DNA of 64,000 nt. Source: Lysobacter sp. ISL-50 (GTDB lineage Bacteria > Pseudomonadota > Gammaproteobacteria > Xanthomonadales > Xanthomonadaceae). Location: NCBI RefSeq assembly GCF_018612875.1, contig NZ_JAGGRI010000011.1, forward strand, positions 1-64,000, written 5' to 3'. Below, piece after piece: positions 1-64,000 of the stretch. Made by a program: the position numbers and the translations under genes. Under the pieces are notes generated by a model. That model was not told the DNA's origin. It saw nothing but the letters and a program-made list of their open reading frames with translations, and did no database searches. The stretch's first letter is position 1; every line of letters starts with the position of its first letter.

Positions 1-170
1 GCGGAGCGGCCGCTGTCGGCGCGGGCCGGCGCGGGGCGCGCATCGCCGGCGCGTTCGCCTTCCTGCGCGAGCGCGGGCGCGGCCGTCGTCTCGGTGCCTG
101 CCAGGGCCAGCACCGTGTGTCCCATCGCCTGCAGCCACTCGCGCTGTTGCGCGCTCCACAGTTCGCTCAT
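1..170 (-). CDS. N-terminal part of a hypothetical protein cut by the window edge
   Basis: An open frame begins with ATG at 170 and runs leftward off the window with no stop in 56 codons. It starts four bases after the pssA stop, so it is probably co-transcribed with pssA. The N-terminus (MSELWSAQQREWLQAMG) followed by an Ala/Pro-rich stretch loosely resembles the start of HolD-type proteins (DNA polymerase III psi), which sit beside rimI in other gammaproteobacteria. That link is weak and the function should be treated as unknown. Confidence 0.5.
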   Translation of the reverse strand, partial: MSELWSAQQREWLQAMGHTVLALAGTETTAAPALAQEGERAGDARPAPARADSGRS

Positions 171-174
171 GCGC

Positions 175-972
175 TCAGCTCTCGTTCTTGGGCGGCGGCG
201 CGGCCGCGGCGTCCGGCGCCGGCGTGCGCCGCATCCGCCGCCAGATGGCCTGGACCGGGCCGGACAGCGCGTACGGGGCGAAGATCGCCAGCAGCACCCG
301 CGGCGGGTCGATCGCGATCGCCACCAGCACCGCCACCACCACCAGGATCGCCAGGAACGGCACCCGGTCGTTGCGCGGGCCGCTGCCCTTGAAGCTGACG
401 TAGCGCAGCCGGCTGACCATCAGCAGGCCGGCGAGGGTGGTCACCGCCAGCGCGCCGTAGCGCAGTTGCTCGCCGTCCAGGTCGAAGCTGTGGCAGGTCC
501 ATACGAAGCTGGCCACCAGTCCGGCCGCGGCCGGGCTGGCCAGGCCGATGAACCAGCGCTTGTCCACCTGGCCGACCTGGGAATTGAAGCGCGCCAGCCG
601 CAAGGCCGCGCAGGCGGCGTACAGAAAGGCGCCGACCCAGCCGATCTTGCCCGGGATCACCCCGTCGAGCTTGGTCGATTCCAGGGCCCAGTGGTACATG
701 ACCAGGGCCGGGGCCAGGCCGAAGCTGATCAGATCGGCCAGGGAGTCGTACTGGACCCCGAATTCGCTCTGGGTATTGGTCAGCCGGGCGACCCGGCCGT
801 CCACGCCGTCGAGGATGGCGGCGATGAAAATCGCCATGCAGGCTTCGTCGAAACGCCCCTGCGTGGCGGCGATAATCGCGTAGAAGCCGGCGAACATGCC
901 GCCGGTGGTGAACAAATTAGGCAGCAAATAGATGCCGCGGCCGCGCGGGCGGGGCGAGGGTTGAGGTTCCAT
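175..972 (-). CDS. pssA: CDP-diacylglycerol-serine O-phosphatidyltransferase
   Basis: A 265-residue polytopic inner-membrane enzyme that makes phosphatidylserine from CDP-diacylglycerol and L-serine, the step before phosphatidylethanolamine. The CDP-alcohol phosphotransferase signature D-G-x2-A-R-x8-G-x3-D-x3-D is intact (DGRVAR, then G, D and D at the expected spacing). Several hydrophobic segments follow. The ATG at 972 is chosen because the residues after it (MEPQPSPRPRGRGIYLLPN) lead directly into the first membrane segment; a frame open to 1080 adds 36 low-complexity residues that overlap the divergent gene's leader. It is divergent from the DUF4124 gene at 1083. Confidence 0.93.
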   Translation of the reverse strand: MEPQPSPRPRGRGIYLLPNLFTTGGMFAGFYAIIAATQGRFDEACMAIFIAAILDGVDGRVARLTNTQSEFGVQYDSLADLISFGLAPALVMYHWALESTKLDGVIPGKIGWVGAFLYAACAALRLARFNSQVGQVDKRWFIGLASPAAAGLVASFVWTCHSFDLDGEQLRYGALAVTTLAGLLMVSRLRYVSFKGSGPRNDRVPFLAILVVVAVLVAIAIDPPRVLLAIFAPYALSGPVQAIWRRMRRTPAPDAAAAPPPKNES

Positions 973-1082
973 AACTGGGAAGTGTAGCGCTTGCCTGCGC
1001 CCCGGCAGGATGCTGCAATTCGCGTTCCCCCGCCGTACCTTAGTCCCGGCTGTTCCGCCCTGCCCCGCTTCCGGAGCCACTC

Positions 1083-1586
1083 ATGTCCCGCATGTCCCGT
1101 CTTTCCGCCCGTCGCGCCCTTTCGGCGCTGGGCCTGAGCGCCGCCCTGGCCGTCGTGCTGGCCGCGCCGGCCGCCGCCACCGAGCTGTATCAGTGGAAGG
1201 ACGCCCAGGGCGTCACCCACTATTCCGACTCGCCGCCGCCCAGCCAATCCGGTCAGGTCAAGAACCGGGTGATCAAGAACAAGACCGGTACGCCGACCCA
1301 GTCCGCCACCGTCACCGCCTCCAGCGAGAGCAGCCAGTGCATCACCGCGCGGGCCAACCTCAAGCAGTTGCAGAGCTCGGCCCAGGTCGGCGTGGACAGC
1401 AACGGCGACGGCAAGCCCGACAACGTGCTCGACGCCAAGCAGCGCCAGGCCCAGGTCGATCTGGCCCAGACCTCGATCCGCGCCTACTGCACCGCGCCGG
1501 CCACGCCCGGCGCTCCGGCCGCGGCGACCTCCACGCCGAGCACCGCGCCCAATCCGCCGGGCGGGCCCAGGAAGGCCGACAGCTGA
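1083..1586 (+). CDS. DUF4124 domain-containing periplasmic protein
   Basis: A 167-residue exported protein of unknown function. Residues 1-34 form a signal peptide: Arg-rich n-region, Leu/Ala core and an APAAAT cleavage region. The motif ELYQWKDAQGVTHYSDSPPP directly after it is the hallmark of DUF4124. The C-terminal third is Ala/Pro/Thr-rich and probably disordered. The ATG at 1083 is preceded by GGAG in a suitable position; an ATG three codons later is also possible. It stands alone between pssA (divergent) and proS. Confidence 0.8.
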   Translation: MSRMSRLSARRALSALGLSAALAVVLAAPAAATELYQWKDAQGVTHYSDSPPPSQSGQVKNRVIKNKTGTPTQSATVTASSESSQCITARANLKQLQSSAQVGVDSNGDGKPDNVLDAKQRQAQVDLAQTSIRAYCTAPATPGAPAAATSTPSTAPNPPGGPRKADS

Positions 1587-1802
1587 CAGGTTCGGCAGCG
1601 GGGATTCGGGATTCGTCCCGGGTCTTCGCCATCGTAACGACGACGCCGGACGCCGCACTGCGGCGGCCGGCGTTTTGTTTTGCGCGGCCGCCGTCGAAGC
1701 GCGAGGAGTCCGCCGTTCCCCGCTTCGGCCAATCCCCGATCCCAGTCCCGAATCCCGGCTCATGGCAAACTGTTCGCTTTCCCAGCCCGCGAATTCCCCA
1801 CG

Positions 1803-3524
1803 ATGCGCCTGTCGCAGTTCCACCTCCACACCAGCAAGGAAACGCCCGCCGAAGCCGAAATCGTCAGCCACAAGCTGATGCTCAAGGCCGGCATGATCCG
1901 CAAGCTCGCCGCCGGCCTGTACACCTGGTCGCCGCTGGGCCTGCGCGTATTGCGCAAGGTCGAGCGCGCGGTGCGCGAGGAAATGAACGCCGCGGGCGCG
2001 ATCGAAGTGCTGATGCCGGCGGTGCAGCCCAAGGAGCTGTGGGAGGAAACCGGGCGCTGGGAGAAATTCGGCGGCCAGTTGCTGAAGATCAAGGACCGCA
2101 AGGAAGCGTGGTATTGCTTCGGCCCCACGCATGAGGAAGTCATCACCGACTTCGCCCGCAACGAGCTGTCCAGCTACAAGCAGCTGCCGGTCAATTTCTA
2201 TCAGATCCAGACCAAGTTCCGCGACGAAATCCGCCCGCGTTTCGGCGTGATGCGCGCGCGCGAGTTCCTGATGAAGGACGCCTATTCCTTCCATGTCACC
2301 GACGAGGACCTGGGCCGCGAATACCGCAACATGTACGACACCTACGGCCGCATCTTCACCCGCTTGGGGCTGAAGTTCCGCGCCGTGTTCGCCGACACCG
2401 GTGCGATCGGCGGCAGCGCCTCGCACGAGTTCCACGTGCTGGCCGATTCGGGCGAGGACGCGATCGCTTTCTCCGACGGCTCGGACTACGCGGCCAACGT
2501 CGAACTGGCCGAAGCGCTGGCGCCGGGCGCGCGCGCCGCGGCCGGCGAAGACCTGCGCAAGGTCGATACCCCGACGCAGAAAACCTGCGAGGACGTCGCC
2601 GCCCTGCTCGGCATCGGCCTGGCGCGCACGGTCAAGTCGGTGGCGATCATCGGCAGCGACGGCGAAGGCAAGCCGCAGTTCGCCCTGGCGCTGGTGCGCG
2701 GCGATCACCTGGTCAACGAGATCAAGTTGTCCAAGCTCGCCGGCCTGGCCGAGTACCGCCTGGCCACCGAAGCGGAAATCCTCGAACACCTCGGCGCGCA
2801 GCCGGGCTTCCTGGGGCCGGTCAAGCCGCTCAAGCCCGTGCGCGTGATCGCCGACCGCAGCGTCGCGGCCATGGCCGACTTCGTGGTCGGCGCGAACGAA
2901 AACGGCTACCACCTCGCCGGCGTCAACTGGGGCCGCGATCTGGCCGAGGCCGATGAAGTCGCCGACATCCGCAACGCCGTCGCCGGCGATCCCTCGCCCG
3001 ACGGCAAGGGCACCCTGGGCATCGCCCGCGGCATCGAGGTCGGCCATGTGTTCCAGCTCGGCCGCAAGTACGCCGAAGCGATGAAGCTCAGCGTGCTCGA
3101 CGACAGCGGCAAGGCCGCGACTCCGGCGATGGGCTGCTACGGCATCGGCGTATCGCGCATCGTCGCCGCGGCGATCGAGCAGAACTTCGACGACGCCGGC
3201 ATCGCCTGGCCCGAGGCGATGGCGCCGTGGCAGGCGGTGGTGTGCGTGATCAATCCGAAGAACGACGCCGCCGTGGCCGAAGCCGCGCAGGCGCTGTACC
3301 AGGACCTGCTCAAGGCCGGCGTGGACGCCGCCCTCGACGACCGCGGCCTGCGTCCGGGCGCGATGTTCGCCGACATGGAACTGATCGGCGTGCCGCACCG
3401 GGTGGTGGTGTCCGAACGCGGCTTGGCCGCGGGCAGTTTCGAATACCGCCACCGCCGCGCCAGCGAGGCGGAGAATCTCGACCGCGCCGCGGTGCTGGCT
3501 CGGATCGGCGGCGCGACTCGGTAA
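1803..3524 (+). CDS. proS: Prolyl-tRNA synthetase (bacterial type with editing domain)
   Basis: A 573-residue class II aminoacyl-tRNA synthetase that charges tRNA-Pro. The start [13 protein letters not shown] matches the usual ProS N-terminus, so ATG 1803 is preferred over a frame open from 1680. Visible landmarks are the class II motif 2 region ([21 protein letters not shown]), the inserted editing (INS) domain in the middle (roughly residues 225-385), and the motif 3 region [11 protein letters not shown], followed by the anticodon-binding domain. Length fits the long bacterial form (about 565-575 residues). Confidence 0.96.
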
Positions 3525-3592
3525 GCCGGGGCCGCGCTCGCGGCTGGGCGATTAAGAATCACTAAAACCGTCTTGCCCGCGGGCAACCAGAG

Positions 3593-3701
3593 CCCCTCTC
3601 CCGCTGCGGGAGAGGGGTTGGGGTGAGGGCCGAGCAGTCGCGGAACTCCACGCGAGAGCATTCGCGCCTTCGGCGCTCCCCCTCACCCCAGCCCTCTACC
3701 C
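3593..3701. repeat. Mosaic intergenic repeat (CTCTCCCGC / GGGTGAGGG type)
   Basis: A palindromic core (CCCCTCTCCCGC TGCGGGAGAGGGG) is followed by GGGGTGAGGG, then CATTCGCGCCTTCGGCGC, then CCCTCACCCCAGCCCTCT. Its modules recur at 44552-44610, where the GCGCCGAAGGCGCGAATG block is in inverted order, and in reduced form at 62221-62250. This is a multi-copy non-coding element, probably folding as a hairpin. Confidence 0.7.
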
Positions 3702-3882
3702 GAAAGAAGTCACCTTGGGTGGCAAGCGGGAGACGGAGAATGGCGAGAGAGAGGGAGAAGATGCGGTTACGGTTTGCTAGCCGCTCTAAACCCGCCGCCC
3801 TCCATCGCGGCAACAGCGACGATTATTTTCGCCGCCCCAAGGGTAATCCCGGCAAGAGTTTGGGGTCGGCCCTGAGCCGTCC

Positions 3883-3996
3883 TTCACACCATCGCCTAAT
3901 CGGCTTTTATAAGCAGGTTTCGTGCCTGCTTTCCAAACCGCCGCCGCGCGGCACGAAACCGGTGGCGCCGGGTTTGGATAAATCCGTCTAAAACCC
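3883..3996 (+). other. Possible small structured RNA or leader with alternative hairpins
   Basis: TTCACA (3883-3888) and TATAAG (3908-3913) resemble sigma-70 boxes, though the 19-base spacing is long. Just downstream, AAGCAGG...CCTGCTT (3911-3930) can pair locally, while GGTTTCGTGCC (3916-3926) is a perfect complement of GGCACGAAACC (3950-3960); the two pairings exclude each other. A further stem, GGGTTT...AAACCC (3970-3996), follows. No open frame of interest overlaps and there is no clear U-tract. This is a candidate only. Confidence 0.25.
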
Positions 3997-4206
3997 TTCG
4001 ACGTAATCCCCGCCGGTCATGCCGCGCAAGCCCGATTCGCCCGCTTTCGCCGGCAAAACGGCCGAATAGCGCTGGATAAACGACAAGCGTGTGGCCCGCC
4101 CCGACGCCACGCGAGGGTATCGCGGTTAACCGCGGCGCCGACGCCGCGATTCCGCCGCCGCGCGCGACCGGCGCCCCCAATATCGGGGTATATATCTTTG
4201 CGTACG

Positions 4207-4235
4207 TTTACGGCAGACTGCGCTGCCATTAGTAT
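4207..4235 (+). promoter_or_regulatory. Sigma-70-like promoter of the H-NS-family gene
   Basis: TTTACG (4207-4212) and TAGTAT (4230-4235) are separated by exactly 17 bases and lie 54 bases upstream of the ATG. The gene has a strong ribosome-binding site (GGAGG just before the ATG at 4290). Confidence 0.5.
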
Positions 4236-4289
4236 GCTGCCGCGCGCCAGGGACTGGCCGTTTTCCGACCATTACTCCCCGGAGGCTCC

Positions 4290-4685
4290 ATGTCGATCGA
4301 TCTGTCCTCGTTGTCCGCGAAAGAACTCGAATCCCTGATCAGCCTGGCCAAGAAGCGCAAGACCACGTTGAACAAGCGCAAGCCGATCGCGGCGGTGCGC
4401 AAAAGAATCAGCCAAGTGCTCAAAACCGAGGGTTACACCCTGGAAGAACTGTTCGGTGGCGCCGCTCCGGCCGCTGCCCGCAGCGCCGGCAAGGCCAGCA
4501 AGGCCGCCAAGCCGGCCACCGCAGCCGCCACCCGCAAGGCGCGCAAGCCGTTGGGCAAGGTCGCCCCGAAGTACCGCAACCCGGCCAATACCGGCGAAAC
4601 CTGGACCGGCCGCGGCAAGCAGCCGCGCTGGCTCGCCGCTTATACGGCGCAGGGCAAGAAGCTGGAAGATTTCCTGATCAAGTAA
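4290..4685 (+). CDS. H-NS family nucleoid-associated DNA-binding protein
   Basis: A 131-residue basic protein of the H-NS histone family, expected to bind and silence AT-rich DNA. An N-terminal helical oligomerisation region (about residues 1-60, MSIDLSSLSAKELESLISLA) is followed by an Ala/Lys-rich linker. The C-terminal DNA-binding segment contains KYRNPANTGETWTGRGKQPRW, the conserved H-NS family core. A factor-independent terminator follows. It could be the XrvA-type regulator known in Xanthomonas, but the sequence alone does not decide this. Confidence 0.88.
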   Translation: MSIDLSSLSAKELESLISLAKKRKTTLNKRKPIAAVRKRISQVLKTEGYTLEELFGGAAPAAARSAGKASKAAKPATAAATRKARKPLGKVAPKYRNPANTGETWTGRGKQPRWLAAYTAQGKKLEDFLIK

Positions 4686-4711
4686 TCTGGACGAAAAACC
4701 AAAATCAAACG

Positions 4712-4738
4712 AAAACGCCGGCCTTAAGCCGGCGTTTT
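4712..4738 (+). terminator. Rho-independent terminator after the H-NS gene
   Basis: AAAACGCCGGC pairs perfectly with GCCGGCGTTTT around a five-base loop, 27 bases after the H-NS stop. The A- and T-runs flank the stem, so it may also work for the converging ThrE-type gene. Confidence 0.85.
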
Positions 4739-4845
4739 CATTGGAGCCGTGATTAGGGATTGGAGATTAGGGATTAGCAAGAGCAACGGCAACAACAACA
4801 CCCCGCCGCCCCAATCCCGAATCCCCCGCCCCCAATCCCAGCCCC

Positions 4846-6096
4846 TCAAAGATTCCGCCGAGAAGGCAACAGCAAGTTCCCGAATATCAACCCCGCGATC
4901 AGCGCCAGCAGGATATTGATCACCGCCAGGATCGCGTCCTGGCCGACGTTCACGTCCTGCTGCTGGATCATCGTCAGCAGCCCGCGCAGGCTCACGCTGC
5001 CGGGCACCAGCAGGATGATCCCGGGCACCCGGATGATCGCCCCGGGCCGATTGCCCCAGCGCGCGTAGGCGTTGCCGATCGCGGTCATGATCAGGGCGGC
5101 GAGGAATATCCCGGCCGGGCTGCCCCAGGCCAAACCCACGAACCGCGAAATCAGATAACCGGCCGCCGCCGAGGCCATGACTTTCAGGTAATCGTTGCGA
5201 TGAGCCCGGAACAGCACCGCGAAGGCGTACGAGGCCACCGCCAGTCCGGCCCATTCGACCCAGGATTCCTGCGGCCGCGACGCCCGCACCACCGGTTCCA
5301 GGCCGACCAGATCGGCCAGGTACAGGCCGATGACCGTGCCCACCGCGAGTTTCACCACCGTGGTCACCGCGCCGGCGAATCGCGCCGTGCCCGACACCAG
5401 ATGCTGGCTGGTCAATTCGTTGACCGCGTTGGTCAGCGCCATGCCGGGCAGCAGCACGATCAGCGAGGCGATGATCACCGTGTTCTGATTCAACGGCGCG
5501 ATGAAATTCGCCACCAGCAGCACCGAGGCCGCCGCGAACATGCCGGCGATCGCCTCCAGCGCTTCGCGCAGGCGCGGGCGCTGGCCGGAAATATCCACCA
5601 GCAGGCCGATCATCAATCCGTTCAACGCCGCCACGCCGATGTCCAGCCACGGCAGCCGCAGCAGACTGGCGACCGCGCCGGCGGCCAGGCCGTAGCCGAA
5701 CACCTGCATCGCGCGCCAGCGTTTGCTGCGCGGCCGGTCCAGCGCCTCCAGCGCGGCGTGGCCGGCGGCCAGGTCCAGATTGCCGGCCATCACCTCTTCG
5801 GCGATGCGGTCGGTTTCGCTGAGCCGGTAGAGGTCGTTTTCGCCCGGCGGCAGGCGGATGACGCGGGTGGTGTCGCTGTCGCCCAGGGGCCGGTTGGGAT
5901 CGCTGAAGGTCAGGATCAACCCGGTCGGGTTCGACCACGGCTCGCATTCCAAACGCAGTTTCTGCGCCACCGCCGTCACCGCGCCTTCCAGGCGCTGCGC
6001 GGTCGTGCCGTAACTGTGCAGACGCTCGGCCAGCTCGACCACGAAGGCGATGCGGGCGGCGTAACTGGTCGCGCTGAGCGGATGCGGGGTGGACAT
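4846..6096 (-). CDS. ThrE-type threonine/serine exporter family membrane protein
   Basis: A 416-residue integral membrane protein with the two-part ThrE architecture: a DUF1212-type N-terminal half (SYAARIAFVVELAERLHSYG followed by hydrophobic helices) and a DUF3815-like C-terminal half (MASAAAGYLISRFV, IRVPGIILLVPGSVSLRGL). Family members export threonine and serine by proton antiport. The ATG at 6096 (MSTPHPLSA) is preferred; the frame is open to 6342, but those 82 extra codons consist largely of a GATTCCC repeat array. Its specific substrate is not determined. Confidence 0.85.
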   Translation of the reverse strand: MSTPHPLSATSYAARIAFVVELAERLHSYGTTAQRLEGAVTAVAQKLRLECEPWSNPTGLILTFSDPNRPLGDSDTTRVIRLPPGENDLYRLSETDRIAEEVMAGNLDLAAGHAALEALDRPRSKRWRAMQVFGYGLAAGAVASLLRLPWLDIGVAALNGLMIGLLVDISGQRPRLREALEAIAGMFAAASVLLVANFIAPLNQNTVIIASLIVLLPGMALTNAVNELTSQHLVSGTARFAGAVTTVVKLAVGTVIGLYLADLVGLEPVVRASRPQESWVEWAGLAVASYAFAVLFRAHRNDYLKVMASAAAGYLISRFVGLAWGSPAGIFLAALIMTAIGNAYARWGNRPGAIIRVPGIILLVPGSVSLRGLLTMIQQQDVNVGQDAILAVINILLALIAGLIFGNLLLPSRRNL

Positions 6097-6115
6097 GTCC
6101 GCGCAAGGATCGCAT

Positions 6116-6234
6116 GGGGGGACGGGAATCGGGAATCGGGAATAGGGAATCGGATAAAGCAAACGCGGTCGGCGGTTGATCGCATCCTTCGAGGTTTCGA
6201 TTCCCGATTCCCCATTCCCGATTCCCGTCCCCCC
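6116..6234. repeat. GATTCCC heptad array with inverted arms
   Basis: The left arm carries tandem GGGAATC units (6116-6153) and the right arm tandem GATTCCC units (6194-6234). The arms are inverted copies around a core of about 40 bases, so the whole element could fold into a long hairpin. It lies in the divergent gap between the ThrE-type gene and the Mla-type operon. Related arrays occur at 7424-7537, 4744-4845, 52828-52920 and 62345-62385. Confidence 0.75.
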
Positions 6235-6294
6235 AAAACTGCACGCAACACTCACCATGCCGTCCCTAGCCTGTATCCTCCCGCTCGAGGCCCT

Positions 6295-7416
6295 ATGACC
6301 GTATCGACCACGCAAGCGCCGGAAATCGCCGCCGATGGCCAAGCGCCCTCGCGGCTACGCCTTTCCGGCTGTTGGACGCTGGAACATGCGGTGACCATCG
6401 GCAGCGTGCTCAAGCACGTGCCCGAGGGCGTCAGCGAAATCGACGCGACCGGAGTCGAGCGCCTGGACTCGGTCGGCGTGCTGCAGCTGATGCGCTACGC
6501 GCGCCGCCACCAGATGGATTTCGACGCCACCTTCAGCTTCCACGACAGTCATCGCGCGCTGGTCAGCGCGATCGAGGACGTCGCCGACGAGCGCCCGAAG
6601 AAGAAACGCGAATACGGCTTCCAGGCCGCGCTCGCGCGCCTGGGCTTCGCGGTCACCGACAACTGGAAGGAAGTGCTGGCGCTGGTCGCCTTCTTCGGCG
6701 AAACCCTGGTCAAGATGCTGCGCTTGTTCAAGAACCCGGGCCGCTTCCGCCCGACCGCGACCGTGCATCACATGGAGCAGGTCGGCCTGGACGCGGTGCC
6801 GCTGATCGCGCTGCTGTGCTACCTGGTCGGCGCGGTGGTGGCGTTCCTGGGCTCGACCATCCTCAAGGATTTCGGCGCGACCATCTTCGTGGTCGAGCTG
6901 GTCAGCATCGCCTTCCTGCGCGAGTTCGGCGTGCTGCTGACCGCGATCGTGCTCGCCGGCCGCACCGCCAGCGCCTTCACCGCGCAGATCGGCGCGATGG
7001 TCAGCCGCGAGGAAGTCGATGCGATCCGCACCCTGGGCATGGACCCGATCGACCTGCTGGTGATCCCGCGCGTGCTGGCGCTGCTGGTGATGCTGCCGCT
7101 GCTGACCTTCATCGCGATGGTCGCCGGCCTGCTCGGCGGCCTCACCGTCGGCGCCTACGGCCTGGACATTCCACCGCAGCAATACCTGGCGCGCATGCAC
7201 GACACCATGCAGCTGCGCCACTTCCTGGTCGGCATGTCCAAGGCGCCGATCTTCGCCCTGCTGATCAGCCTGATCGGCTGCCTGGAAGGCCTGCAGGTGC
7301 AAGGCACGGCGCAATCGGTCGGCGAACGCACGACCTCCAGCGTGGTCCAGTCGATTTCGCTGGTGATCGTTCTCGACGCGTTCTTCGCGATCTGGTTCAT
7401 GGAGATGGGCTGGTGA
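6295..7416 (+). CDS. MlaE/YrbE-type ABC permease with fused N-terminal STAS domain
   Basis: A 373-residue inner-membrane permease of the MCE lipid-transport type. Residues about 1-100 form a STAS domain (DATGVERLDSVGVLQLMRYA), a job done in E. coli by separate MlaB. The remainder is a MlaE/YrbE permease with five to six membrane segments and the family stretches FLREFGVLLTAIVLAGRTAS and TLGMDPIDLLVIPRVLA. ATG 6295 follows the heptad repeat. It is first in a five-gene rightward operon with the ATPase, CPBP protein, MCE protein and lipoprotein. No mlaC-like gene is present. Confidence 0.9.
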   Translation: MTVSTTQAPEIAADGQAPSRLRLSGCWTLEHAVTIGSVLKHVPEGVSEIDATGVERLDSVGVLQLMRYARRHQMDFDATFSFHDSHRALVSAIEDVADERPKKKREYGFQAALARLGFAVTDNWKEVLALVAFFGETLVKMLRLFKNPGRFRPTATVHHMEQVGLDAVPLIALLCYLVGAVVAFLGSTILKDFGATIFVVELVSIAFLREFGVLLTAIVLAGRTASAFTAQIGAMVSREEVDAIRTLGMDPIDLLVIPRVLALLVMLPLLTFIAMVAGLLGGLTVGAYGLDIPPQQYLARMHDTMQLRHFLVGMSKAPIFALLISLIGCLEGLQVQGTAQSVGERTTSSVVQSISLVIVLDAFFAIWFMEMGW

Positions 7417-7423
7417 TTCGGGC

Positions 7424-7537
7424 GGGAATCGGGAGTCGGGAATCGGGAGTCGTTGAAAAGCGTGCTGCGCTCGCGGCTGCCAAATTCGCGGAGAAGCCGC
7501 TTTGACGATTCCCGATTCCCGATTCCCGATTCCCGAC
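7424..7537. repeat. GATTCCC heptad array running into a coding start
   Basis: The left arm (GGGAATCGGGAGTC units, 7424-7452) and right arm (four GATTCCC-type units, 7506-7537) are inverted relative to each other. The right arm lies inside the 5' end of the ATPase gene, where it encodes the IPDSRFPIPD residues. The element fills almost the whole gap between permease and ATPase genes. Confidence 0.75.
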
Positions 7538-8362
7538 GCCGTCGAAGACGACGTCATCATCCGCATCCGCGGCCTGGTCAATCGCTTCGGCGACCAGGTC
7601 GTGCACGACGGGCTGGACCTGGACGTCAGGCGCGGCGAGATCATCGGCGTGGTCGGCGGCTCGGGCACCGGCAAGTCGGTGATGATGCGATCCATCCTCG
7701 GCCTGCGCCGGCCCAATGCCGGCGAGATCGAAGTGCTCGGCATCGACGCGCGCAATCCCGATCCGCGCCTGCGCCGCGAGATCGAACGCAACACCGGCGT
7801 GCTGTTCCAGGACGGCGCGCTGTTCTCGTCGCTGACCGTCGGCGAGAACGTGCAGGTGCCGCTGAAGGAGTACCACGGCGACCTGCCCGATTCGCTGCGC
7901 TACGAACTGGCGCTGCTGAAGGTCAAGCTGTCGGGCCTGCCGGCCGATGCGATCGACAAGCTGCCCTCGCAGTTGTCCGGCGGCATGCGCAAGCGCGCCG
8001 GCCTGGCGCGCGCGCTGGCGCTGGACCCGCCGCTGCTGTTCCTCGACGAACCCACCGCCGGCCTGGACCCGATCGGCGCGGCCGCGTTCGACCGCCTGAT
8101 CCGCACGCTGCAACAGGCGCTGGGCCTGACCGTGTTCCTGATCACCCACGACCTGGACACGCTGTACGCGATCTGCGACCGCATCGCCGTGCTGGCGGAC
8201 AAGAAGGTCATCGCCTGCGCGCCGATCGAGGAGGTGGAAAAGCTCGATCATCCGTGGGTGCAGGAATATTTCCACGGCCCGCGCGCGCGCGCCGCCCAGG
8301 TCGCGCGCGACAAGAACGTGGCTGGCACGGCGCACAAGCCGTCGGATGCGCAGGCAGGATGA
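7502..8362 (+). CDS. MlaF-type ABC transporter ATP-binding protein
   Basis: A 286-residue cytoplasmic ATPase that would drive the STAS-permease. Walker A (GGSGTGKS), the ABC signature (LSGGMRKRAGLARA) and Walker B (LLFLDEPTAGLDP) are all intact. The only usable start is TTG at 7502, with GGAGAAG five bases upstream. The first dozen residues (IPDSRFPIPD) are encoded by a GATTCCC repeat arm, so this N-terminus is not part of the ancestral fold. Its stop overlaps the next start as ATGA (8359-8362), suggesting translational coupling. Confidence 0.9.
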   Translation: MTIPDSRFPIPDAVEDDVIIRIRGLVNRFGDQVVHDGLDLDVRRGEIIGVVGGSGTGKSVMMRSILGLRRPNAGEIEVLGIDARNPDPRLRREIERNTGVLFQDGALFSSLTVGENVQVPLKEYHGDLPDSLRYELALLKVKLSGLPADAIDKLPSQLSGGMRKRAGLARALALDPPLLFLDEPTAGLDPIGAAAFDRLIRTLQQALGLTVFLITHDLDTLYAICDRIAVLADKKVIACAPIEEVEKLDHPWVQEYFHGPRARAAQVARDKNVAGTAHKPSDAQAG

Positions 8363-9243
8363 CCGGGCTGCTCGCGCACGCCGACACGCAGTGGAGCGTG
8401 TCGATCTGGGGACTGCTGTGTGCGGCCGCGGCGCTGCTGTGGTGGCCGCGGGCGCGCAAGGCCAGCCTCGCGTTGCTGACGGTGGCGATGGTCGCCGCCC
8501 TGGCGCGCGGCCTGCTCGATCCGCTGGCGCTGATGTCCTTCGCCCTGCTGATCCTGGCCGCATGGCTGGTGATGCCGGCGCGGGCCAAGGGCGCGCGCAT
8601 CGCCGGGCATGTCTTGTTCGTGCTGGTCGCCTTCGCCCTGGGCCTGCACCTGATGCCGGGGTTCCACAACCCGCAGTTGCTCCAGGACCTGCGGCTCACG
8701 CCCGATTCGGCGCCGATGTCGCTGTACTTCAACTTCGACAAACCGCTGGCCGGGTTCTGGCTGCTGCTGTGCTGGCCGCTGCTGCGCCTGCATGGCGAAG
8801 GCGAACGGCCGGTCGCCGCTTCGCTGGCCGCGGGTCTGATCGGCGCGACAGTCGCCGGCGTTTTGTGCCTGGGCTTGGCGCTGGCTTTGCACCTGCTTAC
8901 ATGGGCGCCGAAATGGCCGGCCTTCGGCGCGCTGTGGGCGCTCAACAATCTGCTGCTGGTGGCGCTGACCGAAGAAGCCATGTTCCGCGGGTATCTTCTC
9001 GAATCGCTGCAGCGGCGCTGGCGCGAGGTCCGGCACGGCGCGACTTACGCCACCATGGTCTCGGCGCTGGCCTTCGGCCTGGTGCATGCCGGCGGCGGCT
9101 GGCGCTGGGTCGTTCTGGCCACGTTGGCGGGACTGGCTTACGGTTGGGCCTATCGCAAGGGCGGCCTGCTCGGCGCCGTACTCGCCCATTTCGGCCTCAA
9201 TCTGCTGCATTTCACCGTGTTTACCTATCCCATGCTGGCATGA
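8359..9243 (+). CDS. CPBP-family intramembrane metalloprotease-like protein in the Mla-type operon
   Basis: A 294-residue protein with about eight hydrophobic segments. It carries the CPBP (Rce1/ABI) motifs: the EExxxR motif (EEAMFRG), a central His region (FGLVHAGGG) and the C-terminal HxxxN motif (HFGLNLLHF). Bacterial members cleave membrane proteins or act in processing and immunity; the substrate here is unknown. The gene is translationally coupled to the ATPase gene (ATGA overlap) and sits 34 bases before the MCE gene, which suggests a role connected with the transporter. Confidence 0.85.
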   Translation: MTGLLAHADTQWSVSIWGLLCAAAALLWWPRARKASLALLTVAMVAALARGLLDPLALMSFALLILAAWLVMPARAKGARIAGHVLFVLVAFALGLHLMPGFHNPQLLQDLRLTPDSAPMSLYFNFDKPLAGFWLLLCWPLLRLHGEGERPVAASLAAGLIGATVAGVLCLGLALALHLLTWAPKWPAFGALWALNNLLLVALTEEAMFRGYLLESLQRRWREVRHGATYATMVSALAFGLVHAGGGWRWVVLATLAGLAYGWAYRKGGLLGAVLAHFGLNLLHFTVFTYPMLA

Positions 9244-9277
9244 TGCCGGCCAGGGCTTCATCGCTCAAAGGTGCCTG

Positions 9278-10219
9278 ATGGAAACCAAGGCCAATTACGT
9301 CCTCATCGGTGCGTTCACGATCGTCGTGACGCTGTTCCTGCTGTTGTTCGCGCTGTGGGCGGCCAAGTATTCGTCCGAGAAGAGCTGGCGCGAGTACGCG
9401 GTGATCTTCAACGAACCGGTCACCGGCCTGTCGGAAGGCAGCACCGTGCAATACAACGGCATCGGCGTGGGCACGGTGCAGCAGCTGAGCCTGGCGCCGG
9501 ACGATCCGCGCCGGGTCATCGCCAAGCTGCGCCTGCAGGCCGACGCGCCGGTGAAGACCGATACGCGCGCCAAACTGTCGCTGACCGGCATCACCGGCAC
9601 GCCGATCATCCAGCTCACCGGCGGCAGCCCCAACAGCCCGGCGCTGGCCGACGCCGAGGGCAGTGGCGAGATTCCGATCATCCAGACCGAAGCCTCGGCG
9701 CTGCAGAACATCGCCGACACCGCCAACCGCCTGGTCGCGCGCCTGGATCAGGTGCTCAGCGACGACAACGTCAAGCACGTGTCCAACACCCTGGCCAACA
9801 TCGAATCGCTGACCGGCTCGATCGCCGACCAGCGCGGCGACCTGCGCGAGCTGATCGCCAACGCCAAGAAGTCCAGCGAACAACTCAGCGCCACCCTGAC
9901 CACCACCAACCGCGCGGTGGAAACGGTGGATCGCGAACTGGCCGGCAAGCTGCCGGGCATCATCAACAAGCTCGACAGCACCCTGACCAAGCTCGACTCG
10001 GCCGCCAACGGCGCCAACGGCATCCTCAACGACAACCGCGCCGCGATCAGCAGCTTCGCCAACGACGGTCTGGCCCAGCTCGGCCCGACCCTGAGCGAAC
10101 TGCGCTCGCTGGTGCGCGATCTGCGCCGGATCAGCGACCGCCTGGACAGCAATCCCACCCGCTACCTGCTGGGCCGCGACGCGACGAAGGAATTCGAGCC
10201 GGAGAAAGCCGCGCGATGA
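9278..10219 (+). CDS. MCE (MlaD-family) lipid-binding protein
   Basis: A 313-residue protein with one N-terminal membrane anchor (about residues 5-30) and a periplasmic MCE/MlaD domain (residues about 38-120, YNGIGVGTVQQLSLAPDD). A long helical tail (residues about 140-300) is rich in Ser/Thr/Asn heptads. The MCE ring is expected to carry phospholipids between the membranes with the permease and ATPase encoded upstream. It starts at ATG 9278; its stop overlaps the lipoprotein start as ATGA (10216-10219). Confidence 0.92.
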   Translation: METKANYVLIGAFTIVVTLFLLLFALWAAKYSSEKSWREYAVIFNEPVTGLSEGSTVQYNGIGVGTVQQLSLAPDDPRRVIAKLRLQADAPVKTDTRAKLSLTGITGTPIIQLTGGSPNSPALADAEGSGEIPIIQTEASALQNIADTANRLVARLDQVLSDDNVKHVSNTLANIESLTGSIADQRGDLRELIANAKKSSEQLSATLTTTNRAVETVDRELAGKLPGIINKLDSTLTKLDSAANGANGILNDNRAAISSFANDGLAQLGPTLSELRSLVRDLRRISDRLDSNPTRYLLGRDATKEFEPEKAAR

Positions 10220-10953
10220 GCCGCCCCTCGATGCGTTCGCCCGACCCTGCGATGACGACTGCGAAGACGACGACCATGACGACGACCCGCGCGCGCAACC
10301 GCCCGCTCTTCACCGCCGCGCCGCCGCGCGCGCTCGCCGCCGGCCTGGCCGCGCTGCTCACGCTCAGCGGCTGCTCGTCGATCCTCGGCGAAAAACCCAA
10401 GACCCCGACCGTCCAGTACGCGCCCGATCCGCGCGTGCAGGCCGATCCGGCCTGGCCCGACGCCAACTGGCAGTTGGCGGTGAGCGCGCCCAACGCCGCG
10501 CGCATGATCGACAGCCTGCGCATCGCCGTGCGTCCCAGCGGCAACGAAATCCAGGTCTACAAGGGCGCCGCCTGGGCCAAGCTGCCCAGCAGCATGATCG
10601 AGGACGCGTTGCTGCGCACGCTGGAGGACTCGGGCAAGATCGCCGCGGTCGCGCGCCAGGGCGCGGGCATCGCCGCGGAGTACAAGCTGGTGCTGGACCT
10701 GCGCCGCTTCGAATCCGACTACGCCGGCAACGCCACGCCATCGGCGGTGATCGAGATCAACGCCAAGCTGATGCACAACGCCGATCAGAAAGTGGTCGCC
10801 TCGCGCACCTTCCTGCAATCCAGCCCGGCCGCGAGCGTCGAAGTCCCGGCGGTCATCAACGCCTTCGAGCAATCGATGCAGACCGTCGTCACCCAGATCG
10901 CCGGGTGGACGCTGACTTCGGGCGATGCGCACGAGAAGACGCACAAGCGCTGA
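10216..10953 (+). CDS. ABC-type transport auxiliary lipoprotein (PqiC/DUF330-like)
   Basis: A 245-residue predicted lipoprotein. The lipobox LTLSGCSS follows a long basic n-region; the true start may be one of the ATGs 12 or 20 codons inside, since 10216 gives an unusually long leader. The mature part (YAPDPRVQADPAWPD, later AEYKLVLDLRRFESDY) fits outer-membrane partners of MCE transporters such as PqiC. As last gene of the operon it would form the outer-membrane end of the lipid transport system. Confidence 0.8.
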   Translation: MSRPSMRSPDPAMTTAKTTTMTTTRARNRPLFTAAPPRALAAGLAALLTLSGCSSILGEKPKTPTVQYAPDPRVQADPAWPDANWQLAVSAPNAARMIDSLRIAVRPSGNEIQVYKGAAWAKLPSSMIEDALLRTLEDSGKIAAVARQGAGIAAEYKLVLDLRRFESDYAGNATPSAVIEINAKLMHNADQKVVASRTFLQSSPAASVEVPAVINAFEQSMQTVVTQIAGWTLTSGDAHEKTHKR

Positions 10954-11021
10954 TCCGCCTGTCGCGCCGACGCCGGTCACCGACAACGGTCATGCGCGAG
11001 CGTGGCCGTTTTCGTTTGCGG

Positions 11022-11054
11022 CGACAGCTTGCCGACAGCTTTTCGACAGGTTCG
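11022..11054 (-). promoter_or_regulatory. Three tandem 11-bp direct repeats resembling a Pho box
   Basis: Read on the minus strand, CTGTCGAAAAG, CTGTCGGCAAG and CTGTCG follow at exact 11-base steps. PhoB boxes are 11-base direct repeats of CTGTCAT plus a 4-base AT-rich part, so period and core fit, although the T of CAT is replaced. The site lies 100 bases upstream of the GH16 gene, in the orientation opposite to that gene. Confidence 0.35.
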
Positions 11055-11153
11055 CGCAAACGTTGTAATCGGTGACTGCCAACACAAGCCGCGCCACGGC
11101 GCGCTCCTAGACTGCGCGGCGCCGATGCCTGGCGCAGTTTCCGGAGAAAAATC

Positions 11154-12350
11154 ATGACCGCACCGTTCTCGCAGCGCCGCCGCGTCAGCGCGCGCCGCAC
11201 CCTGCTCACGCTCGCGCTCGCGCTGGGCGTCGAGCTTCTCGCCTTTATCGGCCTGGCCCAGGCCACGCCGGCGGGCACCATCGATTATGAAAACGTCGAC
11301 GGCACGCCGCTGCGCGCGATCGGCCGCGACATCCAGGCGCCGGTCGCGAATACCAGCGTGCTGTTCGGCGCGCGGTTGCTCAATCCGCAACCGGTCACCT
11401 ACGATCAGATCGTGTTCGCGGTGCGCGACGCGTCCGACCGCAATTTCGACCTGGGCCATCAGAACAACTACACCGTCGGCGCGACCCAGCGCGAGCTCAC
11501 CGCGAGCGGGCAATTCCCGGCCGGGCAGTATCGCTACTGGCTGTCGTACTACGCCGGCGGGCAATGGACCAATCTCGCTCCCGAGCGCAGCTTCACCGTC
11601 GCCGCCGCACCGTCCGGCGGCGATCCGGTCAATACCCGTCCGCTCGGCGCCGGCAGCAACTGGGTCTACAAGTTCGGCGACGAATTCACCGCCGCCGCGG
11701 TGGACTGGAACAAGTGGGCCGACAATTCCTCGGCCGAATCCGATAACGGCCACGGCAATCCCGGCAACCAGCAACTGGAGTGGAATCAGGCCGCCAATTG
11801 CTCGGTCGGCAACGGCGTGCTGGCGATGCAGGCCAAGCGCGAACGCGTGCGCTCGCCGTCGGGGCGCTACTACGACTGGACCTCGTGCCTGCTGTCCTCG
11901 CACAAGCGCTACAACTTCCGCTACGGTTTTATCGAAGCGCGCATGAAACTGCCGGGCGTGGCCGGTTTCTGGCCGGCGTTCTGGACCTTCCAGGCGCCCG
12001 GCGCGCAGCAGTGGAACGAAACCGATGTGTTCGAGTATTACTCCGACAACAAGAGCCGGCTGTACTTGAATCAGTATGTGATCAAGAACGGCACGGAGGA
12101 TCTGGACAGTTACATCCACACCATCGGCTTCGATCCGAGCGCGGGTTATCACGTCTACGGCGCCGAGATCGCGCCCGACGCGACGCGGTTCTATGTGGAT
12201 GGGCAGCTGGTTCGTACGACTCGCAATATCAGCCAGATCGAAACATCGATTCTGGTCGATCATTTCGTCTATGCGGGCAAGCCGCCGGCTGCGGGTACGC
12301 AGTCGGCTACGACGTATGTGGATTACGTTCGCGCTTGGCAGCGGCCTTGA
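11154..12350 (+). CDS. Secreted family 16 glycoside hydrolase (beta-glucanase type)
   Basis: A 398-residue exported enzyme. Residues 1-38 form a signal peptide with an Arg-rich n-region. Residues about 40-150 look like a beta-sandwich accessory domain ending in SFTVAAAP. The GH16 domain (about 165-398) holds the catalytic E-x-D-x-x-E motif as ETDVFE (E289 nucleophile, D291, E294 acid/base), flanked by the Trp-rich GFWPAFWTF. Family members cut beta-1,3 or beta-1,3-1,4 glucans, and Lysobacter is known for secreting such fungal-wall enzymes. SD GGAGAAA precedes ATG 11154. Exact glucan specificity is not determined. Confidence 0.9.
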   Translation: MTAPFSQRRRVSARRTLLTLALALGVELLAFIGLAQATPAGTIDYENVDGTPLRAIGRDIQAPVANTSVLFGARLLNPQPVTYDQIVFAVRDASDRNFDLGHQNNYTVGATQRELTASGQFPAGQYRYWLSYYAGGQWTNLAPERSFTVAAAPSGGDPVNTRPLGAGSNWVYKFGDEFTAAAVDWNKWADNSSAESDNGHGNPGNQQLEWNQAANCSVGNGVLAMQAKRERVRSPSGRYYDWTSCLLSSHKRYNFRYGFIEARMKLPGVAGFWPAFWTFQAPGAQQWNETDVFEYYSDNKSRLYLNQYVIKNGTEDLDSYIHTIGFDPSAGYHVYGAEIAPDATRFYVDGQLVRTTRNISQIETSILVDHFVYAGKPPAAGTQSATTYVDYVRAWQRP

Positions 12351-12405
12351 TTCGCGCAGGTTGAGGGTGATGCATCGTTCCGGTTGCGGGTGCGCCGCAA
12401 TCGGA

Positions 12406-12530
12406 ACGAAAGGCATCGGGCCTGAAGGCCCTCCCACAAAAGCGTTGGGACTGAAGGCCATTCCACAAAAGCCATGCGGGCTTCGGCCACTTTTGTGGGA
12501 GGGCCTTCAGGCCCGATGCTTTTCGCTCAG
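12406..12530. repeat. Cluster of GCATCGGGCCTGAAGGCCC palindromes
   Basis: Two well-conserved inverted copies at the ends (GCATCGGGCCTGAAGGCCCT near 12410 and AGGGCCTTCAGGCCCGATGC near 12502) enclose a degenerate third copy. The cluster lies between the convergent GH16 and AlkB genes and may help end transcription from both sides. It belongs to the dispersed family that forms the 49.66-50.65 kb array. Confidence 0.85.
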
Positions 12531-12558
12531 CTCGCGATAACCCAGCAGCAAACCCCAC

Positions 12559-13149
12559 TCACCGCCGCCCGATCACCCGAAACGTCAAATTGATCCGCTC
12601 CCCCACCGGCTTGGCCGTGCGCGGCAATGCATGCCGATAATTCGCCTGCGTCGCCCCGGACATCACCAGCAAGCTGCCGTGCCCCAATTCCAACGCCGCC
12701 TTCAACGACGCATCGCGGCGATGCTTGAGGGTGAAGCGCCGGCTCGCGCCGAGGCTCAATGAGGCGATCACTGGCGCCGGCCCGAGTTCGGGTTCGTCGT
12801 CGCTGTGCCAACCCATCGCGTCGCGGCCGTCGCGGTAGCGATTGGCCAGCACGCTGTTGAACGGTGCGCCGAGTTCCTGCGCCAGCCGCAGGCGAATCCC
12901 GAGCAAGGCCGGCGGCCAAGGATGCGGACGGAAATCGGCGCCGGAATAACGGTAATGCGCATCGGGATCGCCGATCCAACTGCTCAATCGCGGCGAGTCG
13001 TGCTCGCGGCCGAACAATCGGATGCGATGCACCTCCCAGGCGACTTCATCCAGCACGGCCGCGTACAAGGCGTCGGCCGCCTCATGCGCGAGCCAGTGCG
13101 GATCGAAGGCGAGTTCGGCGCCTTGCAGCGGCAGCGGTTTCACGGGCAT
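12559..13149 (-). CDS. alkB: AlkB-family alpha-ketoglutarate-dependent dioxygenase
   Basis: A 196-residue Fe(II)/2-oxoglutarate dioxygenase, likely reversing alkylation damage on DNA or RNA bases. The iron triad is visible as H115-x-D117 (MGWHSDDEP) and H173 (YRHALPR). The 2-oxoglutarate-binding arginines appear in ERINLTFR (R185, R191). ATG 13149 (MPVKPLPLQG) gives the usual ALKBH2/3-like length; upstream codons to 13260 lack family character. It is a single gene, convergent with GH16 and divergent from the ETF-QO gene. Confidence 0.88.
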   Translation of the reverse strand: MPVKPLPLQGAELAFDPHWLAHEAADALYAAVLDEVAWEVHRIRLFGREHDSPRLSSWIGDPDAHYRYSGADFRPHPWPPALLGIRLRLAQELGAPFNSVLANRYRDGRDAMGWHSDDEPELGPAPVIASLSLGASRRFTLKHRRDASLKAALELGHGSLLVMSGATQANYRHALPRTAKPVGERINLTFRVIGRR

Positions 13150-13442
13150 GCAGCACGCTAGCACGCGGCCGCGCGCCGCCGCGATCCGGATCTTGCGGCC
13201 GGCATCGCACTCCTGCGCCGTAAAGGCGCCCCCGCCGATCGCCCGCGAACCAGCCGCCAACCATGCCCCAAATCCGTGCCCGCCGGCCCTCCGGGCGCCC
13301 GATCGCGCCCCGATGGCGGCCCGCTCGCGACCGGCCCGCCATCGCGTTTAAAACGGTCCGGCGTCCGGATCGGCCCGCCGCGCTTGGCCCATCCGGGCAA
13401 ACCCGCGACAATAAGCGGATTGCACGCACGAGTACCGCCAGC

Positions 13443-15110
13443 ATGAGCGAACAGCCGATCGATTCGGTCCAGCCGTCCGACACGCCAGCCATCGAGATCG
13501 AACGCGACGTCATGGAGTACGACGTCGTCACCGTCGGCGCCGGCCCGGCCGGGCTGTCGTTCGCGATCCGGCTTAAGCAGCTCAACCCCGAGCTGTCGGT
13601 GTGCGTGATCGAAAAATCCAGCACCATCGGCGCGCACATCCTGTCCGGCGCGGTGATCGAACCGGGCCCGCTCGACGCGCTGTTGCCGGGCTGGCGCGAC
13701 AATCCGCCGCCGATCTGCGTGCCGGCCGGCGAGGACGAGTTCTGGCTGATGACCAAGACCGGCGGCTACAAGTCGCCGATCGTGCCGCCGGACATGAACA
13801 ACCACGGCAATTTCATCGTCAGCCTCGGCGCGATGTGCGCGTGGATGGCGCCGCAGGCCGAAGCGCTGGGCGTGGAAATCTATCCGGGCTTCGCCGCCGC
13901 CGAGACCCTGCACGATGCCGACGGCCGCGTCGCCGGCGTGCGCATCGGCGACATGGGCATCGCCAAGGACGGAACGCACAAGTCCGGCTTCACCGCCGGC
14001 ATCGACATCCGCGCCAAGGTCACCGTGTTCGCCGAAGGCGCGCGCGGCCATCTGACCAAGCGCCTGGTCAAGCGCTTCAAGCTCGACGCCGACAGCGATC
14101 CGCAGGGGTATTCCATCGGCATCAAGGAACTGTGGCAGGTGCCGGAAGACCGCGTCACGCCCGGCAAGATCGTGCACAGCGTGGGCTGGCCGGCCGACAG
14201 CCACACTTACGGCGGCAGCTTCCTGTATCACCTGGACAAGGGCCGCATCGCGCTGGGCTACGTCAGCGGGCTGGATTACCGCGACCCCGACTACAAGCCG
14301 TGGGAAGCGTTCCAGCAGTGGAAGAACCATCCGATGATCAAGCCGCTGCTGGAAGGCGGCAATCTGGTTTCGGCCGGCGCGCGCGCGATCGTCACCGGCG
14401 GCTGGCAGTCGCTGCCCAAGCTGGACATGCCCGGCGCGCTGCTGATCGGCGACACCGCCGGCCTGCTCAACGTGCCCAAGATCAAGGGCACGCATCAGGC
14501 GATCCGCAGCGGCATGCTCGCCGCGGAACATCTTGCCGCGCAGCATGCGGCGGGCGCGCTCGACAGCACCGGTTTCGACGCCAAACTGCGCGCCTCCAAC
14601 GCCATGGCCGAGCTCAAGAAGGTCCGCAACATCAAGCCCGGTTTCAAGAAGGGCTTCTGGTTCGGCATGCTCAACGCCGCATGGGAAACCGTCACCGGCG
14701 GTCTGTCGCCGTGGACGCTGAAGAACAAGGCCGACTGGCCGTCGCTGCAGAAACTGAGCGAGGCGGAAAAGCCCAAGCGCGATTACATCGATCGCACGCT
14801 GGCGCCGCGCGACCGTCTGGCCTCGGTGTATTTCGCCGCGACCGAACACGACGAAGACCAGCCCGTGCACCTGAAGGTCGCCGACACCAACATCTGCATC
14901 ACCCAATGCGCGGAAGAGTACGGCAACCCGTGCACGCGCTTCTGCCCGGCGGGCGTGTACGAAATCGTGGAAGAAGCCGGCGCCAAGCGCCTGCAGATCA
15001 ACTCCGCCAACTGCGTGCACTGCAAGACCTGCGACATCAAGGACCCGTACGAGATCATCAACTGGGTCACGCCGGAAGGCGGCTCGGGTCCGAACTATCA
15101 GAACTTGTAA
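13443..15110 (+). CDS. Electron transfer flavoprotein-ubiquinone oxidoreductase
   Basis: A 555-residue membrane-associated enzyme passing electrons from ETF to ubiquinone, linking fatty-acid and amino-acid oxidation to the respiratory chain. The N-terminal dinucleotide fold is VVTVGAGPAGLSFAIRL. Middle segments such as GTHQAIRSGMLAAEH are typical. The C-terminal [4Fe-4S] domain has cysteines in QCAEEYGNPCTRFCPAG and NCVHCKTCDIKDP. ATG 13443 is chosen over upstream low-complexity codons. Its partner ETF is encoded by etfB-etfA at 23092-24779. A terminator follows. Confidence 0.95.
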   Translation: MSEQPIDSVQPSDTPAIEIERDVMEYDVVTVGAGPAGLSFAIRLKQLNPELSVCVIEKSSTIGAHILSGAVIEPGPLDALLPGWRDNPPPICVPAGEDEFWLMTKTGGYKSPIVPPDMNNHGNFIVSLGAMCAWMAPQAEALGVEIYPGFAAAETLHDADGRVAGVRIGDMGIAKDGTHKSGFTAGIDIRAKVTVFAEGARGHLTKRLVKRFKLDADSDPQGYSIGIKELWQVPEDRVTPGKIVHSVGWPADSHTYGGSFLYHLDKGRIALGYVSGLDYRDPDYKPWEAFQQWKNHPMIKPLLEGGNLVSAGARAIVTGGWQSLPKLDMPGALLIGDTAGLLNVPKIKGTHQAIRSGMLAAEHLAAQHAAGALDSTGFDAKLRASNAMAELKKVRNIKPGFKKGFWFGMLNAAWETVTGGLSPWTLKNKADWPSLQKLSEAEKPKRDYIDRTLAPRDRLASVYFAATEHDEDQPVHLKVADTNICITQCAEEYGNPCTRFCPAGVYEIVEEAGAKRLQINSANCVHCKTCDIKDPYEIINWVTPEGGSGPNYQNL

Positions 15111-15140
15111 CGCTACCCGCGCCGCGGCCGGGTAAATAAA

Positions 15141-15171
15141 AAAGGCGCGATCGTGAAGATCGCGCCTTTTT
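15141..15171 (+). terminator. Rho-independent terminator after the ETF-QO gene
   Basis: GGCGCGATC and GATCGCGCC form a perfect 9-bp stem around GTGAA, flanked by an A-run and a T-run, 30 bases after the stop codon. Confidence 0.9.
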
Positions 15172-15277
15172 CGTTTGCCTCGGCGTCAGCGCCTCGGGCT
15201 CGATCGATCAATCGAACAGCCGCACCTGAAGATGATGCGGCTATTCCCCGACACAGCCCGGGGGCTTCATCCATGGG

Positions 15278-17602
15278 TCAATTGATGATCCAAGCGCTGT
15301 CGTAGCCGCCGAAGTCGTACATGCTCAAGCCTCCGGCGCCATTGCCCAACCAGATCTTGGCGAAGTAACCATTGCTCCACAAAATATCGTTGTTGCCATC
15401 GCCATTGAAGTCCGCCGTTTTGACGATGCGGAAACCGCTACCTGCCCCGCCCGGGCAACTTGAAGAATTCAGCGTCCCGCCGTTCATGAACAACATGCAC
15501 AGAACGCCGTCTTTCGCCATCAAAATGTCGGCTTTACCGTCGGAATTCATGTCAGCCGCGGCCGACATCGTCCAACTGCCATCGTAGCCGCCGATATCCT
15601 GCATCGACGAGAAACCTCCCGCACCGTTGCCGAACCACAGCTTCAGGTAATTGCCGTTGGTCCAAAGCAGATCGACGCGGCTATCGCCATTGAAATCGGC
15701 GGCGGCCAGAATTCGGAAGCCGGCGCCCGCTCCACCCGGGCAACTTGCCGAAGCCAATGAATTGCCGCTCATGAAATACACGCACAGCACACCGTCTTTG
15801 GTCACGAGCAAGTCGGTCTTGCCGTCGGAGTTCATGTCCGCGGACTTATCGATCAACCACGTGCTGTCGTAAGTAAACACCGATTGCTGCGTCGCCGTGC
15901 CACCGGCCCCGTTGCCGGTCCACAGTTTGAGGGCGTAGCCGTTGCTCCACATGACATCGGGCACGCGGTCGCCATCGAAATCGCCCGTGGACACGATTCG
16001 GTAGCCGTTACCGACCGCGCCAGGACATTGGTTGGAGACCAAGCTCGCGCCGTCCATGAGGAAGTAGCACAACACCCCGTCGCTGTTCCTGACCATCAAA
16101 AGGTCCGACTTCCCGTCGCTGTTGTAGTCGTCCTTGGCGCTGAGCGGCACCACCGTGGCGCGGAACGCCGCGGCCGTGGGCATGGTCTGAGTCAGCGTGC
16201 GCGCGTTGTCGGCCTGATTCTCCACGCCGCAGGCGCGTCCGCCGCACAAGGTCACGCGCGGGTTGGAGAACACCCGGTACGCGGTCTGGCCCTGATCGCC
16301 GTAGGCCATGATGTCGTAGAAGTTGCCGCCGGCGGCATCGGTCTTGTAACCGAAGGAATACACGAACGCACCGTACTTCAGCGTGCCGCCCGTGGTCGCG
16401 GTTTCGCGATCGTGCTGCGCGCCCATGTTGTGGCCGAGCTCGTGGGCGAAGGATTCGTCGCGGCAGAAATACGTGGTATTGCCGTCCTGCTGGCGTCCGT
16501 CGCTGACCACCGAATAGCCGTTGCCGGCCGATCCGGTGGTGTACGGCTGGCGGTCGCCGCCGATCAACCAGGCGATGCCGCAGCCGTTCTGGGTCTGGCG
16601 GTCATACTTGCGCACCAGCGAAACCAGATCGGCGCCGTACTGGTCGCGCGCCGCGCGCAGGGCGTTGAACGCCGGGTCGACCGGCGTGGTGCGGGTGCCG
16701 GTGAGTTTCTCCAACGCGTCGCCGTTGTCGGTGTTGTCCGGATAGTTCACCTGCATCGCATGCACCAGGCGGATGCGCGCGTCGATCTGGCTGTTGATGT
16801 AAGCCTGATTGGTGATATCGACCAGATTGTTGATGCGGGTCTGCGCTTGCGAAGCGCCGCCCAGGCCGGCGGCGAAACCGTTGCTGTAACCGACCAGCAC
16901 ATCGACCGTGGTCGCGGCCTTGGCCGCGGCGACGGCGGCGGCCGCCAACGGGTTGGACTGCGAATCCGTGGCGGCGCCGACGGCGGCGCTGGGAATCAGG
17001 AAATCGTCGCGATGCCCGGCGCCGAACTGCTTCTCGACCAGGGCCAGCTTGACCGGATCGGTTTCCACCAGCCAGGCCTTGCCGTCGCGCATGGTCAGCT
17101 TCAACGCCGGCTTGCCGTCCTGGTCGATCGCGCCGAACGCGGCGCGTTCGCCGAAGGTGATGATCGCCTGCTGGACGACGCCGTCGCGATCGACGCGGCC
17201 GACCCAGGTCCAGTCGCCGCCGGGATGTTCGATGTGGCGCTCGTAGCAGAAGTCGAGCTGCTCGCCCGACGGGGTGGTCAGGCTGAGGTGGCCCTGCGCG
17301 ATCGCGGCGATCGCATGGCGTTCGCTCAGATCGACCGGATGCCAGGTGTAGGCGCCTTCGCTGATCGTGGCGCGCGGATCGGAATAGCCGACCAGCTCGC
17401 CGCGGTCCGGCCATTGGCCGAAACCGACGCGGCGCTTGGCCGCGAGCGGCAGTGCGCGTGCGTATGCGGCGGGGCCGGCGTGCGCGCTCGCGGACGCCGC
17501 GGTTGCGTCCTTGCGTGCGCCTTCCGACGATGAATCGCGGTCCGTGGAAGTGCAGCCCGCTCCGCCAAGGAGCAGAGCAGTGACAAGGAACAAATTGCGC
17601 AT
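15278..17602 (-). CDS. Reprolysin-type secreted metalloprotease with VCBS/FG-GAP repeats
   Basis: A 774-residue predicted lipoprotein: the lipobox LLLGGAGC places the lipidated Cys at residue 17. A propeptide-like region (about 40-230) precedes a metzincin domain with HELGHNMGAQHD (His387, Glu388, His391, His397) and the Met-turn DIMAYGD. The C-terminal part (about 505-774) has six Asp-rich VCBS-like motifs (DFNGDSRVDLLWTNG, DMNSDGKADILMA), usually calcium-binding blades. ATG 17602 is chosen because it starts the signal peptide; an ATG 14 codons upstream is possible. No strong SD is visible. Confidence 0.88.
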   Translation of the reverse strand: MRNLFLVTALLLGGAGCTSTDRDSSSEGARKDATAASASAHAGPAAYARALPLAAKRRVGFGQWPDRGELVGYSDPRATISEGAYTWHPVDLSERHAIAAIAQGHLSLTTPSGEQLDFCYERHIEHPGGDWTWVGRVDRDGVVQQAIITFGERAAFGAIDQDGKPALKLTMRDGKAWLVETDPVKLALVEKQFGAGHRDDFLIPSAAVGAATDSQSNPLAAAAVAAAKAATTVDVLVGYSNGFAAGLGGASQAQTRINNLVDITNQAYINSQIDARIRLVHAMQVNYPDNTDNGDALEKLTGTRTTPVDPAFNALRAARDQYGADLVSLVRKYDRQTQNGCGIAWLIGGDRQPYTTGSAGNGYSVVSDGRQQDGNTTYFCRDESFAHELGHNMGAQHDRETATTGGTLKYGAFVYSFGYKTDAAGGNFYDIMAYGDQGQTAYRVFSNPRVTLCGGRACGVENQADNARTLTQTMPTAAAFRATVVPLSAKDDYNSDGKSDLLMVRNSDGVLCYFLMDGASLVSNQCPGAVGNGYRIVSTGDFDGDRVPDVMWSNGYALKLWTGNGAGGTATQQSVFTYDSTWLIDKSADMNSDGKTDLLVTKDGVLCVYFMSGNSLASASCPGGAGAGFRILAAADFNGDSRVDLLWTNGNYLKLWFGNGAGGFSSMQDIGGYDGSWTMSAAADMNSDGKADILMAKDGVLCMLFMNGGTLNSSSCPGGAGSGFRIVKTADFNGDGNNDILWSNGYFAKIWLGNGAGGLSMYDFGGYDSAWIIN

Positions 17603-17700
17603 GACGAACCAGCCGGCGGGGGATAGCAGCGCGCCATGCTGCACGCCCGGCGTGCAGACTGCAATGCCCGCGGATTCAGTTTCACATGCGACTTTTCGGG

Positions 17701-17726
17701 CCGGATTCGCAAATATTCGAATCCGG
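17701..17726. repeat. Perfect 9-bp-arm palindrome between scoB and the protease gene
   Basis: CCGGATTCG and CGAATCCGG are separated by an AT-rich octamer (CAAATATT). It lies 37 bases beyond the scoB stop and about 100 bases before the protease start, both on the minus strand. It could end scoAB transcription (no T-run) or be an operator for the protease gene. Confidence 0.45.
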
Positions 17727-17762
17727 ATCCGATGAGCGCGCTGGCGCCCGCCTCAGACCTGT

Positions 17763-18395
<633 letters not shown>

Positions 18396-18573
18396 TGGGA
18401 GTTCTTCCTGTTTAGGTGGACGCAAATGAATTGATTACGGAGAACGTCGGCCTGCGCCGAACGGCTCTGGCTTCGGAAAGACAAGCGGCGAGCAGCATCG
18501 ACCACTTTGACTTCAACGCGTCCACCAGATCAGCGCGCGCGAATCGAAACGGCCTGGGCTCACTCAAGCCCTC

Positions 18574-19293
18574 TCACCCAGCCCGCACCGTCCGCTGCTC
18601 GATCCGCTTCTCCGGCGTGGCGTTGACCACGATGCGATCGACGTAGATGCCCGGCAGATGCACGTGGTCGGGATCGATGTCGCCCAGCGCGACCAGTTCC
18701 TCGACCTCGGCGATGCAGACCTTGCCGGCCATCGCGCAGGCCGGATTGAAATTGCGCGCGGTCTTGCGGAACACCAGGTTGCCGGAAGTGTCCGCCTTCC
18801 AGGCCTTGACCAGCGACACGTCGGCCTTGAGCGCGGTTTCCATCACGTAATGATGGCCGTCGAACTCGCGCGTCTCCTTGCCTTCGGCGACCACGGTGCC
18901 GTAGCCGGTGCGGGTGAAGAAGGCCGGAATGCCGGCGCCGCCGGCGCGCAGGCGCTCGGCCAGGGTGCCTTGCGGGTTGAACTCGAGTTCGAGCTCGCCG
19001 GACAGGAATTGGCGCTCGAATTCCTTGTTCTCGCCGACGTAGGACGAAATCATCTTCCTGATCTGGCGCGTTTCCAGCAGCAGGCCCAGGCCGAAGCCGT
19101 CCACGCCGGCGTTGTTGGAGATCGCGGTCAGCCCCTTGACCCCGCTGTCGCGCAGCGCGCCGATCAGGGCCTCGGGGATGCCGCACAGACCGAAACCGCC
19201 GACCGCCAGGGTCTGATCGTCGGCGACGACGCCCTGCAGCGCGTCTTTGGCACTGGGATACAGCTTGGTTTTCGCGGCGATGGCCTGGGCCAT
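18574..19293 (-). CDS. scoA: 3-oxoacid CoA-transferase subunit A
   Basis: A 239-residue alpha subunit of the CoA-transferase. The family motif [17 protein letters not shown] (CoA-binding loop) and [15 protein letters not shown] are intact. The C-terminus carries the [12 protein letters not shown] segment typical of SCOT alpha subunits. It pairs with scoB at 17763-18395; the 178-base gap between them is long for a bacterial operon but shows no terminator. It is divergent from the ATP-grasp gene. Confidence 0.93.
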
Positions 19294-19410
19294 GGGACAA
19301 CTCCGTTGCGGAATGAGCGCAGTTTAACGCGCGCCCGCGCCGGGACGTAGCGGACTTTCGGGCAATGGCGCCACAATGCCTTGATTGTGTGCCGACGCTA
19401 GACTTGCGAT

Positions 19411-20319
19411 ATGAGCCGACTCGCCCTGGTCACCGCCATCGCCACCGCCGCGCAGGACGACGACCTGCCGCTGCTGCATGCCGCCTGCCTGGCGCGCGGC
19501 CTGCGCGCCGAGATCCGCGCCTGGGACGACCCCAGCGTGGCCTGGGCGCGATACGACACCGTATTGCTGCGCTCGCCGTGGGATTACACCGAGCGCTTCG
19601 ATGAATTCACCGCGTGGTGCGAACGGGTCGAAGCCCTCGCCCGCCTGCTCAATCCCTGGCCGGTGCTGCGCTGGAACACCGACAAACACTACCTGGCCGA
19701 TCTGGCCGCGCGCGGCGTGCCGGTGGTGACGACCGCGTTCGTCGAGCCGGAAATGGACCCGCTGCCGGCGCTGCAGGAATTCCTGCTGGCGCAGCCGCAG
19801 GCGGACGAGTTCGTGGTCAAGCCGGCGATCAGCGCCGGCTCGCGCGACACCCAGCGTTATGCGCGCGCGCAGGAATTCGCCGCGGCCAATCACATCGCGC
19901 GGCTGCTCGACGAGGGCCGCAGCGCGATGCTGCAGCCGTACCTGGCCTCGGTGGATCGCGACGGCGAAACCGCGCTGATGTATTTCAACGGTGTTTTCAG
20001 CCATGCCATTCGCAAGGGCGCGATGCTGCAACGCGAGGACGCGCTGAACCTGCGCGCGGTGGAGCGCATCAACGCGCGCGAAGCCGGCGAAGACGAGCGC
20101 GCGGTGGCGATGCATGCGCTGACCGCGATGACCGCGCGGCTGGATCTGGAAGAGCCGCTGCCGTATGCGCGGGTCGATCTGATCCGCGATGGCGAAGGGC
20201 TGCCGCAGTTGCTGGAACTGGAGTTGTGCGAGCCTTCGTTGTTCTTCGCGCATGAGGCGGGCAGCGCGGATCGGTTCGCCGAGGTGTTGGCGCAGTGGTT
20301 GCAGACGGCGGCGCTTTGA
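19411..20319 (+). CDS. ATP-grasp domain protein (RimK/DcsG-like)
   Basis: A 302-residue protein of the ATP-grasp superfamily. Visible features are LLRSPWDYTERFDEF, LNPWPVLRWNTDKHYLADLA, a central ATP-binding Lys region (EFVVKPAISAGSRDT) and the metal-binding C-terminal stretch PQLLELELCEPSLFF. This subgroup is often annotated as glutathione-synthetase-like or as O-ureido-serine cyclo-ligase (DcsG) homologues. None of the cycloserine pathway genes is present, so that reaction is not supported and the substrate is unknown. Confidence 0.75.
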   Translation: MSRLALVTAIATAAQDDDLPLLHAACLARGLRAEIRAWDDPSVAWARYDTVLLRSPWDYTERFDEFTAWCERVEALARLLNPWPVLRWNTDKHYLADLAARGVPVVTTAFVEPEMDPLPALQEFLLAQPQADEFVVKPAISAGSRDTQRYARAQEFAAANHIARLLDEGRSAMLQPYLASVDRDGETALMYFNGVFSHAIRKGAMLQREDALNLRAVERINAREAGEDERAVAMHALTAMTARLDLEEPLPYARVDLIRDGEGLPQLLELELCEPSLFFAHEAGSADRFAEVLAQWLQTAAL

Positions 20320-20345
20320 GTCAGGTGTGAGGGTTGCCTGATCTG

Positions 20346-20438
20346 AGCGAAAAGCATCGGGGCTGAAGCCCCTCCCACAAAAGATTGCGAAGCCGCGAAG
20401 TCTTTTGTGGGAGGGGCTTCAGCCCCGATGCTTTCCGG
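20346..20438. repeat. Inverted pair of GCATCGGGGCTGAAGCCCC repeats
   Basis: GCATCGGGGCTGAAGCCCCT (near 20357) and AGGGGCTTCAGCCCCGATGC (near 20412) face each other across about 30 bases. They lie between the convergent ATP-grasp and xanB genes and match the family in the 49.66-50.65 kb array. Confidence 0.88.
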
Positions 20439-20461
20439 TCCGCGGCGACAACCCCACAAAA

Positions 20462-20490
20462 GCAAAGACCGGCCAATGGCCGGTCTTTGC
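20462..20490 (-). terminator. Terminator-like hairpin after xanB
   Basis: GCAAAGACCGGCC and GGCCGGTCTTTGC pair over 13 bp around a three-base loop, 20 bases past the xanB stop. The T-run is short (TTT). Confidence 0.7.
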
Positions 20491-20510
20491 AACCAACAAA
20501 GCAACGCCGC

Positions 20511-21923
20511 TTACGAACGCCCGTACACGTCTTCCAGGCGAACAATATCGTCCTCGCCCAGATAACTGCCCGACTGCACCTCGATCAACTCGACCGGCTC
20601 GGTGCCGCGGTTGCGCAGGCGATGCACGCTGCCCAGCGGGATGTAAGTGCTCTCGTTCTCGCGCAGCTCGAACACCTTGTCGTCGCAGGTGACCTCGGCC
20701 ACGCCCGACACCACGATCCAATGCTCGGCGCGCTTGTGATGCTTCTGCAGGCTCAGCACGCCGCCGGGCTTGACCTCGATGCGCTTGACCTGGAAACGGT
20801 CGCCCATGTCGATGGAGTCGTAATTGCCCCACGGACGATAGACCTTGCGATGGAACAGATGCTCCTGACGCCCGGCCTGCTTGAGCTTGTCGACGATGGT
20901 CTTGACGTCCTGCACCCGGTCCTTGCGCGCGACCAGGGTCGCGTCGGGCGTGTCGATGATGACCAGGTCTTCCACGCCGATCGTCGCGATCATGCGCCGG
21001 TCCGAAGCGCGCACCAGCGAGCCGCTGGTGTCGACCGAGATCACATCGCCTTCGTAGCGATTGCCGTCGTCGTCGCGCTCGGCCACCGCCCACAGCGACG
21101 ACCACGAACCGATGTCGCTCCAGCCGCAGCTCACCGGCACCACCGCGGCGCGGTCGGTCTTTTCCATCACCGCGTAGTCGATGGAATCGTTCGGGCTGGC
21201 GGCGAATTCCTCCTTGCCCAGACGGATGAAGTCCAGATCGGTGTTGGCCTTGGCGTAGGCCGCACGCGCCGATTCGAGAATCTTCGGCGCCAGCCTCGCC
21301 AGTTCGTCGAGATAACGCTGGGCCTTGAACAGGAACATGCCCGAGTTCCAGGCATAGGTGCCGGCGGCCAGATAGCCCTCGGCGGTGGCCAGATCGGGCT
21401 TCTCGACGAAACGGCTGACCTTGTAGCCGCCCTCGCCCAGCGCGTCGCCGCGATCGATATAGCCGTAGCCGGTTTCCGGATAGTCCGGATGAATGCCGAA
21501 GGTGACCAGCCAATCCTGATCGGCCAGTATCGCCGCGCGCGCGACCGCGTCGCGGAACGCGTCGACGTCTTCGATCAGGTGATCGGCCGGCAGCACCAGC
21601 ATGGTCGCGTCGGGTTCGCTGGCGACCAGGTGCAGCGCGGCCAGCGCGATCGCCGGCGCGGTGTTGCGCGCGATCGGTTCGAGCAGTATGGCGCCGTTGG
21701 CGACGCCGATGCCCTGCAACTGCTCGCCGACCATGAAGCGATGGTCCTCGGCGCACACGGTGACGGGGGCACCGGTGTCGGGCAGGGCGTTGGCGCGCAG
21801 GATGGTTTCCTGGAACAGCGAGTGATCGCCGATCAGCGACAGGAACTGCTTGGGCTGATTCTGACGGGACAGCGGCCACAGGCGCGAACCGCTGCCACCG
21901 CTTAGAACGACGGGATGAAGCAT
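20511..21923 (-). CDS. xanB: Mannose-1-phosphate guanylyltransferase / mannose-6-phosphate isomerase
   Basis: A 470-residue bifunctional enzyme giving mannose-6-phosphate and GDP-mannose. The N-terminal nucleotidyltransferase domain starts with VVLSGGSGSRLWPLSR and PKQFL. The C-terminal cupin isomerase domain has PWGNYDSIDMGDRFQVKRI and HHKRAEHWIVVSG. ATG 21923 (MLHPVVLSGG) has GGAG just upstream. GDP-mannose from this enzyme is the substrate of Gmd at 36291-37265, tying it to the polysaccharide locus. No phosphomannomutase (xanA) gene lies beside it, unlike in Xanthomonas. Confidence 0.95.
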   Translation of the reverse strand: MLHPVVLSGGSGSRLWPLSRQNQPKQFLSLIGDHSLFQETILRANALPDTGAPVTVCAEDHRFMVGEQLQGIGVANGAILLEPIARNTAPAIALAALHLVASEPDATMLVLPADHLIEDVDAFRDAVARAAILADQDWLVTFGIHPDYPETGYGYIDRGDALGEGGYKVSRFVEKPDLATAEGYLAAGTYAWNSGMFLFKAQRYLDELARLAPKILESARAAYAKANTDLDFIRLGKEEFAASPNDSIDYAVMEKTDRAAVVPVSCGWSDIGSWSSLWAVAERDDDGNRYEGDVISVDTSGSLVRASDRRMIATIGVEDLVIIDTPDATLVARKDRVQDVKTIVDKLKQAGRQEHLFHRKVYRPWGNYDSIDMGDRFQVKRIEVKPGGVLSLQKHHKRAEHWIVVSGVAEVTCDDKVFELRENESTYIPLGSVHRLRNRGTEPVELIEVQSGSYLGEDDIVRLEDVYGRS

Positions 21924-22103
21924 CCTGGCTCCAGATTTCGGAACGGAAAGGGGCGCCAAGAATAGCCGAACCCCCTGCCTGGCAGGCTTCACGGCACCTA
22001 AACCACGTCCGCGGCGCTGTCGGTACTATGATCGCCGTGCCAGCCCGGGCCGTCGCGCCGCGCCATGCTTCGCCCTCGGCGTTCCTTCCACGGATGGACT
22101 TTC

Positions 22104-22940
22104 ATGCCCCACTCACTGCCCGCCTCCCTGCATCTGGACGGCCCCGACGCGTCCCGCGTCGAAGCCAGCGCCTTCGGCGCCCATCTGCTGTCGTGGCGCT
22201 GCCGCGGCCGCGAGCGGCTGTACCTGAGCCCGAACGCCAGTTTCGGCGCCGGCAAGGCGATCCGCGGCGGCGTGCCGGTGATCTTTCCGCAATTCGGCGA
22301 ACGCGGCGACGGCCCGCGCCACGGCTTCGCCCGCACCCTGGCCTGGGACGCGCTGGACACCGCCGGCAGCGTGCCGCCGCGGCTGGCGTTCGCGCTGCGC
22401 GACAGCGCGCAAACCCGCCGCCACTGGCCGTATCCGTTCGAAGCTGAACTGGACATCGAACCGGCCGCGAACCGGCTGCGCATCGCCCTGAGCGTGCGCA
22501 ACACCGGCCAGGAGGCGTTCGAATTCAGCGCCGCCCTGCACACCTATCTGCGCGTGGCCGACATCGCCGGCACCCTGGTCCACGGCCTGGAAGACCGCGG
22601 TTACATCGATTCCACCCAAGGCGGCGCGGCATTCGCGGCCAGCGACGCGCCGGTGCGCTTCGAGGGCGAAATCGACCGCATCTACGCCGACACCCGGCAG
22701 CCGCTGCGGGTCACCGACGGCGAGCAACTGCTGCGCCTGGAAGCGGAAGGCTTCGCCGACACCGTGGTGTGGAATCCCGGCGCCGAACTCGCCGCCGGGC
22801 TGGCCGATCTGGGCGCCGGCGAGCACCGCCATTTCGTCTGCGTGGAAGCCGGGAACGTGCTCAGCCCGGTGCGGCTGGAACCCGGCGCGGTCTGGACCGG
22901 CGCGCAGATCCTCACCGTCGAGCCCTCCGCCGGCCGCTGA
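22104..22940 (+). CDS. D-hexose-6-phosphate mutarotase (aldose 1-epimerase family)
   Basis: A 278-residue beta-sandwich enzyme interconverting alpha and beta anomers of hexose 6-phosphates, like E. coli YeaD. The conserved segments GGVPVIFPQFGERGDGPRHGF and DTVVWNPG are visible, including the His expected to act in catalysis (PRHGFAR). ATG 22104 is preferred; a frame start at 22065 adds 13 uncharacteristic residues. It is a single gene between xanB (divergent) and etfB. Confidence 0.9.
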   Translation: MPHSLPASLHLDGPDASRVEASAFGAHLLSWRCRGRERLYLSPNASFGAGKAIRGGVPVIFPQFGERGDGPRHGFARTLAWDALDTAGSVPPRLAFALRDSAQTRRHWPYPFEAELDIEPAANRLRIALSVRNTGQEAFEFSAALHTYLRVADIAGTLVHGLEDRGYIDSTQGGAAFAASDAPVRFEGEIDRIYADTRQPLRVTDGEQLLRLEAEGFADTVVWNPGAELAAGLADLGAGEHRHFVCVEAGNVLSPVRLEPGAVWTGAQILTVEPSAGR

Positions 22941-23091
22941 GGCCCGCCGCGCGGGCCCGGGCAAGGCCGGCGTTTAAAACGCCCACGCGGCCAAAACCCA
23001 TGGCGCGCTGCCCCGGCCGGGCCGTCTCCGTTAGAATTGGCGGCTCTTGGCCGCTCCCGGCCGGACACCCCCCACAAGGAAATCCCGCACG

Positions 23092-23838
23092 ATGAAGATC
23101 CTCGTCGGCTACAAGCGCGTGGTGGACTACAACGTCCGCATTCAGGTCAAGCCGGATGGCTCCGGCGTGGTCACCGACGGCGTCAAGCTGTCGGCCAATC
23201 CGTTCGACGATATCGCCCTGGAAGAGGCCCTGCGCCTGCGCGACAAGGGCATCGCCACCGAGGTCGTGGTCGCCACGATCGCCCCCGCCGATGCCCAGCC
23301 GCATCTGCGCAACGGCCTGGCCATGGGCGCCAACCGCGCCGTGCACGTGGTCAGCGACCAGCCGATCCAGCCGCTGACCGCCGCGCGCGCGCTGCTCAAG
23401 CTGATCGAAAAAGAACAGCCCGACATCGTCATCCTCGGCAAGCAGGCCATCGACGACGACGCCAGCCAGACCGGCCAGATGCTCGCCACCCTGTGGGGCC
23501 GCCCGCAGGCGACCTTCGCTTCCAAGCTCGAAGTCGCCGACGGCAAGGCCACGGTGACGCGCGAAGTCGACGCCGGCCTGGAAACGCTGGAAGTGGACCT
23601 GCCGGCGGTGATCACCACCGACCTGCGCCTCAACGAGCCGCGTTTCATCAAGCTGCCCGACATCATGAAGGCCAAGAGCAAGCCGCTGGAGACCATCCAG
23701 TTCGCCGAGCTCGGCGTGGACACCGGCGACACGCTCAAGACCACCCATTTCGCCCCGCCGCCCAAGCGCAGCAAGGGCGTGATGGTGAAGGACGCGGCCG
23801 AACTGGTCGCCGCACTTAAGCAGAAGGGGTTGCTGTGA
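23092..23838 (+). CDS. etfB: Electron transfer flavoprotein beta subunit
   Basis: A 248-residue ETF beta subunit carrying AMP and helping hold FAD; accepts electrons from acyl-CoA dehydrogenases. The start MKILVGYKRVVDYNVRIQ and the signature stretches LGKQAIDDDASQTGQMLA and DLRLNEPRFIKLPDIMKAK are family-typical. ATG 23092 follows a purine-rich CAAGGAAA. The stop overlaps the etfA start (TGATG), so the two subunits are translationally coupled. Confidence 0.96.
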   Translation: MKILVGYKRVVDYNVRIQVKPDGSGVVTDGVKLSANPFDDIALEEALRLRDKGIATEVVVATIAPADAQPHLRNGLAMGANRAVHVVSDQPIQPLTAARALLKLIEKEQPDIVILGKQAIDDDASQTGQMLATLWGRPQATFASKLEVADGKATVTREVDAGLETLEVDLPAVITTDLRLNEPRFIKLPDIMKAKSKPLETIQFAELGVDTGDTLKTTHFAPPPKRSKGVMVKDAAELVAALKQKGLL

Positions 23839-24779
23839 TGAGCAAGGTTTTAATTGTTGCCGAACATCTCGACGGCAAGCTCAACGCGTCCACCGCCAAG
23901 TGCGTGTCGGCCGCGCAGGCTCTGAAGCCCGACTCCATCGACATCGTCGTGCTCGCCGCCGATCCGGCCGGCATCGCCGCGCAGGCCGCGCAGATCGCCG
24001 GCGTCGCCCGCGTGCTGACCGTCGCCAACGCCGCCAACGCCCACGCCATCGCGCAGGTGCTGGCGCCGCAGATCGCCGCGCTGGCCAAGGGCTACAGCCA
24101 CGTGTTCGGCCCCTCGACCACCTTCGGCAAGGACCTGATGCCCTGCGTCGCCGCGCTGTTGCACGTGGCCCAGGTGTCCGACGTCATGGCGGTGGAAGGC
24201 AGCCACACCTTCAAGCGTCCGATCTACGCCGGCAACGCGATCATCACCGTCGAAGCGCCGGGCGATCACACCGTCGTCGCCACCGTGCGCACGGCCTCGT
24301 GGCCGGAAGCGGCGAAGGGCGGCAGCGCCGCGATCGAAGCCGCGTCAGTCGAAGCCGCGCTTCCGACCCACACCCGTTTCGTCGGCCTGGCCGCGGGCAA
24401 GTCGGATCGCCCCGACCTGCAGAGCGCCAAGCGCGTCGTCTCCGGCGGCCGCGGCGTGGGTTCGGCGGACAACTTCAAGATCATCTACGACTTCGCGGAC
24501 AAGCTCGGCGCCGCCGTCGGCGCCTCGCGCGCCGCGGTCGATGCCGGCTACGTGCCGAACGAACTGCAGGTCGGCCAGACCGGCAAGATCATCGCCCCGG
24601 AGCTGTACGTCGCCGTCGGCATCAGCGGCGCGATCCAGCACCTGACCGGCATCAAGGACGCCGGCACCATCGTCGCCATCAACAAGGACGGCGAAGCGCC
24701 GATCTTCGAGATCGCCGATATCGGCCTGGTGGGGGATTTGTTCAAGCTGTTGCCGGAACTGGAAGCGGCGCTGGGTTGA
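23838..24779 (+). CDS. etfA: Electron transfer flavoprotein alpha subunit
   Basis: A 313-residue ETF alpha subunit that binds FAD through the C-terminal domain. The FAD-binding signature is visible as [20 protein letters not shown] and [22 protein letters not shown] 23838 gives [10 protein letters not shown]; a GTG one codon earlier also exists. It passes electrons to the ETF-QO encoded at 13443-15110. In Xanthomonas etfA marks one border of the variable LPS locus, and the polysaccharide genes start about 160 bases downstream here as well. Confidence 0.96.
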
Positions 24780-24936
24780 AAGCACTGCCGCCGGTGGCCG
24801 CGGATGCGTCCGCGCGCCATCGGCGGAAACCGGCATTACGCGCTATCGCGGCAGTATTTTCCTGTAAGCGGAACGCCTGCTCGGCTCAGAAGCCGACGAA
24901 CGAATAGCCAGCGAACTCATCGGCGATGGATCCAGA

Positions 24937-25629
24937 ATGATAGTGGGCAATGGTTTAATCGCTAAGGCATTCCAGGCGCGCTCCGAAAACGATCGGGCGA
25001 CGACCATTTTCGCCTCCGGGGTCTCGAACTCTTCGGAAACATCGGAGCAGTCGTTCGCGCGCGAACGCCAGCTTCTGCTCGAAACGCTGCGCGCCGCGCA
25101 GGGCAAGTTCGTTTATTTCAGCACCTGCAGCCTGACCGACGCCGATCGGAAAACCACGCCATACGTGGTGCACAAGACAGAAATGGAAGCGCTGGTGCTC
25201 GCCTATGGCGACGCGCTGGTGCTGCGCCTGCCCCAGGTGGTGGGCTATACGCCCAATCCGCACACGCTCACGAACTTCCTCGCTTCGCGCATCGCGAGCG
25301 GAGAACGCTTCACCTTGTGGACGAAGGCGATCCGGTCGTTGATCGACGTCGACGACATCGCCAGCATCGCAACGGCCATGATCGACAGTGGCTTCACTGG
25401 ACGCGTGACGGATATCGCCGCGCCCGGCGCGCTGACGATGATGGAACTGGTGGAGACGATGGAGCGGCTTCTGGCCAGGAAGGGCAACTACGATCTGGTG
25501 GAACGCGGCGGCGGCAATGTTCCTGACGCCGCCCTGACGATGCAGTTCGCGCAAAAGCTCGGAATCGACCTGCTCGACCGCTACCCGGAAAGAGTGCTGA
25601 GAAAATATTACGGAGGCCGGCGACCATGA
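24937..25629 (+). CDS. Short SDR-type NAD(P)-dependent sugar dehydratase/reductase-like protein
   Basis: A 230-residue Rossmann-fold protein, shorter than usual extended SDRs (about 300). The N-terminus MIVGNGLIAKAF gives a compressed G-x-G-x-x-A nucleotide loop. The catalytic pair appears as FSTCSLTD (Ser) and YVVHKTEME (Y-x3-K). The substrate is unknown; the neighbours suggest a sugar nucleotide or lipid-linked sugar. Its stop overlaps the next start as ATGA (25626-25629). It begins the rightward block of the polysaccharide locus. Confidence 0.75.
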   Translation: MIVGNGLIAKAFQARSENDRATTIFASGVSNSSETSEQSFARERQLLLETLRAAQGKFVYFSTCSLTDADRKTTPYVVHKTEMEALVLAYGDALVLRLPQVVGYTPNPHTLTNFLASRIASGERFTLWTKAIRSLIDVDDIASIATAMIDSGFTGRVTDIAAPGALTMMELVETMERLLARKGNYDLVERGGGNVPDAALTMQFAQKLGIDLLDRYPERVLRKYYGGRRP

Positions 25630-26585
25630 TCGAAACGAGCGTAGTCATTCCCGCTTACCGCAGCGCCAAGATCCTTCCGCTGCTGGCGCAGCGACTGCAA
25701 GAAGCGTTGGACGGCATGTATCCGGACGCTGGCGGCGAACAGCGCTATCAGGTGATTCTGGTCAACGACTGCAGCCCTGACGACACCTGGGCGTGCCTGG
25801 AGGAACTGTCGCGCGATCGCCCCTGGCTGCAGGGCGTCAACCTGCGCAAGAACGCCGGACAGCACAACGCCCTGCTGACCGGCCTGCGCTACGCCCGTGG
25901 TCGGTACATCATCATGATGGACGACGATCTTCAGCACGATCCGGCCGACATTCCCAAAATCGTCGCCTCGCTCAAGGCCGGAAACGACGTGTGCTATGCC
26001 AGATTCAAGTCCAAGCGCCACGCGCTGTGGAAACGACTCGGCAGCCGCTTCAACAGCATGATCGCCGACCGCCTGCTGCGAAAGCCCAAAGACCTCTACC
26101 TGTCGCCGTTCAAGGGCGTCGTCCGCGGCGTTCGCGATCAGATGGTCCGCTTCGTCGGCCCGCATGTGTACCTCGACGGCCTGATCCTGGCCAGCACAAA
26201 TCATGTGGCGATGATCGAGCTCGACCATCACGAACGGCTCGACGGCCAATCCGGCTACAGCCTGACCAAATCGATCTCGCTGTGGCTGAAAATGGCCACG
26301 AGTTTCTCCATCGAGCCCCTGCGCATCGCCTCGTTGCTCGGCATCTTTTTCTCCGGCTTCGGCTTTCTCGCCGCGGTCGCCCTGATCGTGCAACGTTTCA
26401 CCTTGAACGCCATGCCCGTGGGCTGGTCCTCGCTGATCGTCTCGGTGCTGATCCTCGGCGGCATCCAACTACTGGCGTTGGGCATCATCGGCGAGTATGT
26501 CGGCCGCGTCCTGTTGCACGTGAACGGAACGCCGCAGGCCGTGGTGGGCTCGACGATCAATGTAGAGGCCGGCGAACGTGACTGA
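25626..26585 (+). CDS. GtrB/ArnC-like polyprenyl-phosphate glycosyltransferase (GT2)
   Basis: A 319-residue GT2 enzyme that probably moves a sugar from a nucleotide donor onto polyprenyl phosphate at the inner face of the membrane. The GT-A motifs NDCSPDDTW and DDDLQHDP (metal-binding Asp) are visible. Two C-terminal membrane helices (about residues 235-300) are typical of DPM1/ArnC/GtrB proteins. It overlaps the upstream SDR gene by four bases and the downstream gtrA-like gene by eight, so the set is translationally coupled. Confidence 0.9.
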   Translation: MIETSVVIPAYRSAKILPLLAQRLQEALDGMYPDAGGEQRYQVILVNDCSPDDTWACLEELSRDRPWLQGVNLRKNAGQHNALLTGLRYARGRYIIMMDDDLQHDPADIPKIVASLKAGNDVCYARFKSKRHALWKRLGSRFNSMIADRLLRKPKDLYLSPFKGVVRGVRDQMVRFVGPHVYLDGLILASTNHVAMIELDHHERLDGQSGYSLTKSISLWLKMATSFSIEPLRIASLLGIFFSGFGFLAAVALIVQRFTLNAMPVGWSSLIVSVLILGGIQLLALGIIGEYVGRVLLHVNGTPQAVVGSTINVEAGERD

Positions 26586-26988
26586 CCGCCGCCTCGACAA
26601 GCTGCTGGCGCACGACGGCATGCGCAAACTGGTGCTGTACGCGATCTGCGGAGGCTCCGGCGTCTTGCTGGACTTCGCCACCTACACGACGCTGCTGTCC
26701 TTCGGCATCCACTACCAGGCCGCCAACGCATGCGGTTATCTGGCCGGCACGCTGCTGAGTTTCGCGCTGAACCGCCATTTCACCTTCCAAACCTACGACA
26801 ACACGCTGCGGCGCCTCGCCTTGTTTTTCGCCGCGGCAGGCGTCGGCTATGTAATTTCGTCCATCGCGCTTTGGCTGCTGATCGATCGCATCGGGCTCAA
26901 CCCGCTGCTCGCCAAGATCGCCACGTTGGGCGTGGTTCTGGTCGTCCAGTTCTCTCTGAATCGGGCGATTACGTTCCGCCAGCGATAA
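26578..26988 (+). CDS. GtrA family flippase-like membrane protein
   Basis: A 136-residue protein with four membrane helices and the GtrA family segments FLYAICGGSG-like (LVLYAICGGSGVLLDFATYT) and FALNRHFTF. GtrA proteins are thought to flip polyprenyl-linked sugars to the periplasmic side. It starts with GTG 26578, overlapping the end of the GT2 gene by eight bases. With the GT2 upstream it forms a GtrA-GtrB pair. Confidence 0.9.
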   Translation: MTDRRLDKLLAHDGMRKLVLYAICGGSGVLLDFATYTTLLSFGIHYQAANACGYLAGTLLSFALNRHFTFQTYDNTLRRLALFFAAAGVGYVISSIALWLLIDRIGLNPLLAKIATLGVVLVVQFSLNRAITFRQR

Positions 26989-27013
26989 AAGCACAACTAC
27001 CTCAGGTACCGAT

Positions 27014-28342
27014 ATGCAGTTTGATACAGCCATCGTTGGCGGCGGATTCGCCGGACTTGCCGCGGCATACGAGTTGGCCCGGAACGGAAAGCGCGTCGTG
27101 GTTCTGGAACGCGACGACGCCGTGGGCGGCCTCGCCGGCGGCTTCGATATCGGCGGACACGTTCTGGAGAAGTTCTATCACCACTGGTTCAACAACGACA
27201 AGCACATCCTCGAACTGATCGAGGAGCTTGGAGAGAACGGAAACGTTCTCCTGCGCCCTACTCGAACCGGCATGTACTACGCCGACCAGTTCTTCCGCTT
27301 GAGCACGCCGCTCGACCTGCTGCGCTTCAAGGCCCTGCCCTTCCTCGACCGCATCCGCCTGGGCGTGGCGGTGCTGCGCGCCCGCTCGGTGAAAGATTGG
27401 TCCAAGTTGGAGCACCTGAGCGCCAAGGAATGGCTGATCGACCTGTGCGGCCAGCGCGCCTACGACGTGGTCTGGGACCCGCTGCTGACCGGCAAGTTCG
27501 GCGCCGTAGCCGAAGACGTGTCGGCGGTATGGTTCTGGAAGAAGCTGGTCCTGCGAGGCGGCAGCCGCAGCAGTTCCGGCGATGAAGTGCTGGCGTACTA
27601 CAAGGGCGGCTTCGCGGCGCTCGCCGAACGTCTCGAACAGGAAATCAAAAAGCTCGGGGGCGAAGTGCGATTGCGCACCCCGGCCCTGCGTGTCGTCGCG
27701 GGCGCCGATGGACGCGCTGCCGGCGTCGAAACCGCCGAGGGCATGATCGAGGCCGACAACGTCGTACTTACCACTGCGCTGCCAGTTACGGCGGACCTGA
27801 TCGAGGCGATCGCTCCGGCGGCGTATGTCGAATCCCTGCGCAGAATCCGCTATCTCTCGAACGTCTGCCTTGTGCTTGCGCTGAATCGAAGCCTGTCGGA
27901 AACCTACTGGCTGAACGTCAACGACCCGGGTTTTCCGTTCGTGGGAGTGATCGAGCACACCAACTTCGAGCCGCCGTCGTCCTACGGCGGCCACCACATC
28001 GTGTATCTGTCGAAGTATCTGCCGCCTTCGGATCCGATGTACACGATGAGCGCGGACGAAATGCTGGAGTTCTCCATCCCCCATATCCAGCGCATGTTCC
28101 CCGACTTCAAGCGCGAATGGATAGATCAGCACTACGTCTGGCGCGCGGATTACGCGCAGCCGATCGCGGAAAAGAACTACTCCGCGCTCGTGCCCGGCAA
28201 TGCGACCCCGCTGCCCAACGTATTCGTCACCACGATGGCGCAGGTGTACCCCGAGGATCGGGGCACGAACTACGCCGTCCGCGAGGGCAGGCAACTCGCA
28301 CGCAAGCTCCTGGGTGAACCGGGCGCGACGCCTCAAGGATGA
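27014..28342 (+). CDS. FAD-dependent oxidoreductase (protoporphyrinogen-oxidase-like) of the polysaccharide locus
   Basis: A 442-residue flavoprotein. The N-terminal FAD motif is AIVGGGFAGLAAAYEL followed by VVLERDDAVGGLAGGF. The rest fits the COG1232 / amine-oxidase superfamily, which also resembles UDP-galactopyranose mutases. It is coupled to the following membrane glycosyltransferase-like gene by an ATGA overlap (28339-28342) and follows gtrA by 25 bases. A heme role is unlikely in this context; oxidation or isomerisation of a lipid-linked sugar is a possible job, by inference from neighbours only. Confidence 0.8.
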   Translation: MQFDTAIVGGGFAGLAAAYELARNGKRVVVLERDDAVGGLAGGFDIGGHVLEKFYHHWFNNDKHILELIEELGENGNVLLRPTRTGMYYADQFFRLSTPLDLLRFKALPFLDRIRLGVAVLRARSVKDWSKLEHLSAKEWLIDLCGQRAYDVVWDPLLTGKFGAVAEDVSAVWFWKKLVLRGGSRSSSGDEVLAYYKGGFAALAERLEQEIKKLGGEVRLRTPALRVVAGADGRAAGVETAEGMIEADNVVLTTALPVTADLIEAIAPAAYVESLRRIRYLSNVCLVLALNRSLSETYWLNVNDPGFPFVGVIEHTNFEPPSSYGGHHIVYLSKYLPPSDPMYTMSADEMLEFSIPHIQRMFPDFKREWIDQHYVWRADYAQPIAEKNYSALVPGNATPLPNVFVTTMAQVYPEDRGTNYAVREGRQLARKLLGEPGATPQG

Positions 28343-30369
28343 GCTCGCCCCCTATGGACAATGCGACTGCGGCCCGGAATCGATGGGCCGGCTTCGCATG
28401 GCCCCTCGTCGGCGCCGTCGGCGCCGCGATCGTGCTGGCCGTGCTCGTGGCCCAGCCGGCTTGGAGGTTCGGCGACGGCGCCGAGTACTACGCGCTTTAC
28501 CTGGCCATTTTGGAACACGGACGGCCGTTCATGATCGAAGGAGCGTGGCGCGACTACGCCGCGCTCGCGGGCGACGGATCCATCGCGTCCATGGTCGATA
28601 CCGCCAGACTGCGCGCTGCCTTCCCGGTACTGGCGGACGCGCACACCGCCGATTTCAACCATTTCTGGTTCTATCCCGCGCTTGCTGCGGGCATAGCGGC
28701 CGCGCTGAAACTGGTCGGACTGAACCTGGCGCCGCATACCGCCTTCCTTACGTTGCACGCCCTTTTGTTCGGCGCCACGCTGACACTGGCCGGGCGACTG
28801 CATGGCGTGCGCGGCGCCGCGGCAACGGCATTGCTGTTCGCGGCTTCGCCCGTACTGTGGTTCGCGGCGAAGGTGCACACGGAGTTCTTTACCGTCGCAC
28901 TGGTACTGCAGACCTTCATCCTGGTGAGCCGCGGCAAGCTCTTGTACGCGGCGCTGCCCATCGCCGTTGCCTCTACGCAGAACATCAGCCTCGCCGCTAC
29001 CGCTTGGGCCCTGATCGCTTTCGGTCTGCTCGGCAATCGCCTTTTCAATCGTTCGACCGGCGTTTGCGAATGGGTCGCGGCCGCGCTCGCCTTGGCCGCG
29101 ACGGCGCTGCATCCGCTCTACTATCTCTATCGCCACGGCGTCGTCACCCCGCAACTGAAGGCGGGTGGCGCCGTGGTCGGCGGCAATGCCAATCAGTTGC
29201 TGGCGGTATTGATCGACCCGGACATCGGGCTGTTCCCTAACTGGTGGTTCGGAACCTTCATCCTCGTCGCAGGCCTGGCGCTTGCACTGCGCTATCGACC
29301 GAGCTTGAAGTTCGTCTACACGGCGATCGCGGCGATATACCTGATCACCAACCTGTTCGCCCAGGCATCTACCGTCAACCTCAATTCCGGTTCGATCGAT
29401 CTGTCGCGTTATGCGCTGTGGTACGTGCCGATCTTCTACGCACCGCTGGTTTGGCTCATCGCTGAATCGACCCGAAGGCCGATCCGCTGGCTGCTAGCGC
29501 TCGTGATGACCGCTGTCGCCGCGCCCCTGGTCGCCTGGAATCTGAGCTGGTATTGGCCGCCTCAGTACGATCGCTATACCGAGCCGAGCATCGTCTCGCA
29601 GATGCTGCAGTCGAGATTCCCCGACCTGTACGATCCGCCGCCGGAAATCTTCATCGAGCGCAACTCCGGCCATAGCGAAATCGATATTCCGCTCGCCGCT
29701 ATCGCCGGCCCGGGCTGCCGAAAACTGTATATCCCTGCAGAATTGCTCGGCGCCAAGGCGATGAAAATAGCATCGCGGCACCACTGCAATTTCGACGACG
29801 ATCGGGTAGCGGCCCTGGTCGCGGACAAATTGGCCGAACGTCCGCGGCAGGACGCGGTCAAGGGCATATACATACGTTTGAGTGAAACCGACGCCGAGCG
29901 TCTACGGCTGAAATTTGGCGTCGGACGAATCGTCTTCGGCGCTGAAGCGAAAGGCAGCGCGACGCTGAGCGCTGGCTGGAGCGCTCCGGAAGCTTGGGGC
30001 ACGTGGTCCAACTCGGCGCGCCCCAGGATCGAGATTAATGTCGCGGATTGTGGCTCGGATGTACTGCATGCCACGATCAGCGCGCGCGGATTCGCGATCC
30101 CACAGAACCCGCGCGTCGTCGCGGCGGTGCAGGTCGCCGGGCGCAAAGTGGGCGCCTACGATTTCACCGTGGACAGCGCCGGCCCCAAGCAATTGCAGTT
30201 CGAGTTTTCCTGCGCTGACGCGCGCCGCTTGGGGAACGTGCTCGCGTTGGATTTCGATATCACCGGCGCGGTCACCCCGTCTTCGCTGCGGCTCGGTCCT
30301 GATACCCGCCTGCTCGGCATAGGCGTGGAGTGGATTGAGCTCACCCGCCATCCGGCGGCGGCGCACTGA
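28339..30369 (+). CDS. GT-C-like polytopic membrane protein with C-terminal beta domain
   Basis: A 676-residue protein. Residues 20-410 hold about ten membrane helices, with an acidic first periplasmic loop (FGDGAEYYALYLAI) as in GT-C glycosyltransferases that use lipid-linked donors. The C-terminal ~250 residues are soluble and end in a beta-rich domain with GWSAPEAWGTWSNSARPRI and DTRLLGIGVEWIELT, a pattern I associate with DUF7024-type domains in glycan loci. As last gene after GtrB and GtrA it is the candidate transferase acting on the O-antigen in the periplasm. The GT-C assignment is from topology and context. Confidence 0.7.
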   Translation: MSSPPMDNATAARNRWAGFAWPLVGAVGAAIVLAVLVAQPAWRFGDGAEYYALYLAILEHGRPFMIEGAWRDYAALAGDGSIASMVDTARLRAAFPVLADAHTADFNHFWFYPALAAGIAAALKLVGLNLAPHTAFLTLHALLFGATLTLAGRLHGVRGAAATALLFAASPVLWFAAKVHTEFFTVALVLQTFILVSRGKLLYAALPIAVASTQNISLAATAWALIAFGLLGNRLFNRSTGVCEWVAAALALAATALHPLYYLYRHGVVTPQLKAGGAVVGGNANQLLAVLIDPDIGLFPNWWFGTFILVAGLALALRYRPSLKFVYTAIAAIYLITNLFAQASTVNLNSGSIDLSRYALWYVPIFYAPLVWLIAESTRRPIRWLLALVMTAVAAPLVAWNLSWYWPPQYDRYTEPSIVSQMLQSRFPDLYDPPPEIFIERNSGHSEIDIPLAAIAGPGCRKLYIPAELLGAKAMKIASRHHCNFDDDRVAALVADKLAERPRQDAVKGIYIRLSETDAERLRLKFGVGRIVFGAEAKGSATLSAGWSAPEAWGTWSNSARPRIEINVADCGSDVLHATISARGFAIPQNPRVVAAVQVAGRKVGAYDFTVDSAGPKQLQFEFSCADARRLGNVLALDFDITGAVTPSSLRLGPDTRLLGIGVEWIELTRHPAAAH

Positions 30370-30593
30370 TAACGCGAGCGACCGGCTTTGCCCGGTTGCG
30401 CGGTGCCACCGAAGCCAACGACGATCCCGCCGGCCTCGACTGCCGGAACAGACGAGCCCGGCAGAATCTGCCTTCCGTTGCGAATGGCGAATCGAATGGA
30501 GCGAAGCAGGCCGCCCGGTGGGCGGCCCCTGTGTGTGCGGTAGTCGGCAAATGCCGACGCAAGCGCGCGCCGGACTCTTCCGGTTGCCTGCGC

Positions 30594-32165
30594 CTAGACC
30601 GCTTTCTTCCTGAACACCTTCACCATGCCCCGCAGCAGCAATTCTTCGCGGCTGAACCCCAGCGACAAACAGTGCTGGAAATTCTCGTGCGATTCGCTGC
30701 CGGGCACGACGCAACCGCTCCATTCGCCTTCGTGCAGATACTCCACCTCGCCGCGGATCGACGCGAACAATTCGCGGTAGAAGGAAAGACGGCGCCGATT
30801 CATGGCATGCACGTACTCCTGCCCTTCTTCGTCCGAGCCGCCCGCCTGCTTCATCATTTCCACGAACTGCCCGTCGTCGCTGATCAGGTGCTGCCAGGGC
30901 CGGGGAACGCGATGTTGGAAGTGGCTGCCGAAATCGCACGTCCAGATCGGGTCGAAAGTGAGATAGGCCATCCCACCGGGCTTGAGCACGCGCACGATCT
31001 CGCGCAGGGCCGCGGCCGGATCGGGAATGTGCTCGAAGGCGTTGAAAGACAAGACCACGTCGAACAGATCGTCGCGATAGATCGTGCTCATCGCGTCGAC
31101 GGCGTGGAACTCGAAGCGTTCGACCGGGAAATCGTGGCCGTGGCGCAGGACCTTCTCTTTCACCAGCTTCACCAGCTCACCGCCGAAGCGCGCGTTCTGA
31201 TCGAAGTAGTCGGTGCAGTAGATGCGTCTCACATCGTTGGCCAACAACGCACTGTGGCCGCCGGCACCGCCGCCCACGTCCAGCGCCAGTCCATCGGCGG
31301 GAAGCGTTACGCCCAGCGATCCCAGCAATTGCCGCATGCGCTCGACATCGGCCAAATGCTCGGCGACGTCCGCGGCCTCGGAATAACCTCCGCTGGCGGC
31401 CTCGGGCTGAGCTGGCTGATCCGGGGTTTCGTTATCCGTTGCGGTCACCGGTAATTTCCCCGCGGGCAAATAGAACGTATTGGTTGTCGCGCCATGAAAC
31501 GGATTCATCGCGCCGTCGTCCCAGCGGAACGGCCGATAGCCGAGTTCGCTCAGCAACTCGGTCACGTTGTGCCAATCGCTGTTCTCCACCAACAGCACCG
31601 GCTGGAACTCGACAATCGTCCGCAACAGGCCGCGGATCGCCGACGCCTCGAAACCTTCGACATCCACCTTGATCAGGTCGGGGCGCAGCGCGCAATCGTC
31701 GCCGCGCTCGACCGGCACACGCATCTGCAACAGTTCCGGCGCCTGGCCGCCGCGCGCGAGATACTTTTCGCGCACCCACGGCTTGTCGAACTGGCTCGGG
31801 TCGAAAGTGGATTCCTCAAGAAACACCTGGCCGCCCGAGGACGGTACATGCAGGATCAGTTCGCCGGCCTGCGTACCCAGCGCCGAACGATGCACATGCA
31901 CCGCCCCGCCGGATTCCTGCGCGACCCGCTCCAGCCCCGGCCACAGCTTCGGATTGGCCTCGAAGGAGTGGATTTCCACGGTCTCGCCGAGGACCGCCCT
32001 GACCGAAGCGATGGTCTGCCCACCGTTGGCCCCGATGTCCAGCACCGTGCGGATCGTCCGCAGATGACTGTTGATCCAGGCCAGCGCCTGGAAATCAGGG
32101 TCGTGTACCTCCTTGTTCCGGAGCTGATGAATCACCCTTCCGTGCAACGCTTCGATTTCGCTCAC
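30594..32165 (-). CDS. Two-domain protein: FkbM-type methyltransferase fused to a class I SAM methyltransferase
   Basis: A 523-residue protein. The first half (about 1-235) is FkbM-like: TVLDIGANGGQTIASV binds SAM, with LIKVDVEGFEASAIRGL. The second half (about 285-523) is a separate class I domain with LALDVGGGAGGHSALLA, FDVVLSFNAFEHIPDP and LREIVRVLKPGGMAYL. It probably methylates two positions of the surface glycan. The start is GTG 32165, giving a 71-base overlap with the upstream glycosyltransferase gene; a later start is not evident. It is the last gene of the leftward block. Confidence 0.85.
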   Translation of the reverse strand: MSEIEALHGRVIHQLRNKEVHDPDFQALAWINSHLRTIRTVLDIGANGGQTIASVRAVLGETVEIHSFEANPKLWPGLERVAQESGGAVHVHRSALGTQAGELILHVPSSGGQVFLEESTFDPSQFDKPWVREKYLARGGQAPELLQMRVPVERGDDCALRPDLIKVDVEGFEASAIRGLLRTIVEFQPVLLVENSDWHNVTELLSELGYRPFRWDDGAMNPFHGATTNTFYLPAGKLPVTATDNETPDQPAQPEAASGGYSEAADVAEHLADVERMRQLLGSLGVTLPADGLALDVGGGAGGHSALLANDVRRIYCTDYFDQNARFGGELVKLVKEKVLRHGHDFPVERFEFHAVDAMSTIYRDDLFDVVLSFNAFEHIPDPAAALREIVRVLKPGGMAYLTFDPIWTCDFGSHFQHRVPRPWQHLISDDGQFVEMMKQAGGSDEEGQEYVHAMNRRRLSFYRELFASIRGEVEYLHEGEWSGCVVPGSESHENFQHCLSLGFSREELLLRGMVKVFRKKAV

Positions 32166-35100
32166 TTGCCACCCCCAAAATGATCTGTCGCAGATGGTCC
32201 GCCAAAGCCGCCCAACTGTATCCCTGTGCCGTGTCGATTCCCGCTGTGCCGTGCCGATCGGCCAGCGCCCGGTCGCCGAGGTAACGCTCGATCGCGGCGG
32301 CCACGTCGTCGAAGTTGTCGGCCAGATAACCGTTCTCGCCGTCGCGCACCAACTCGGTGAACGCCACGGTCGAGCTGCGCGCGATCACCGGGCGTTTCGC
32401 CATCCACGACTCGAGCAACACGATTCCGAAACTCTCGCTCTCGCTCATATTCGCCAGACACAACGAATCGGCCAGCGCTCCGATCACCACATCGCGCGAC
32501 TGCGCGCCGTAGTAGTGAACACCGGCGCCCTGCAGGGGCAGGCCGTCGTCGTCGGGTCCGATCAGCACCACGTCCAGATCGTGCCCGGCCCGGCGCAGCT
32601 TTTCGCAGGCCTGCACGATCATGCGGTAATGCTTGGCGCCGGTCTTGCGGCCCAGGACCAGTACGAACGGGCGCTCGCCGCGGTGCAGGCGACGGAAGGC
32701 CTCGCGACCGCGGGCGACCGATTCGTCCGAGAAATCCTCGGTCGTCAAGCCGCCGCCGGGCAACGCCACCGACCGCTCGCAAACCCGGTCGAAGAACGCG
32801 GCCTTGCTCGCGGCCGGCGCCGCGACGACCGCGTCGGCGCGCGCGAACGCGTCGTAGAAATCGCGCCAGTGGTAATAGCGGTCTTCCATGTGGAAGTGCG
32901 GCAATACGACCGTGGCCAGACCGTTGACCGCGCCCGTGCGCACGCCCAGGACCGAGCTGGCGAACGGAACGCCTTGAGCCAGGATCACGTCGTAGTTGGC
33001 GGCGTTCTGGTCGAGCCAACGCTCCATCGCACGGCTGTGCGGGCCGCGGATACGGCAGAAACGACGGTCGATGTCGCGCGGACGGCGCTTGACGACTTCG
33101 ATCAGCTTGGCCACCCAGCGTTCGGGCAGGTTGGCGCGGGCGCGCTCTTCCATGCCTTGGCGCAAATCGATCTCGACGCTGCCGTCCGTCCCGATCAGTT
33201 CGATCGAGGAGACGATGTAAGCCAGTTCACGCGCGTCCTCGCTGCTGTCCATCACCGCCGAGGCGCGCAATTCCAACAGCTCGCCCGTCGCAGGCAGCGC
33301 CTGCTGGAACGAGAATTTGCCGGACAAACTCTTCACGGCCGATTCGGCGCCGCCGACCCGCATCGATACTTGCACAGGCTGCAGCGCGAGACCCGAGACC
33401 CGGACCGACTCGATCCCGGCGGGCAATTTCACCTGAGCGATCCGCCCGGCCCAGCGCACGATCCGGCCGTCGCTGTTCTCCGGGAAATTCCAGCCGCCGA
33501 GCAGGCCTACGCCAAGCTCTTGCGCCAGGTCCGCGCCGATCAGCAACGATTCCTTCATCCAGGCTGTTTGCAGAACGGCCGCGTCGTCGAAACGGTCTTG
33601 CGGCGGCGGATCGGTCGGAAACAACCGCACCTGTCCGCGCAACGCCGGAACGCCATCGTGCGCCGAAGGCGGCTCGTAGTCGGCGGAGAAATGCAGGCGA
33701 TCGTGGATCGCCCCCACGGCCGGCGCCACCACGTCGATCTGCAGGTCCTCGCTCTTGTCCAACTCGCGCAGGACGTTGAGCAAAAAAGTCTCGGCGCCGC
33801 CGCGCGCGGGCTCGCCGAAGCGGTAAGTCAGCACCAGCACCCGGCACGGCCCGTCGCGGCCGATCAGACGACGCAGCTCCCGGCGCATGCGCCCGCCCAG
33901 GATGCGCCAGTCCAGGTGCGAGGCCACGTAGTCGGTCGCTTCCGCGGACAGGCGCGCGCTCAACTCGACGTCGTCGCACAGCTTGGGAATCCAGTCGCTC
34001 ATCGCTTCCGGATTCGTCTCGATGTAATGCGTACCGGCTTGCAGTCCCGGGAAACCGCGCGCGCCGACCGCCGAACTGAGCAACGGCAATCCGGCGGCGA
34101 GGAAATCCGGCACCTTGAGGCTGGAGCCGCCGCCCTCGAACAGCGGATTGACCGCGATGTCGGCGATCGCGAACAACGCCTCCTTGTCGGACTGACTCAA
34201 AAAGCCGAGCAAGGCCACATTGGGCGGCAACGCCGCGACATTGATCGCTTCGCACACCGAGCCGACCAAGGCGAAATTCACCTGCGGATTGCGCGCGGCC
34301 AGTTCGTCGATGATGAACTGCGCGGCGCGCGCGTTCGGCGGATGCGCGCTACCGACGAACACCGCCAGCGGCGGCAGATTCCGCGCGCGATCGGACGGCC
34401 GCAGTCCGGCGCGATGCACTTGCGGCATACGCACGCCGTTTTCGACCGTGAGCACCTGCGAGAGGCCGTAACGCTCACGGAAACGCGCGGTATCGCTATC
34501 GCTGACGCACAGGACCAGATCCGCGCGCTCGGCCATCTCGCGCTCCAACCGCTCGGTCAGCTCGATCCACTGGCCGCCGTCGTCGCGCGCCGCCAACAGC
34601 TCGCGCTTGAGCTCGATCTCGACGTTCTGCGATGAATGCACGATCGGCATGCCCTGCGGGACCAGCCCGAGCAGCGGCGCCAGAAAGCATTGTTCGAAAC
34701 TCACCACGGCCGCGGTCGCGATTTCCTCGCGAAACGCCGCGACCATCGCCGGGTTGTCCAGGCAGTGCTTGGCCGCGACCAGATCGGCCACCGACACGCT
34801 TTGCCCCTTCAGCGACTGAATATCCTCGCGCCGGTGCTCGGCGGTCTTGGGCACGGAGCGCTGCAGCACACCGGGCGCGATCGCGCGCCGGATCTCGGCA
34901 TCGCCGTTGTTGAAGCACAGCAACGTCACGTCGAACTCGCGTCCGGCTTCAGTGAGCAACTCCTTGATCCGCACCTGACCGCCGCCCGCGGCCTGATGCA
35001 CTTCGTAGTCGCAGACCGCGAGGATGCGCTTGCGGCCGGCCGCGCCGGCCGGCGCAGCCAGAACCTGCTGGATCGACGCGACCGTGTTCTTGGCTATACC

Positions 35101-36231
35101 CGCCCAGGTATAGCGCGCGTCGGCGAACTGCGCGCCGCGCGCGCCCAGCGCACTCGCGGCCTCGGCGTCGTCGAGCACTTCGCGCAAGGCCGCCGCGAAA
35201 TCATCGAGCTCGCTGATCCGGGCTTGCACGCCCGGCTCGATGTCCAATCCGCGCGCGCCGACCGGGGTGGACACCACCGGCGCTGCGTGCCCCATGTAGT
35301 CGAGCATCTTGAGATTGGTACCGGCGCCGTGACGCAGCGGATTGATCGCCGCGCCGCAGCGCCAGAGCAAATCGTCCTTCTGCGCCGCGTCGACGAATCC
35401 CAACAGTTTTACGTTGGGCGGCACCGGCTGGGTATAGGCCTGACACACCGCGCCGAGCACGTAGAAGGTGACATCGCTCAGCGCCGGCGCCAGATCCTTG
35501 GCGATGTACTCCAATGCATTGATGTTGGGCGGATGCGCACTGCCCAGGAACAGCGCCGAACGCTCGCGCCGCGGCGCGGGATCGGGCCCGGCTTCGGGCT
35601 CGAAACCGTTGGGCGCAAGGAAAATCCGCTCACGCGCAAACCCGAAGGTGTCCGCGAACTCGTTTCGCTCCTCCTCGCTAATCGCCAGCACCGCGGAACT
35701 GCAGGCGATCATCCGGGCTTCCAGGTCGCGGATGAACGCCGCTCCGCGCTGGCCGATCTCGCCATGGAACATCTGCTCGGCGAGCCGGTACTCGACGTTG
35801 TACGCGTTGTAGACGCGCAACTTGCCGTCGCTGCCGGCGCCCCGGTCGTACGGCAGGGTGAACGGCGATTCGTGCACGATCAAATCGGCCGCCGCGACCA
35901 GCCGCCCCATTTGCCGGCCGAGTTCGGTGTCGAATTCGCCCGCCAATGCCAGCGCCAGGCCGGAGCATTCCGGCCCGATCTGCTCGGAGTCGAGCTTCCA
36001 GTGGATCTGATCGGCCTCGCGCGGCTTGGGTACGCGGATCTCGCGGAAAGACGGCGAGTGCACGATGGTTTCGACCTTGGCGTCGGCGTAGGTCGCCGAC
36101 AGCAAGGTCACGTCGAAGACGTCACTAAGATGGCGGTACAACATGTAATAGCGCTGCTCACCGCCGCTGCGCGGCGGTACGAACGCGGGGAAAAAATTGA
36201 TCGCCAGTAACTTGTGTCGCTTCTGAGCCAT
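32095..36231 (-). CDS. Large three-module glycosyltransferase (GT4-like)
   Basis: A 1378-residue cytoplasmic protein with three GT-B modules. Module 1 (about 1-400) and module 2 (about 405-795) are related to each other: both carry GSAHPPN and PPNVxLLGF, with GAGTNLKMLDYMGHAAP in one and GGGSSLKVPDFLAAGLP in the other. Module 3 (about 800-1350) has an N-domain (YRFGEPARGGAETFLLNVL), an inserted beta-rich region (about 910-1020, GGWNFPENSDGR) and a C-domain with LGRKTGAKHYRMIVQACEKL and ESESFGIVLLESWMAKRP. It probably adds several sugars of the O-chain or its adaptor. Confidence 0.88.
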   Translation of the reverse strand: MAQKRHKLLAINFFPAFVPPRSGGEQRYYMLYRHLSDVFDVTLLSATYADAKVETIVHSPSFREIRVPKPREADQIHWKLDSEQIGPECSGLALALAGEFDTELGRQMGRLVAAADLIVHESPFTLPYDRGAGSDGKLRVYNAYNVEYRLAEQMFHGEIGQRGAAFIRDLEARMIACSSAVLAISEEERNEFADTFGFARERIFLAPNGFEPEAGPDPAPRRERSALFLGSAHPPNINALEYIAKDLAPALSDVTFYVLGAVCQAYTQPVPPNVKLLGFVDAAQKDDLLWRCGAAINPLRHGAGTNLKMLDYMGHAAPVVSTPVGARGLDIEPGVQARISELDDFAAALREVLDDAEAASALGARGAQFADARYTWAGIAKNTVASIQQVLAAPAGAAGRKRILAVCDYEVHQAAGGGQVRIKELLTEAGREFDVTLLCFNNGDAEIRRAIAPGVLQRSVPKTAEHRREDIQSLKGQSVSVADLVAAKHCLDNPAMVAAFREEIATAAVVSFEQCFLAPLLGLVPQGMPIVHSSQNVEIELKRELLAARDDGGQWIELTERLEREMAERADLVLCVSDSDTARFRERYGLSQVLTVENGVRMPQVHRAGLRPSDRARNLPPLAVFVGSAHPPNARAAQFIIDELAARNPQVNFALVGSVCEAINVAALPPNVALLGFLSQSDKEALFAIADIAVNPLFEGGGSSLKVPDFLAAGLPLLSSAVGARGFPGLQAGTHYIETNPEAMSDWIPKLCDDVELSARLSAEATDYVASHLDWRILGGRMRRELRRLIGRDGPCRVLVLTYRFGEPARGGAETFLLNVLRELDKSEDLQIDVVAPAVGAIHDRLHFSADYEPPSAHDGVPALRGQVRLFPTDPPPQDRFDDAAVLQTAWMKESLLIGADLAQELGVGLLGGWNFPENSDGRIVRWAGRIAQVKLPAGIESVRVSGLALQPVQVSMRVGGAESAVKSLSGKFSFQQALPATGELLELRASAVMDSSEDARELAYIVSSIELIGTDGSVEIDLRQGMEERARANLPERWVAKLIEVVKRRPRDIDRRFCRIRGPHSRAMERWLDQNAANYDVILAQGVPFASSVLGVRTGAVNGLATVVLPHFHMEDRYYHWRDFYDAFARADAVVAAPAASKAAFFDRVCERSVALPGGGLTTEDFSDESVARGREAFRRLHRGERPFVLVLGRKTGAKHYRMIVQACEKLRRAGHDLDVVLIGPDDDGLPLQGAGVHYYGAQSRDVVIGALADSLCLANMSESESFGIVLLESWMAKRPVIARSSTVAFTELVRDGENGYLADNFDDVAAAIERYLGDRALADRHGTAGIDTAQGYSWAALADHLRQIILGVASERNRSVARKGDSSAPEQGGTRP

Positions 36232-36290
36232 TTCCGAGTCCGGTCAGTCCTTTGTTTTAGGCCGGTCCCGATCGGGACCGGCGTGTTGCC

Positions 36291-38193
<1,903 letters not shown>

Positions 38194-38197
<4 letters not shown>

Positions 38198-39590
38198 GGG
38201 CGCCTCGCCACGATGGCGTAATCGGGTGCGACATGCATATGCCACAACATGTCATTGATCGACTTGGAACCGGGAATCTCCGGCGACAGCAGCTCCGGCG
38301 CGTTGAGCGCGCGATGGGCGCTCAACCGCTCGATGCGCGCCTCGGCGAAACCGCGGTTCTCCACCACCCAACGCAACATCGCCGGCGGCAACGGGTTGAG
38401 GTGGGTGGGGTCCATATAAAAATAATGCGAGCCGACCATCAGGTTTTCCGGGTTCGGCGTCTCCAGGAACAGCAAGCCGCCCGGCCGCAGCGCGCGCAGC
38501 GCTTCGTCGATCAACGCCACCACCCGCTCGAACGGCAAGTGTTCGACCAGATGCATCGAGGTGATCGCGCCGGCCGAACCCTCCGGCATGCTGCGCAAGA
38601 CATCTATCGCATCGCCTTCGATCACTTTCAAACCGGTGTCGGCGCAGCTGGCGACGAAATCGTGGTTGAGATCGATGCCGACGGCCTCCAGGTCGTGCTC
38701 GCCGAGCAGTTCCAGCCATTCGCCGCGGCCGCAGCCGATGTCGATGACAGGCGCCCCGGGCACGCCGGCGCCGACCTCGTGAATCCATTCCAGGTACGGC
38801 TCGATGCGCGCGCGCACCAGTTCGCGCGAACCGCGGAACTCGTCTTCGAAATCCGCATACAGCTTGTCCATCGTCGGCCGCACGCGCTCGCGTTCGAGTT
38901 CCGCGCTATGCATGCGCTCGAACATCGGCATCATCCGGGCGACGTTGCGCATCAGGCCGGCGTTCTGTCCGCGCAGTTCCGTCAGCTCGTCCATCAACAG
39001 GTTCAGATGCCGGCCCAGTTCGTGGGTCTCACGCGCCTGAGTCGCTTCGATGGTGTAGTGACGGTCGAAAAGAGCGCCCAGGCGCGCCGCGCCATGCAGC
39101 CAGGACAGCACATGGCCGATCACCGGCTTGCGCTTCCACCGCTGCAGCTTGTACGGCAGCAACAGCCCGTCTATGTGGACCTGCTTGGCCATGCCCTCCG
39201 GCGACCAGCGCAGCTCGGCCAGCACTTCCACCTTGGTGGTGTGCCCGGAACGCAACTCGTGCAGGAAGTAGTTGAAACCCTCCGGATCGGGCTCGCGACG
39301 CAGCACGACGCGGTAGGCCATTTCCACGAAGCTGGCGTCGGAGGGCCCGAGCAACTCATGCAACGTATATTCGCGCTTGACCGGAACCGAATAGCTGCTC
39401 GAGCGCCAGCGCTGCAAACTGTGCGCACCGCTGTCGTGCCCCACGAAAAGGCGATCGACGAGTTCGCGCATCCGCGCGACGGCGCCGTCGGCATCCACCG
39501 CGCCGTCGGACTCGATCGGAATCGAGTCGCGCAGACGCGTGGCGACGGCCCGCATCACCCCATCCACGTCCATCGGGTCCAGCGCGCGGC

Positions 39591-39594
<4 letters not shown>
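38194..39594 (-). CDS. DUF4214 domain-SAM methyltransferase protein next to the O-antigen exporter
   Basis: A 466-residue protein. Residues about 85-150 form a DUF4214-like segment (FVEMAYRVVLRREPDPEGFNYFL). A helical stretch with hydrophobic heptads follows (about 205-260). The C-terminal half is a class I methyltransferase: VIDIGCGRGEWLELLGEHD, ITSMHLVEHLPFERV, ALRPGGLLFLETPNPEN. It overlaps wzt and rmd by four bases on either side. In ABC-dependent O-antigen systems such a methyltransferase can cap the chain, as WbdD does in E. coli; that role is inferred from position. Confidence 0.85.
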
Positions 39595-40843
<1,249 letters not shown>

Positions 40844-40847
<4 letters not shown>

Positions 40848-41635
40848 AGCACGTCCACCATTTCCGAAGAGGCGCGGCGGAACAGCACCATCGCGATCAG
40901 CAGCAGCACCGCGGCGATGACCGCCACCAGCACCAGGCTCTGCTGCGGCGCGCGCTGATAGACGATGACGTCGTGGTAGGCCATCGCCAGCGGCGCGACC
41001 GGGTTGAACGCCAGCGACGCCTTGAAGGTGTCGGGCACCACCTTGATCGGATAAATGATCGGCGTGACCCAGAACCAGAACTGCAGCACCACCGCCATCA
41101 CGTGGCCGACGTCGCGCATGAACACGTTGAGCACGCCGACGATCAGGCCGACGCCGGTGGCCAGCGCGACGGTCAGGGCGATCAGCAGCGGCAGCCACAG
41201 GTAGTGCACGTTCGGATAGACGCCGAGGATCGGCAGGATCACCATCACCACGCACAGCAGCGCGATGTTGTTGACCATCGAGGAACCGATCGCGATCACC
41301 GGCAGGGCGATGCGCGGGAAATGCATCTTCTTGAGCAGCGAGGTGTTTTCGATGAACACGTTCTGGCAGCGCTGCACGATCTCGGCGAACAGCGACCAGC
41401 ACAGGATCCCCGAAATCAGGTAGATCGCGTAGGCGTACTTGTTATCGACCCCTTCCAGCCGCGCTGCCAGCACATTGGACAAAATCGTGGCGAAGATGAT
41501 CACCTGCGCGAGCGGCTGCAGAATGATCCACAAGGCGCCGAAGGTGCTGCGCGAGAAGCGCGACTTGAACTCGTTCACCACCGATGAGGCGATGAAGCCG
41601 CGGTAGCGCCATGCGGCGCCGAACAAACGGAACAT
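40844..41635 (-). CDS. wzm: O-antigen ABC exporter permease subunit
   Basis: A 263-residue ABC-2 type permease with six hydrophobic helices. The conserved N-terminal stretch (FKSRFSRSTFGALWIILQPL) and the IENTSLLKKMHFPRIALPVI segment are typical of Wzm/TagG exporters. ATG 41635 (MFRLFGAAWRYRG) lies two bases after the upstream glycosyltransferase stop. Its gene overlaps wzt by four bases. It exports the finished O-chain to the periplasm for ligation to lipid A-core. Confidence 0.94.
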
Positions 41636-41637
41636 AG

Positions 41638-43092
41638 TTAGTGACTTCCCATGATTGGTGGGCCCGACGGCGCGTCCGCGCGGGCGCCGGAGCGCTTCGT
41701 CGCCGATGCTGCGGAAAGATCGCGTAGCCGCGCGGCGATAGCATCGGCGGCGGCGCGTGGCGACAGCGTGTGCAGCACGCCCTCGCGCGCGCGCCGGCCC
41801 AGTTCGGCGGCGTATCGGCGATCGTCGGCCAGGCGGCGCATGTGCATAGCGGCGTGGTCGACGTCGGCCTGCGCCCACTTCGCGCCGGGCGGATGCGGAT
41901 ATTCGCCTTCGCCGACCGGCACCAGCGTGTAATCGACCAGGCAGCTGTTGTCGGCGTTCATGAATTCCAGATTGCCGGACCAGCCGGTGCCGATCACCGG
42001 CTTGCCCAGCGCCATGCTCTCGGCCAGGCCCAGGCCGAATCCCTCGGCGCGATGCAACGACACGTAGGCGTCGGCGCAACGCTGCAGCGCATGCACGTGG
42101 GCTCGGTCGATCACTTCGTCGCGCACGACGATACGCGGATCGCGCGCGCCCAGCGCCAGCAGGCTCAGGAAATTGTCCGGATGGCGGTAGCCATTGCTGG
42201 ACTTGAGCAGCAGTTGCACGTCGTCGCGCTCGGGCGGGAACGCGCGCTGGAACGCTTCGACCGCCGCGAACGGGTTCTTGCGGTGTATCCAGGAGTTGAA
42301 GTCGAACGTCACCAGAAACACGAAGCGCTCGGGCGCCAGGCCGAAGTCCTCGCGGCCGAGCCCGCTGTCGGGCACCGGACACAACGGCAGCGGCACCCGC
42401 AGAATCGGCTTGTCGGTCACGCGCCGGAACGCCTGTTCGACGAACGCCGTCGCGACCAGGATTTCGTCGACCAGGTCCAATGCCGGCAACCAGTCCTGGG
42501 GAATTTCTTCCAGTTCCCAGAACCAGCAGGCGATCAGGTAGCGGCCGTTGAGCTTGGCCTGGCCGATATGCCGCAGCGCCTCGTCCAGATAATCGGGATT
42601 GACGAAGATGATGCTGATCGCGTGCGCGGCGTCGTCGCCGATATGCGCATCCAGGCTGCGGTCGTCCAGGCCGTGCGGCAGATCGATGGCGATGTCGTGC
42701 AGGGCCACCGGATAACCCGATTCGATCAGCGCGCGACCGTACATGCGCGCGCTCTCGGCCAAGCCGAACTGCCCGCGCAGGTAGGCGAAGATGTTCACGC
42801 CCGGCGTGTCGTCGCGGGCGACGGCGGGCGCGGCGATTTCAGCCTGGGCCTGCAGCGGACGCGACCATGCCGGCGTGCGCTCGAAACGCGCGCGCCGGCT
42901 CGCCCGCGCGGCCAGCATGAACGACACCTTGTCGCGCAGGCGCTGCGGGAAACGCCGGTACAGCGCGCGCAGCCAGCTCTGCCGGCGCACCCACGCCGAC
43001 AGCCCAAGCAGGAACATGCCCGTGTCGGACCTGGAGATCGTGAGATCGCTCAACGGCTCACCCGATGGTTCCTGTTTCGCGGACGCGACCAT
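41638..43092 (-). CDS. GT4-family glycosyltransferase of the O-antigen locus
   Basis: A 484-residue GT-B enzyme. An N-terminal extension of about 90 basic residues precedes NIFAYLRGQFGLAESARMYG, the start of the transferase fold. The donor-binding domain contains FDFNSWIHRKNPFAAVEAF, LHRAEGFGLGLAESMALGKP and GTGWSGNLEFM. The acceptor and sugar are unknown; a D-rhamnosyl- or mannosyltransferase would fit the locus. ATG 43092 lies only five bases after the metB stop, so the O-antigen block appears to be read on from metB. Confidence 0.9.
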   Translation of the reverse strand: MVASAKQEPSGEPLSDLTISRSDTGMFLLGLSAWVRRQSWLRALYRRFPQRLRDKVSFMLAARASRRARFERTPAWSRPLQAQAEIAAPAVARDDTPGVNIFAYLRGQFGLAESARMYGRALIESGYPVALHDIAIDLPHGLDDRSLDAHIGDDAAHAISIIFVNPDYLDEALRHIGQAKLNGRYLIACWFWELEEIPQDWLPALDLVDEILVATAFVEQAFRRVTDKPILRVPLPLCPVPDSGLGREDFGLAPERFVFLVTFDFNSWIHRKNPFAAVEAFQRAFPPERDDVQLLLKSSNGYRHPDNFLSLLALGARDPRIVVRDEVIDRAHVHALQRCADAYVSLHRAEGFGLGLAESMALGKPVIGTGWSGNLEFMNADNSCLVDYTLVPVGEGEYPHPPGAKWAQADVDHAAMHMRRLADDRRYAAELGRRAREGVLHTLSPRAAADAIAARLRDLSAASATKRSGARADAPSGPPIMGSH

Positions 43093-43097
43093 TCGGA

Positions 43098-44279
43098 TCA
43101 GTTCGCAAGCGCGTGCTCAAGCTCAGCCCGCAAATCCGCCAGATCTTCCACGCCCACGCTCAGGCGCACCAGATTGTCGGTGATGCCCAGCGCGGCGCGG
43201 CGGTCGGGCGGAATCGAGGCGTGGGTCATCACCGCCGGGTGATTGACCAGACTCTCCACGCCGCCGAGCGATTCGGCGATGGTGAACAGTTCGCAGCGCT
43301 CCATCATCCGGCGCGCGCCGTCCATGCCGCCCTTGACGTAGATGCTGACCATGCCGCCGAAGCCGTGCATCTGGCGCTTGGCCAGTTCGTGCTGCGGGTG
43401 CGACTTCAGGCCCGGGTAGATCACCTTCTCCACCGAAGGATGAGTCTGCAGCCATTCGGCCAGGGCCTGGGCGTTGTCGCAGTGCGCTTTCATGCGCAGG
43501 TGCAGGGTCTTCAGGCCGCGCAAGGCGAGGAAGCTGTCGAACGGGCCCTGGATGCCGCCCACCGCGTTCTGCAGGAAGGTCATGCGCTCGGCCAGTTCGG
43601 CGTCGTCGCCGACCACGGCGATGCCGCCGACGATGTCGGAGTGGCCGTTGAGGTACTTGGTCGCCGAGTGCATGACGATGTGCGCGCCCAGTTCCAGCGG
43701 CCGCTGCAGGATCGGCGAGGAGAAGGTGTTATCGACCACCACCACCAGGCCGCGCTTGCGCGCGATGGCGGCGATCTCGGCGACATCGACCAGCTTGAGC
43801 AGCGGGTTGGTCGGGGTCTCGATCCACACCAGCTTGGTTTCCGGGCGGATCGCCGCTTCGAAGGCGGCCGCGTCGCTCAGATCGACCCAACTGAAATCCA
43901 GCCCGGCGCTGCGCCGACGCACGCGCTCGAACAGGCGGTAGGTGCCGCCGTAGACGTCGTCCATCGCGATCACGTGGCTGCCGGCGTCGAACATCTCCAG
44001 GATGGTCGAGGTCGCGGCCAGGCCGGAGGCGAAGGCGTAACCCTGGCTGCCGCCTTCCAGGCCGGCGATGCAGCGCTCGTAGGCGAAGCGGGTCGGGTTG
44101 TGGCTGCGCGAGTATTCGAAGCCCTGATGCTGCCCGGGGCTGCTCTGGGCGTAGGTCGAGGTCGCGTAGATCGGCGGCATGACCGCGCCGGTGCTCGGAT
44201 CGGGCGACTGTCCGGCATGAATGGCGAGGGTTCCCAGGCCGAGCTTGCGGGCTCCGCCTTGCGGCTGTTGTTGGCTCAT
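43098..44279 (-). CDS. metB: Cystathionine gamma-synthase / gamma-lyase family PLP enzyme
   Basis: A 393-residue Cys/Met-metabolism PLP enzyme. The Schiff-base lysine lies in HSATKYLNGHSDIVGG; GFEYSRSHNPTRFAYE and YAFASGLAA are family signatures. Motifs alone do not separate MetB (synthase) from gamma-lyase; a cystathionine beta-synthase gene upstream would favour reverse transsulfuration. In Xanthomonas metB is the recognised right border of the LPS locus, and the same order is seen here. A 27-bp inverted repeat lies 52 bases upstream. Confidence 0.92.
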   Translation of the reverse strand: MSQQQPQGGARKLGLGTLAIHAGQSPDPSTGAVMPPIYATSTYAQSSPGQHQGFEYSRSHNPTRFAYERCIAGLEGGSQGYAFASGLAATSTILEMFDAGSHVIAMDDVYGGTYRLFERVRRRSAGLDFSWVDLSDAAAFEAAIRPETKLVWIETPTNPLLKLVDVAEIAAIARKRGLVVVVDNTFSSPILQRPLELGAHIVMHSATKYLNGHSDIVGGIAVVGDDAELAERMTFLQNAVGGIQGPFDSFLALRGLKTLHLRMKAHCDNAQALAEWLQTHPSVEKVIYPGLKSHPQHELAKRQMHGFGGMVSIYVKGGMDGARRMMERCELFTIAESLGGVESLVNHPAVMTHASIPPDRRAALGITDNLVRLSVGVEDLADLRAELEHALAN

Positions 44280-44330
44280 TGAATCGTTCCGTCCGCTGAG
44301 TGATCGACCGAGCTATTCGGCCGATTGGCG

Positions 44331-44357
44331 CAACCGCGAATTCTAACATTGCGGTTG
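44331..44357. promoter_or_regulatory. Inverted repeat upstream of metB (possible operator)
   Basis: CAACCGC and GCGGTTG are separated by 13 bases that, on the minus strand, include TTAGAAT, a good -10 box for metB. A dyad overlapping the promoter would suit a repressor or LysR-type regulator. Confidence 0.4.
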
Positions 44358-44551
44358 TGAGCCCCCTGGTTCACATGGCGGCACTTCAGCGGGTGTGCAG
44401 GCGTGCTGTGGAGCCCCACACGGCGGGGCTGAGACGGCGCACACAGTCCACGTGGCGGCCACTAGCTGAATGCGCGGTTCAGGCGGTGGGCCGGGACTGG
44501 ACGCGGACGGGTCGCGCGGCACCTCTGCGGCGGCGGCCCGGCCGATCGACT

Positions 44552-44610
44552 CCCTCTCCCGCTTGCGGGAGAGGGCCGGGGTGAGGGGATGAGCGCCGAA
44601 GGCGCGAATG
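44552..44610. repeat. Mosaic intergenic repeat (CTCTCCCGC type), second copy
   Basis: CCCTCTCCCGC and GCGGGAGAGGG form a hairpin, followed by GGGGTGAGGG and GAGCGCCGAAGGCGCGAATG. The same modules occur at 3593-3701 with the last block inverted. Confidence 0.7.
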
Positions 44611-44694
44611 CTGCTGGGCGCCGCACGGGCCGATGGCCCACCCGCCCCACCCCACACGACCTCAACGCCCCCTCATCGGCCAGCTCAGCCGCCC

Positions 44695-46065
44695 TTACTG
44701 CACCCGGCGGCGCAGGAAGTTCAACAGATCGATACGGGTGATCAGCCCCAGGAACTTGTCCCCATCCATGACGATGGCGACATGGCCGCGATCGAACACC
44801 GGCAGCAGCGATTCGATCGGATCGGCGACCGGAATCTTGTCGAGCTTGCTGACCATCGCGGTCGACACCGGGTCGCGGAAACGCGATTCGTCGCCGTACA
44901 CGTGCAGCAGCACGTCGCTTTCATCGACGATGCCGACGATGTGCTCGCCGTCCATCACCGGCAGCTGCGAGACGTCGTAAAGCTTCATGCGCTGGTAGGC
45001 GGTGACCAACAGATCGTTCGGCCCCACCACCACCGTATCGCGCTGCGAATACGGCCGCAGGATCAGATCGCGCAAATCCCCGTGCTGCTGGCGCTGGATG
45101 AAGCCGTTGTCGAGCATCCAGTAGTCGTTGTACATCTTCGACAGGTACTTGTTGCCGGTGTCGCAGACGAACACCAGCACCTTCTTGCGCACGGTCTGCT
45201 CGCGGCAATACTTCAGCGCCGCCGCCAGCAGGGTGCCGGTCGAGGAGCCGCCGAGGATGCCTTCTTTTTCCAGCAACTCGCGCGCGGTCAGGAAGCTTTC
45301 CTGGTCGTTGATCGCGTAGGCCTTCTTGACCCGGGTGAAGTCGGAGATCGGCGGCAGGAAATCCTCGCCGATGCCTTCGACCATCCAACTGGCGGACTTG
45401 TCCGACAAGGTGCCGCGGTTGATGTATTCCTCGAGGATCGAACCGACCGGATCGGCCAGGATCAACTCGGTGGCGGGCGAGAGCTTGGCGAAGGCGCGCG
45501 ACAGCCCGGTCATGGTGCCGGAGCTGCCGCAGCCGAACACGATCGCGTCGAGCTCGCCGCCCATCTGTTCGAGGATTTCCGGGCCGGTGCCGAACTCGTG
45601 CGCGGCCGGGTTGTCCGGATTGCCGAACTGGTTGATGAAGTACGCGCCCGGGGTTTCCTTCGCGATGCGCTCGGCCAGGTCCTGGTAGTAGTCCGGATGG
45701 CCCTTGGCCACGTCCGAGCGGGTCAGCACCACCTGCGCGCCCATGGCCTTGAGGTTGAAGATCTTCTCGCGGCTCATCTTGTCGGGCACGACCAGCAGCA
45801 ACTTGTAGCCCTTCTGCTGGGCGACCAGGGCCAGGCCGATGCCGGTGTTGCCGGCGGTGCCTTCCACCAGGGTGTCGCCGGGCTTGATCCGGCCGGCCTT
45901 TTCCGCCGCTTCGATCATCGACAGGCCGATGCGGTCCTTGATCGAACCGCCGGGGTTCTGCGATTCGAGCTTGAGGTAGAGCTCGCATACGCCCGCGTCC
46001 AGGCGCTGCGCCTTGACGATCGGGGTGTTGCCGATGAGTTCGAGTACCGAGGAATGGATGGCCAT
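44695..46065 (-). CDS. Cystathionine beta-synthase
   Basis: A 456-residue PLP fold type II enzyme with a C-terminal CBS-domain pair. The PLP lysine is in NPGGSIKDRIGLSM and the phosphate loop in EGTAGNTGIGLALV. Residues about 335-456 form two CBS motifs (LYDVSQLPVMDGEHIVGIVD; HVAIVMDGDKFLGLITRIDL). Length and CBS pair distinguish it from plain cysteine synthase (about 310). It condenses serine and homocysteine to cystathionine. It lies 415 bases upstream of metB on the same strand. Confidence 0.92.
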   Translation of the reverse strand: MAIHSSVLELIGNTPIVKAQRLDAGVCELYLKLESQNPGGSIKDRIGLSMIEAAEKAGRIKPGDTLVEGTAGNTGIGLALVAQQKGYKLLLVVPDKMSREKIFNLKAMGAQVVLTRSDVAKGHPDYYQDLAERIAKETPGAYFINQFGNPDNPAAHEFGTGPEILEQMGGELDAIVFGCGSSGTMTGLSRAFAKLSPATELILADPVGSILEEYINRGTLSDKSASWMVEGIGEDFLPPISDFTRVKKAYAINDQESFLTARELLEKEGILGGSSTGTLLAAALKYCREQTVRKKVLVFVCDTGNKYLSKMYNDYWMLDNGFIQRQQHGDLRDLILRPYSQRDTVVVGPNDLLVTAYQRMKLYDVSQLPVMDGEHIVGIVDESDVLLHVYGDESRFRDPVSTAMVSKLDKIPVADPIESLLPVFDRGHVAIVMDGDKFLGLITRIDLLNFLRRRVQ

Positions 46066-46516
46066 GAGATTCCTGCTAGCCGCTACCGTGCGGCGAATCG
46101 GACCATTCTAGCCGGCGCCCGCGCGGGCGTTGCCGCCTGGGGTGCGTTTGTGGGAGGGGCTTGAGCTCCGATGCTTTTGTGCCGGTTCTCGGCTGCGGCA
46201 CCAAGGCGACCGGAGTTTCCGCCTGGCTGATCGGAAAGCATCGGGGCTGAAGCCCCTCCTACAGGCGCGCAGGGCAAAACGCCGCCGGGCGGCGGGATCG
46301 GGTGCATTCGGGGGTTGGTAGCCGCGGGCGGCGGCGATCGACGAGGATGACCGCCGCCGCCCGCGCTAAGCCTGGAGCCGCGACCGCGGGCGGGTCGGGT
46401 CCATCTGGACTGAGTCGGGACTTCCGGGCCCGACCGGTGCGCAACCGGCGTCGCGCCGGCTGCGCTGCATGCGTGATCGCCTCATCCGAAGGTGGGCCGC
46501 ACGCACGCGAACGGCA
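46066..46516. other. Gene-free stretch with two GCATCGGGGC-type repeats
   Basis: No supported gene. One degenerate copy (TTTGTGGGAGGGGCTTGAGC, near 46149) and one better copy (GCATCGGGGCTGAAGCCCCT, near 46238) face each other as elsewhere in the window. The remainder shows nothing recognisable. Confidence 0.6.
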
Positions 46517-46732
46517 TCAATGTTGCTGATCGTAAAGTTGGATCAGCCGATCCTTCGCCGCGAGCTTCTCGCGCTTCATCTGGCCCAAGGTGGTGTCGTC
46601 GATCGGCAATACACCAAGTTCGGCGTCCATGACCTTCTTGTCGAGGTCCCTGTGGCGCTGGTAGAGCTGCTTGAACTCCGGGTTGCTCTTGATGAGCGCG
46701 TCGATTTCAGGCTGCGGTCGTTCTTCGAACAT
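46517..46732 (-). CDS. YdcH family (DUF465) small helical protein
   Basis: A 71-residue protein, probably two antiparallel helices. The DUF465 pattern is visible in KQLYQRHRDLDKKVMDAE and LKREKLAAKD-like (MKREKLAAKDRLIQLYD). ATG 46732 is chosen because AAGGAGG lies six bases upstream; an ATG six codons earlier would place that SD inside the gene. Function in the family is not established. A hairpin lies just upstream of the SD. Confidence 0.85.
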   Translation of the reverse strand: MFEERPQPEIDALIKSNPEFKQLYQRHRDLDKKVMDAELGVLPIDDTTLGQMKREKLAAKDRLIQLYDQQH

Positions 46733-46757
46733 GAAAGCCTCCTTCAGCACGAATGCA

Positions 46758-46785
46758 AACGCCCCGGTCGCGAGACCAGGGCGTT
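46758..46785. other. Strong hairpin just before the ribosome-binding site of the YdcH-like gene
   Basis: AACGCCCCGGTC and GACCAGGGCGTT pair with one mismatch around a tetraloop (GCGA on the plus strand). On the minus strand the hairpin would sit about 15 bases before the AAGGAGG of the YdcH-like gene. There is no U-tract, so control of translation or mRNA stability is as likely as termination. Confidence 0.4.
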
Positions 46786-47162
46786 GCGGGGGAGCGTGAG
46801 ATGGTGGGTCAGGCGCGGTGCGGCGCCGGCTTCACGCAATTCGACCGCACCTGAGTGTGCGGCGGCGGAGTCCTGCGGAAGGGGCGTTTGCGTCATCGGC
46901 CTGGCTCTTCGCCGAGCGCTTGCGGAGCGCCCGGATAATTGACCCTACTCCTGTGTTCTGGATCCGGCAAGGGCGGTCCGCAAGCGTTTTCAGGTGCCCG
47001 CCAGGAATGGCCGACGAGCGGAAAACCGATCGCAAACCATTGTTTTACTTGATATGGCGGTCACACTTGCGGTGACTGTCGCCAAGGCTCGGTGCCACTT
47101 GCGATGAGGCCGTATCGCACGCGGCCGTTCGTCGGCTGAGAGCGGCGAAAGCGCCCGCGCCG

Positions 47163-47287
47163 GGTCTTTTGTAGGAGGGGCTTCAGCCCCGATGCTTTTC
47201 GATCCGATCGCTTCGTGCTTCATCAGGTTCTGATCGAAAAGCATCGGGGCTGAAGCCCCTCCCACAAAAGCCCCTCCCACAAAAGCA
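47163..47287. repeat. Inverted pair of GCATCGGGGCTGAAGCCCC repeats
   Basis: AGGGGCTTCAGCCCCGATGC (near 47177) and GCATCGGGGCTGAAGCCCCT (near 47242) are inverted copies separated by about 45 bases. An extra half copy (CCCCTCCCACAAAAG) duplicates the right end. Confidence 0.88.
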
Positions 47288-47347
47288 GCACGAGCCGGAC
47301 AAGCTGGCTCGTGGTCGCATATCGGGCAGCGCCCGAAGGCGAAGCGG

Positions 47348-47986
47348 TTACTTTTTCTTCGGCTTGGGCTTGGCCGGCTTTGGGGTATCGACGGTCTGAC
47401 CGGTCTGGCCGAGCAGTTCGGCCTCCTTGCGCGCCAGCTCGGCGTCGCGCTCGCGCGCGGCCCGCAGCTTGGCGGCCTGCTGGCCGGCGACGTTGTCGAG
47501 CAGGCCTTCGGCCTGTTGCCGGGCCTGGGTCTCCTGCTCGGCGGCCAGGCGCAGGCGCTCGGCTTCTTCCGCCTGGATCTGCGCCTGCACGCGCAGGCGC
47601 TCGCTTTCGGCGCGGGCGCGGTCGGCGTCGCGGCGGCTGGCTTCGACCAGCAGATCGCTGCGCTCGCGGTCCAGACGGTCGATCTCGCGCTGCGCCAATT
47701 GGGTGCGCGTCACAATTTCGGCGATTTCCACCCGGCGATCGGCGATGCGCAGGACCCAGGCGCGGTCGCGGCTGCGCGCGGTGCGCACCGCGTCGATGGC
47801 CTGACGCGCCTTCAAGCGCTCATACGCGCCGTATTGCGCGGCATCGGGACTGGCCTCGCTGACGTTGACGCGCTGGACCAGCCGGGCCACGTCCGGATCG
47901 TCCGCCGACGCGGCCAGCGCGCTCAGGCAGGCCAGCGACAGGGCGCCGGCGGCGGCGATGCGCAGGGCGAACAGACGCGCGCTCAT
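47348..47986 (-). CDS. Exported coiled-coil protein downstream of a DUF4398 lipoprotein
   Basis: A 212-residue protein with a signal peptide (about 1-25, ending ALAAS). A long charged coiled coil (about 75-190) is rich in Arg, Glu and Ala heptads, and the C-terminus is Lys/Pro-rich (PKPAKPKPKKK). In other bacteria DUF4398-type coiled coils often lead into an OmpA C-terminal domain; none follows here. The ATGA overlap with the upstream lipoprotein gene (47983-47986) suggests the two work together at the cell envelope. Function unknown. Confidence 0.75.
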   Translation of the reverse strand: MSARLFALRIAAAGALSLACLSALAASADDPDVARLVQRVNVSEASPDAAQYGAYERLKARQAIDAVRTARSRDRAWVLRIADRRVEIAEIVTRTQLAQREIDRLDRERSDLLVEASRRDADRARAESERLRVQAQIQAEEAERLRLAAEQETQARQQAEGLLDNVAGQQAAKLRAARERDAELARKEAELLGQTGQTVDTPKPAKPKPKKK

Positions 47987-48363
47987 TGGCCACCTCCGCT
48001 CTGCAGGCGGCGGCGCAACTCGGCGATCTCGGCCCGGCGCTGATTGAGTTCGGCGGTGGTCAGGGTCTCGCGGCTGTGGGCGAAGGCCAGATCGGCCTCG
48101 GCCGCGGCGGTCAGCGCCAGGCGCCGGGCGTCTTCGTCCTTGCCCTGCGACATCGCCGCCTGGGCGCCGCTGAGGGCGCTGCGCGCGGCGGCGAGGTCCT
48201 GCGGCGCGTACTGGTCGGCGTCGGCGTCGTCGGCGCGCATCACCGCCTGCTGCGCGGCGGACAGATCGCCGGTGGGCGGAGGCGTGGACGCGCAGCCGGC
48301 CAGACCGGAAGCGAGAACTGCGGCCAGCAGCGGCAAACGAATTTGTGCGAAGCTTGTGGGCAT
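47983..48363 (-). CDS. DUF4398 domain lipoprotein
   Basis: A 126-residue lipoprotein. ATG 48363 starts a signal peptide with lipobox LASGLAGCAS. The mature part is two Ala/Gln-rich helices (SAAQQAVMRADDADADQYAP, ARSALSGAQAAMSQG), typical of DUF4398. The gene is divergent from pilU with a 98-base gap and overlaps its downstream partner by four bases. Function in the family is not established. Confidence 0.8.
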   Translation of the reverse strand: MPTSFAQIRLPLLAAVLASGLAGCASTPPPTGDLSAAQQAVMRADDADADQYAPQDLAAARSALSGAQAAMSQGKDEDARRLALTAAAEADLAFAHSRETLTTAELNQRRAEIAELRRRLQSGGGQ

Positions 48364-48461
48364 TAGGGGAGCGCTGTGCGGAAGGGATGACGCACGGACA
48401 TTGTCGTCAAGCCGGCAGCGTGCTTGCAACGGCGCGCGCCGTCAACAAGGGGTATGAATGC

Positions 48462-49577
48462 ATGGACATCGGCTATTTCCTGAAGCTGATGACGGAAAAG
48501 AACGCGTCGGACATGTTCTTGACGACCGGCGCGCCGGTGTACATCAAGGTCGAAGGCCGTTTGTACCCGCTCGGCAATACGGGCCTGCCTCCGGGCATGG
48601 TCAAGAAGATCGCGTATTCGCTGATGGACGAGGGCCAGGTGCCGCTGTTCGAGCGTGACCTCGAACTGAACATGGCCCTTGCCCTGCCCGACGCCGGCCG
48701 CTTCCGCATCAACGTGTTCAAGCAGCGCGGCGAAGTCGGCATGGTCATCCGCGCCATTCGCAGCATCATTCCGAGCATCGAAGAGCTGCAGCTGCCGCAG
48801 GTGCTCAAGAACATCATCATGGCCCCGCGCGGGCTGGTGCTGATCGTGGGGTCCACCGGTTCGGGCAAATCGACCACGCTGGCCTCGATGATCGACCACC
48901 GCAACTCCAGCACGGCCGGTCACATCCTCACCATCGAGGACCCGATCGAGTACCTGCACAAGCACAAGAAGTCGATCGTCAACCAGCGCGAGGTCGGCCT
49001 GGACACCCATGCCTTCCACAACGCGCTCAAGAACGCGATGCGCGAAGCGCCGGACGTGATCCTGATCGGCGAAATCCTCGACGCGACCACGATGGAAGCA
49101 GCGATCGCCTTCGCCGAAACCGGCCATCTGTGCCTGGCGACGCTGCACTCCAACAACGCCGACCAGACGCTGGAGCGCATCCTCAACTTCTTCCCGGAAG
49201 CCGCGCACAAGAACGTGCTGATGAATCTGGCGCTGAACCTCAAGGCGGTGGTTTCGCAGCGCCTGGTGATCGGCGTGGACGGGCGTCGCCTGCCGGCGGC
49301 CGAGATCCTGATCAACACCCCGCACGTGCGCGACCTGATGCGTCGCGGCCAGGTGCATGAGATCAAGCAGGCGATGGAAGAGTCGCTGGAAGAAGGCATG
49401 GAGTCGTTCGACCAGTGCCTGTTCCGCCTGTACAAGGAAGGCAAGATCGAGATGGAGGAGGCGCTCAAGGCGGCCGACTCGCGCGACGGCCTGGCGCTGA
49501 AATTCCGCCTGTCCGAGGGCGGCACCGGCGAGCACGATCCGTATGCGGACATGTACGACGCGTCCGCGGCGCACTGA
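48462..49577 (+). CDS. pilU: PilT/PilU-family type IV pilus retraction ATPase
   Basis: A 371-residue hexameric AAA-type ATPase of the type IV pilus retraction family. Walker A is GSTGSGKS (130-137). The Asp-box region HILTIEDPIEYLHKHKKSIV and the His-box LCLATLHSNNADQTLERI are present. The usual G-E-[MI]-R-D motif reads GEILD, with Leu at position 206. C-terminal features (GMESFDQCLFRLYKEGKI) match PilU rather than PilT. ATG 48462 follows AAGGGG. No pilT neighbour is present, so this may be a stand-alone PilU paralogue. Confidence 0.88.
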   Translation: MDIGYFLKLMTEKNASDMFLTTGAPVYIKVEGRLYPLGNTGLPPGMVKKIAYSLMDEGQVPLFERDLELNMALALPDAGRFRINVFKQRGEVGMVIRAIRSIIPSIEELQLPQVLKNIIMAPRGLVLIVGSTGSGKSTTLASMIDHRNSSTAGHILTIEDPIEYLHKHKKSIVNQREVGLDTHAFHNALKNAMREAPDVILIGEILDATTMEAAIAFAETGHLCLATLHSNNADQTLERILNFFPEAAHKNVLMNLALNLKAVVSQRLVIGVDGRRLPAAEILINTPHVRDLMRRGQVHEIKQAMEESLEEGMESFDQCLFRLYKEGKIEMEEALKAADSRDGLALKFRLSEGGTGEHDPYADMYDASAAH

Positions 49578-49659
49578 CCGGTTTCTGGCATAGCGACAAC
49601 GAAGATCGGCCGCTGATTCAGCGGCCGATTTTTTTTGCCGGCGCCGGATTGGGCGCCTG

Positions 49660-50646
49660 TGCTTTTGTAGGAGGGCCTTCAGGCCCGATGCCTTTCGATC
49701 AGGCGCGACAAACTTTCCGGCGATCTGAGCCAACAGCATCGGGGCTGAAGCCCCTCCCACAAGAGCCCGGCTCTGCCCCCCTCGAAAGCTTTTGTGGGAG
49801 GGCCTTCAGGCCCGACGCCTTTCAATCAGGCGCGACAAACTTTCCGGCGATTTGAGCGAACAGCATCGGGGCTGAAGCCCCTCCCACAAGAGCCCAGCTC
49901 TGCCCCCTCGAAAGCTTTTGTGGGAGGGCCCTCAGGCCCGATGCCTTTCGATCAGACGCGACAAACTTTCCGGCGATTTGAGCGAACAGCATCGGGGCTG
50001 AAGCCCCTCCCACAAGAGCCCGGCTCCGCCTCGAAGGCTTTTGTGGGAGGGCCTTCAGGCTCGATGCCTTTCGATCAGGCGCGACGGACTTTCCGGCGAT
50101 TTGAGCGAACAGCATCGGGGCTGAAGCCCCTCCTACAAGAGCCCGACTCTGCCGCCGAAGGCTTTTGTGGGAGGGCCTTCAGGCCCGATGCCTTCCGATC
50201 AGGCGCGACAAGCTTTCCGGCGAGTTGAGCCAACAACATCGGGGCTGAAGCCCCTCCTACAAGAGCCCGGCTCTGCCGCCGAAGGCTTTTGTGGGAGGGC
50301 CTTCAGGCCCGATGCCTTCCGATCAGGCGCGACAAGCTTTCCGGCGAGTTGAGCCAACAGCATCGGGGCTGAAGCCCCTCCTACAAGAGCCCGGCTCTGC
50401 CTTCGAAAGCTTTTGTGGGAGGGCCTTTAGGCCCGATGCCTTTCGATCAGGCGCGACAGGCTTTCCGGCGATTTGAGCCAACAGCATCGGGGCTGAAGCC
50501 CCTCCTACAAGAGCCCGGCTCCGCCCTCGAAGGCTTTTGTGGGAGGGCCTTCAGGCCCGATGCCTTTCGATCACGCGCGACAGACTTTCCGGCGATCTGA
50601 GCCAACAGCATCGGGGCTGAAGCCCCTCCTACAAGAGCCCGACTCT
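49660..50646. repeat. Tandem array of eight ~124-bp units made of inverted palindromes
   Basis: Eight units begin near 49662, 49790, 49915, 50038, 50162, 50286, 50409 and 50535. Each unit holds an A element (TTTTGTGGGAGGGCCTTCAG...GGCCCGATGC), a spacer (TTTCGATCAGGCGCGACA), a B element (GCATCGGGGCTGAAGCCCCT) in inverse sense and a variable linker (AGAGCCCGGCTCTGCC). A and B can pair into a long stem. The array fills the gap between the convergent pilU and maiA genes. The short open frames inside it are spurious. Confidence 0.93.
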
Positions 50647-50657
50647 GCCGCAGATGC

Positions 50658-51320
50658 TCAGCCCGGCGGGCGGTCGGGCTGATTCTCGGGCAACGCCTTG
50701 TCGAACTCGGGCAAGGCCAGGCAGGCCTGTTCGATGCGCAGGATGGTCGGGAACGCTTCCAGCGGCACGCCGAAGCGGCGCGCGTTGTACAACTGCGGGA
50801 TCAGGCAGCAGTCGGCCAGGCCCGGGGCGTCGCCTTCGCAGTAGGTGCCGGTGGCGGCGTCCTCGGCCAGCATCGTCTCCACCGCGGTGAAGCCTTCGAT
50901 GATCCAGTGCTTGACCCAACCGTCGCGCTCGGGCTGCGGAACGTTCCAGGTGCCGTCCAGGTACTGCAGCACACGCAGGTTGTTGAGCGGGTGGATTTCG
51001 CAGGCGATGGTCTGGGCGATCGCGCGCACGCGATGGCGATCGCGCGCGGTCACCGGCAGCAGGTTCGGCCGCGGCCAGGTTTCGTCCAGGTATTCCAGGA
51101 TCGCGATGGATTGCGTCAGCGTGCGCGCGCCGTGCTGCAGCACCGGCACCAGCCCCTGCGGGTTGAGCGCGCGATAGGCCGGATCGTGCTGCTCGCCGCC
51201 GTTGCGGACCAGATGGATCGGGACGATCTCGTACTCCAGGCCCTTCAGGTTGAGCCCGATGCGCACGCGATAGGACGCGCTGGACCGCCAGTACGAATAC
51301 AGCCGCAGTTGATCGCTCAC
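50658..51320 (-). CDS. maiA: Maleylacetoacetate isomerase (zeta-class GST)
   Basis: A 220-residue glutathione-S-transferase fold enzyme isomerising maleylacetoacetate to fumarylacetoacetate in tyrosine breakdown. The N-terminal SYWRSSASYRVRIGLNLKG contains the active-site Ser pair of the zeta class, and SIAILEYLDETWP is the glutathione-binding part. The start is GTG 51320 (MSDQLRLYSYWRSS) with AAGG upstream; ATG codons further upstream add unrelated residues. The next enzyme of the pathway, fahA, lies 188 bases upstream on the same strand. Confidence 0.92.
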   Translation of the reverse strand: MSDQLRLYSYWRSSASYRVRIGLNLKGLEYEIVPIHLVRNGGEQHDPAYRALNPQGLVPVLQHGARTLTQSIAILEYLDETWPRPNLLPVTARDRHRVRAIAQTIACEIHPLNNLRVLQYLDGTWNVPQPERDGWVKHWIIEGFTAVETMLAEDAATGTYCEGDAPGLADCCLIPQLYNARRFGVPLEAFPTILRIEQACLALPEFDKALPENQPDRPPG

Positions 51321-51508
51321 CGGATGGCCTTGAAAGAGAACCGAGTGGAGAGTAACGAGGAACGCGTGCGTTCGGGGTCGATCGCAACGCCGGGGCTGCG
51401 ACTGGCGCCTGGTTTCCACGCACGCGTCCAGGCGTCGACGCGCACCTTACCGGGATGCGCGCCGCAACACGTCGGAACGGGCGACCACTCGTCCCGCGCG
51501 CGATGCCG

Positions 51509-52495
51509 TCAGGCGGAAGGCCGCTCCATGCGCTGCTCGATCGCGCCGAACAGGCTGCTGCCGTCGGCGTCGAGCATCTCGATGCGCACGACGTCGCCGA
51601 ACTTCATGAACGGGGTCAGCGGCTTGCCGTGCTCCAGCGTTTCCACGGTGCGGCGCTCGGCGAAGCACGACGCGCCCAGGCTGGTGTCCTCGTTGGCGAC
51701 CGTGCCGGAACCGACGATGGTGCCGGCCGACAAGGGCCGGGTCTTGGCCGCATGCGCCACCAGCTGGGCGAAGTTGAACTGCATGTCGATCCCGGCTTCC
51801 GGCGCGCCGAACCATTCGCCGTTGATGTGGGTCGTCAGCGGGCGATGGACCTTGCTGTCGATCCAGGCCGGGCCGAGTTCGTCCGGAGTCACGAACACCG
51901 GGCTCAGCGCCGAACGCGGCTTGGACTGCAGGAAGCCGAAGCCCTTCGCCAGTTCGTTCGGAATCAGATTGCGCAGCGAGACATCGTTGACCAGGCCGAT
52001 CAGCTGGATGTGGCCGGCGGCGTCGTCCGGGGTGACTGCCATCGGCACGTCGTCGGTGACGATCACCACTTCGGCTTCCAGGTCGATGCCGTAGTCCTCG
52101 CTGACCACGCGCACCGGGTCGCGCGGGCCGTAGAAGCCGGCGCTGACGGCCTGGTACATCAGCGGGTCGCTGTAGAAGCTCTCCGGCACCTCGGCGCCGC
52201 GGGCGCGGCGCACGCGCTCGACGTGCGGCAGGTAGGCGCTGCCATCGACGAACTCATACGCGCGCGGCAAGGGCGCGGCGAGCGCGGCGAAATCGACGTC
52301 GAACGCGCCCTCGGCGCTGCCCTCGTTGAGCGCATCGGACAAGGCGTTCAAGCGCGGCGCGGTGTTGGACCAGTCCTCCAGCGCGCGCTGCAGGGTCGGC
52401 GCGATGCCGGTGGCGCGCACGGCGCGGCTCAGGTCGCGCGAGACGACGATCAGCGTGCCGTCGCGGCCGCCTTCCTTCAGGGAACCAAGCTTCAT
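51509..52495 (-). CDS. fahA: Fumarylacetoacetate hydrolase family protein
   Basis: A 328-residue FAH-fold enzyme, probably cleaving fumarylacetoacetate to fumarate and acetoacetate, the last step of tyrosine degradation. The metal-binding acidic residues appear in EDYGIDLEAEVVIVTDD, and the family core in GFGFLQSKPRSALSPVFVTP and GTIVGSGTVAN. It precedes maiA on the same strand, which supports the pathway call. Acetoacetate from this route could feed the ScoAB CoA-transferase. Confidence 0.92.
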   Translation of the reverse strand: MKLGSLKEGGRDGTLIVVSRDLSRAVRATGIAPTLQRALEDWSNTAPRLNALSDALNEGSAEGAFDVDFAALAAPLPRAYEFVDGSAYLPHVERVRRARGAEVPESFYSDPLMYQAVSAGFYGPRDPVRVVSEDYGIDLEAEVVIVTDDVPMAVTPDDAAGHIQLIGLVNDVSLRNLIPNELAKGFGFLQSKPRSALSPVFVTPDELGPAWIDSKVHRPLTTHINGEWFGAPEAGIDMQFNFAQLVAHAAKTRPLSAGTIVGSGTVANEDTSLGASCFAERRTVETLEHGKPLTPFMKFGDVVRIEMLDADGSSLFGAIEQRMERPSA

Positions 52496-52987
52496 CCAGA
52501 CCTCGATGTCGTTTCAGGGCGCCGCGGCGCAATGGTTTCAATTGTAACCACTAGCGGCGCCATTGGCAGCCGCACGGGTCGCAGGCGACACGCAGCGGGC
52601 CCGGGCCGGCCGCAAACCCGCCGTTCCGCCGCCCAAGCCCCGCCGGGACAGCGTTTGCGCGCCCCGCCGAAGCCCGCCGCCGCCCGCTTCGCCGGCCATT
52701 TTGCCGCCTTCCGGGCCGGCCCGAAAAAAATTTGAGATCCGCTGATGGGTGCGGCCGCCCTTCTGCGGTTTGTTGAGTTAAGCGCGGCGTGGTCACGCCC
52801 GGGTTCGCCGGGACAGACCCAGCCGGGAAGAGCCGGGATTTGGGATTAGAGATTCGGGATTGGCAAGCCAGAAACGACGCAGCCGCTTCACCAATCCGAA
52901 TCCCCAATCCCAAATCCCGGCCTCACCAGTTGAGGGCTCGTCCCTCTGCGACCGCGTGATTTTCCAATCATGCCTATGGAGTCCACC
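52496..52987. other. Gene-free stretch between fahA and the M23 peptidase gene
   Basis: No gene is supported. A heptad repeat element with inverted arms (GGGATTTGGGATTAGAGATT and its near complement) covers about 52828-52920. TTTGTTGAGTTAAGC (52770-52784) is the only AT-rich patch near a possible promoter for the fahA side. Confidence 0.5.
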
Positions 52988-54955
52988 ATGAAAATCCAGT
53001 CCTCTTCGCTGCTCCTGCGCGCCCTGCCGGCCGCGCTCGCCCTGTGCGTCGCCACCGGCGCCAACGCCCAGGCCCTCACCATCGACGTGGTCAACCCGAT
53101 CAAGGACGGCAGGGTCGTGTTCGAAGCGCTCGGCCCGGCCCAGGTCGGCGGCGCCAAGCAAGGCCGCGTGTCGCTGCGCATGGGTATCCGCAACGACGGC
53201 GCCACGCCGCTGAAGATCACCAAGGTCGAGATCCTCAACCAGCTCGCGTCCAACTTCCTGGCCCCGGTCGAAATCGCCCCGGGCACCCAGTACGCGTTCC
53301 AGAACTGCAATTGCGACTACGAAAACGCGGACCCGAACGCGCCGGACGTGCCGGCCTCGTTCCCGATCATCATCAGCGCGCCCTACCCGACCACGGTCAA
53401 GGTCGCGGTCTACGTGCAGGGCTTCTCCGCGCCGGTGATCAAGAACCTGCCCTTCGCCGCCGCCACCAACGACAACGGCCCGCTGCGCTTCCCGGGCAAG
53501 GCCACCGATCTGCGCTTCAACGAAGCCTGGCAGACCTCGAGCAACCACGTCGGCGGCAGCCAGGCCTATGGCCTGGACAACAGCGTCACCGGCTGGGACG
53601 GCGACTCCTGGGACGATCGCCGCCCGGGCGCGGATTCGACCAAGCCCGAAGGCCGCCGCGCCTATGGCCTGCCGCTGTACGCGATGGCCGACGGCATCGT
53701 CTGCGAAGGCCTCAACGATCTGCCGGAGTGGAAGAACTATCCGCGCGTGTCGAAGGAAATCGAACCCGAGCCGATCGCGCCGAGCACCGGCCAGTATTCG
53801 GCCGGCGGCAACTTCCTCAAGATCCAGGCCGGTAACGAAGTCGCCCTGTACGCGCACATGCAGCCCGGCTCGATCCCGGCCGAACTGCTGGTGCCCGGCG
53901 CGGTCATCAAGCAAGGCCAGTATCTGGGCAAGGTCGGCTACACCGGCCAATCCAGCGGCCCGCACGTGCATGTGCACGTCAGCCAGGAAACCTCGCCGGG
54001 TTCGTGCGTCGGCAACTCCGTGCGTCCGCGTCCGATGACCTTCGCCCAGCTGCAGAGCCTGACCCGCACCGAAGCCACCGCGATGGCCGGCGCCAACAGC
54101 ATGGACCCGACCGACTGGACCGCGCTGAGCAACCACTCCGCGCCGCATCCCTTCAGCCTGCTGTATCCGGCCAGCACCCCGTACGCGTTCGACGCCGCCG
54201 AAACCGACAACAGGACCTACCTGGGAGTGTGGCGCGCCAGCAACGAGATCGAGATGCGCATCAACAAGCCCAGCTGGACCGCCTTCACCCAGAAGCGCAC
54301 CGAGCTGATCGCCGACGGCTTCCGCCTGGAGAATATCGACACCTATGTCGAGAACGGCGACCGTCACTTCGTCGGCGTGTTCAAGCGCGAAACCGGCAGC
54401 GGTGCTCTGTACAACGCCGACAGCTGGGAAAACTTCACCGCGGTGTGGAAGCAACTCAGCGACGACGGTCAGCGCCTGGTGGATATGACCACCTACCTGA
54501 GCGGCACCACCCGCCACTACGTCGGCGTGTTCCGTCCGGGCACCGGCAACGCCGGCCTGTGGAGCCACACCGGTTTCAGCGCCTTCGCCAATCAGCGCGA
54601 AATCGCCAAGGGCCTGGGGCTGCGCCTGATCGACATGGAAAGCTTCGACATCGGCAATGGTCAGCGCCAGTTCGTCGGCGTGTACCGCGAAGGCACCGAC
54701 AGCACCGCGCTGTGGCGTTCGACCTCGTGGAGCGGCTTCACCGCGAAGTGGGACGAGTTGTCCGACAACGGCTACCGCCTGATCGATGTCGACACCTTCG
54801 TCGATGCCGGCGTGCGCAACTATGTCGGCGTGTTCCGCGCCGGTTCCGGCGGCCATGCGCTGGAAGCGGTCAAGGGCTGGCAGGGTCTGTTCCAGTCGTC
54901 GGAGAAGTACGCCACCAAGGGCTTGCGACTGGTGGATGTGCAAGCGATCGAGTGA
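52988..54955 (+). CDS. Secreted M23-type peptidase with five C-terminal tandem repeats
   Basis: A 655-residue exported protein with a signal peptide (about 1-28, ending ANAQA). The peptidase core (about 190-345) shows NHVGGSQAYGLD (probable metal His...Asp), LPLYAMADGIV and the C-terminal HxH (PHVHVHV, His326/328). Residues 409-655 are five copies of a ~49-residue repeat with the core YVGVFR...W..F...W..L...G.RLIDV, like bacterial tandem repeat domain BTRD1. M23 enzymes cut cross-links in bacterial peptidoglycan. ATG 52988 (MKIQSSSLL) is chosen for its signal peptide. A terminator follows. Confidence 0.85.
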   Translation: MKIQSSSLLLRALPAALALCVATGANAQALTIDVVNPIKDGRVVFEALGPAQVGGAKQGRVSLRMGIRNDGATPLKITKVEILNQLASNFLAPVEIAPGTQYAFQNCNCDYENADPNAPDVPASFPIIISAPYPTTVKVAVYVQGFSAPVIKNLPFAAATNDNGPLRFPGKATDLRFNEAWQTSSNHVGGSQAYGLDNSVTGWDGDSWDDRRPGADSTKPEGRRAYGLPLYAMADGIVCEGLNDLPEWKNYPRVSKEIEPEPIAPSTGQYSAGGNFLKIQAGNEVALYAHMQPGSIPAELLVPGAVIKQGQYLGKVGYTGQSSGPHVHVHVSQETSPGSCVGNSVRPRPMTFAQLQSLTRTEATAMAGANSMDPTDWTALSNHSAPHPFSLLYPASTPYAFDAAETDNRTYLGVWRASNEIEMRINKPSWTAFTQKRTELIADGFRLENIDTYVENGDRHFVGVFKRETGSGALYNADSWENFTAVWKQLSDDGQRLVDMTTYLSGTTRHYVGVFRPGTGNAGLWSHTGFSAFANQREIAKGLGLRLIDMESFDIGNGQRQFVGVYREGTDSTALWRSTSWSGFTAKWDELSDNGYRLIDVDTFVDAGVRNYVGVFRAGSGGHALEAVKGWQGLFQSSEKYATKGLRLVDVQAIE

Positions 54956-55051
54956 TTGCTTGAGGGGGGCTGGGCTGGGCTTGGCTTGGTTCGGTTCATT
55001 CGGCCCGGCTTGATAGTCAGCTCAGCGCGGGGTTAGGTTCAGCGCAATGAG

Positions 55052-55079
55052 AAACGCCGCCTACGGGCGGCGTTTTTTT
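55052..55079 (+). terminator. Rho-independent terminator after the M23 peptidase gene
   Basis: ACGCCGCC and GGCGGCGT form a stem around a TACG (UNCG-type) tetraloop, followed by a run of seven T, about 100 bases after the stop. Confidence 0.9.
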
Positions 55080-55160
55080 GTCTGGACGATGCTCGTCGGC
55101 GGCAGTGCGGTCGCGGGTGCGAACATCTTCTGGCAGAGAACGCTACGTGCCTCTCCAGAT

Positions 55161-55245
55161 CGTCATTCCCGCGAACGCGGGAATCCAGCGACTTTCGTGC
55201 GGTGGCGACTAAAGACACTGGATTCCCGCGTTCGCGGGAATGACG
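55161..55245. repeat. Perfect 28-bp inverted repeat element (CGTCATTCCCGCG type)
   Basis: Each 28-base arm is itself nearly palindromic (ATTCCCGCGAACGCGGGAAT), and the second arm is the exact reverse complement of the first, 29 bases apart. The core resembles the ATTCCC-N8-GGGAAT repeats (dRS3/NEMIS type) known in other proteobacteria. It lies between the convergent M23 and kinase genes. Confidence 0.85.
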
Positions 55246-55284
55246 GAAGTAATACGTGCAGGGCCCGCCCTCCATCCTGCCCAG

Positions 55285-58068
55285 TCACCTCACCGCCATC
55301 TGCAACCTGGCCTGCCCACTCTCCAGCGCATTCAATCGCCGCAACAATTCCGACTCGCGGTGCAATTCGCGCCGCAGCACCGGCGCGGCCGATTGCAGTT
55401 GCCGCCGCATCCCGGCGACATCGCCGCGCGCCAGCAGCACCTCGGCGTACGGCACCCGCGCCTTGGCGGTCTTGAGCTGTTGCTCGCCGCTGGCCTGCGC
55501 GCTGTCGGCGACTACCCGCGCCCAGCCGCGCTCGGCCTCGCCCCAGTCGCCGCGGCGCTGCGCGAGTTCGGCCTGCAACGCCGGAATGCGCGCGAGCATG
55601 AAGGCGTTGTATTCGCCCTGCGCGACATTCAGCGCCGCCAATTCCGCGCCGGCCTCATCGAGGCGGTCGCGGCTGAGCAGCCATTCGATCCGGGTCAGTT
55701 CCACCATCAACAATCCGGCGTGATCCTCGCCGTGCTGCTTGCGCCAGATCGACATGGAGTGCTCGATGAACGGCTGCGCCTGCTCGGTGCGGCCGGAGCG
55801 CGCCAGCAGCCGTCCGAGCGCGCTTTCCACCCGCAACACACGGCGTTCGTCCGGGCCCAGGTGTTCGCGCCGGATCGACAAGGCCTCGCGCCAGCGTCGC
55901 TCGGCCTCGCCGACATCGCCGCGTTCGTCGGCCAGCACCGCCCAGTTGTTGAGCACGCGCCCGTAGTCGAGGCTGCGCTTGCCGGCGACCACGCCCAGGA
56001 TCGCCAGCGCGGCGCGGTAGTGCTCGTCGGCCTGGCGCGTCTCGCCCAGATCCTGCGCGGCGTTGGCCAGATCGGAATGGATGTTGGCAACCATGTCGCT
56101 CTGCTCGCCGTACAGATCGCGCGCCAGCGTCAGATTCTCGACCAGCTCGCGACGCATGTCCTCGGCGCGCCCCTGCCCGAACAAGGCCTTGGCCAAGCCG
56201 AACTGATTGAGCTGCACCGCCACCGTGTTCGCGCCGATCTGTCGCGACAGCTGCAAGGCCTCGCGGAAGGTCTGCTCGGCGCGCTTGAGTTCGCCGCGGC
56301 GCAGATACAGTTGCGCCAGATGGCCGAGCATCGCGGCGCGCTGCTCCGGCGACTGCGCCATCGCGTACTTGCCGCGCAATCGCCGGGATTGTTCGAAGGC
56401 GCGTTCGGCCGGGTCGTACTGGCTGTCGGCCACCAAGGCCAGACCGAGGGTGTCGTAGGCATCGGCCAGCGCGCGCGGCTCGCCCTCGCCTTCGCTCAGC
56501 GCCAACGCGCGCCGCGCGACCGCGACCGCCTGCGGGCCGTACTGGCGATCGCTCATCGAACGCGACAATTCCGCCAGCGCCTGCGCGGCCTGATCCGGAC
56601 GCGCCACCGCCGGATCGAGAAACTCCTTCGCCGCCTGATCCAGCAGCGCCTCGGCGCGCTGCGGCTGGCCGAGGTTGCGATAGGCGCGGCCGAGCACCGC
56701 GCGCAACCGCGCGCGGATCGCCGGCGTGTCGTTCAACCCTTGCCCGATGCGCGCCGCCGAAGCGTCGAGCACTTGCCGCGCACTGACCTCCTCATCGGCG
56801 CGCGCGCCGCGCATGCGCGGGTCAGCGGCGTCGAAGGCCGAGACCAGAAATTCGCTGACCTGCTCGGCGACCGCGGCCTCGCGCTGGGCGCGCGCGCGCT
56901 CGGTGGTGACGCGCCAGACGAATCCGCCGGCCAGCAACAGCACCGTCGCGGTCGCGGCGGTTTCGCGCCAATGCCGGCGCAGATAACGGGTGCTGCGGTA
57001 ACTCCAGGTCGGCGGCCGCGCGGTCACCGTGCGCCAGTCCAGATGGCGGCCGATGTCCTGCGACAAAGCCTCGACCGAGGAATAGCGTTTGCGCGGGTCC
57101 AGGTCGCAGGCGCGCGCGGCGATCGCGTCCAGGTCGCCGCGCAATTGCGAGCGCCACGCGCAATCGGCCTGCGCCAGCTCGCTCGGCAGCGGCACCGGCG
57201 TGTCGCGATCGGCCAGCGTGCGCGCGAGCGTATTGCAGGCGAGCAGCTCGGTCAGCAGCACGCCGAGCGCGAACACATCGCTGACCACGCTGACCCGCGC
57301 GCCGCCGAGCAGTTCCGGGCTGGCGTAAGCCGGCGTGCAGAAAGTGTTGTTGCGTTCGCCGTCGCCTTGCTGCCGGTCCAGCACCTGGGCGATGCCGAAA
57401 TCCAGCAGCACCGGCTCGCCATCGTCCAGCACCAGCACGTTGCCGGGCTTGAGGTCGCAATGCACGATCAGGCGCTGGTGCGCGCTCTGCACCGCGCCGC
57501 AGATGCGCTGGAACAGATGCAGGCGCTGGCGCAGGTCCGGCGCGCGCCGGTCGCAGTAGTCGTCCAGCGCCCGCCCGGGCACGTACTCCATCACCAGATA
57601 CGGCTGCCCGGTCGGGGTGGTGCCGCCGTCGTACAGGCGGGCGATGTTCGGATGCTGCAGTTCGGCCAGCAGCTGCCGTTCGGCCGCCAGGCGCTGGGCG
57701 AATTCCGCTTGATTGACCGCGTTGCTGCGCAACAGCTTGATCGCGACCTGCTGGCGGAACAGCCCATCGACGCGTTCGGCGGTGAACACCGTGCCCATGC
57801 CGCCGCTGGCCAATCGCTCGACCAGCAACCAGGCATCGAGCCGGTCGCCGGCCTGCAGTTCGCTGCCGCCGCTGTCGGCGAGCAACTCGCCCAGCGGCCG
57901 CGCGACCTGGCCGAAGGCCTCGGTCTGCGCGCCGAGCAGTTGCAGGACTTCCTCGATCAGCGAATCGTCGTCGCTGAGCGCGCGCAACTGCTCGCGCCAG
58001 CGCTCGGCCGGCAGATCGCAGACCGCATCGAACAAGCGGCGCAGTTCCTGCCAACGCTGAGTTTGCAT
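55285..58068 (-). CDS. Transmembrane Ser/Thr protein kinase with TPR-rich C-terminal region
   Basis: A 927-residue protein. The kinase domain (about 75-345) has the Gly loop LASGGMGTVFTA, catalytic K111 (VAIKLL), HCDLKPGN (203-210; the usual Arg is Cys) and DFG (223-225). One membrane helix (about 370-386) follows, then a helical region to the C-terminus with TPR-like repeats (SQYDPAERAFEQSRRL, GELKRAEQTFREALQL). ATG 58068 has AGGAGA upstream. It follows the ECF sigma factor gene by 28 bases; such sigma-kinase pairs probably signal together. Confidence 0.92.
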   Translation of the reverse strand: MQTQRWQELRRLFDAVCDLPAERWREQLRALSDDDSLIEEVLQLLGAQTEAFGQVARPLGELLADSGGSELQAGDRLDAWLLVERLASGGMGTVFTAERVDGLFRQQVAIKLLRSNAVNQAEFAQRLAAERQLLAELQHPNIARLYDGGTTPTGQPYLVMEYVPGRALDDYCDRRAPDLRQRLHLFQRICGAVQSAHQRLIVHCDLKPGNVLVLDDGEPVLLDFGIAQVLDRQQGDGERNNTFCTPAYASPELLGGARVSVVSDVFALGVLLTELLACNTLARTLADRDTPVPLPSELAQADCAWRSQLRGDLDAIAARACDLDPRKRYSSVEALSQDIGRHLDWRTVTARPPTWSYRSTRYLRRHWRETAATATVLLLAGGFVWRVTTERARAQREAAVAEQVSEFLVSAFDAADPRMRGARADEEVSARQVLDASAARIGQGLNDTPAIRARLRAVLGRAYRNLGQPQRAEALLDQAAKEFLDPAVARPDQAAQALAELSRSMSDRQYGPQAVAVARRALALSEGEGEPRALADAYDTLGLALVADSQYDPAERAFEQSRRLRGKYAMAQSPEQRAAMLGHLAQLYLRRGELKRAEQTFREALQLSRQIGANTVAVQLNQFGLAKALFGQGRAEDMRRELVENLTLARDLYGEQSDMVANIHSDLANAAQDLGETRQADEHYRAALAILGVVAGKRSLDYGRVLNNWAVLADERGDVGEAERRWREALSIRREHLGPDERRVLRVESALGRLLARSGRTEQAQPFIEHSMSIWRKQHGEDHAGLLMVELTRIEWLLSRDRLDEAGAELAALNVAQGEYNAFMLARIPALQAELAQRRGDWGEAERGWARVVADSAQASGEQQLKTAKARVPYAEVLLARGDVAGMRRQLQSAAPVLRRELHRESELLRRLNALESGQARLQMAVR

Positions 58069-58096
58069 ATCGTCTCCTGCGCGGCGCGGGGCCGGT

Positions 58097-58648
58097 TCAA
58101 CTCAACTGCTGGCTCAACCAGGCGCGGGCGAAACGCAGGTCGCGCTCGACCGTGGGCGTGGAGACTTCCAGCACGCAGGCGATATCGCGCTGCTCCATGC
58201 CGCCGAAATAAGCCATCTCGACCGCGCGCGCGGCGCGCGGGTCGCGTTCGGACAAACGTTGCAGCGCATCGTGCAAGGCCAGCACGTCGAAACCGACGGT
58301 CTGCCCGCCCTGCAGATCGGCCTGCGACAAGGTCAGCATCACCGGCCGCGCGCCGCGCTTGTCGGCCGCCCGCGCCCGCGCTTCGTCCACCAGCACCGAA
58401 CGCATCTTCAGCGAGGCCAGCGCGTAGAAGTGCGCGCGGTCCTGCCAATCCACGTCGCTGCCGATCAGCCGGATCAGCGCTTCGTTGACCAGCGAGGTCG
58501 CCTGCAGCGTGCGGTCGCCGCCGCGCGCGCCCAGGCGCGCCGCGGCCATGCCGCGCAGGGTGTCGTAGACCTGCGCGAACAATCGATCGCGCGAGGCGAT
58601 ATCGCCACCGCGCCAGTCGTGCAGCAATCGAGTCAGATCCTCGCTCAT
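58097..58648 (-). CDS. ECF-type RNA polymerase sigma factor paired with a kinase
   Basis: A 183-residue sigma factor of the ECF group found with Ser/Thr kinases (TIGR02999-like). Region 2 lies around RDRLFAQVYDTLRGMAAARL and LQATSLVNEALIRLIGSD; region 4 is RDPRAARAVEMAYFGGMEQRDIACVL followed by STPTVERDLRFARAWL. ATG 58648 (MSEDLTRLL) is chosen; longer frames upstream are low-complexity. No anti-sigma gene is adjacent; the kinase encoded directly downstream is the likely regulator. Confidence 0.88.
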   Translation of the reverse strand: MSEDLTRLLHDWRGGDIASRDRLFAQVYDTLRGMAAARLGARGGDRTLQATSLVNEALIRLIGSDVDWQDRAHFYALASLKMRSVLVDEARARAADKRGARPVMLTLSQADLQGGQTVGFDVLALHDALQRLSERDPRAARAVEMAYFGGMEQRDIACVLEVSTPTVERDLRFARAWLSQQLS

Positions 58649-58965
58649 GCGCGTCCCCCGACGCCGCTTCGCCCCTGCGCGCGGATGGTAGCCGAGCGGG
58701 CGCGGCGCAGAGGCAGAATGCGCGAGGCGGCAGATCGCAGACGCGACGGACGGCACGGTTCGACGGGTCGCCGGGCGCGGCGGTGTGCGAGTCGGGCCGT
58801 TGTCGGGCGCGGCTGGACCGCCGGCGAGCGCAGGTACGGGCCTGTGCGGGCGCCGTTTGCGCCACGCTATCGCCGCATCGCCCGGCCCGGAAAACAAAAA
58901 ACCCGCCGTTTGGCGGGTTTTTCGTTGCGGCCGACTGCGTTGGATTGCAGTGGCCGGCTTGGGTA
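58649..58965. other. Gene-free stretch between the sigma factor gene and tRNA-Gln
   Basis: No gene is supported. It contains the presumed leader of the sigma factor gene and the terminator at 58897-58922. Confidence 0.6.
58897..58922 (-). terminator. Terminator downstream of tRNA-Gln
   Basis: AAACCCGCC and GGCGGGTTT pair around GTTT, with A- and T-runs on both sides, about 45 bases past the tRNA 3' end. It could also act in the opposite direction. Confidence 0.8.
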
Positions 58966-59040
58966 TGGCAGCCCCGGATGGATTCGAACCACCGAATGCC
59001 TGAGTCAGAGTCAGGTGCCTTACCGCTTGGCGACGGGGCT
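58966..59040 (-). tRNA. tRNA-Gln (anticodon CTG)
   Basis: A 75-base cloverleaf on the minus strand. The acceptor arms are AGCCCCG and CGGGGCT, followed by G and an encoded CCA. The anticodon stem CCTGA/TCAGG encloses the loop CTCTGAC, giving anticodon CTG. The D-arm contains CCAAGCGGTAAGG and the T-arm GGTTCGAATCC. Promoter boxes lie just upstream. Confidence 0.97.
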
Positions 59041-59049
59041 ATGGAACGG

Positions 59050-59077
59050 ATTCTAGCGCAAAACGTCGAAGCTGCAA
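59050..59077 (-). promoter_or_regulatory. Promoter of tRNA-Gln
   Basis: On the minus strand, TTGCAG (59077-59072) and TAGAAT (59055-59050) are 16 bases apart and end nine bases before the tRNA 5' end. Confidence 0.65.
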
Positions 59078-59112
59078 AAACCGGATGCTGCGAAAAACGC
59101 AGCGCACGGCGA

Positions 59113-59505
59113 TTAGCGCTTGGAGAACTGCGTTGCGCGGCGAGCCTTGTGCAGACCGACCTTCTTACGCTCGACTTCACGGGCGTCGCGGGTCATGAAG
59201 CCGGCCTTGCGCAGCTCGGACTTCAGGGTTTCGTCGTACTCGACCAGCGCGCGGGCGATGCCCAGACGGATCGCACCGGCCTGGCCGGTGATGCCGCCGC
59301 CGGAGACGGTGACATTGACGTCGAACTTGTCGGTCGACTGGGTCAGCTCGAGCGGCTGGCGCACGATCATGCGCGCCGTCTCGCGACCGAAGAAGTCTTC
59401 GATGGTGCGCTGATTGATGGTGATCTTGCCTTCGCCCTTGCGCAGGAACACGCGAGCGGTGGAGGACTTGCGGCGACCGGTGCCGTAATTGTGTTGGATG
59501 GCCAT
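59113..59505 (-). CDS. rpsI: 30S ribosomal protein S9
   Basis: A 130-residue S9 whose C-terminal tail reaches the P-site tRNA. The start [19 protein letters not shown], the [19 protein letters not shown] core and the terminal Arg/Lys tail ending in QFSKR are all family hallmarks. It follows rplM by nine bases on the same strand, the universal bacterial order. Confidence 0.98.
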
Positions 59506-59514
59506 GTTCGTACC

Positions 59515-59943
59515 TTAGATGTCCAGGGGCTGCGGCTGCTGCGCGGCGTGCGGATGCTCGGAGCCCTTGTAGACCTTGAGCTTGCGGTACATGGCGCGGC
59601 CGAGGGGATTCTTCGGCAGCATGCCCTTCACACCGATCTCGATGACGCGTTCCGGGTGGCGCTCAAGCGCCTGGCCCAGCGTCTCGCTCTTCAGGTTGCC
59701 GACGTAACCGGTGAACCGGTAGTACATCTTGTCCTGCAGCTTGTTGCCGGTGACGGCGATCTTTTCGGCGTTGATTACCACCAGGTAATCGCCGGTATCG
59801 ACGTGCGGGGTGTAGACGGGCTTGTGCTTGCCGCGCAGACGGCGCGCGAGTTCGGAGCACAAACGGCCGAGCGTCTTGCCCGACGCGTCGACGACGTACC
59901 AGTCGCGCTGGACGGTCTCGTTCTTGGCGGTGAAAGTCTTCAT
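59515..59943 (-). CDS. rplM: 50S ribosomal protein L13
   Basis: A 142-residue L13, an early-assembly protein of the 50S subunit. [39 protein letters not shown] and [19 protein letters not shown] are diagnostic. ATG 59943 has only a weak SD (GAGTTTTC). The leader to the predicted promoter is about 100 bases. In E. coli the rplM leader is autoregulatory; a related structure was not demonstrated here. Confidence 0.98.
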
Positions 59944-60052
59944 GAAAACTCTTATATGGGTGCAGTGGTCGGGCTGATTTCGCCGGGCTTCCGAGCAGGA
60001 AGCGGGGGCGGAATTTCGCCGCGCGTTGTGTTTGTGGAACGAAAGAGGCGGA

Positions 60053-60081
60053 ATGATAGCGGCCTGGGGCCCCCTGCGCAA
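60053..60081 (-). promoter_or_regulatory. Likely rplM-rpsI promoter
   Basis: On the minus strand, TTGCGC (60081-60076) and TATCAT (60058-60053) are 17 bases apart, about 110 bases upstream of the rplM ATG. The GlcF-like gene starts divergently 30 bases away. Confidence 0.55.
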
Positions 60082-60111
60082 GTCGGCGGCCGCTGCGCTA
60101 GCATCTGCCGC

Positions 60112-61275
60112 ATGCCCGCCGCCCGCCCGCCGACCCCTGCTCCGCCGGTCCCGGACCCGCTGGTGGCCCTGGCCGACCGCTGCGTCCAATGCGGGCTGTG
60201 CCTGCCGGTGTGCCCCACCTACAGCCTGGAACGGCTGGAGACCGAATCGCCGCGGGGCCGGATCGCGCTGACCCGGGCCTGGGCGCTGGACACCATCGCC
60301 CCGACCGCCGCCGCCGACACCCATCTGGATCACTGCCTGGGCTGCCGCAGCTGCGAGGCGGTCTGCCCGGCCGGCGTGGAGTATGGCCAATTATTGGTCC
60401 AGGCGCGCCAGCGCCAGCGCGAACGGCGCCTGCCGGCCTGGCGCCAGCGCCTGATCGAAGGCCTGGCGGCGCGGCCGCGCTGGCTGAACGCCGGGCTCGG
60501 CCTGTACCGGCGCGCCCATGGCTGGCTGCCCGCCTCGCTGCGGCCGCTGCCGCGACCGCCCCGGCCGGTGCCCTGGCCGTCCAGGCCGGCCCCGGCGACC
60601 CGCGTCGGCCTGTTCGTGGGCTGTGTCGCCCAAGCCTATGAAAGCCCGCTGCGCGCGGCCCTGGCCCGGCTGTGCGGCGCGCTCGGGGTCGAACTCGACC
60701 CGGTCGCCGGCCAAGGCTGCTGCGGCGCGCTGCATGAGCACGCCGGCAACCGCGATTCCGCGGCGCGGCTGGCCGCCGGCAATCGCGCCGCCTTCGCCGG
60801 CCACGACACCGTACTGACCCTGGCCAGCGGCTGTCACGACGGCGTCGCCCGGGCCCTGGGCGGCGGCGTGCGCACGGTCGATGCGTTGAGCTTCCTCGGC
60901 GAACGCGCCGCCGCGTTGCGCTGGCGCGCGACCCCGCAGCGGGTGGCGCTGCATCTGCCCTGCACCCAGCGCAACGTGGTCAAGTCGGTGCCGGCGCTGC
61001 GGCGCCTGCTGGCCGGCGTGCCCGGGCTGGAGGTGATCGAACTCGACGCCGGTTATGGCTGCTGCGGCGCCTCGGGCACGCAGATGTTCGCCGACCCCGG
61101 GCGCGCGGCCGAATACCGCGCGCCGCTGATCGAGCAATTCCTGCGCAGCGGCGCGACCCGTCTGCTCAGCGCGAATATCGGCTGCCGGCTGCACCTGGGC
61201 AACGGCACGACGGCGCCGGTGCAGCATCCGCTGGAGTTTCTGGCTCAGTGCCTGGAAGAAATCCCGCCGGGCTGA
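60112..61275 (+). CDS. Two-[4Fe-4S] cluster protein, GlcF/GlpC-like
   Basis: A 387-residue iron-sulfur protein. Two ferredoxin motifs are visible: [14 protein letters not shown] and [14 protein letters not shown]. The C-terminal part has two CCG domains ([24 protein letters not shown]), as in the glycolate oxidase GlcF subunit and glycerol-3-phosphate dehydrogenase GlpC. No glcD, glcE or glpA partner lies next to it, so the dehydrogenase it serves is unknown. The ATG at 60112 precedes a Pro-rich stretch. Confidence 0.88.
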
Positions 61276-61291
61276 TTTCCGCCAACTTTCG

Positions 61292-61497
61292 CTGGTGCGG
61301 GAGAGACTTCAGCCCCCGATGCTTTCCGCTGTTGTGGGAGGGGCTTCAGCCCCGATGCTTTTGGCTCAGGTCGCCGCGATCGGATCGGAAAGCATCGGGG
61401 CTGAAGCCCCTCCCACAACAACAGCTAAAAGCATCGGGGCTGAAGCCCCTCCCACAACAGCCAAAAGCTTTGGACTGAAGCCGCTCCCACAACAGTC
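61292..61497. repeat. Cluster of five GCATCGGGGCTGAAGCCCC repeats
   Basis: Copies lie near 61306 (degenerate), 61338, 61391, 61431 and 61467 (degenerate), in mixed orientations. Linkers end in CACAACA rather than the CACAAAAG used elsewhere. The cluster fills the gap between the GlcF-like gene and coq7, two genes on the same strand. Confidence 0.85.
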
Positions 61498-61522
61498 CCC
61501 GCCCGCGCCGTAGAATCGGCGC

Positions 61523-62164
61523 ATGAACCCTCGCGCCCTCAGCCCCTTGGATCGCGTGCTCAGCGAAGCTCAGCGCGCCCTGGACACCGTTTTCGGCGCC
61601 CCCGGCGCCGAACGCCCCAATCCGGCCGGCAACACCGCCGAACTGGTGCTGGAACCGGCCGAAAAACGCCATTCCGCCGGACTCATGCGTATCAACCACG
61701 TCGGCGAGGTCTGCGCGCAGGCGCTGTACTGCGGCCAGGCGGCGGTGGCGCGCGACGAGTCCACTCGCGAGCACCTGCTGGAAGCGGCCCAGGAAGAAAC
61801 CGATCACCTGGCCTGGTGCGCCGACCGCCTGCGCGAACTCGACAGCCGGCCCAGCCTGCTCAACCCGCTGTGGTACGCCGGCAGCTTCAGCATCGGCGTG
61901 CTGGCCGGCCTGCGCGGCGACGGCTGGAACCTGGGTTTCGTGGTCGAGACCGAGCGCCAGGTCGAGGCGCACATCGACGAACACCTGGAATCGCTGCCCG
62001 AAGGCGACCAGCGCAGCCGGGCGATCCTGCGCACGATGAAGGCCGACGAAGCCCGCCATGCCGAAAATGCCGAAAACGCCGGGGCGCGGATCCTGCCGAT
62101 GCCGGTGCCGACGATCATGGCGGCGGCGTCGAAACTGATGAAGACGGTGGCTTACCGGCTTTAA
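61523..62164 (+). CDS. coq7: Coq7-type demethoxyubiquinone hydroxylase
   Basis: A 213-residue di-iron monooxygenase for a late hydroxylation in ubiquinone synthesis. Its iron-binding ExxH motifs are visible in EETDHLAWC and DEARHAENA, with further Glu ligands in [10 protein letters not shown] and [10 protein letters not shown]. Length (about 215) and C-terminal [17 protein letters not shown] fit bacterial Coq7. ATG 61523 follows a repeat cluster; SD is weak. Ubiquinone is also the acceptor for the ETF-QO in this window. Confidence 0.94.
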
Positions 62165-62220
62165 AGCCCGGGCGGGCCGCTTTTGCGCCCGCCCCGAGCC
62201 TCGCCGCCCCGCTTTGGCTT

Positions 62221-62250
62221 CCTCTCCCGCCCCGCAAGCGGGAGAGGGAG
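62221..62250. repeat. Reduced CTCTCCCGC palindrome
   Basis: CCTCTCCCGC and GCGGGAGAGG form a hairpin. It is the core of the mosaic repeats at 3593 and 44552, without their flanking modules. Confidence 0.6.
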
Positions 62251-62266
62251 ACAAACTGCGCAAACG

Positions 62267-62295
62267 AAAAAGGCCGGCTTGCGCCGGCCTTTTTC
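62267..62295 (+). terminator. Rho-independent terminator after coq7
   Basis: AAAAAGGCCGGC and GCCGGCCTTTTT pair around TTGC, about 105 bases after the coq7 stop. A/T runs on both sides also suit the converging speD gene. Confidence 0.85.
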
Positions 62296-62385
62296 TGAAC
62301 GACCGGGAGACCCCGGGCGCCACGGCGGATCGGGTCCGATCATCGCCTTGGCGAATCCCGAATTCCCAATCCCCAATCCCGGCCG

Positions 62386-63180
62386 TCAATCGGCCAGATT
62401 GCGCCCGTGGTACAGCTCCTCGATCTCGCGGCGCAGGCGCGCCTCGATCTTCATGCGCTCCTTGAACGAGAGGTTCTTGGCCTTCTCTTCGAACAGGTAG
62501 GTGTCGAGGTCGAATTCCTTCAGGTGCATCTTCGTGTGGAAGATATTTTCCTGATAGACGTTGACGTCGATCATCTCGTAGCGCGACTTGATGTTCTTGG
62601 CCAGGTAGTCCTGGATCGAGTGGATCTTGTGATCGATGTAGTGCTTCTTGCCCTTGATGTCGCGGGTGAAGCCGCGCACGCGATAGTCCATCACCACGAT
62701 GTCGGACTCGAAGCTCTCGATCAGGTAATTCAGGGCTTTCAGCGGCGAAATCACCCCGCAGGTCGCCACGTCGATGTCGGCGCGGAAGGTCGCGATGCCG
62801 TTGTCCGGATGGGTTTCCGGATAGGTATGCACGGTGATGTGCGACTTGTCCATGTGCGCCACCACGGCGTCGGAGATGATCTCCTTGCCGGCGTCCTTCT
62901 TGTCGATCACCGGCTCTTCCGAGATCAGGATCGTGACCGACGCCCCTTGCGGGTCGTAGTCCTGGCGGGCGATGTTCAGGATATTCGCACCGATGATTTC
63001 CGCCACATCCGTGAGGATCTGGGTGAGGCGGTCGGCGTTATACGCCTCGTCGATGTACTCGATATACCGGCGGCGCTCGTCTTCTGAAGCCGCGAAGCAA
63101 ACATCGTAGATATTGAACGAGAGGGCCTTGGTGAGGTTGTTAAAACCCTGCAACCGCAGGCGCGGCAACGGCTTGACCAC
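62386..63180 (-). CDS. speD: S-adenosylmethionine decarboxylase proenzyme
   Basis: A 264-residue pyruvoyl enzyme giving decarboxylated AdoMet for spermidine synthesis. Length and sequence match the long gammaproteobacterial class. The self-cleavage site is at Ser113 ([12 protein letters not shown]). [19 protein letters not shown] and [17 protein letters not shown] are family stretches. The start is GTG 63180 ([10 protein letters not shown]) with a weak SD. It is divergent from clp with a 213-base gap. Confidence 0.95.
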
Positions 63181-63393
63181 TGAGTGAGATTCCGGACGGA
63201 CGGCGAGGGCCGAGATTATGAGGCAATTGGCCCCGGGGGGAAACGCATGGTGTTTTTGGACTGTATTGGTGACAAAAGCGTGACCGCCACTGAACTTCCA
63301 TCATCGCTCTCTATCGGCCCGTCATTTTCAGCGGCAGGATTTGCTCCAGCGGCCGTATCGCCCTAAGCTCGGCCGAAAACGAAGCCCATTCCA

Positions 63394-64000
63394 ATGTCCG
63401 CCAACCCGGTAGCCCCCTTGACTGCTTTGCGCCGAACCAATAGCCCGTTGTTGCCTGACGGCGCGACGATCGAACGTTTCCTGGCCCACTGCCACCGCAG
63501 GCGCTACCCGTCCCGTACGGACGTGTTCCGCCCCGGCGATCCGGCCAGCACTCTGTATTACGTCGTTTCCGGCTCGGTTAGCATCATTACCGAAGAAGAA
63601 GACGGTCGCGAACTGGTCCTGGGCTATTTCGGCCCCGGCGAGTTCGTAGGCGAACTCGGCCTGTTCATCGAGAGCGACCATCGCGAGGTGATCCTGCGAA
63701 CCCGGGCCACCTGCGAACTGGCCGAAATCGGCCATGAGCGCCTCTACGACCTGCTGCTGACCCGGCTGTCGCTGGACGCGCCCAAGCTGCTGTATGCGAT
63801 CGGCGCGCAGATTTCCCGGCGCCTGCTCGACACCAGCCGCAAGGCCGGCCGCCTGGCCTTCCTCGACGTGACCGACCGCATCGTCCGCGCCCTGCACGAC
63901 CTGGCCAAGGAACCCGAGGCCATGAGTCACCCGCAGGGCACCCAGTTGCGGGTGTCGCGCCAGGAGCTTTCGCGCCTGGTCGGCTGCTCCCGCGAAATGG
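63394..64000 (+). CDS. clp: CRP/FNR-type global regulator Clp, cut by the window edge
   Basis: The first 202 residues of a CRP-like protein run off the window. The cyclic-nucleotide-binding domain (FRPGDPASTLYYVVSGSVSI, GEFVGELGLFIES), dimerisation helix and start of the helix-turn-helix (LRVSRQELSRLVGCSREM) are visible. In Xanthomonas and Lysobacter, Clp controls extracellular enzymes and antibiotics and is inhibited by c-di-GMP. The protease, GH16 and M23 genes in this window are plausible targets, though no TGTGA-N6-TCACA site was seen upstream of GH16. ATG 63394 fits family length. Confidence 0.93.
   Translation, partial: MSANPVAPLTALRRTNSPLLPDGATIERFLAHCHRRRYPSRTDVFRPGDPASTLYYVVSGSVSIITEEEDGRELVLGYFGPGEFVGELGLFIESDHREVILRTRATCELAEIGHERLYDLLLTRLSLDAPKLLYAIGAQISRRLLDTSRKAGRLAFLDVTDRIVRALHDLAKEPEAMSHPQGTQLRVSRQELSRLVGCSREM

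Follow-up and report, generated by a model that had tools for sequence, protein, structure and literature searches.

The five-gene cassette of the metB-etfA locus

The window analysed here is a stretch of 64,000 nucleotides from Lysobacter sp. ISL-50. Between positions 24937 and 30369 we confirmed the coordinates of five open genes in the same direction, in the order SDR, GT2, GtrA, NF005560 flavoprotein and GT-C transferase. The gaps between them are -4, -8, +25 and -4 bases, so that all five are tightly coupled; the first-pass annotation had correctly recognised five rightward genes but considered only four of them as coupled. The cassette is placed in the metB-etfA LPS locus, adjoining etfBA, with 157 bases between the end of the upstream EtfA gene and the SDR. 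The features are the following:

23047-23838, + strand: EtfB (Pfam ETF, E 5.2e-39), boundary of the LPS locus
23835-24779, + strand: EtfA (Pfam ETF_alpha, E 3e-35), boundary of the LPS locus
24937..25629, + strand: short SDR, 230 aa (Pfam Epimerase, E 2.6e-10, profile positions 96-236 only)
25626..26585, + strand: GT2 polyprenyl-phosphate-sugar synthase, ArnC/GtrB type (Pfam Glycos_transf_2, E 1.9e-26)
26578..26988, + strand: GtrA (PF04138, 91.8 versus a cut-off of 26.1 bits, E 4.4e-26)
27014..28342, + strand: flavoprotein of NF005560 (PRK07233), clade 1 (523.2 versus a cut-off of 252 bits)
27542..27544, + strand: codon of flavoprotein Lys177, aligned with a UGM arginine
27914..27967, + strand: UGM-like segment, flavoprotein codons 301-318 (profile alignments, pattern counts, conservation)
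28339..30369, + strand: GT-C transferase, 676 aa, with a CBM-like C-terminal domain (model and PDB structure matches)
28360..29589, + strand: GT-C membrane domain, residues ~8-417 (fold matches, invariant GDGxEYY loop)
29917..30366, + strand: CBM-like C-terminal beta-sandwich, residues ~527-676 (structure match)
43098..44279, - strand: MetB-type gene (Pfam Cys_Met_Meta_PP, E 3e-154), opposite boundary of the LPS locus

The SDR translation contains YxxxK-type residues when read by eye; it belongs to no NCBIfam family and had no match at E 0.01 in a PDB sequence search. It is probably a nucleotide-sugar reductase or epimerase. The GT2 protein aligned over nearly its full length with ArnC (9hwj, E 5.8e-35) and with sll0501 (5ekp, E 5.1e-34), which we take to be a GtrB, and the GtrA sequence leads us to propose this protein as the flippase of the lipid-linked sugar. 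For the fifth protein, the Pfam search gave no match and the profile found no relative by sequence in the PDB (best E 1.3). Its structural model, of moderate confidence (pLDDT 75), matched ALG12 (Z 16.9), ArnT (16.3), AftA (15.0) and AftB (12.6) over residues ~8-417, and CBM22 together with other beta-sandwich domains (Z 9-11) in the C-terminal part. Foldseek returned three matches below E 0.001 for the same model, all of them GT-C oligosaccharyltransferases with TM-scores of 0.31-0.36, the second structure comparison being clearer. The residues of the GDGxEYY loop are invariant in 10/10 rows of A3. By its fold, the protein can be assigned with moderate confidence to the polytopic GT-C transferases, with a predicted activity.

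The same three classes, GtrA, GtrB and a serotype-specific GT-C, make up the Gtr three-component system. The Pfam, PDB and model matches thus bear out the earlier description of this string as a three-part decoration set with an added flavoprotein and SDR. Compared with the Gtr system, the window adds the SDR, the NF005560 flavoprotein and the carbohydrate-binding-like C-terminal domain of the GT-C. Given its position in the LPS locus, the cassette may decorate O-antigen in the periplasm.

Two clades of flavoprotein loci

Our survey comprised 137 non-redundant flavoprotein loci, 85 in clade 1, which includes that of the window, and 52 in clade 2. Five rows whose cores were identical to named loci had been dropped, including the shortened stretch L239, which is without GT2 but whose full contig has one (L064, L185). 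In clade 1, a GT2 gene was present within 7 kb in 74/85 loci (this count supersedes the 71/81 obtained with a looser clustering), a flippase gene within 7 kb in 55/85 (GtrA in 16 and a different family in 39), and none of the 85 had a PRPP-route gene (UbiA synthase, DprE1 or DprE2). The set of the window, SDR with GT2, GtrA and flavoprotein, recurred in 13/85 loci and, considering also the frequency of GT2, is therefore not due to chance. Clade-2 cassettes are opened by a UbiA protein with a HAD domain; all 52 had GtrA together with one or more PRPP-route genes, 50 had DprE1, 51 DprE2, 51 an epimerase-type SDR (SDR2) and only 3 GT2. Fisher tests on the GT2 and PRPP-route contrasts between the clades gave p values of 1e-22 and 5e-39, for rows that are not independent by descent. 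The genome of the window has a second flavoprotein cassette, which includes a UbiA/HAD protein, and thus one copy of each clade.

In a tree of a random 66 of the 146 flavoprotein rows and 26 outgroup rows, each clade was set apart by a branch of its own (SH-aLRT 82 and 99), with a single switch of entry route. We retained only the two-clade split from this tree because some outgroup branches were implausibly long. The common element of both entry routes is a polyprenyl-phosphate-linked sugar, and the co-occurrence observed in the two clades therefore indicates that the flavoprotein belongs to polyprenyl-phosphate-sugar pathways, by either route. The first-pass annotation had made its reading depend on finding flavoprotein and GtrA/GtrB together in other genomes, as is the case here for GT2 and flippases in clade 1 and for GtrA in clade 2.

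The associations were not uniform. No GT2 was present in the available DNA of 11/85 clade-1 loci (L016 and L018 end at a contig edge, the others do not), and no same-strand SDR was detected within 5 kb in 48/85 by a search at E 1e-3 with seed proteins, which may miss divergent SDRs. According to the seeds, 25/85 clade-1 loci are CDP-type cassettes, which bring the route to CDP-4-keto-6-deoxyglucose, both enzymes being over cut-off in L082. Since the dehydratase seed also picks up GDP-mannose-dehydratase-like genes, raw dehydratase counts were not used alone. The scan of named genomes took the best 80 of 542 relatives and is thus biased towards near relatives of the window protein. Among seven GtrA-bearing control genomes, NF005560 was detected at E 1e-60 in one, Haloferax volcanii, so that the flavoprotein gene is optional. 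A plasmid search gave 8 records; the window flavoprotein matched no phage at E 1e-20, and a Yersinia flavoprotein gene, used as query to find a serotype of solved structure, matched nothing in E. coli genomes.

Family, fold and conserved positions of the flavoprotein

NCBIfam names NF005560 "hypothetical protein". The flavoprotein matched Pfam Amino_oxidase (E 2.3e-37), and its model (pLDDT 90) was closest in the PDB to phytoene desaturase (Z 35.0), followed by PPOX (32.7), MAO (31.6) and UGM (31.0). As judged from this model, it falls in the fold class of amine oxidases, phytoene desaturase and UGM, a class within which fold alone does not choose between phytoene desaturase, PPOX, MAO and UGM. 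By eye, the FAD-binding motif begins at residue 9 and therefore leaves no signal peptide; the protein thus reads as a soluble FAD enzyme. It scored below the cut-offs of both TIGR00031 for UGM (28.2 versus 303.75 bits) and TIGR03467 for HpnE (95.6 versus 283.05 bits), and the genome of the window had no TIGR00031 match at E 1e-60. The FAD_binding_4 domain (PF01565) of DprE1 is absent from its 12 Pfam matches and present in the DprE1-type neighbours of clade-2 flavoproteins. In whole-profile comparisons, HpnE (E 8.6e-24), CrtI (1.2e-20) and PPOX (7.5e-18) were all nearer than UGM, for which the E value was 3e-9 with 7 sequences and 1.6e-10 with 10 (5.5e-8 for clade 2). Three of the 10 UGM loci were initially out of these sets and added later, and 2 of 15 HpnE loci were out, having no extractable protein.

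Residues 301-318 aligned with the IEH-type segment of UGM in the clade-1 profile comparison, and a matching stretch was found in that of clade 2. The corresponding pattern was present in 81/85 rows, or 80/82 distinct genes (the window gene is represented by two rows and the C40 gene by three), in 3/7 UGMs in its strict form and 4/7 in its loose form, and in 0/37 HpnE, CrtI or PPOX sequences. The pattern was not matched by 3/7 UGMs, by L060 or by C40, the sole clade-2 gene tried, and the UGM segment alone scored only 6 bits in one profile alignment; both observations argue against a mutase.

In UGM, two arginines contact the UDP diphosphate. The position of one is Lys177 in the flavoprotein, mostly Lys in clade 1 and Arg in clade 2, and Gly311 occupies the place of the second, so that the window protein has neither substrate-phosphate arginine as such. 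UGM requires the arginine replaced by Gly311, and its loss may equally reflect a different reaction. The likeness to UGM/Fcf2 thus consists of the fold class, the IEH-type segment and one arginine kept as Lys/Arg; the differences are the TIGR00031 score, the second arginine and the association with lipid-linked instead of nucleotide-linked sugars.

Candidate reactions and related systems

We tentatively propose, with a probability of roughly 0.38, that the flavoprotein is a pyranose/furanose mutase acting on a lipid-linked sugar, in an exchangeable cassette for side chains of LPS O-antigen; we infer its chemistry, substrate, direction and acceptor. The SDR would complete a nucleotide sugar, which GT2 would move to polyprenyl phosphate at the cytoplasmic face. 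The flavoprotein would then convert the lipid-linked sugar to another ring size, from pyranose to furanose in the window cassette, by a UGM-like reaction with polyprenyl monophosphate replacing the nucleotide diphosphate. GtrA would flip the product, and the GT-C, aided by its C-terminal domain, would attach it to an exported chain, perhaps a rhamnan. The co-occurrence in the two clades, the optional presence of the gene, the UGM-like segment with its Lys/Arg position, the lack of a TIGR00031 match in the genome of the window and the arabinofuranosyltransferases among the GT-C fold matches count for this reading. So does, in connection with the CDP-type cassettes, the 6-deoxyhexofuranose alpha-D-Fucf of a P. 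syringae O-polysaccharide, reported in the available part of PMC10888714. The better structural match to phytoene desaturase (Z 35.0 versus 31.0 for UGM) counts against it, as do the nearer whole profiles of HpnE, CrtI and PPOX and the 11/85 clade-1 loci in which no GT2 was seen.

The extension to a large NF005560 family of mutases on polyprenyl-monophosphate sugars, making furanoses in hexose cassettes and converting Araf to pyranose in DprE-type pentose cassettes, seems to us doubtful on balance. The clade-2 enzyme would work in the reverse direction, on a PRPP-derived lipid-linked pentofuranose supplied by UbiA synthase and DprE1/E2; the pyranose would have C4 free for an SDR 4-epimerase and could yield L-xylopyranose. 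A terminal beta-L-xylose is present in a Ralstonia O-polysaccharide (PMC10450222, available part). If ring-size conversion is correct, ring form would be set on the lipid carrier and no longer at the nucleotide-sugar level alone, NF005560 would gain a function, the second flavoprotein of DprE-type O-antigen cassettes would have a reason, and side-chain sugars would be better predictable from genomes. A ring-size step on a lipid carrier was not found described in the literature searched, in which few subscription journals are covered, and the available parts of PMC6804347, PMC7816849 and PMC4878081 contain nothing on the flavoprotein.

The main competing explanation, which we consider unlikely overall, is a two-enzyme epimerase in the manner of DprE1/DprE2 but with an unrelated flavoprotein, which would oxidise one hydroxyl of the sugar on its lipid for an SDR to reduce again. 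It is plausible for clade 2, where SDR2 accompanies the flavoprotein in 51/52 loci, beside DprE1 and DprE2, as expected of a redox partner and against a mutase. It is weaker for clade 1: the fold class includes many oxidases and the window-type SDR occurs in 13/85 loci, but 48/85 are without a detected SDR (divergent ones could escape the seeds), and by BLASTP the window SDR is not detectably similar to those of the two other cassette types, so that the flavoprotein has no constant SDR partner. Moreover, to judge from L082, CDP-type cassettes would require an SDR anyway to complete the nucleotide sugar. The flavoprotein-SDR redox pair initially suggested for the window thus fits clade 2 and loses ground in clade 1. 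If this reading is correct, the DprE1/DprE2 problem has been solved twice, by unrelated flavoproteins.

An action of the flavoprotein on the polyprenyl chain itself, by saturation, desaturation or isomerisation, which would reserve a carrier for periplasmic decoration, is improbable. HpnE, CrtI and phytoene desaturase, the nearest by profile and fold, are isoprenoid enzymes, and NF005560 is over cut-off in both Haloferax volcanii and Methanosarcina acetivorans. However, 6/7 GtrA control genomes have no match to NF005560 at E 1e-60, the UGM-like pattern is lacking in the 37 HpnE/CrtI/PPOX sequences, and the flavoprotein follows genes specific to particular sugars (cytidylyltransferase, DprE1/E2, SDRs), an association not required of an enzyme that modifies the carrier. 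Least probable is a stable oxidised or otherwise altered product, such as a keto-sugar, transferred as such: the fold class and the 48/85 clade-1 loci without an SDR to reduce it are compatible with oxidation, but no keto-sugar side chain was linked here to such a cassette and "xylulofuranose" was not found among the literature matches listed.

Whatever the chemistry, the survey shows that synthase, flippase and GT-C are repeatedly joined by one further component. The Citrobacter youngae O1/O2 pentofuranose system (GT136; Kelly et al. 2024, PMC11127046), as described in the available main text, shares with the window cassette a lipid-linked donor, a flippase, a GT-C with a C-terminal CBM and an optional SDR epimerase. 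It uses a UbiA synthase and a MATE flippase where the window has GT2 and GtrA; lacking a UbiA-type polyprenyl phosphoribose synthase, the window cassette is not of this type. A similar UbiA/HAD protein heads the clade-2 cassettes. Neither "flavin" nor "FAD" matched in that main text. In mycobacteria, too, a flavoprotein (DprE1) and an SDR (DprE2) serve a pathway of lipid-linked sugars. The DprE likeness noted at first holds for clade 2, whose flavoprotein is flanked by DprE1/DprE2-type genes, and fails for the flavoprotein itself, which has the amine-oxidase/UGM fold without FAD_binding_4 and, in the window, no DprE neighbours.

The available part of PMC3130047 reports transposon insertions in the Xac LPS cluster and nothing further on this topic. 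The locus of the window, metB-etfA, is also tabulated for Xanthomonas in PMC2238763, whose available part proposes no role for the flavoprotein. Entries in that table include a GtrA-family protein, a "phytoene desaturase"/"protoporphyrinogen oxidase", an epimerase, a dehydrogenase, an oxidoreductase and a prenyltransferase, and by this gene list the Xanthomonas set looks like a clade-2 cassette.

The five-gene cassette

The cassette comprises five rightward reading frames at positions 24937-30369, as the first-pass annotation had placed them. Four of the five had been described as tightly coupled; the coupling was retained but its extent was revised, since gaps of -4, -8, +25 and -4 bases couple all five genes. 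The first four products matched, in order, the Pfam families Epimerase, Glycos_transf_2, GtrA and Amino_oxidase, and the fifth was without any Pfam match. ArnC and sll0501 were the closest PDB matches of the GT2 protein. The flavoprotein belongs, over its full length, to NF005560/PRK07233, a family named only "hypothetical protein". The model of the fifth protein, of moderate confidence (pLDDT 75), suggests a GT-C membrane domain (residues 8-417), with top structural matches including ALG12, oligosaccharyltransferases, ArnT and AftA, followed by a predicted beta-sandwich (residues 527-676) resembling carbohydrate-binding modules. In the closest named relative, a Lysobacter sp. MAG (L013), the GT-C gene is broken into two overlapping reading frames (9302-11258), which may reflect a true break or an assembly error. 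The cassette falls into an established class, the three-part systems for lipid-linked decoration, joined by a recurrent flavin enzyme of no assigned role.

Gene content around the flavoprotein

The co-occurrence of the flavoprotein with lipid-linked decoration genes was firm. Among the nearest named relatives (best 80 of 542), all in the window's clade (clade 1), neighbour seeds (E 1e-10; GtrA 1e-4) found within 7 kb GT2 in 69/80, GtrA in 13/80 and another flippase family (PF03706/TIGR00374, as assigned in the Yersinia frederiksenii locus L082) in 37/80. An order survey of 398 genomes recovered NF005560 in 62, own genome included; the 62 places listed in other genomes were all retrieved, 52 belonging to the sister clade (clade 2) and 10 to clade 1. 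After removal of five duplicates, 137 loci remained, 85 of clade 1 and 52 of clade 2. The family occurred in only 4 of 150 genomes drawn across the phylum, own genome included, and is thus an accessory gene. It reaches archaea, since the control genomes Haloferax volcanii and Methanosarcina acetivorans both scored over the cut-off.

The two clades differed in their genes for sugar entry. GT2 was present in 74/85 clade-1 loci (9/10 in the order survey, the tenth stretch being partial) and in 3/52 clade-2 loci; PRPP-route genes (UbiA synthase, DprE1 or DprE2) were present in 0/85 and 52/52, respectively. The 52 clade-2 loci of the order survey contained DprE1 (50), DprE2 (51), an epimerase-type SDR (51), UbiA synthase (45) and GtrA (52), one locus having DprE2 with neither UbiA nor DprE1. 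Clade-1 loci carried GtrA (16/85) or the other flippase family (39/85), never both together, and in 11/85 these seeds found no entry enzyme. A tree was built from 66 of the 146 flavoprotein rows and 26 outgroup rows; either clade formed one side of a branch, and the entry route changed a single time.

Within clade 1, 25/85 loci were of a CDP type by seeds, and another 36 had GT2 but lacked both the window-type SDR and the cytidylyltransferase. In L082, a CDP-type locus, family models for CDP-glucose 4,6-dehydratase and glucose-1-phosphate cytidylyltransferase were both over their cut-offs, alongside an SDR, GT2, a flippase-like protein, the flavoprotein and GT-C. At eight loci, titled mostly Bacteroidota (L028, L034, L036, L042, L047, L048, L055 and L061), the GT2-flavoprotein pair is preceded upstream by a gene related to a carboxyl transferase gene (Pfam assignment from L042 only).

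Flavoproteins of both clades are encoded in the genome that contains the window. On contig C40 the second copy is part of a gene string that runs UbiA/HAD, DprE1-type, DprE2-type, SDR, flavoprotein, GtrA; under independent annotation, Burkholderia stagnalis and Agrobacterium salinitolerans plasmids show this same arrangement. On contig C45 of survey genome G538 (L185 and L239, together with L064), clade-2 (DprE) and clade-1 (CDP) cassettes are adjacent in one genome, with their flavoprotein genes about 7.5 kb apart.

Possible role of the flavoprotein

The flavoprotein model (pLDDT 90) has a predicted amine-oxidase/phytoene-desaturase/UDP-galactopyranose mutase (UGM) fold, and Pfam found no DprE1 domain in the window protein. 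In whole-profile comparison it was closer to HpnE, CrtI and PPOX than to UGM, a ranking that argues against a close UGM relation; two local features, however, point to UGM. Firstly, in clade-1 profile comparisons residues 301-318 aligned with a UGM segment ending in TRI(I/T)EH-type letters, and a related stretch of clade 2 aligned with the same segment. The UGM-like pattern occurred in 81/85 flavoprotein rows (80/82 distinct genes, the misses being L060 and the one clade-2 gene) and in 3/7 (strict) or 4/7 (loose) UGMs, against 0/37 HpnE, CrtI and PPOX sequences. Secondly, Lys177 aligned with one UGM arginine; at least 90% of clade 1 has Lys at this position, and at least 90% of clade 2 has Arg. 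The other arginine position is a glycine, at least 95% conserved in both clades. In UGM, both arginines contact the UDP diphosphate. The single remaining basic residue would, we infer, suit a monophosphate, i.e. a polyprenyl-phosphate sugar.

We propose, as testable chemistry, a ring-size mutase, which makes sense of both contexts. In clade 1, GT2 would load pyranoses from nucleotide sugars onto the lipid and the mutase would convert them to furanoses. An excerpt of PMC10888714 cites alpha-D-Fucf in the O-polysaccharide of P. syringae pv. phaseolicola; Pseudomonas avellanae (L075) has a CDP-type clade-1 cassette, but sugar and cassette are, as far as tested, not from the same strain. PRPP-derived sugars arrive on the lipid as furanoses (PMC11127046, in extract). 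In clade 2, DprE1/E2 would yield Araf, the mutase D-Arap with its C4 hydroxyl free, and a 4-epimerase would finally turn D-Arap into L-Xylp. Ralstonia carries L-xylopyranose side chains (PMC10450222, in part), to which we predict that the clade-2 cassette is linked.

The first-pass annotation had favoured oxidation or epimerisation of the sugar by the flavoprotein and SDR, as in DprE1/2. This model is plausible chiefly for clade 2, nearly all of whose loci carry an epimerase-type SDR, and is weaker for clade 1, in which 48/85 loci showed no same-strand SDR within 5 kb. Thirdly, the flavoprotein could modify the carrier, a reading favoured by the profile ranking and by the members in two archaeal control genomes.

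The LPS locus and a possible exchange site

The setting of the cassette is an LPS locus:

20511-21992, GMP/PMI gene, left of the cassette beyond EtfB/EtfA
EtfB and EtfA, directly left of the cassette
GDP-mannose-dehydratase-like gene, right of the cassette
Wzt with C-terminal domain, right of the cassette
ABC-2 permease, right of the cassette
43098-44279, metB-type gene, right of the cassette

In an excerpt of PMC2238763, metB and etfA flank Xanthomonas LPS loci. The G+C content was 62.8% in the cassette versus 67.9% in etfBA and 66.6-66.8% in the outer flanks, and of the five further genomes of the genus in the order survey's listing a single one had an NF005560 match; both features are as expected of a cassette that can be exchanged. 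EtfA lay inside the fetched stretch at 24/52 clade-2 and 8/10 clade-1 survey loci; three cassette types (DprE, window and CDP) therefore alternate beside it. The slot adjoining etfA (24780-30369 in the window; survey loci L178-L239) holds one of these three, each with an NF005560 flavoprotein, and resembles a site at which side-chain genes are exchanged.

Three further genes of the window encode multidomain proteins:

30594-32165, minus strand, fused methyltransferase (FkbM and SAM methyltransferase domain)
32095-36231, minus strand, protein of 1378 residues whose single chain holds several GT4-type glycosyltransferase domains
38194-40212, minus strand, fused methyltransferase (DUF4214 and SAM methyltransferase domain)
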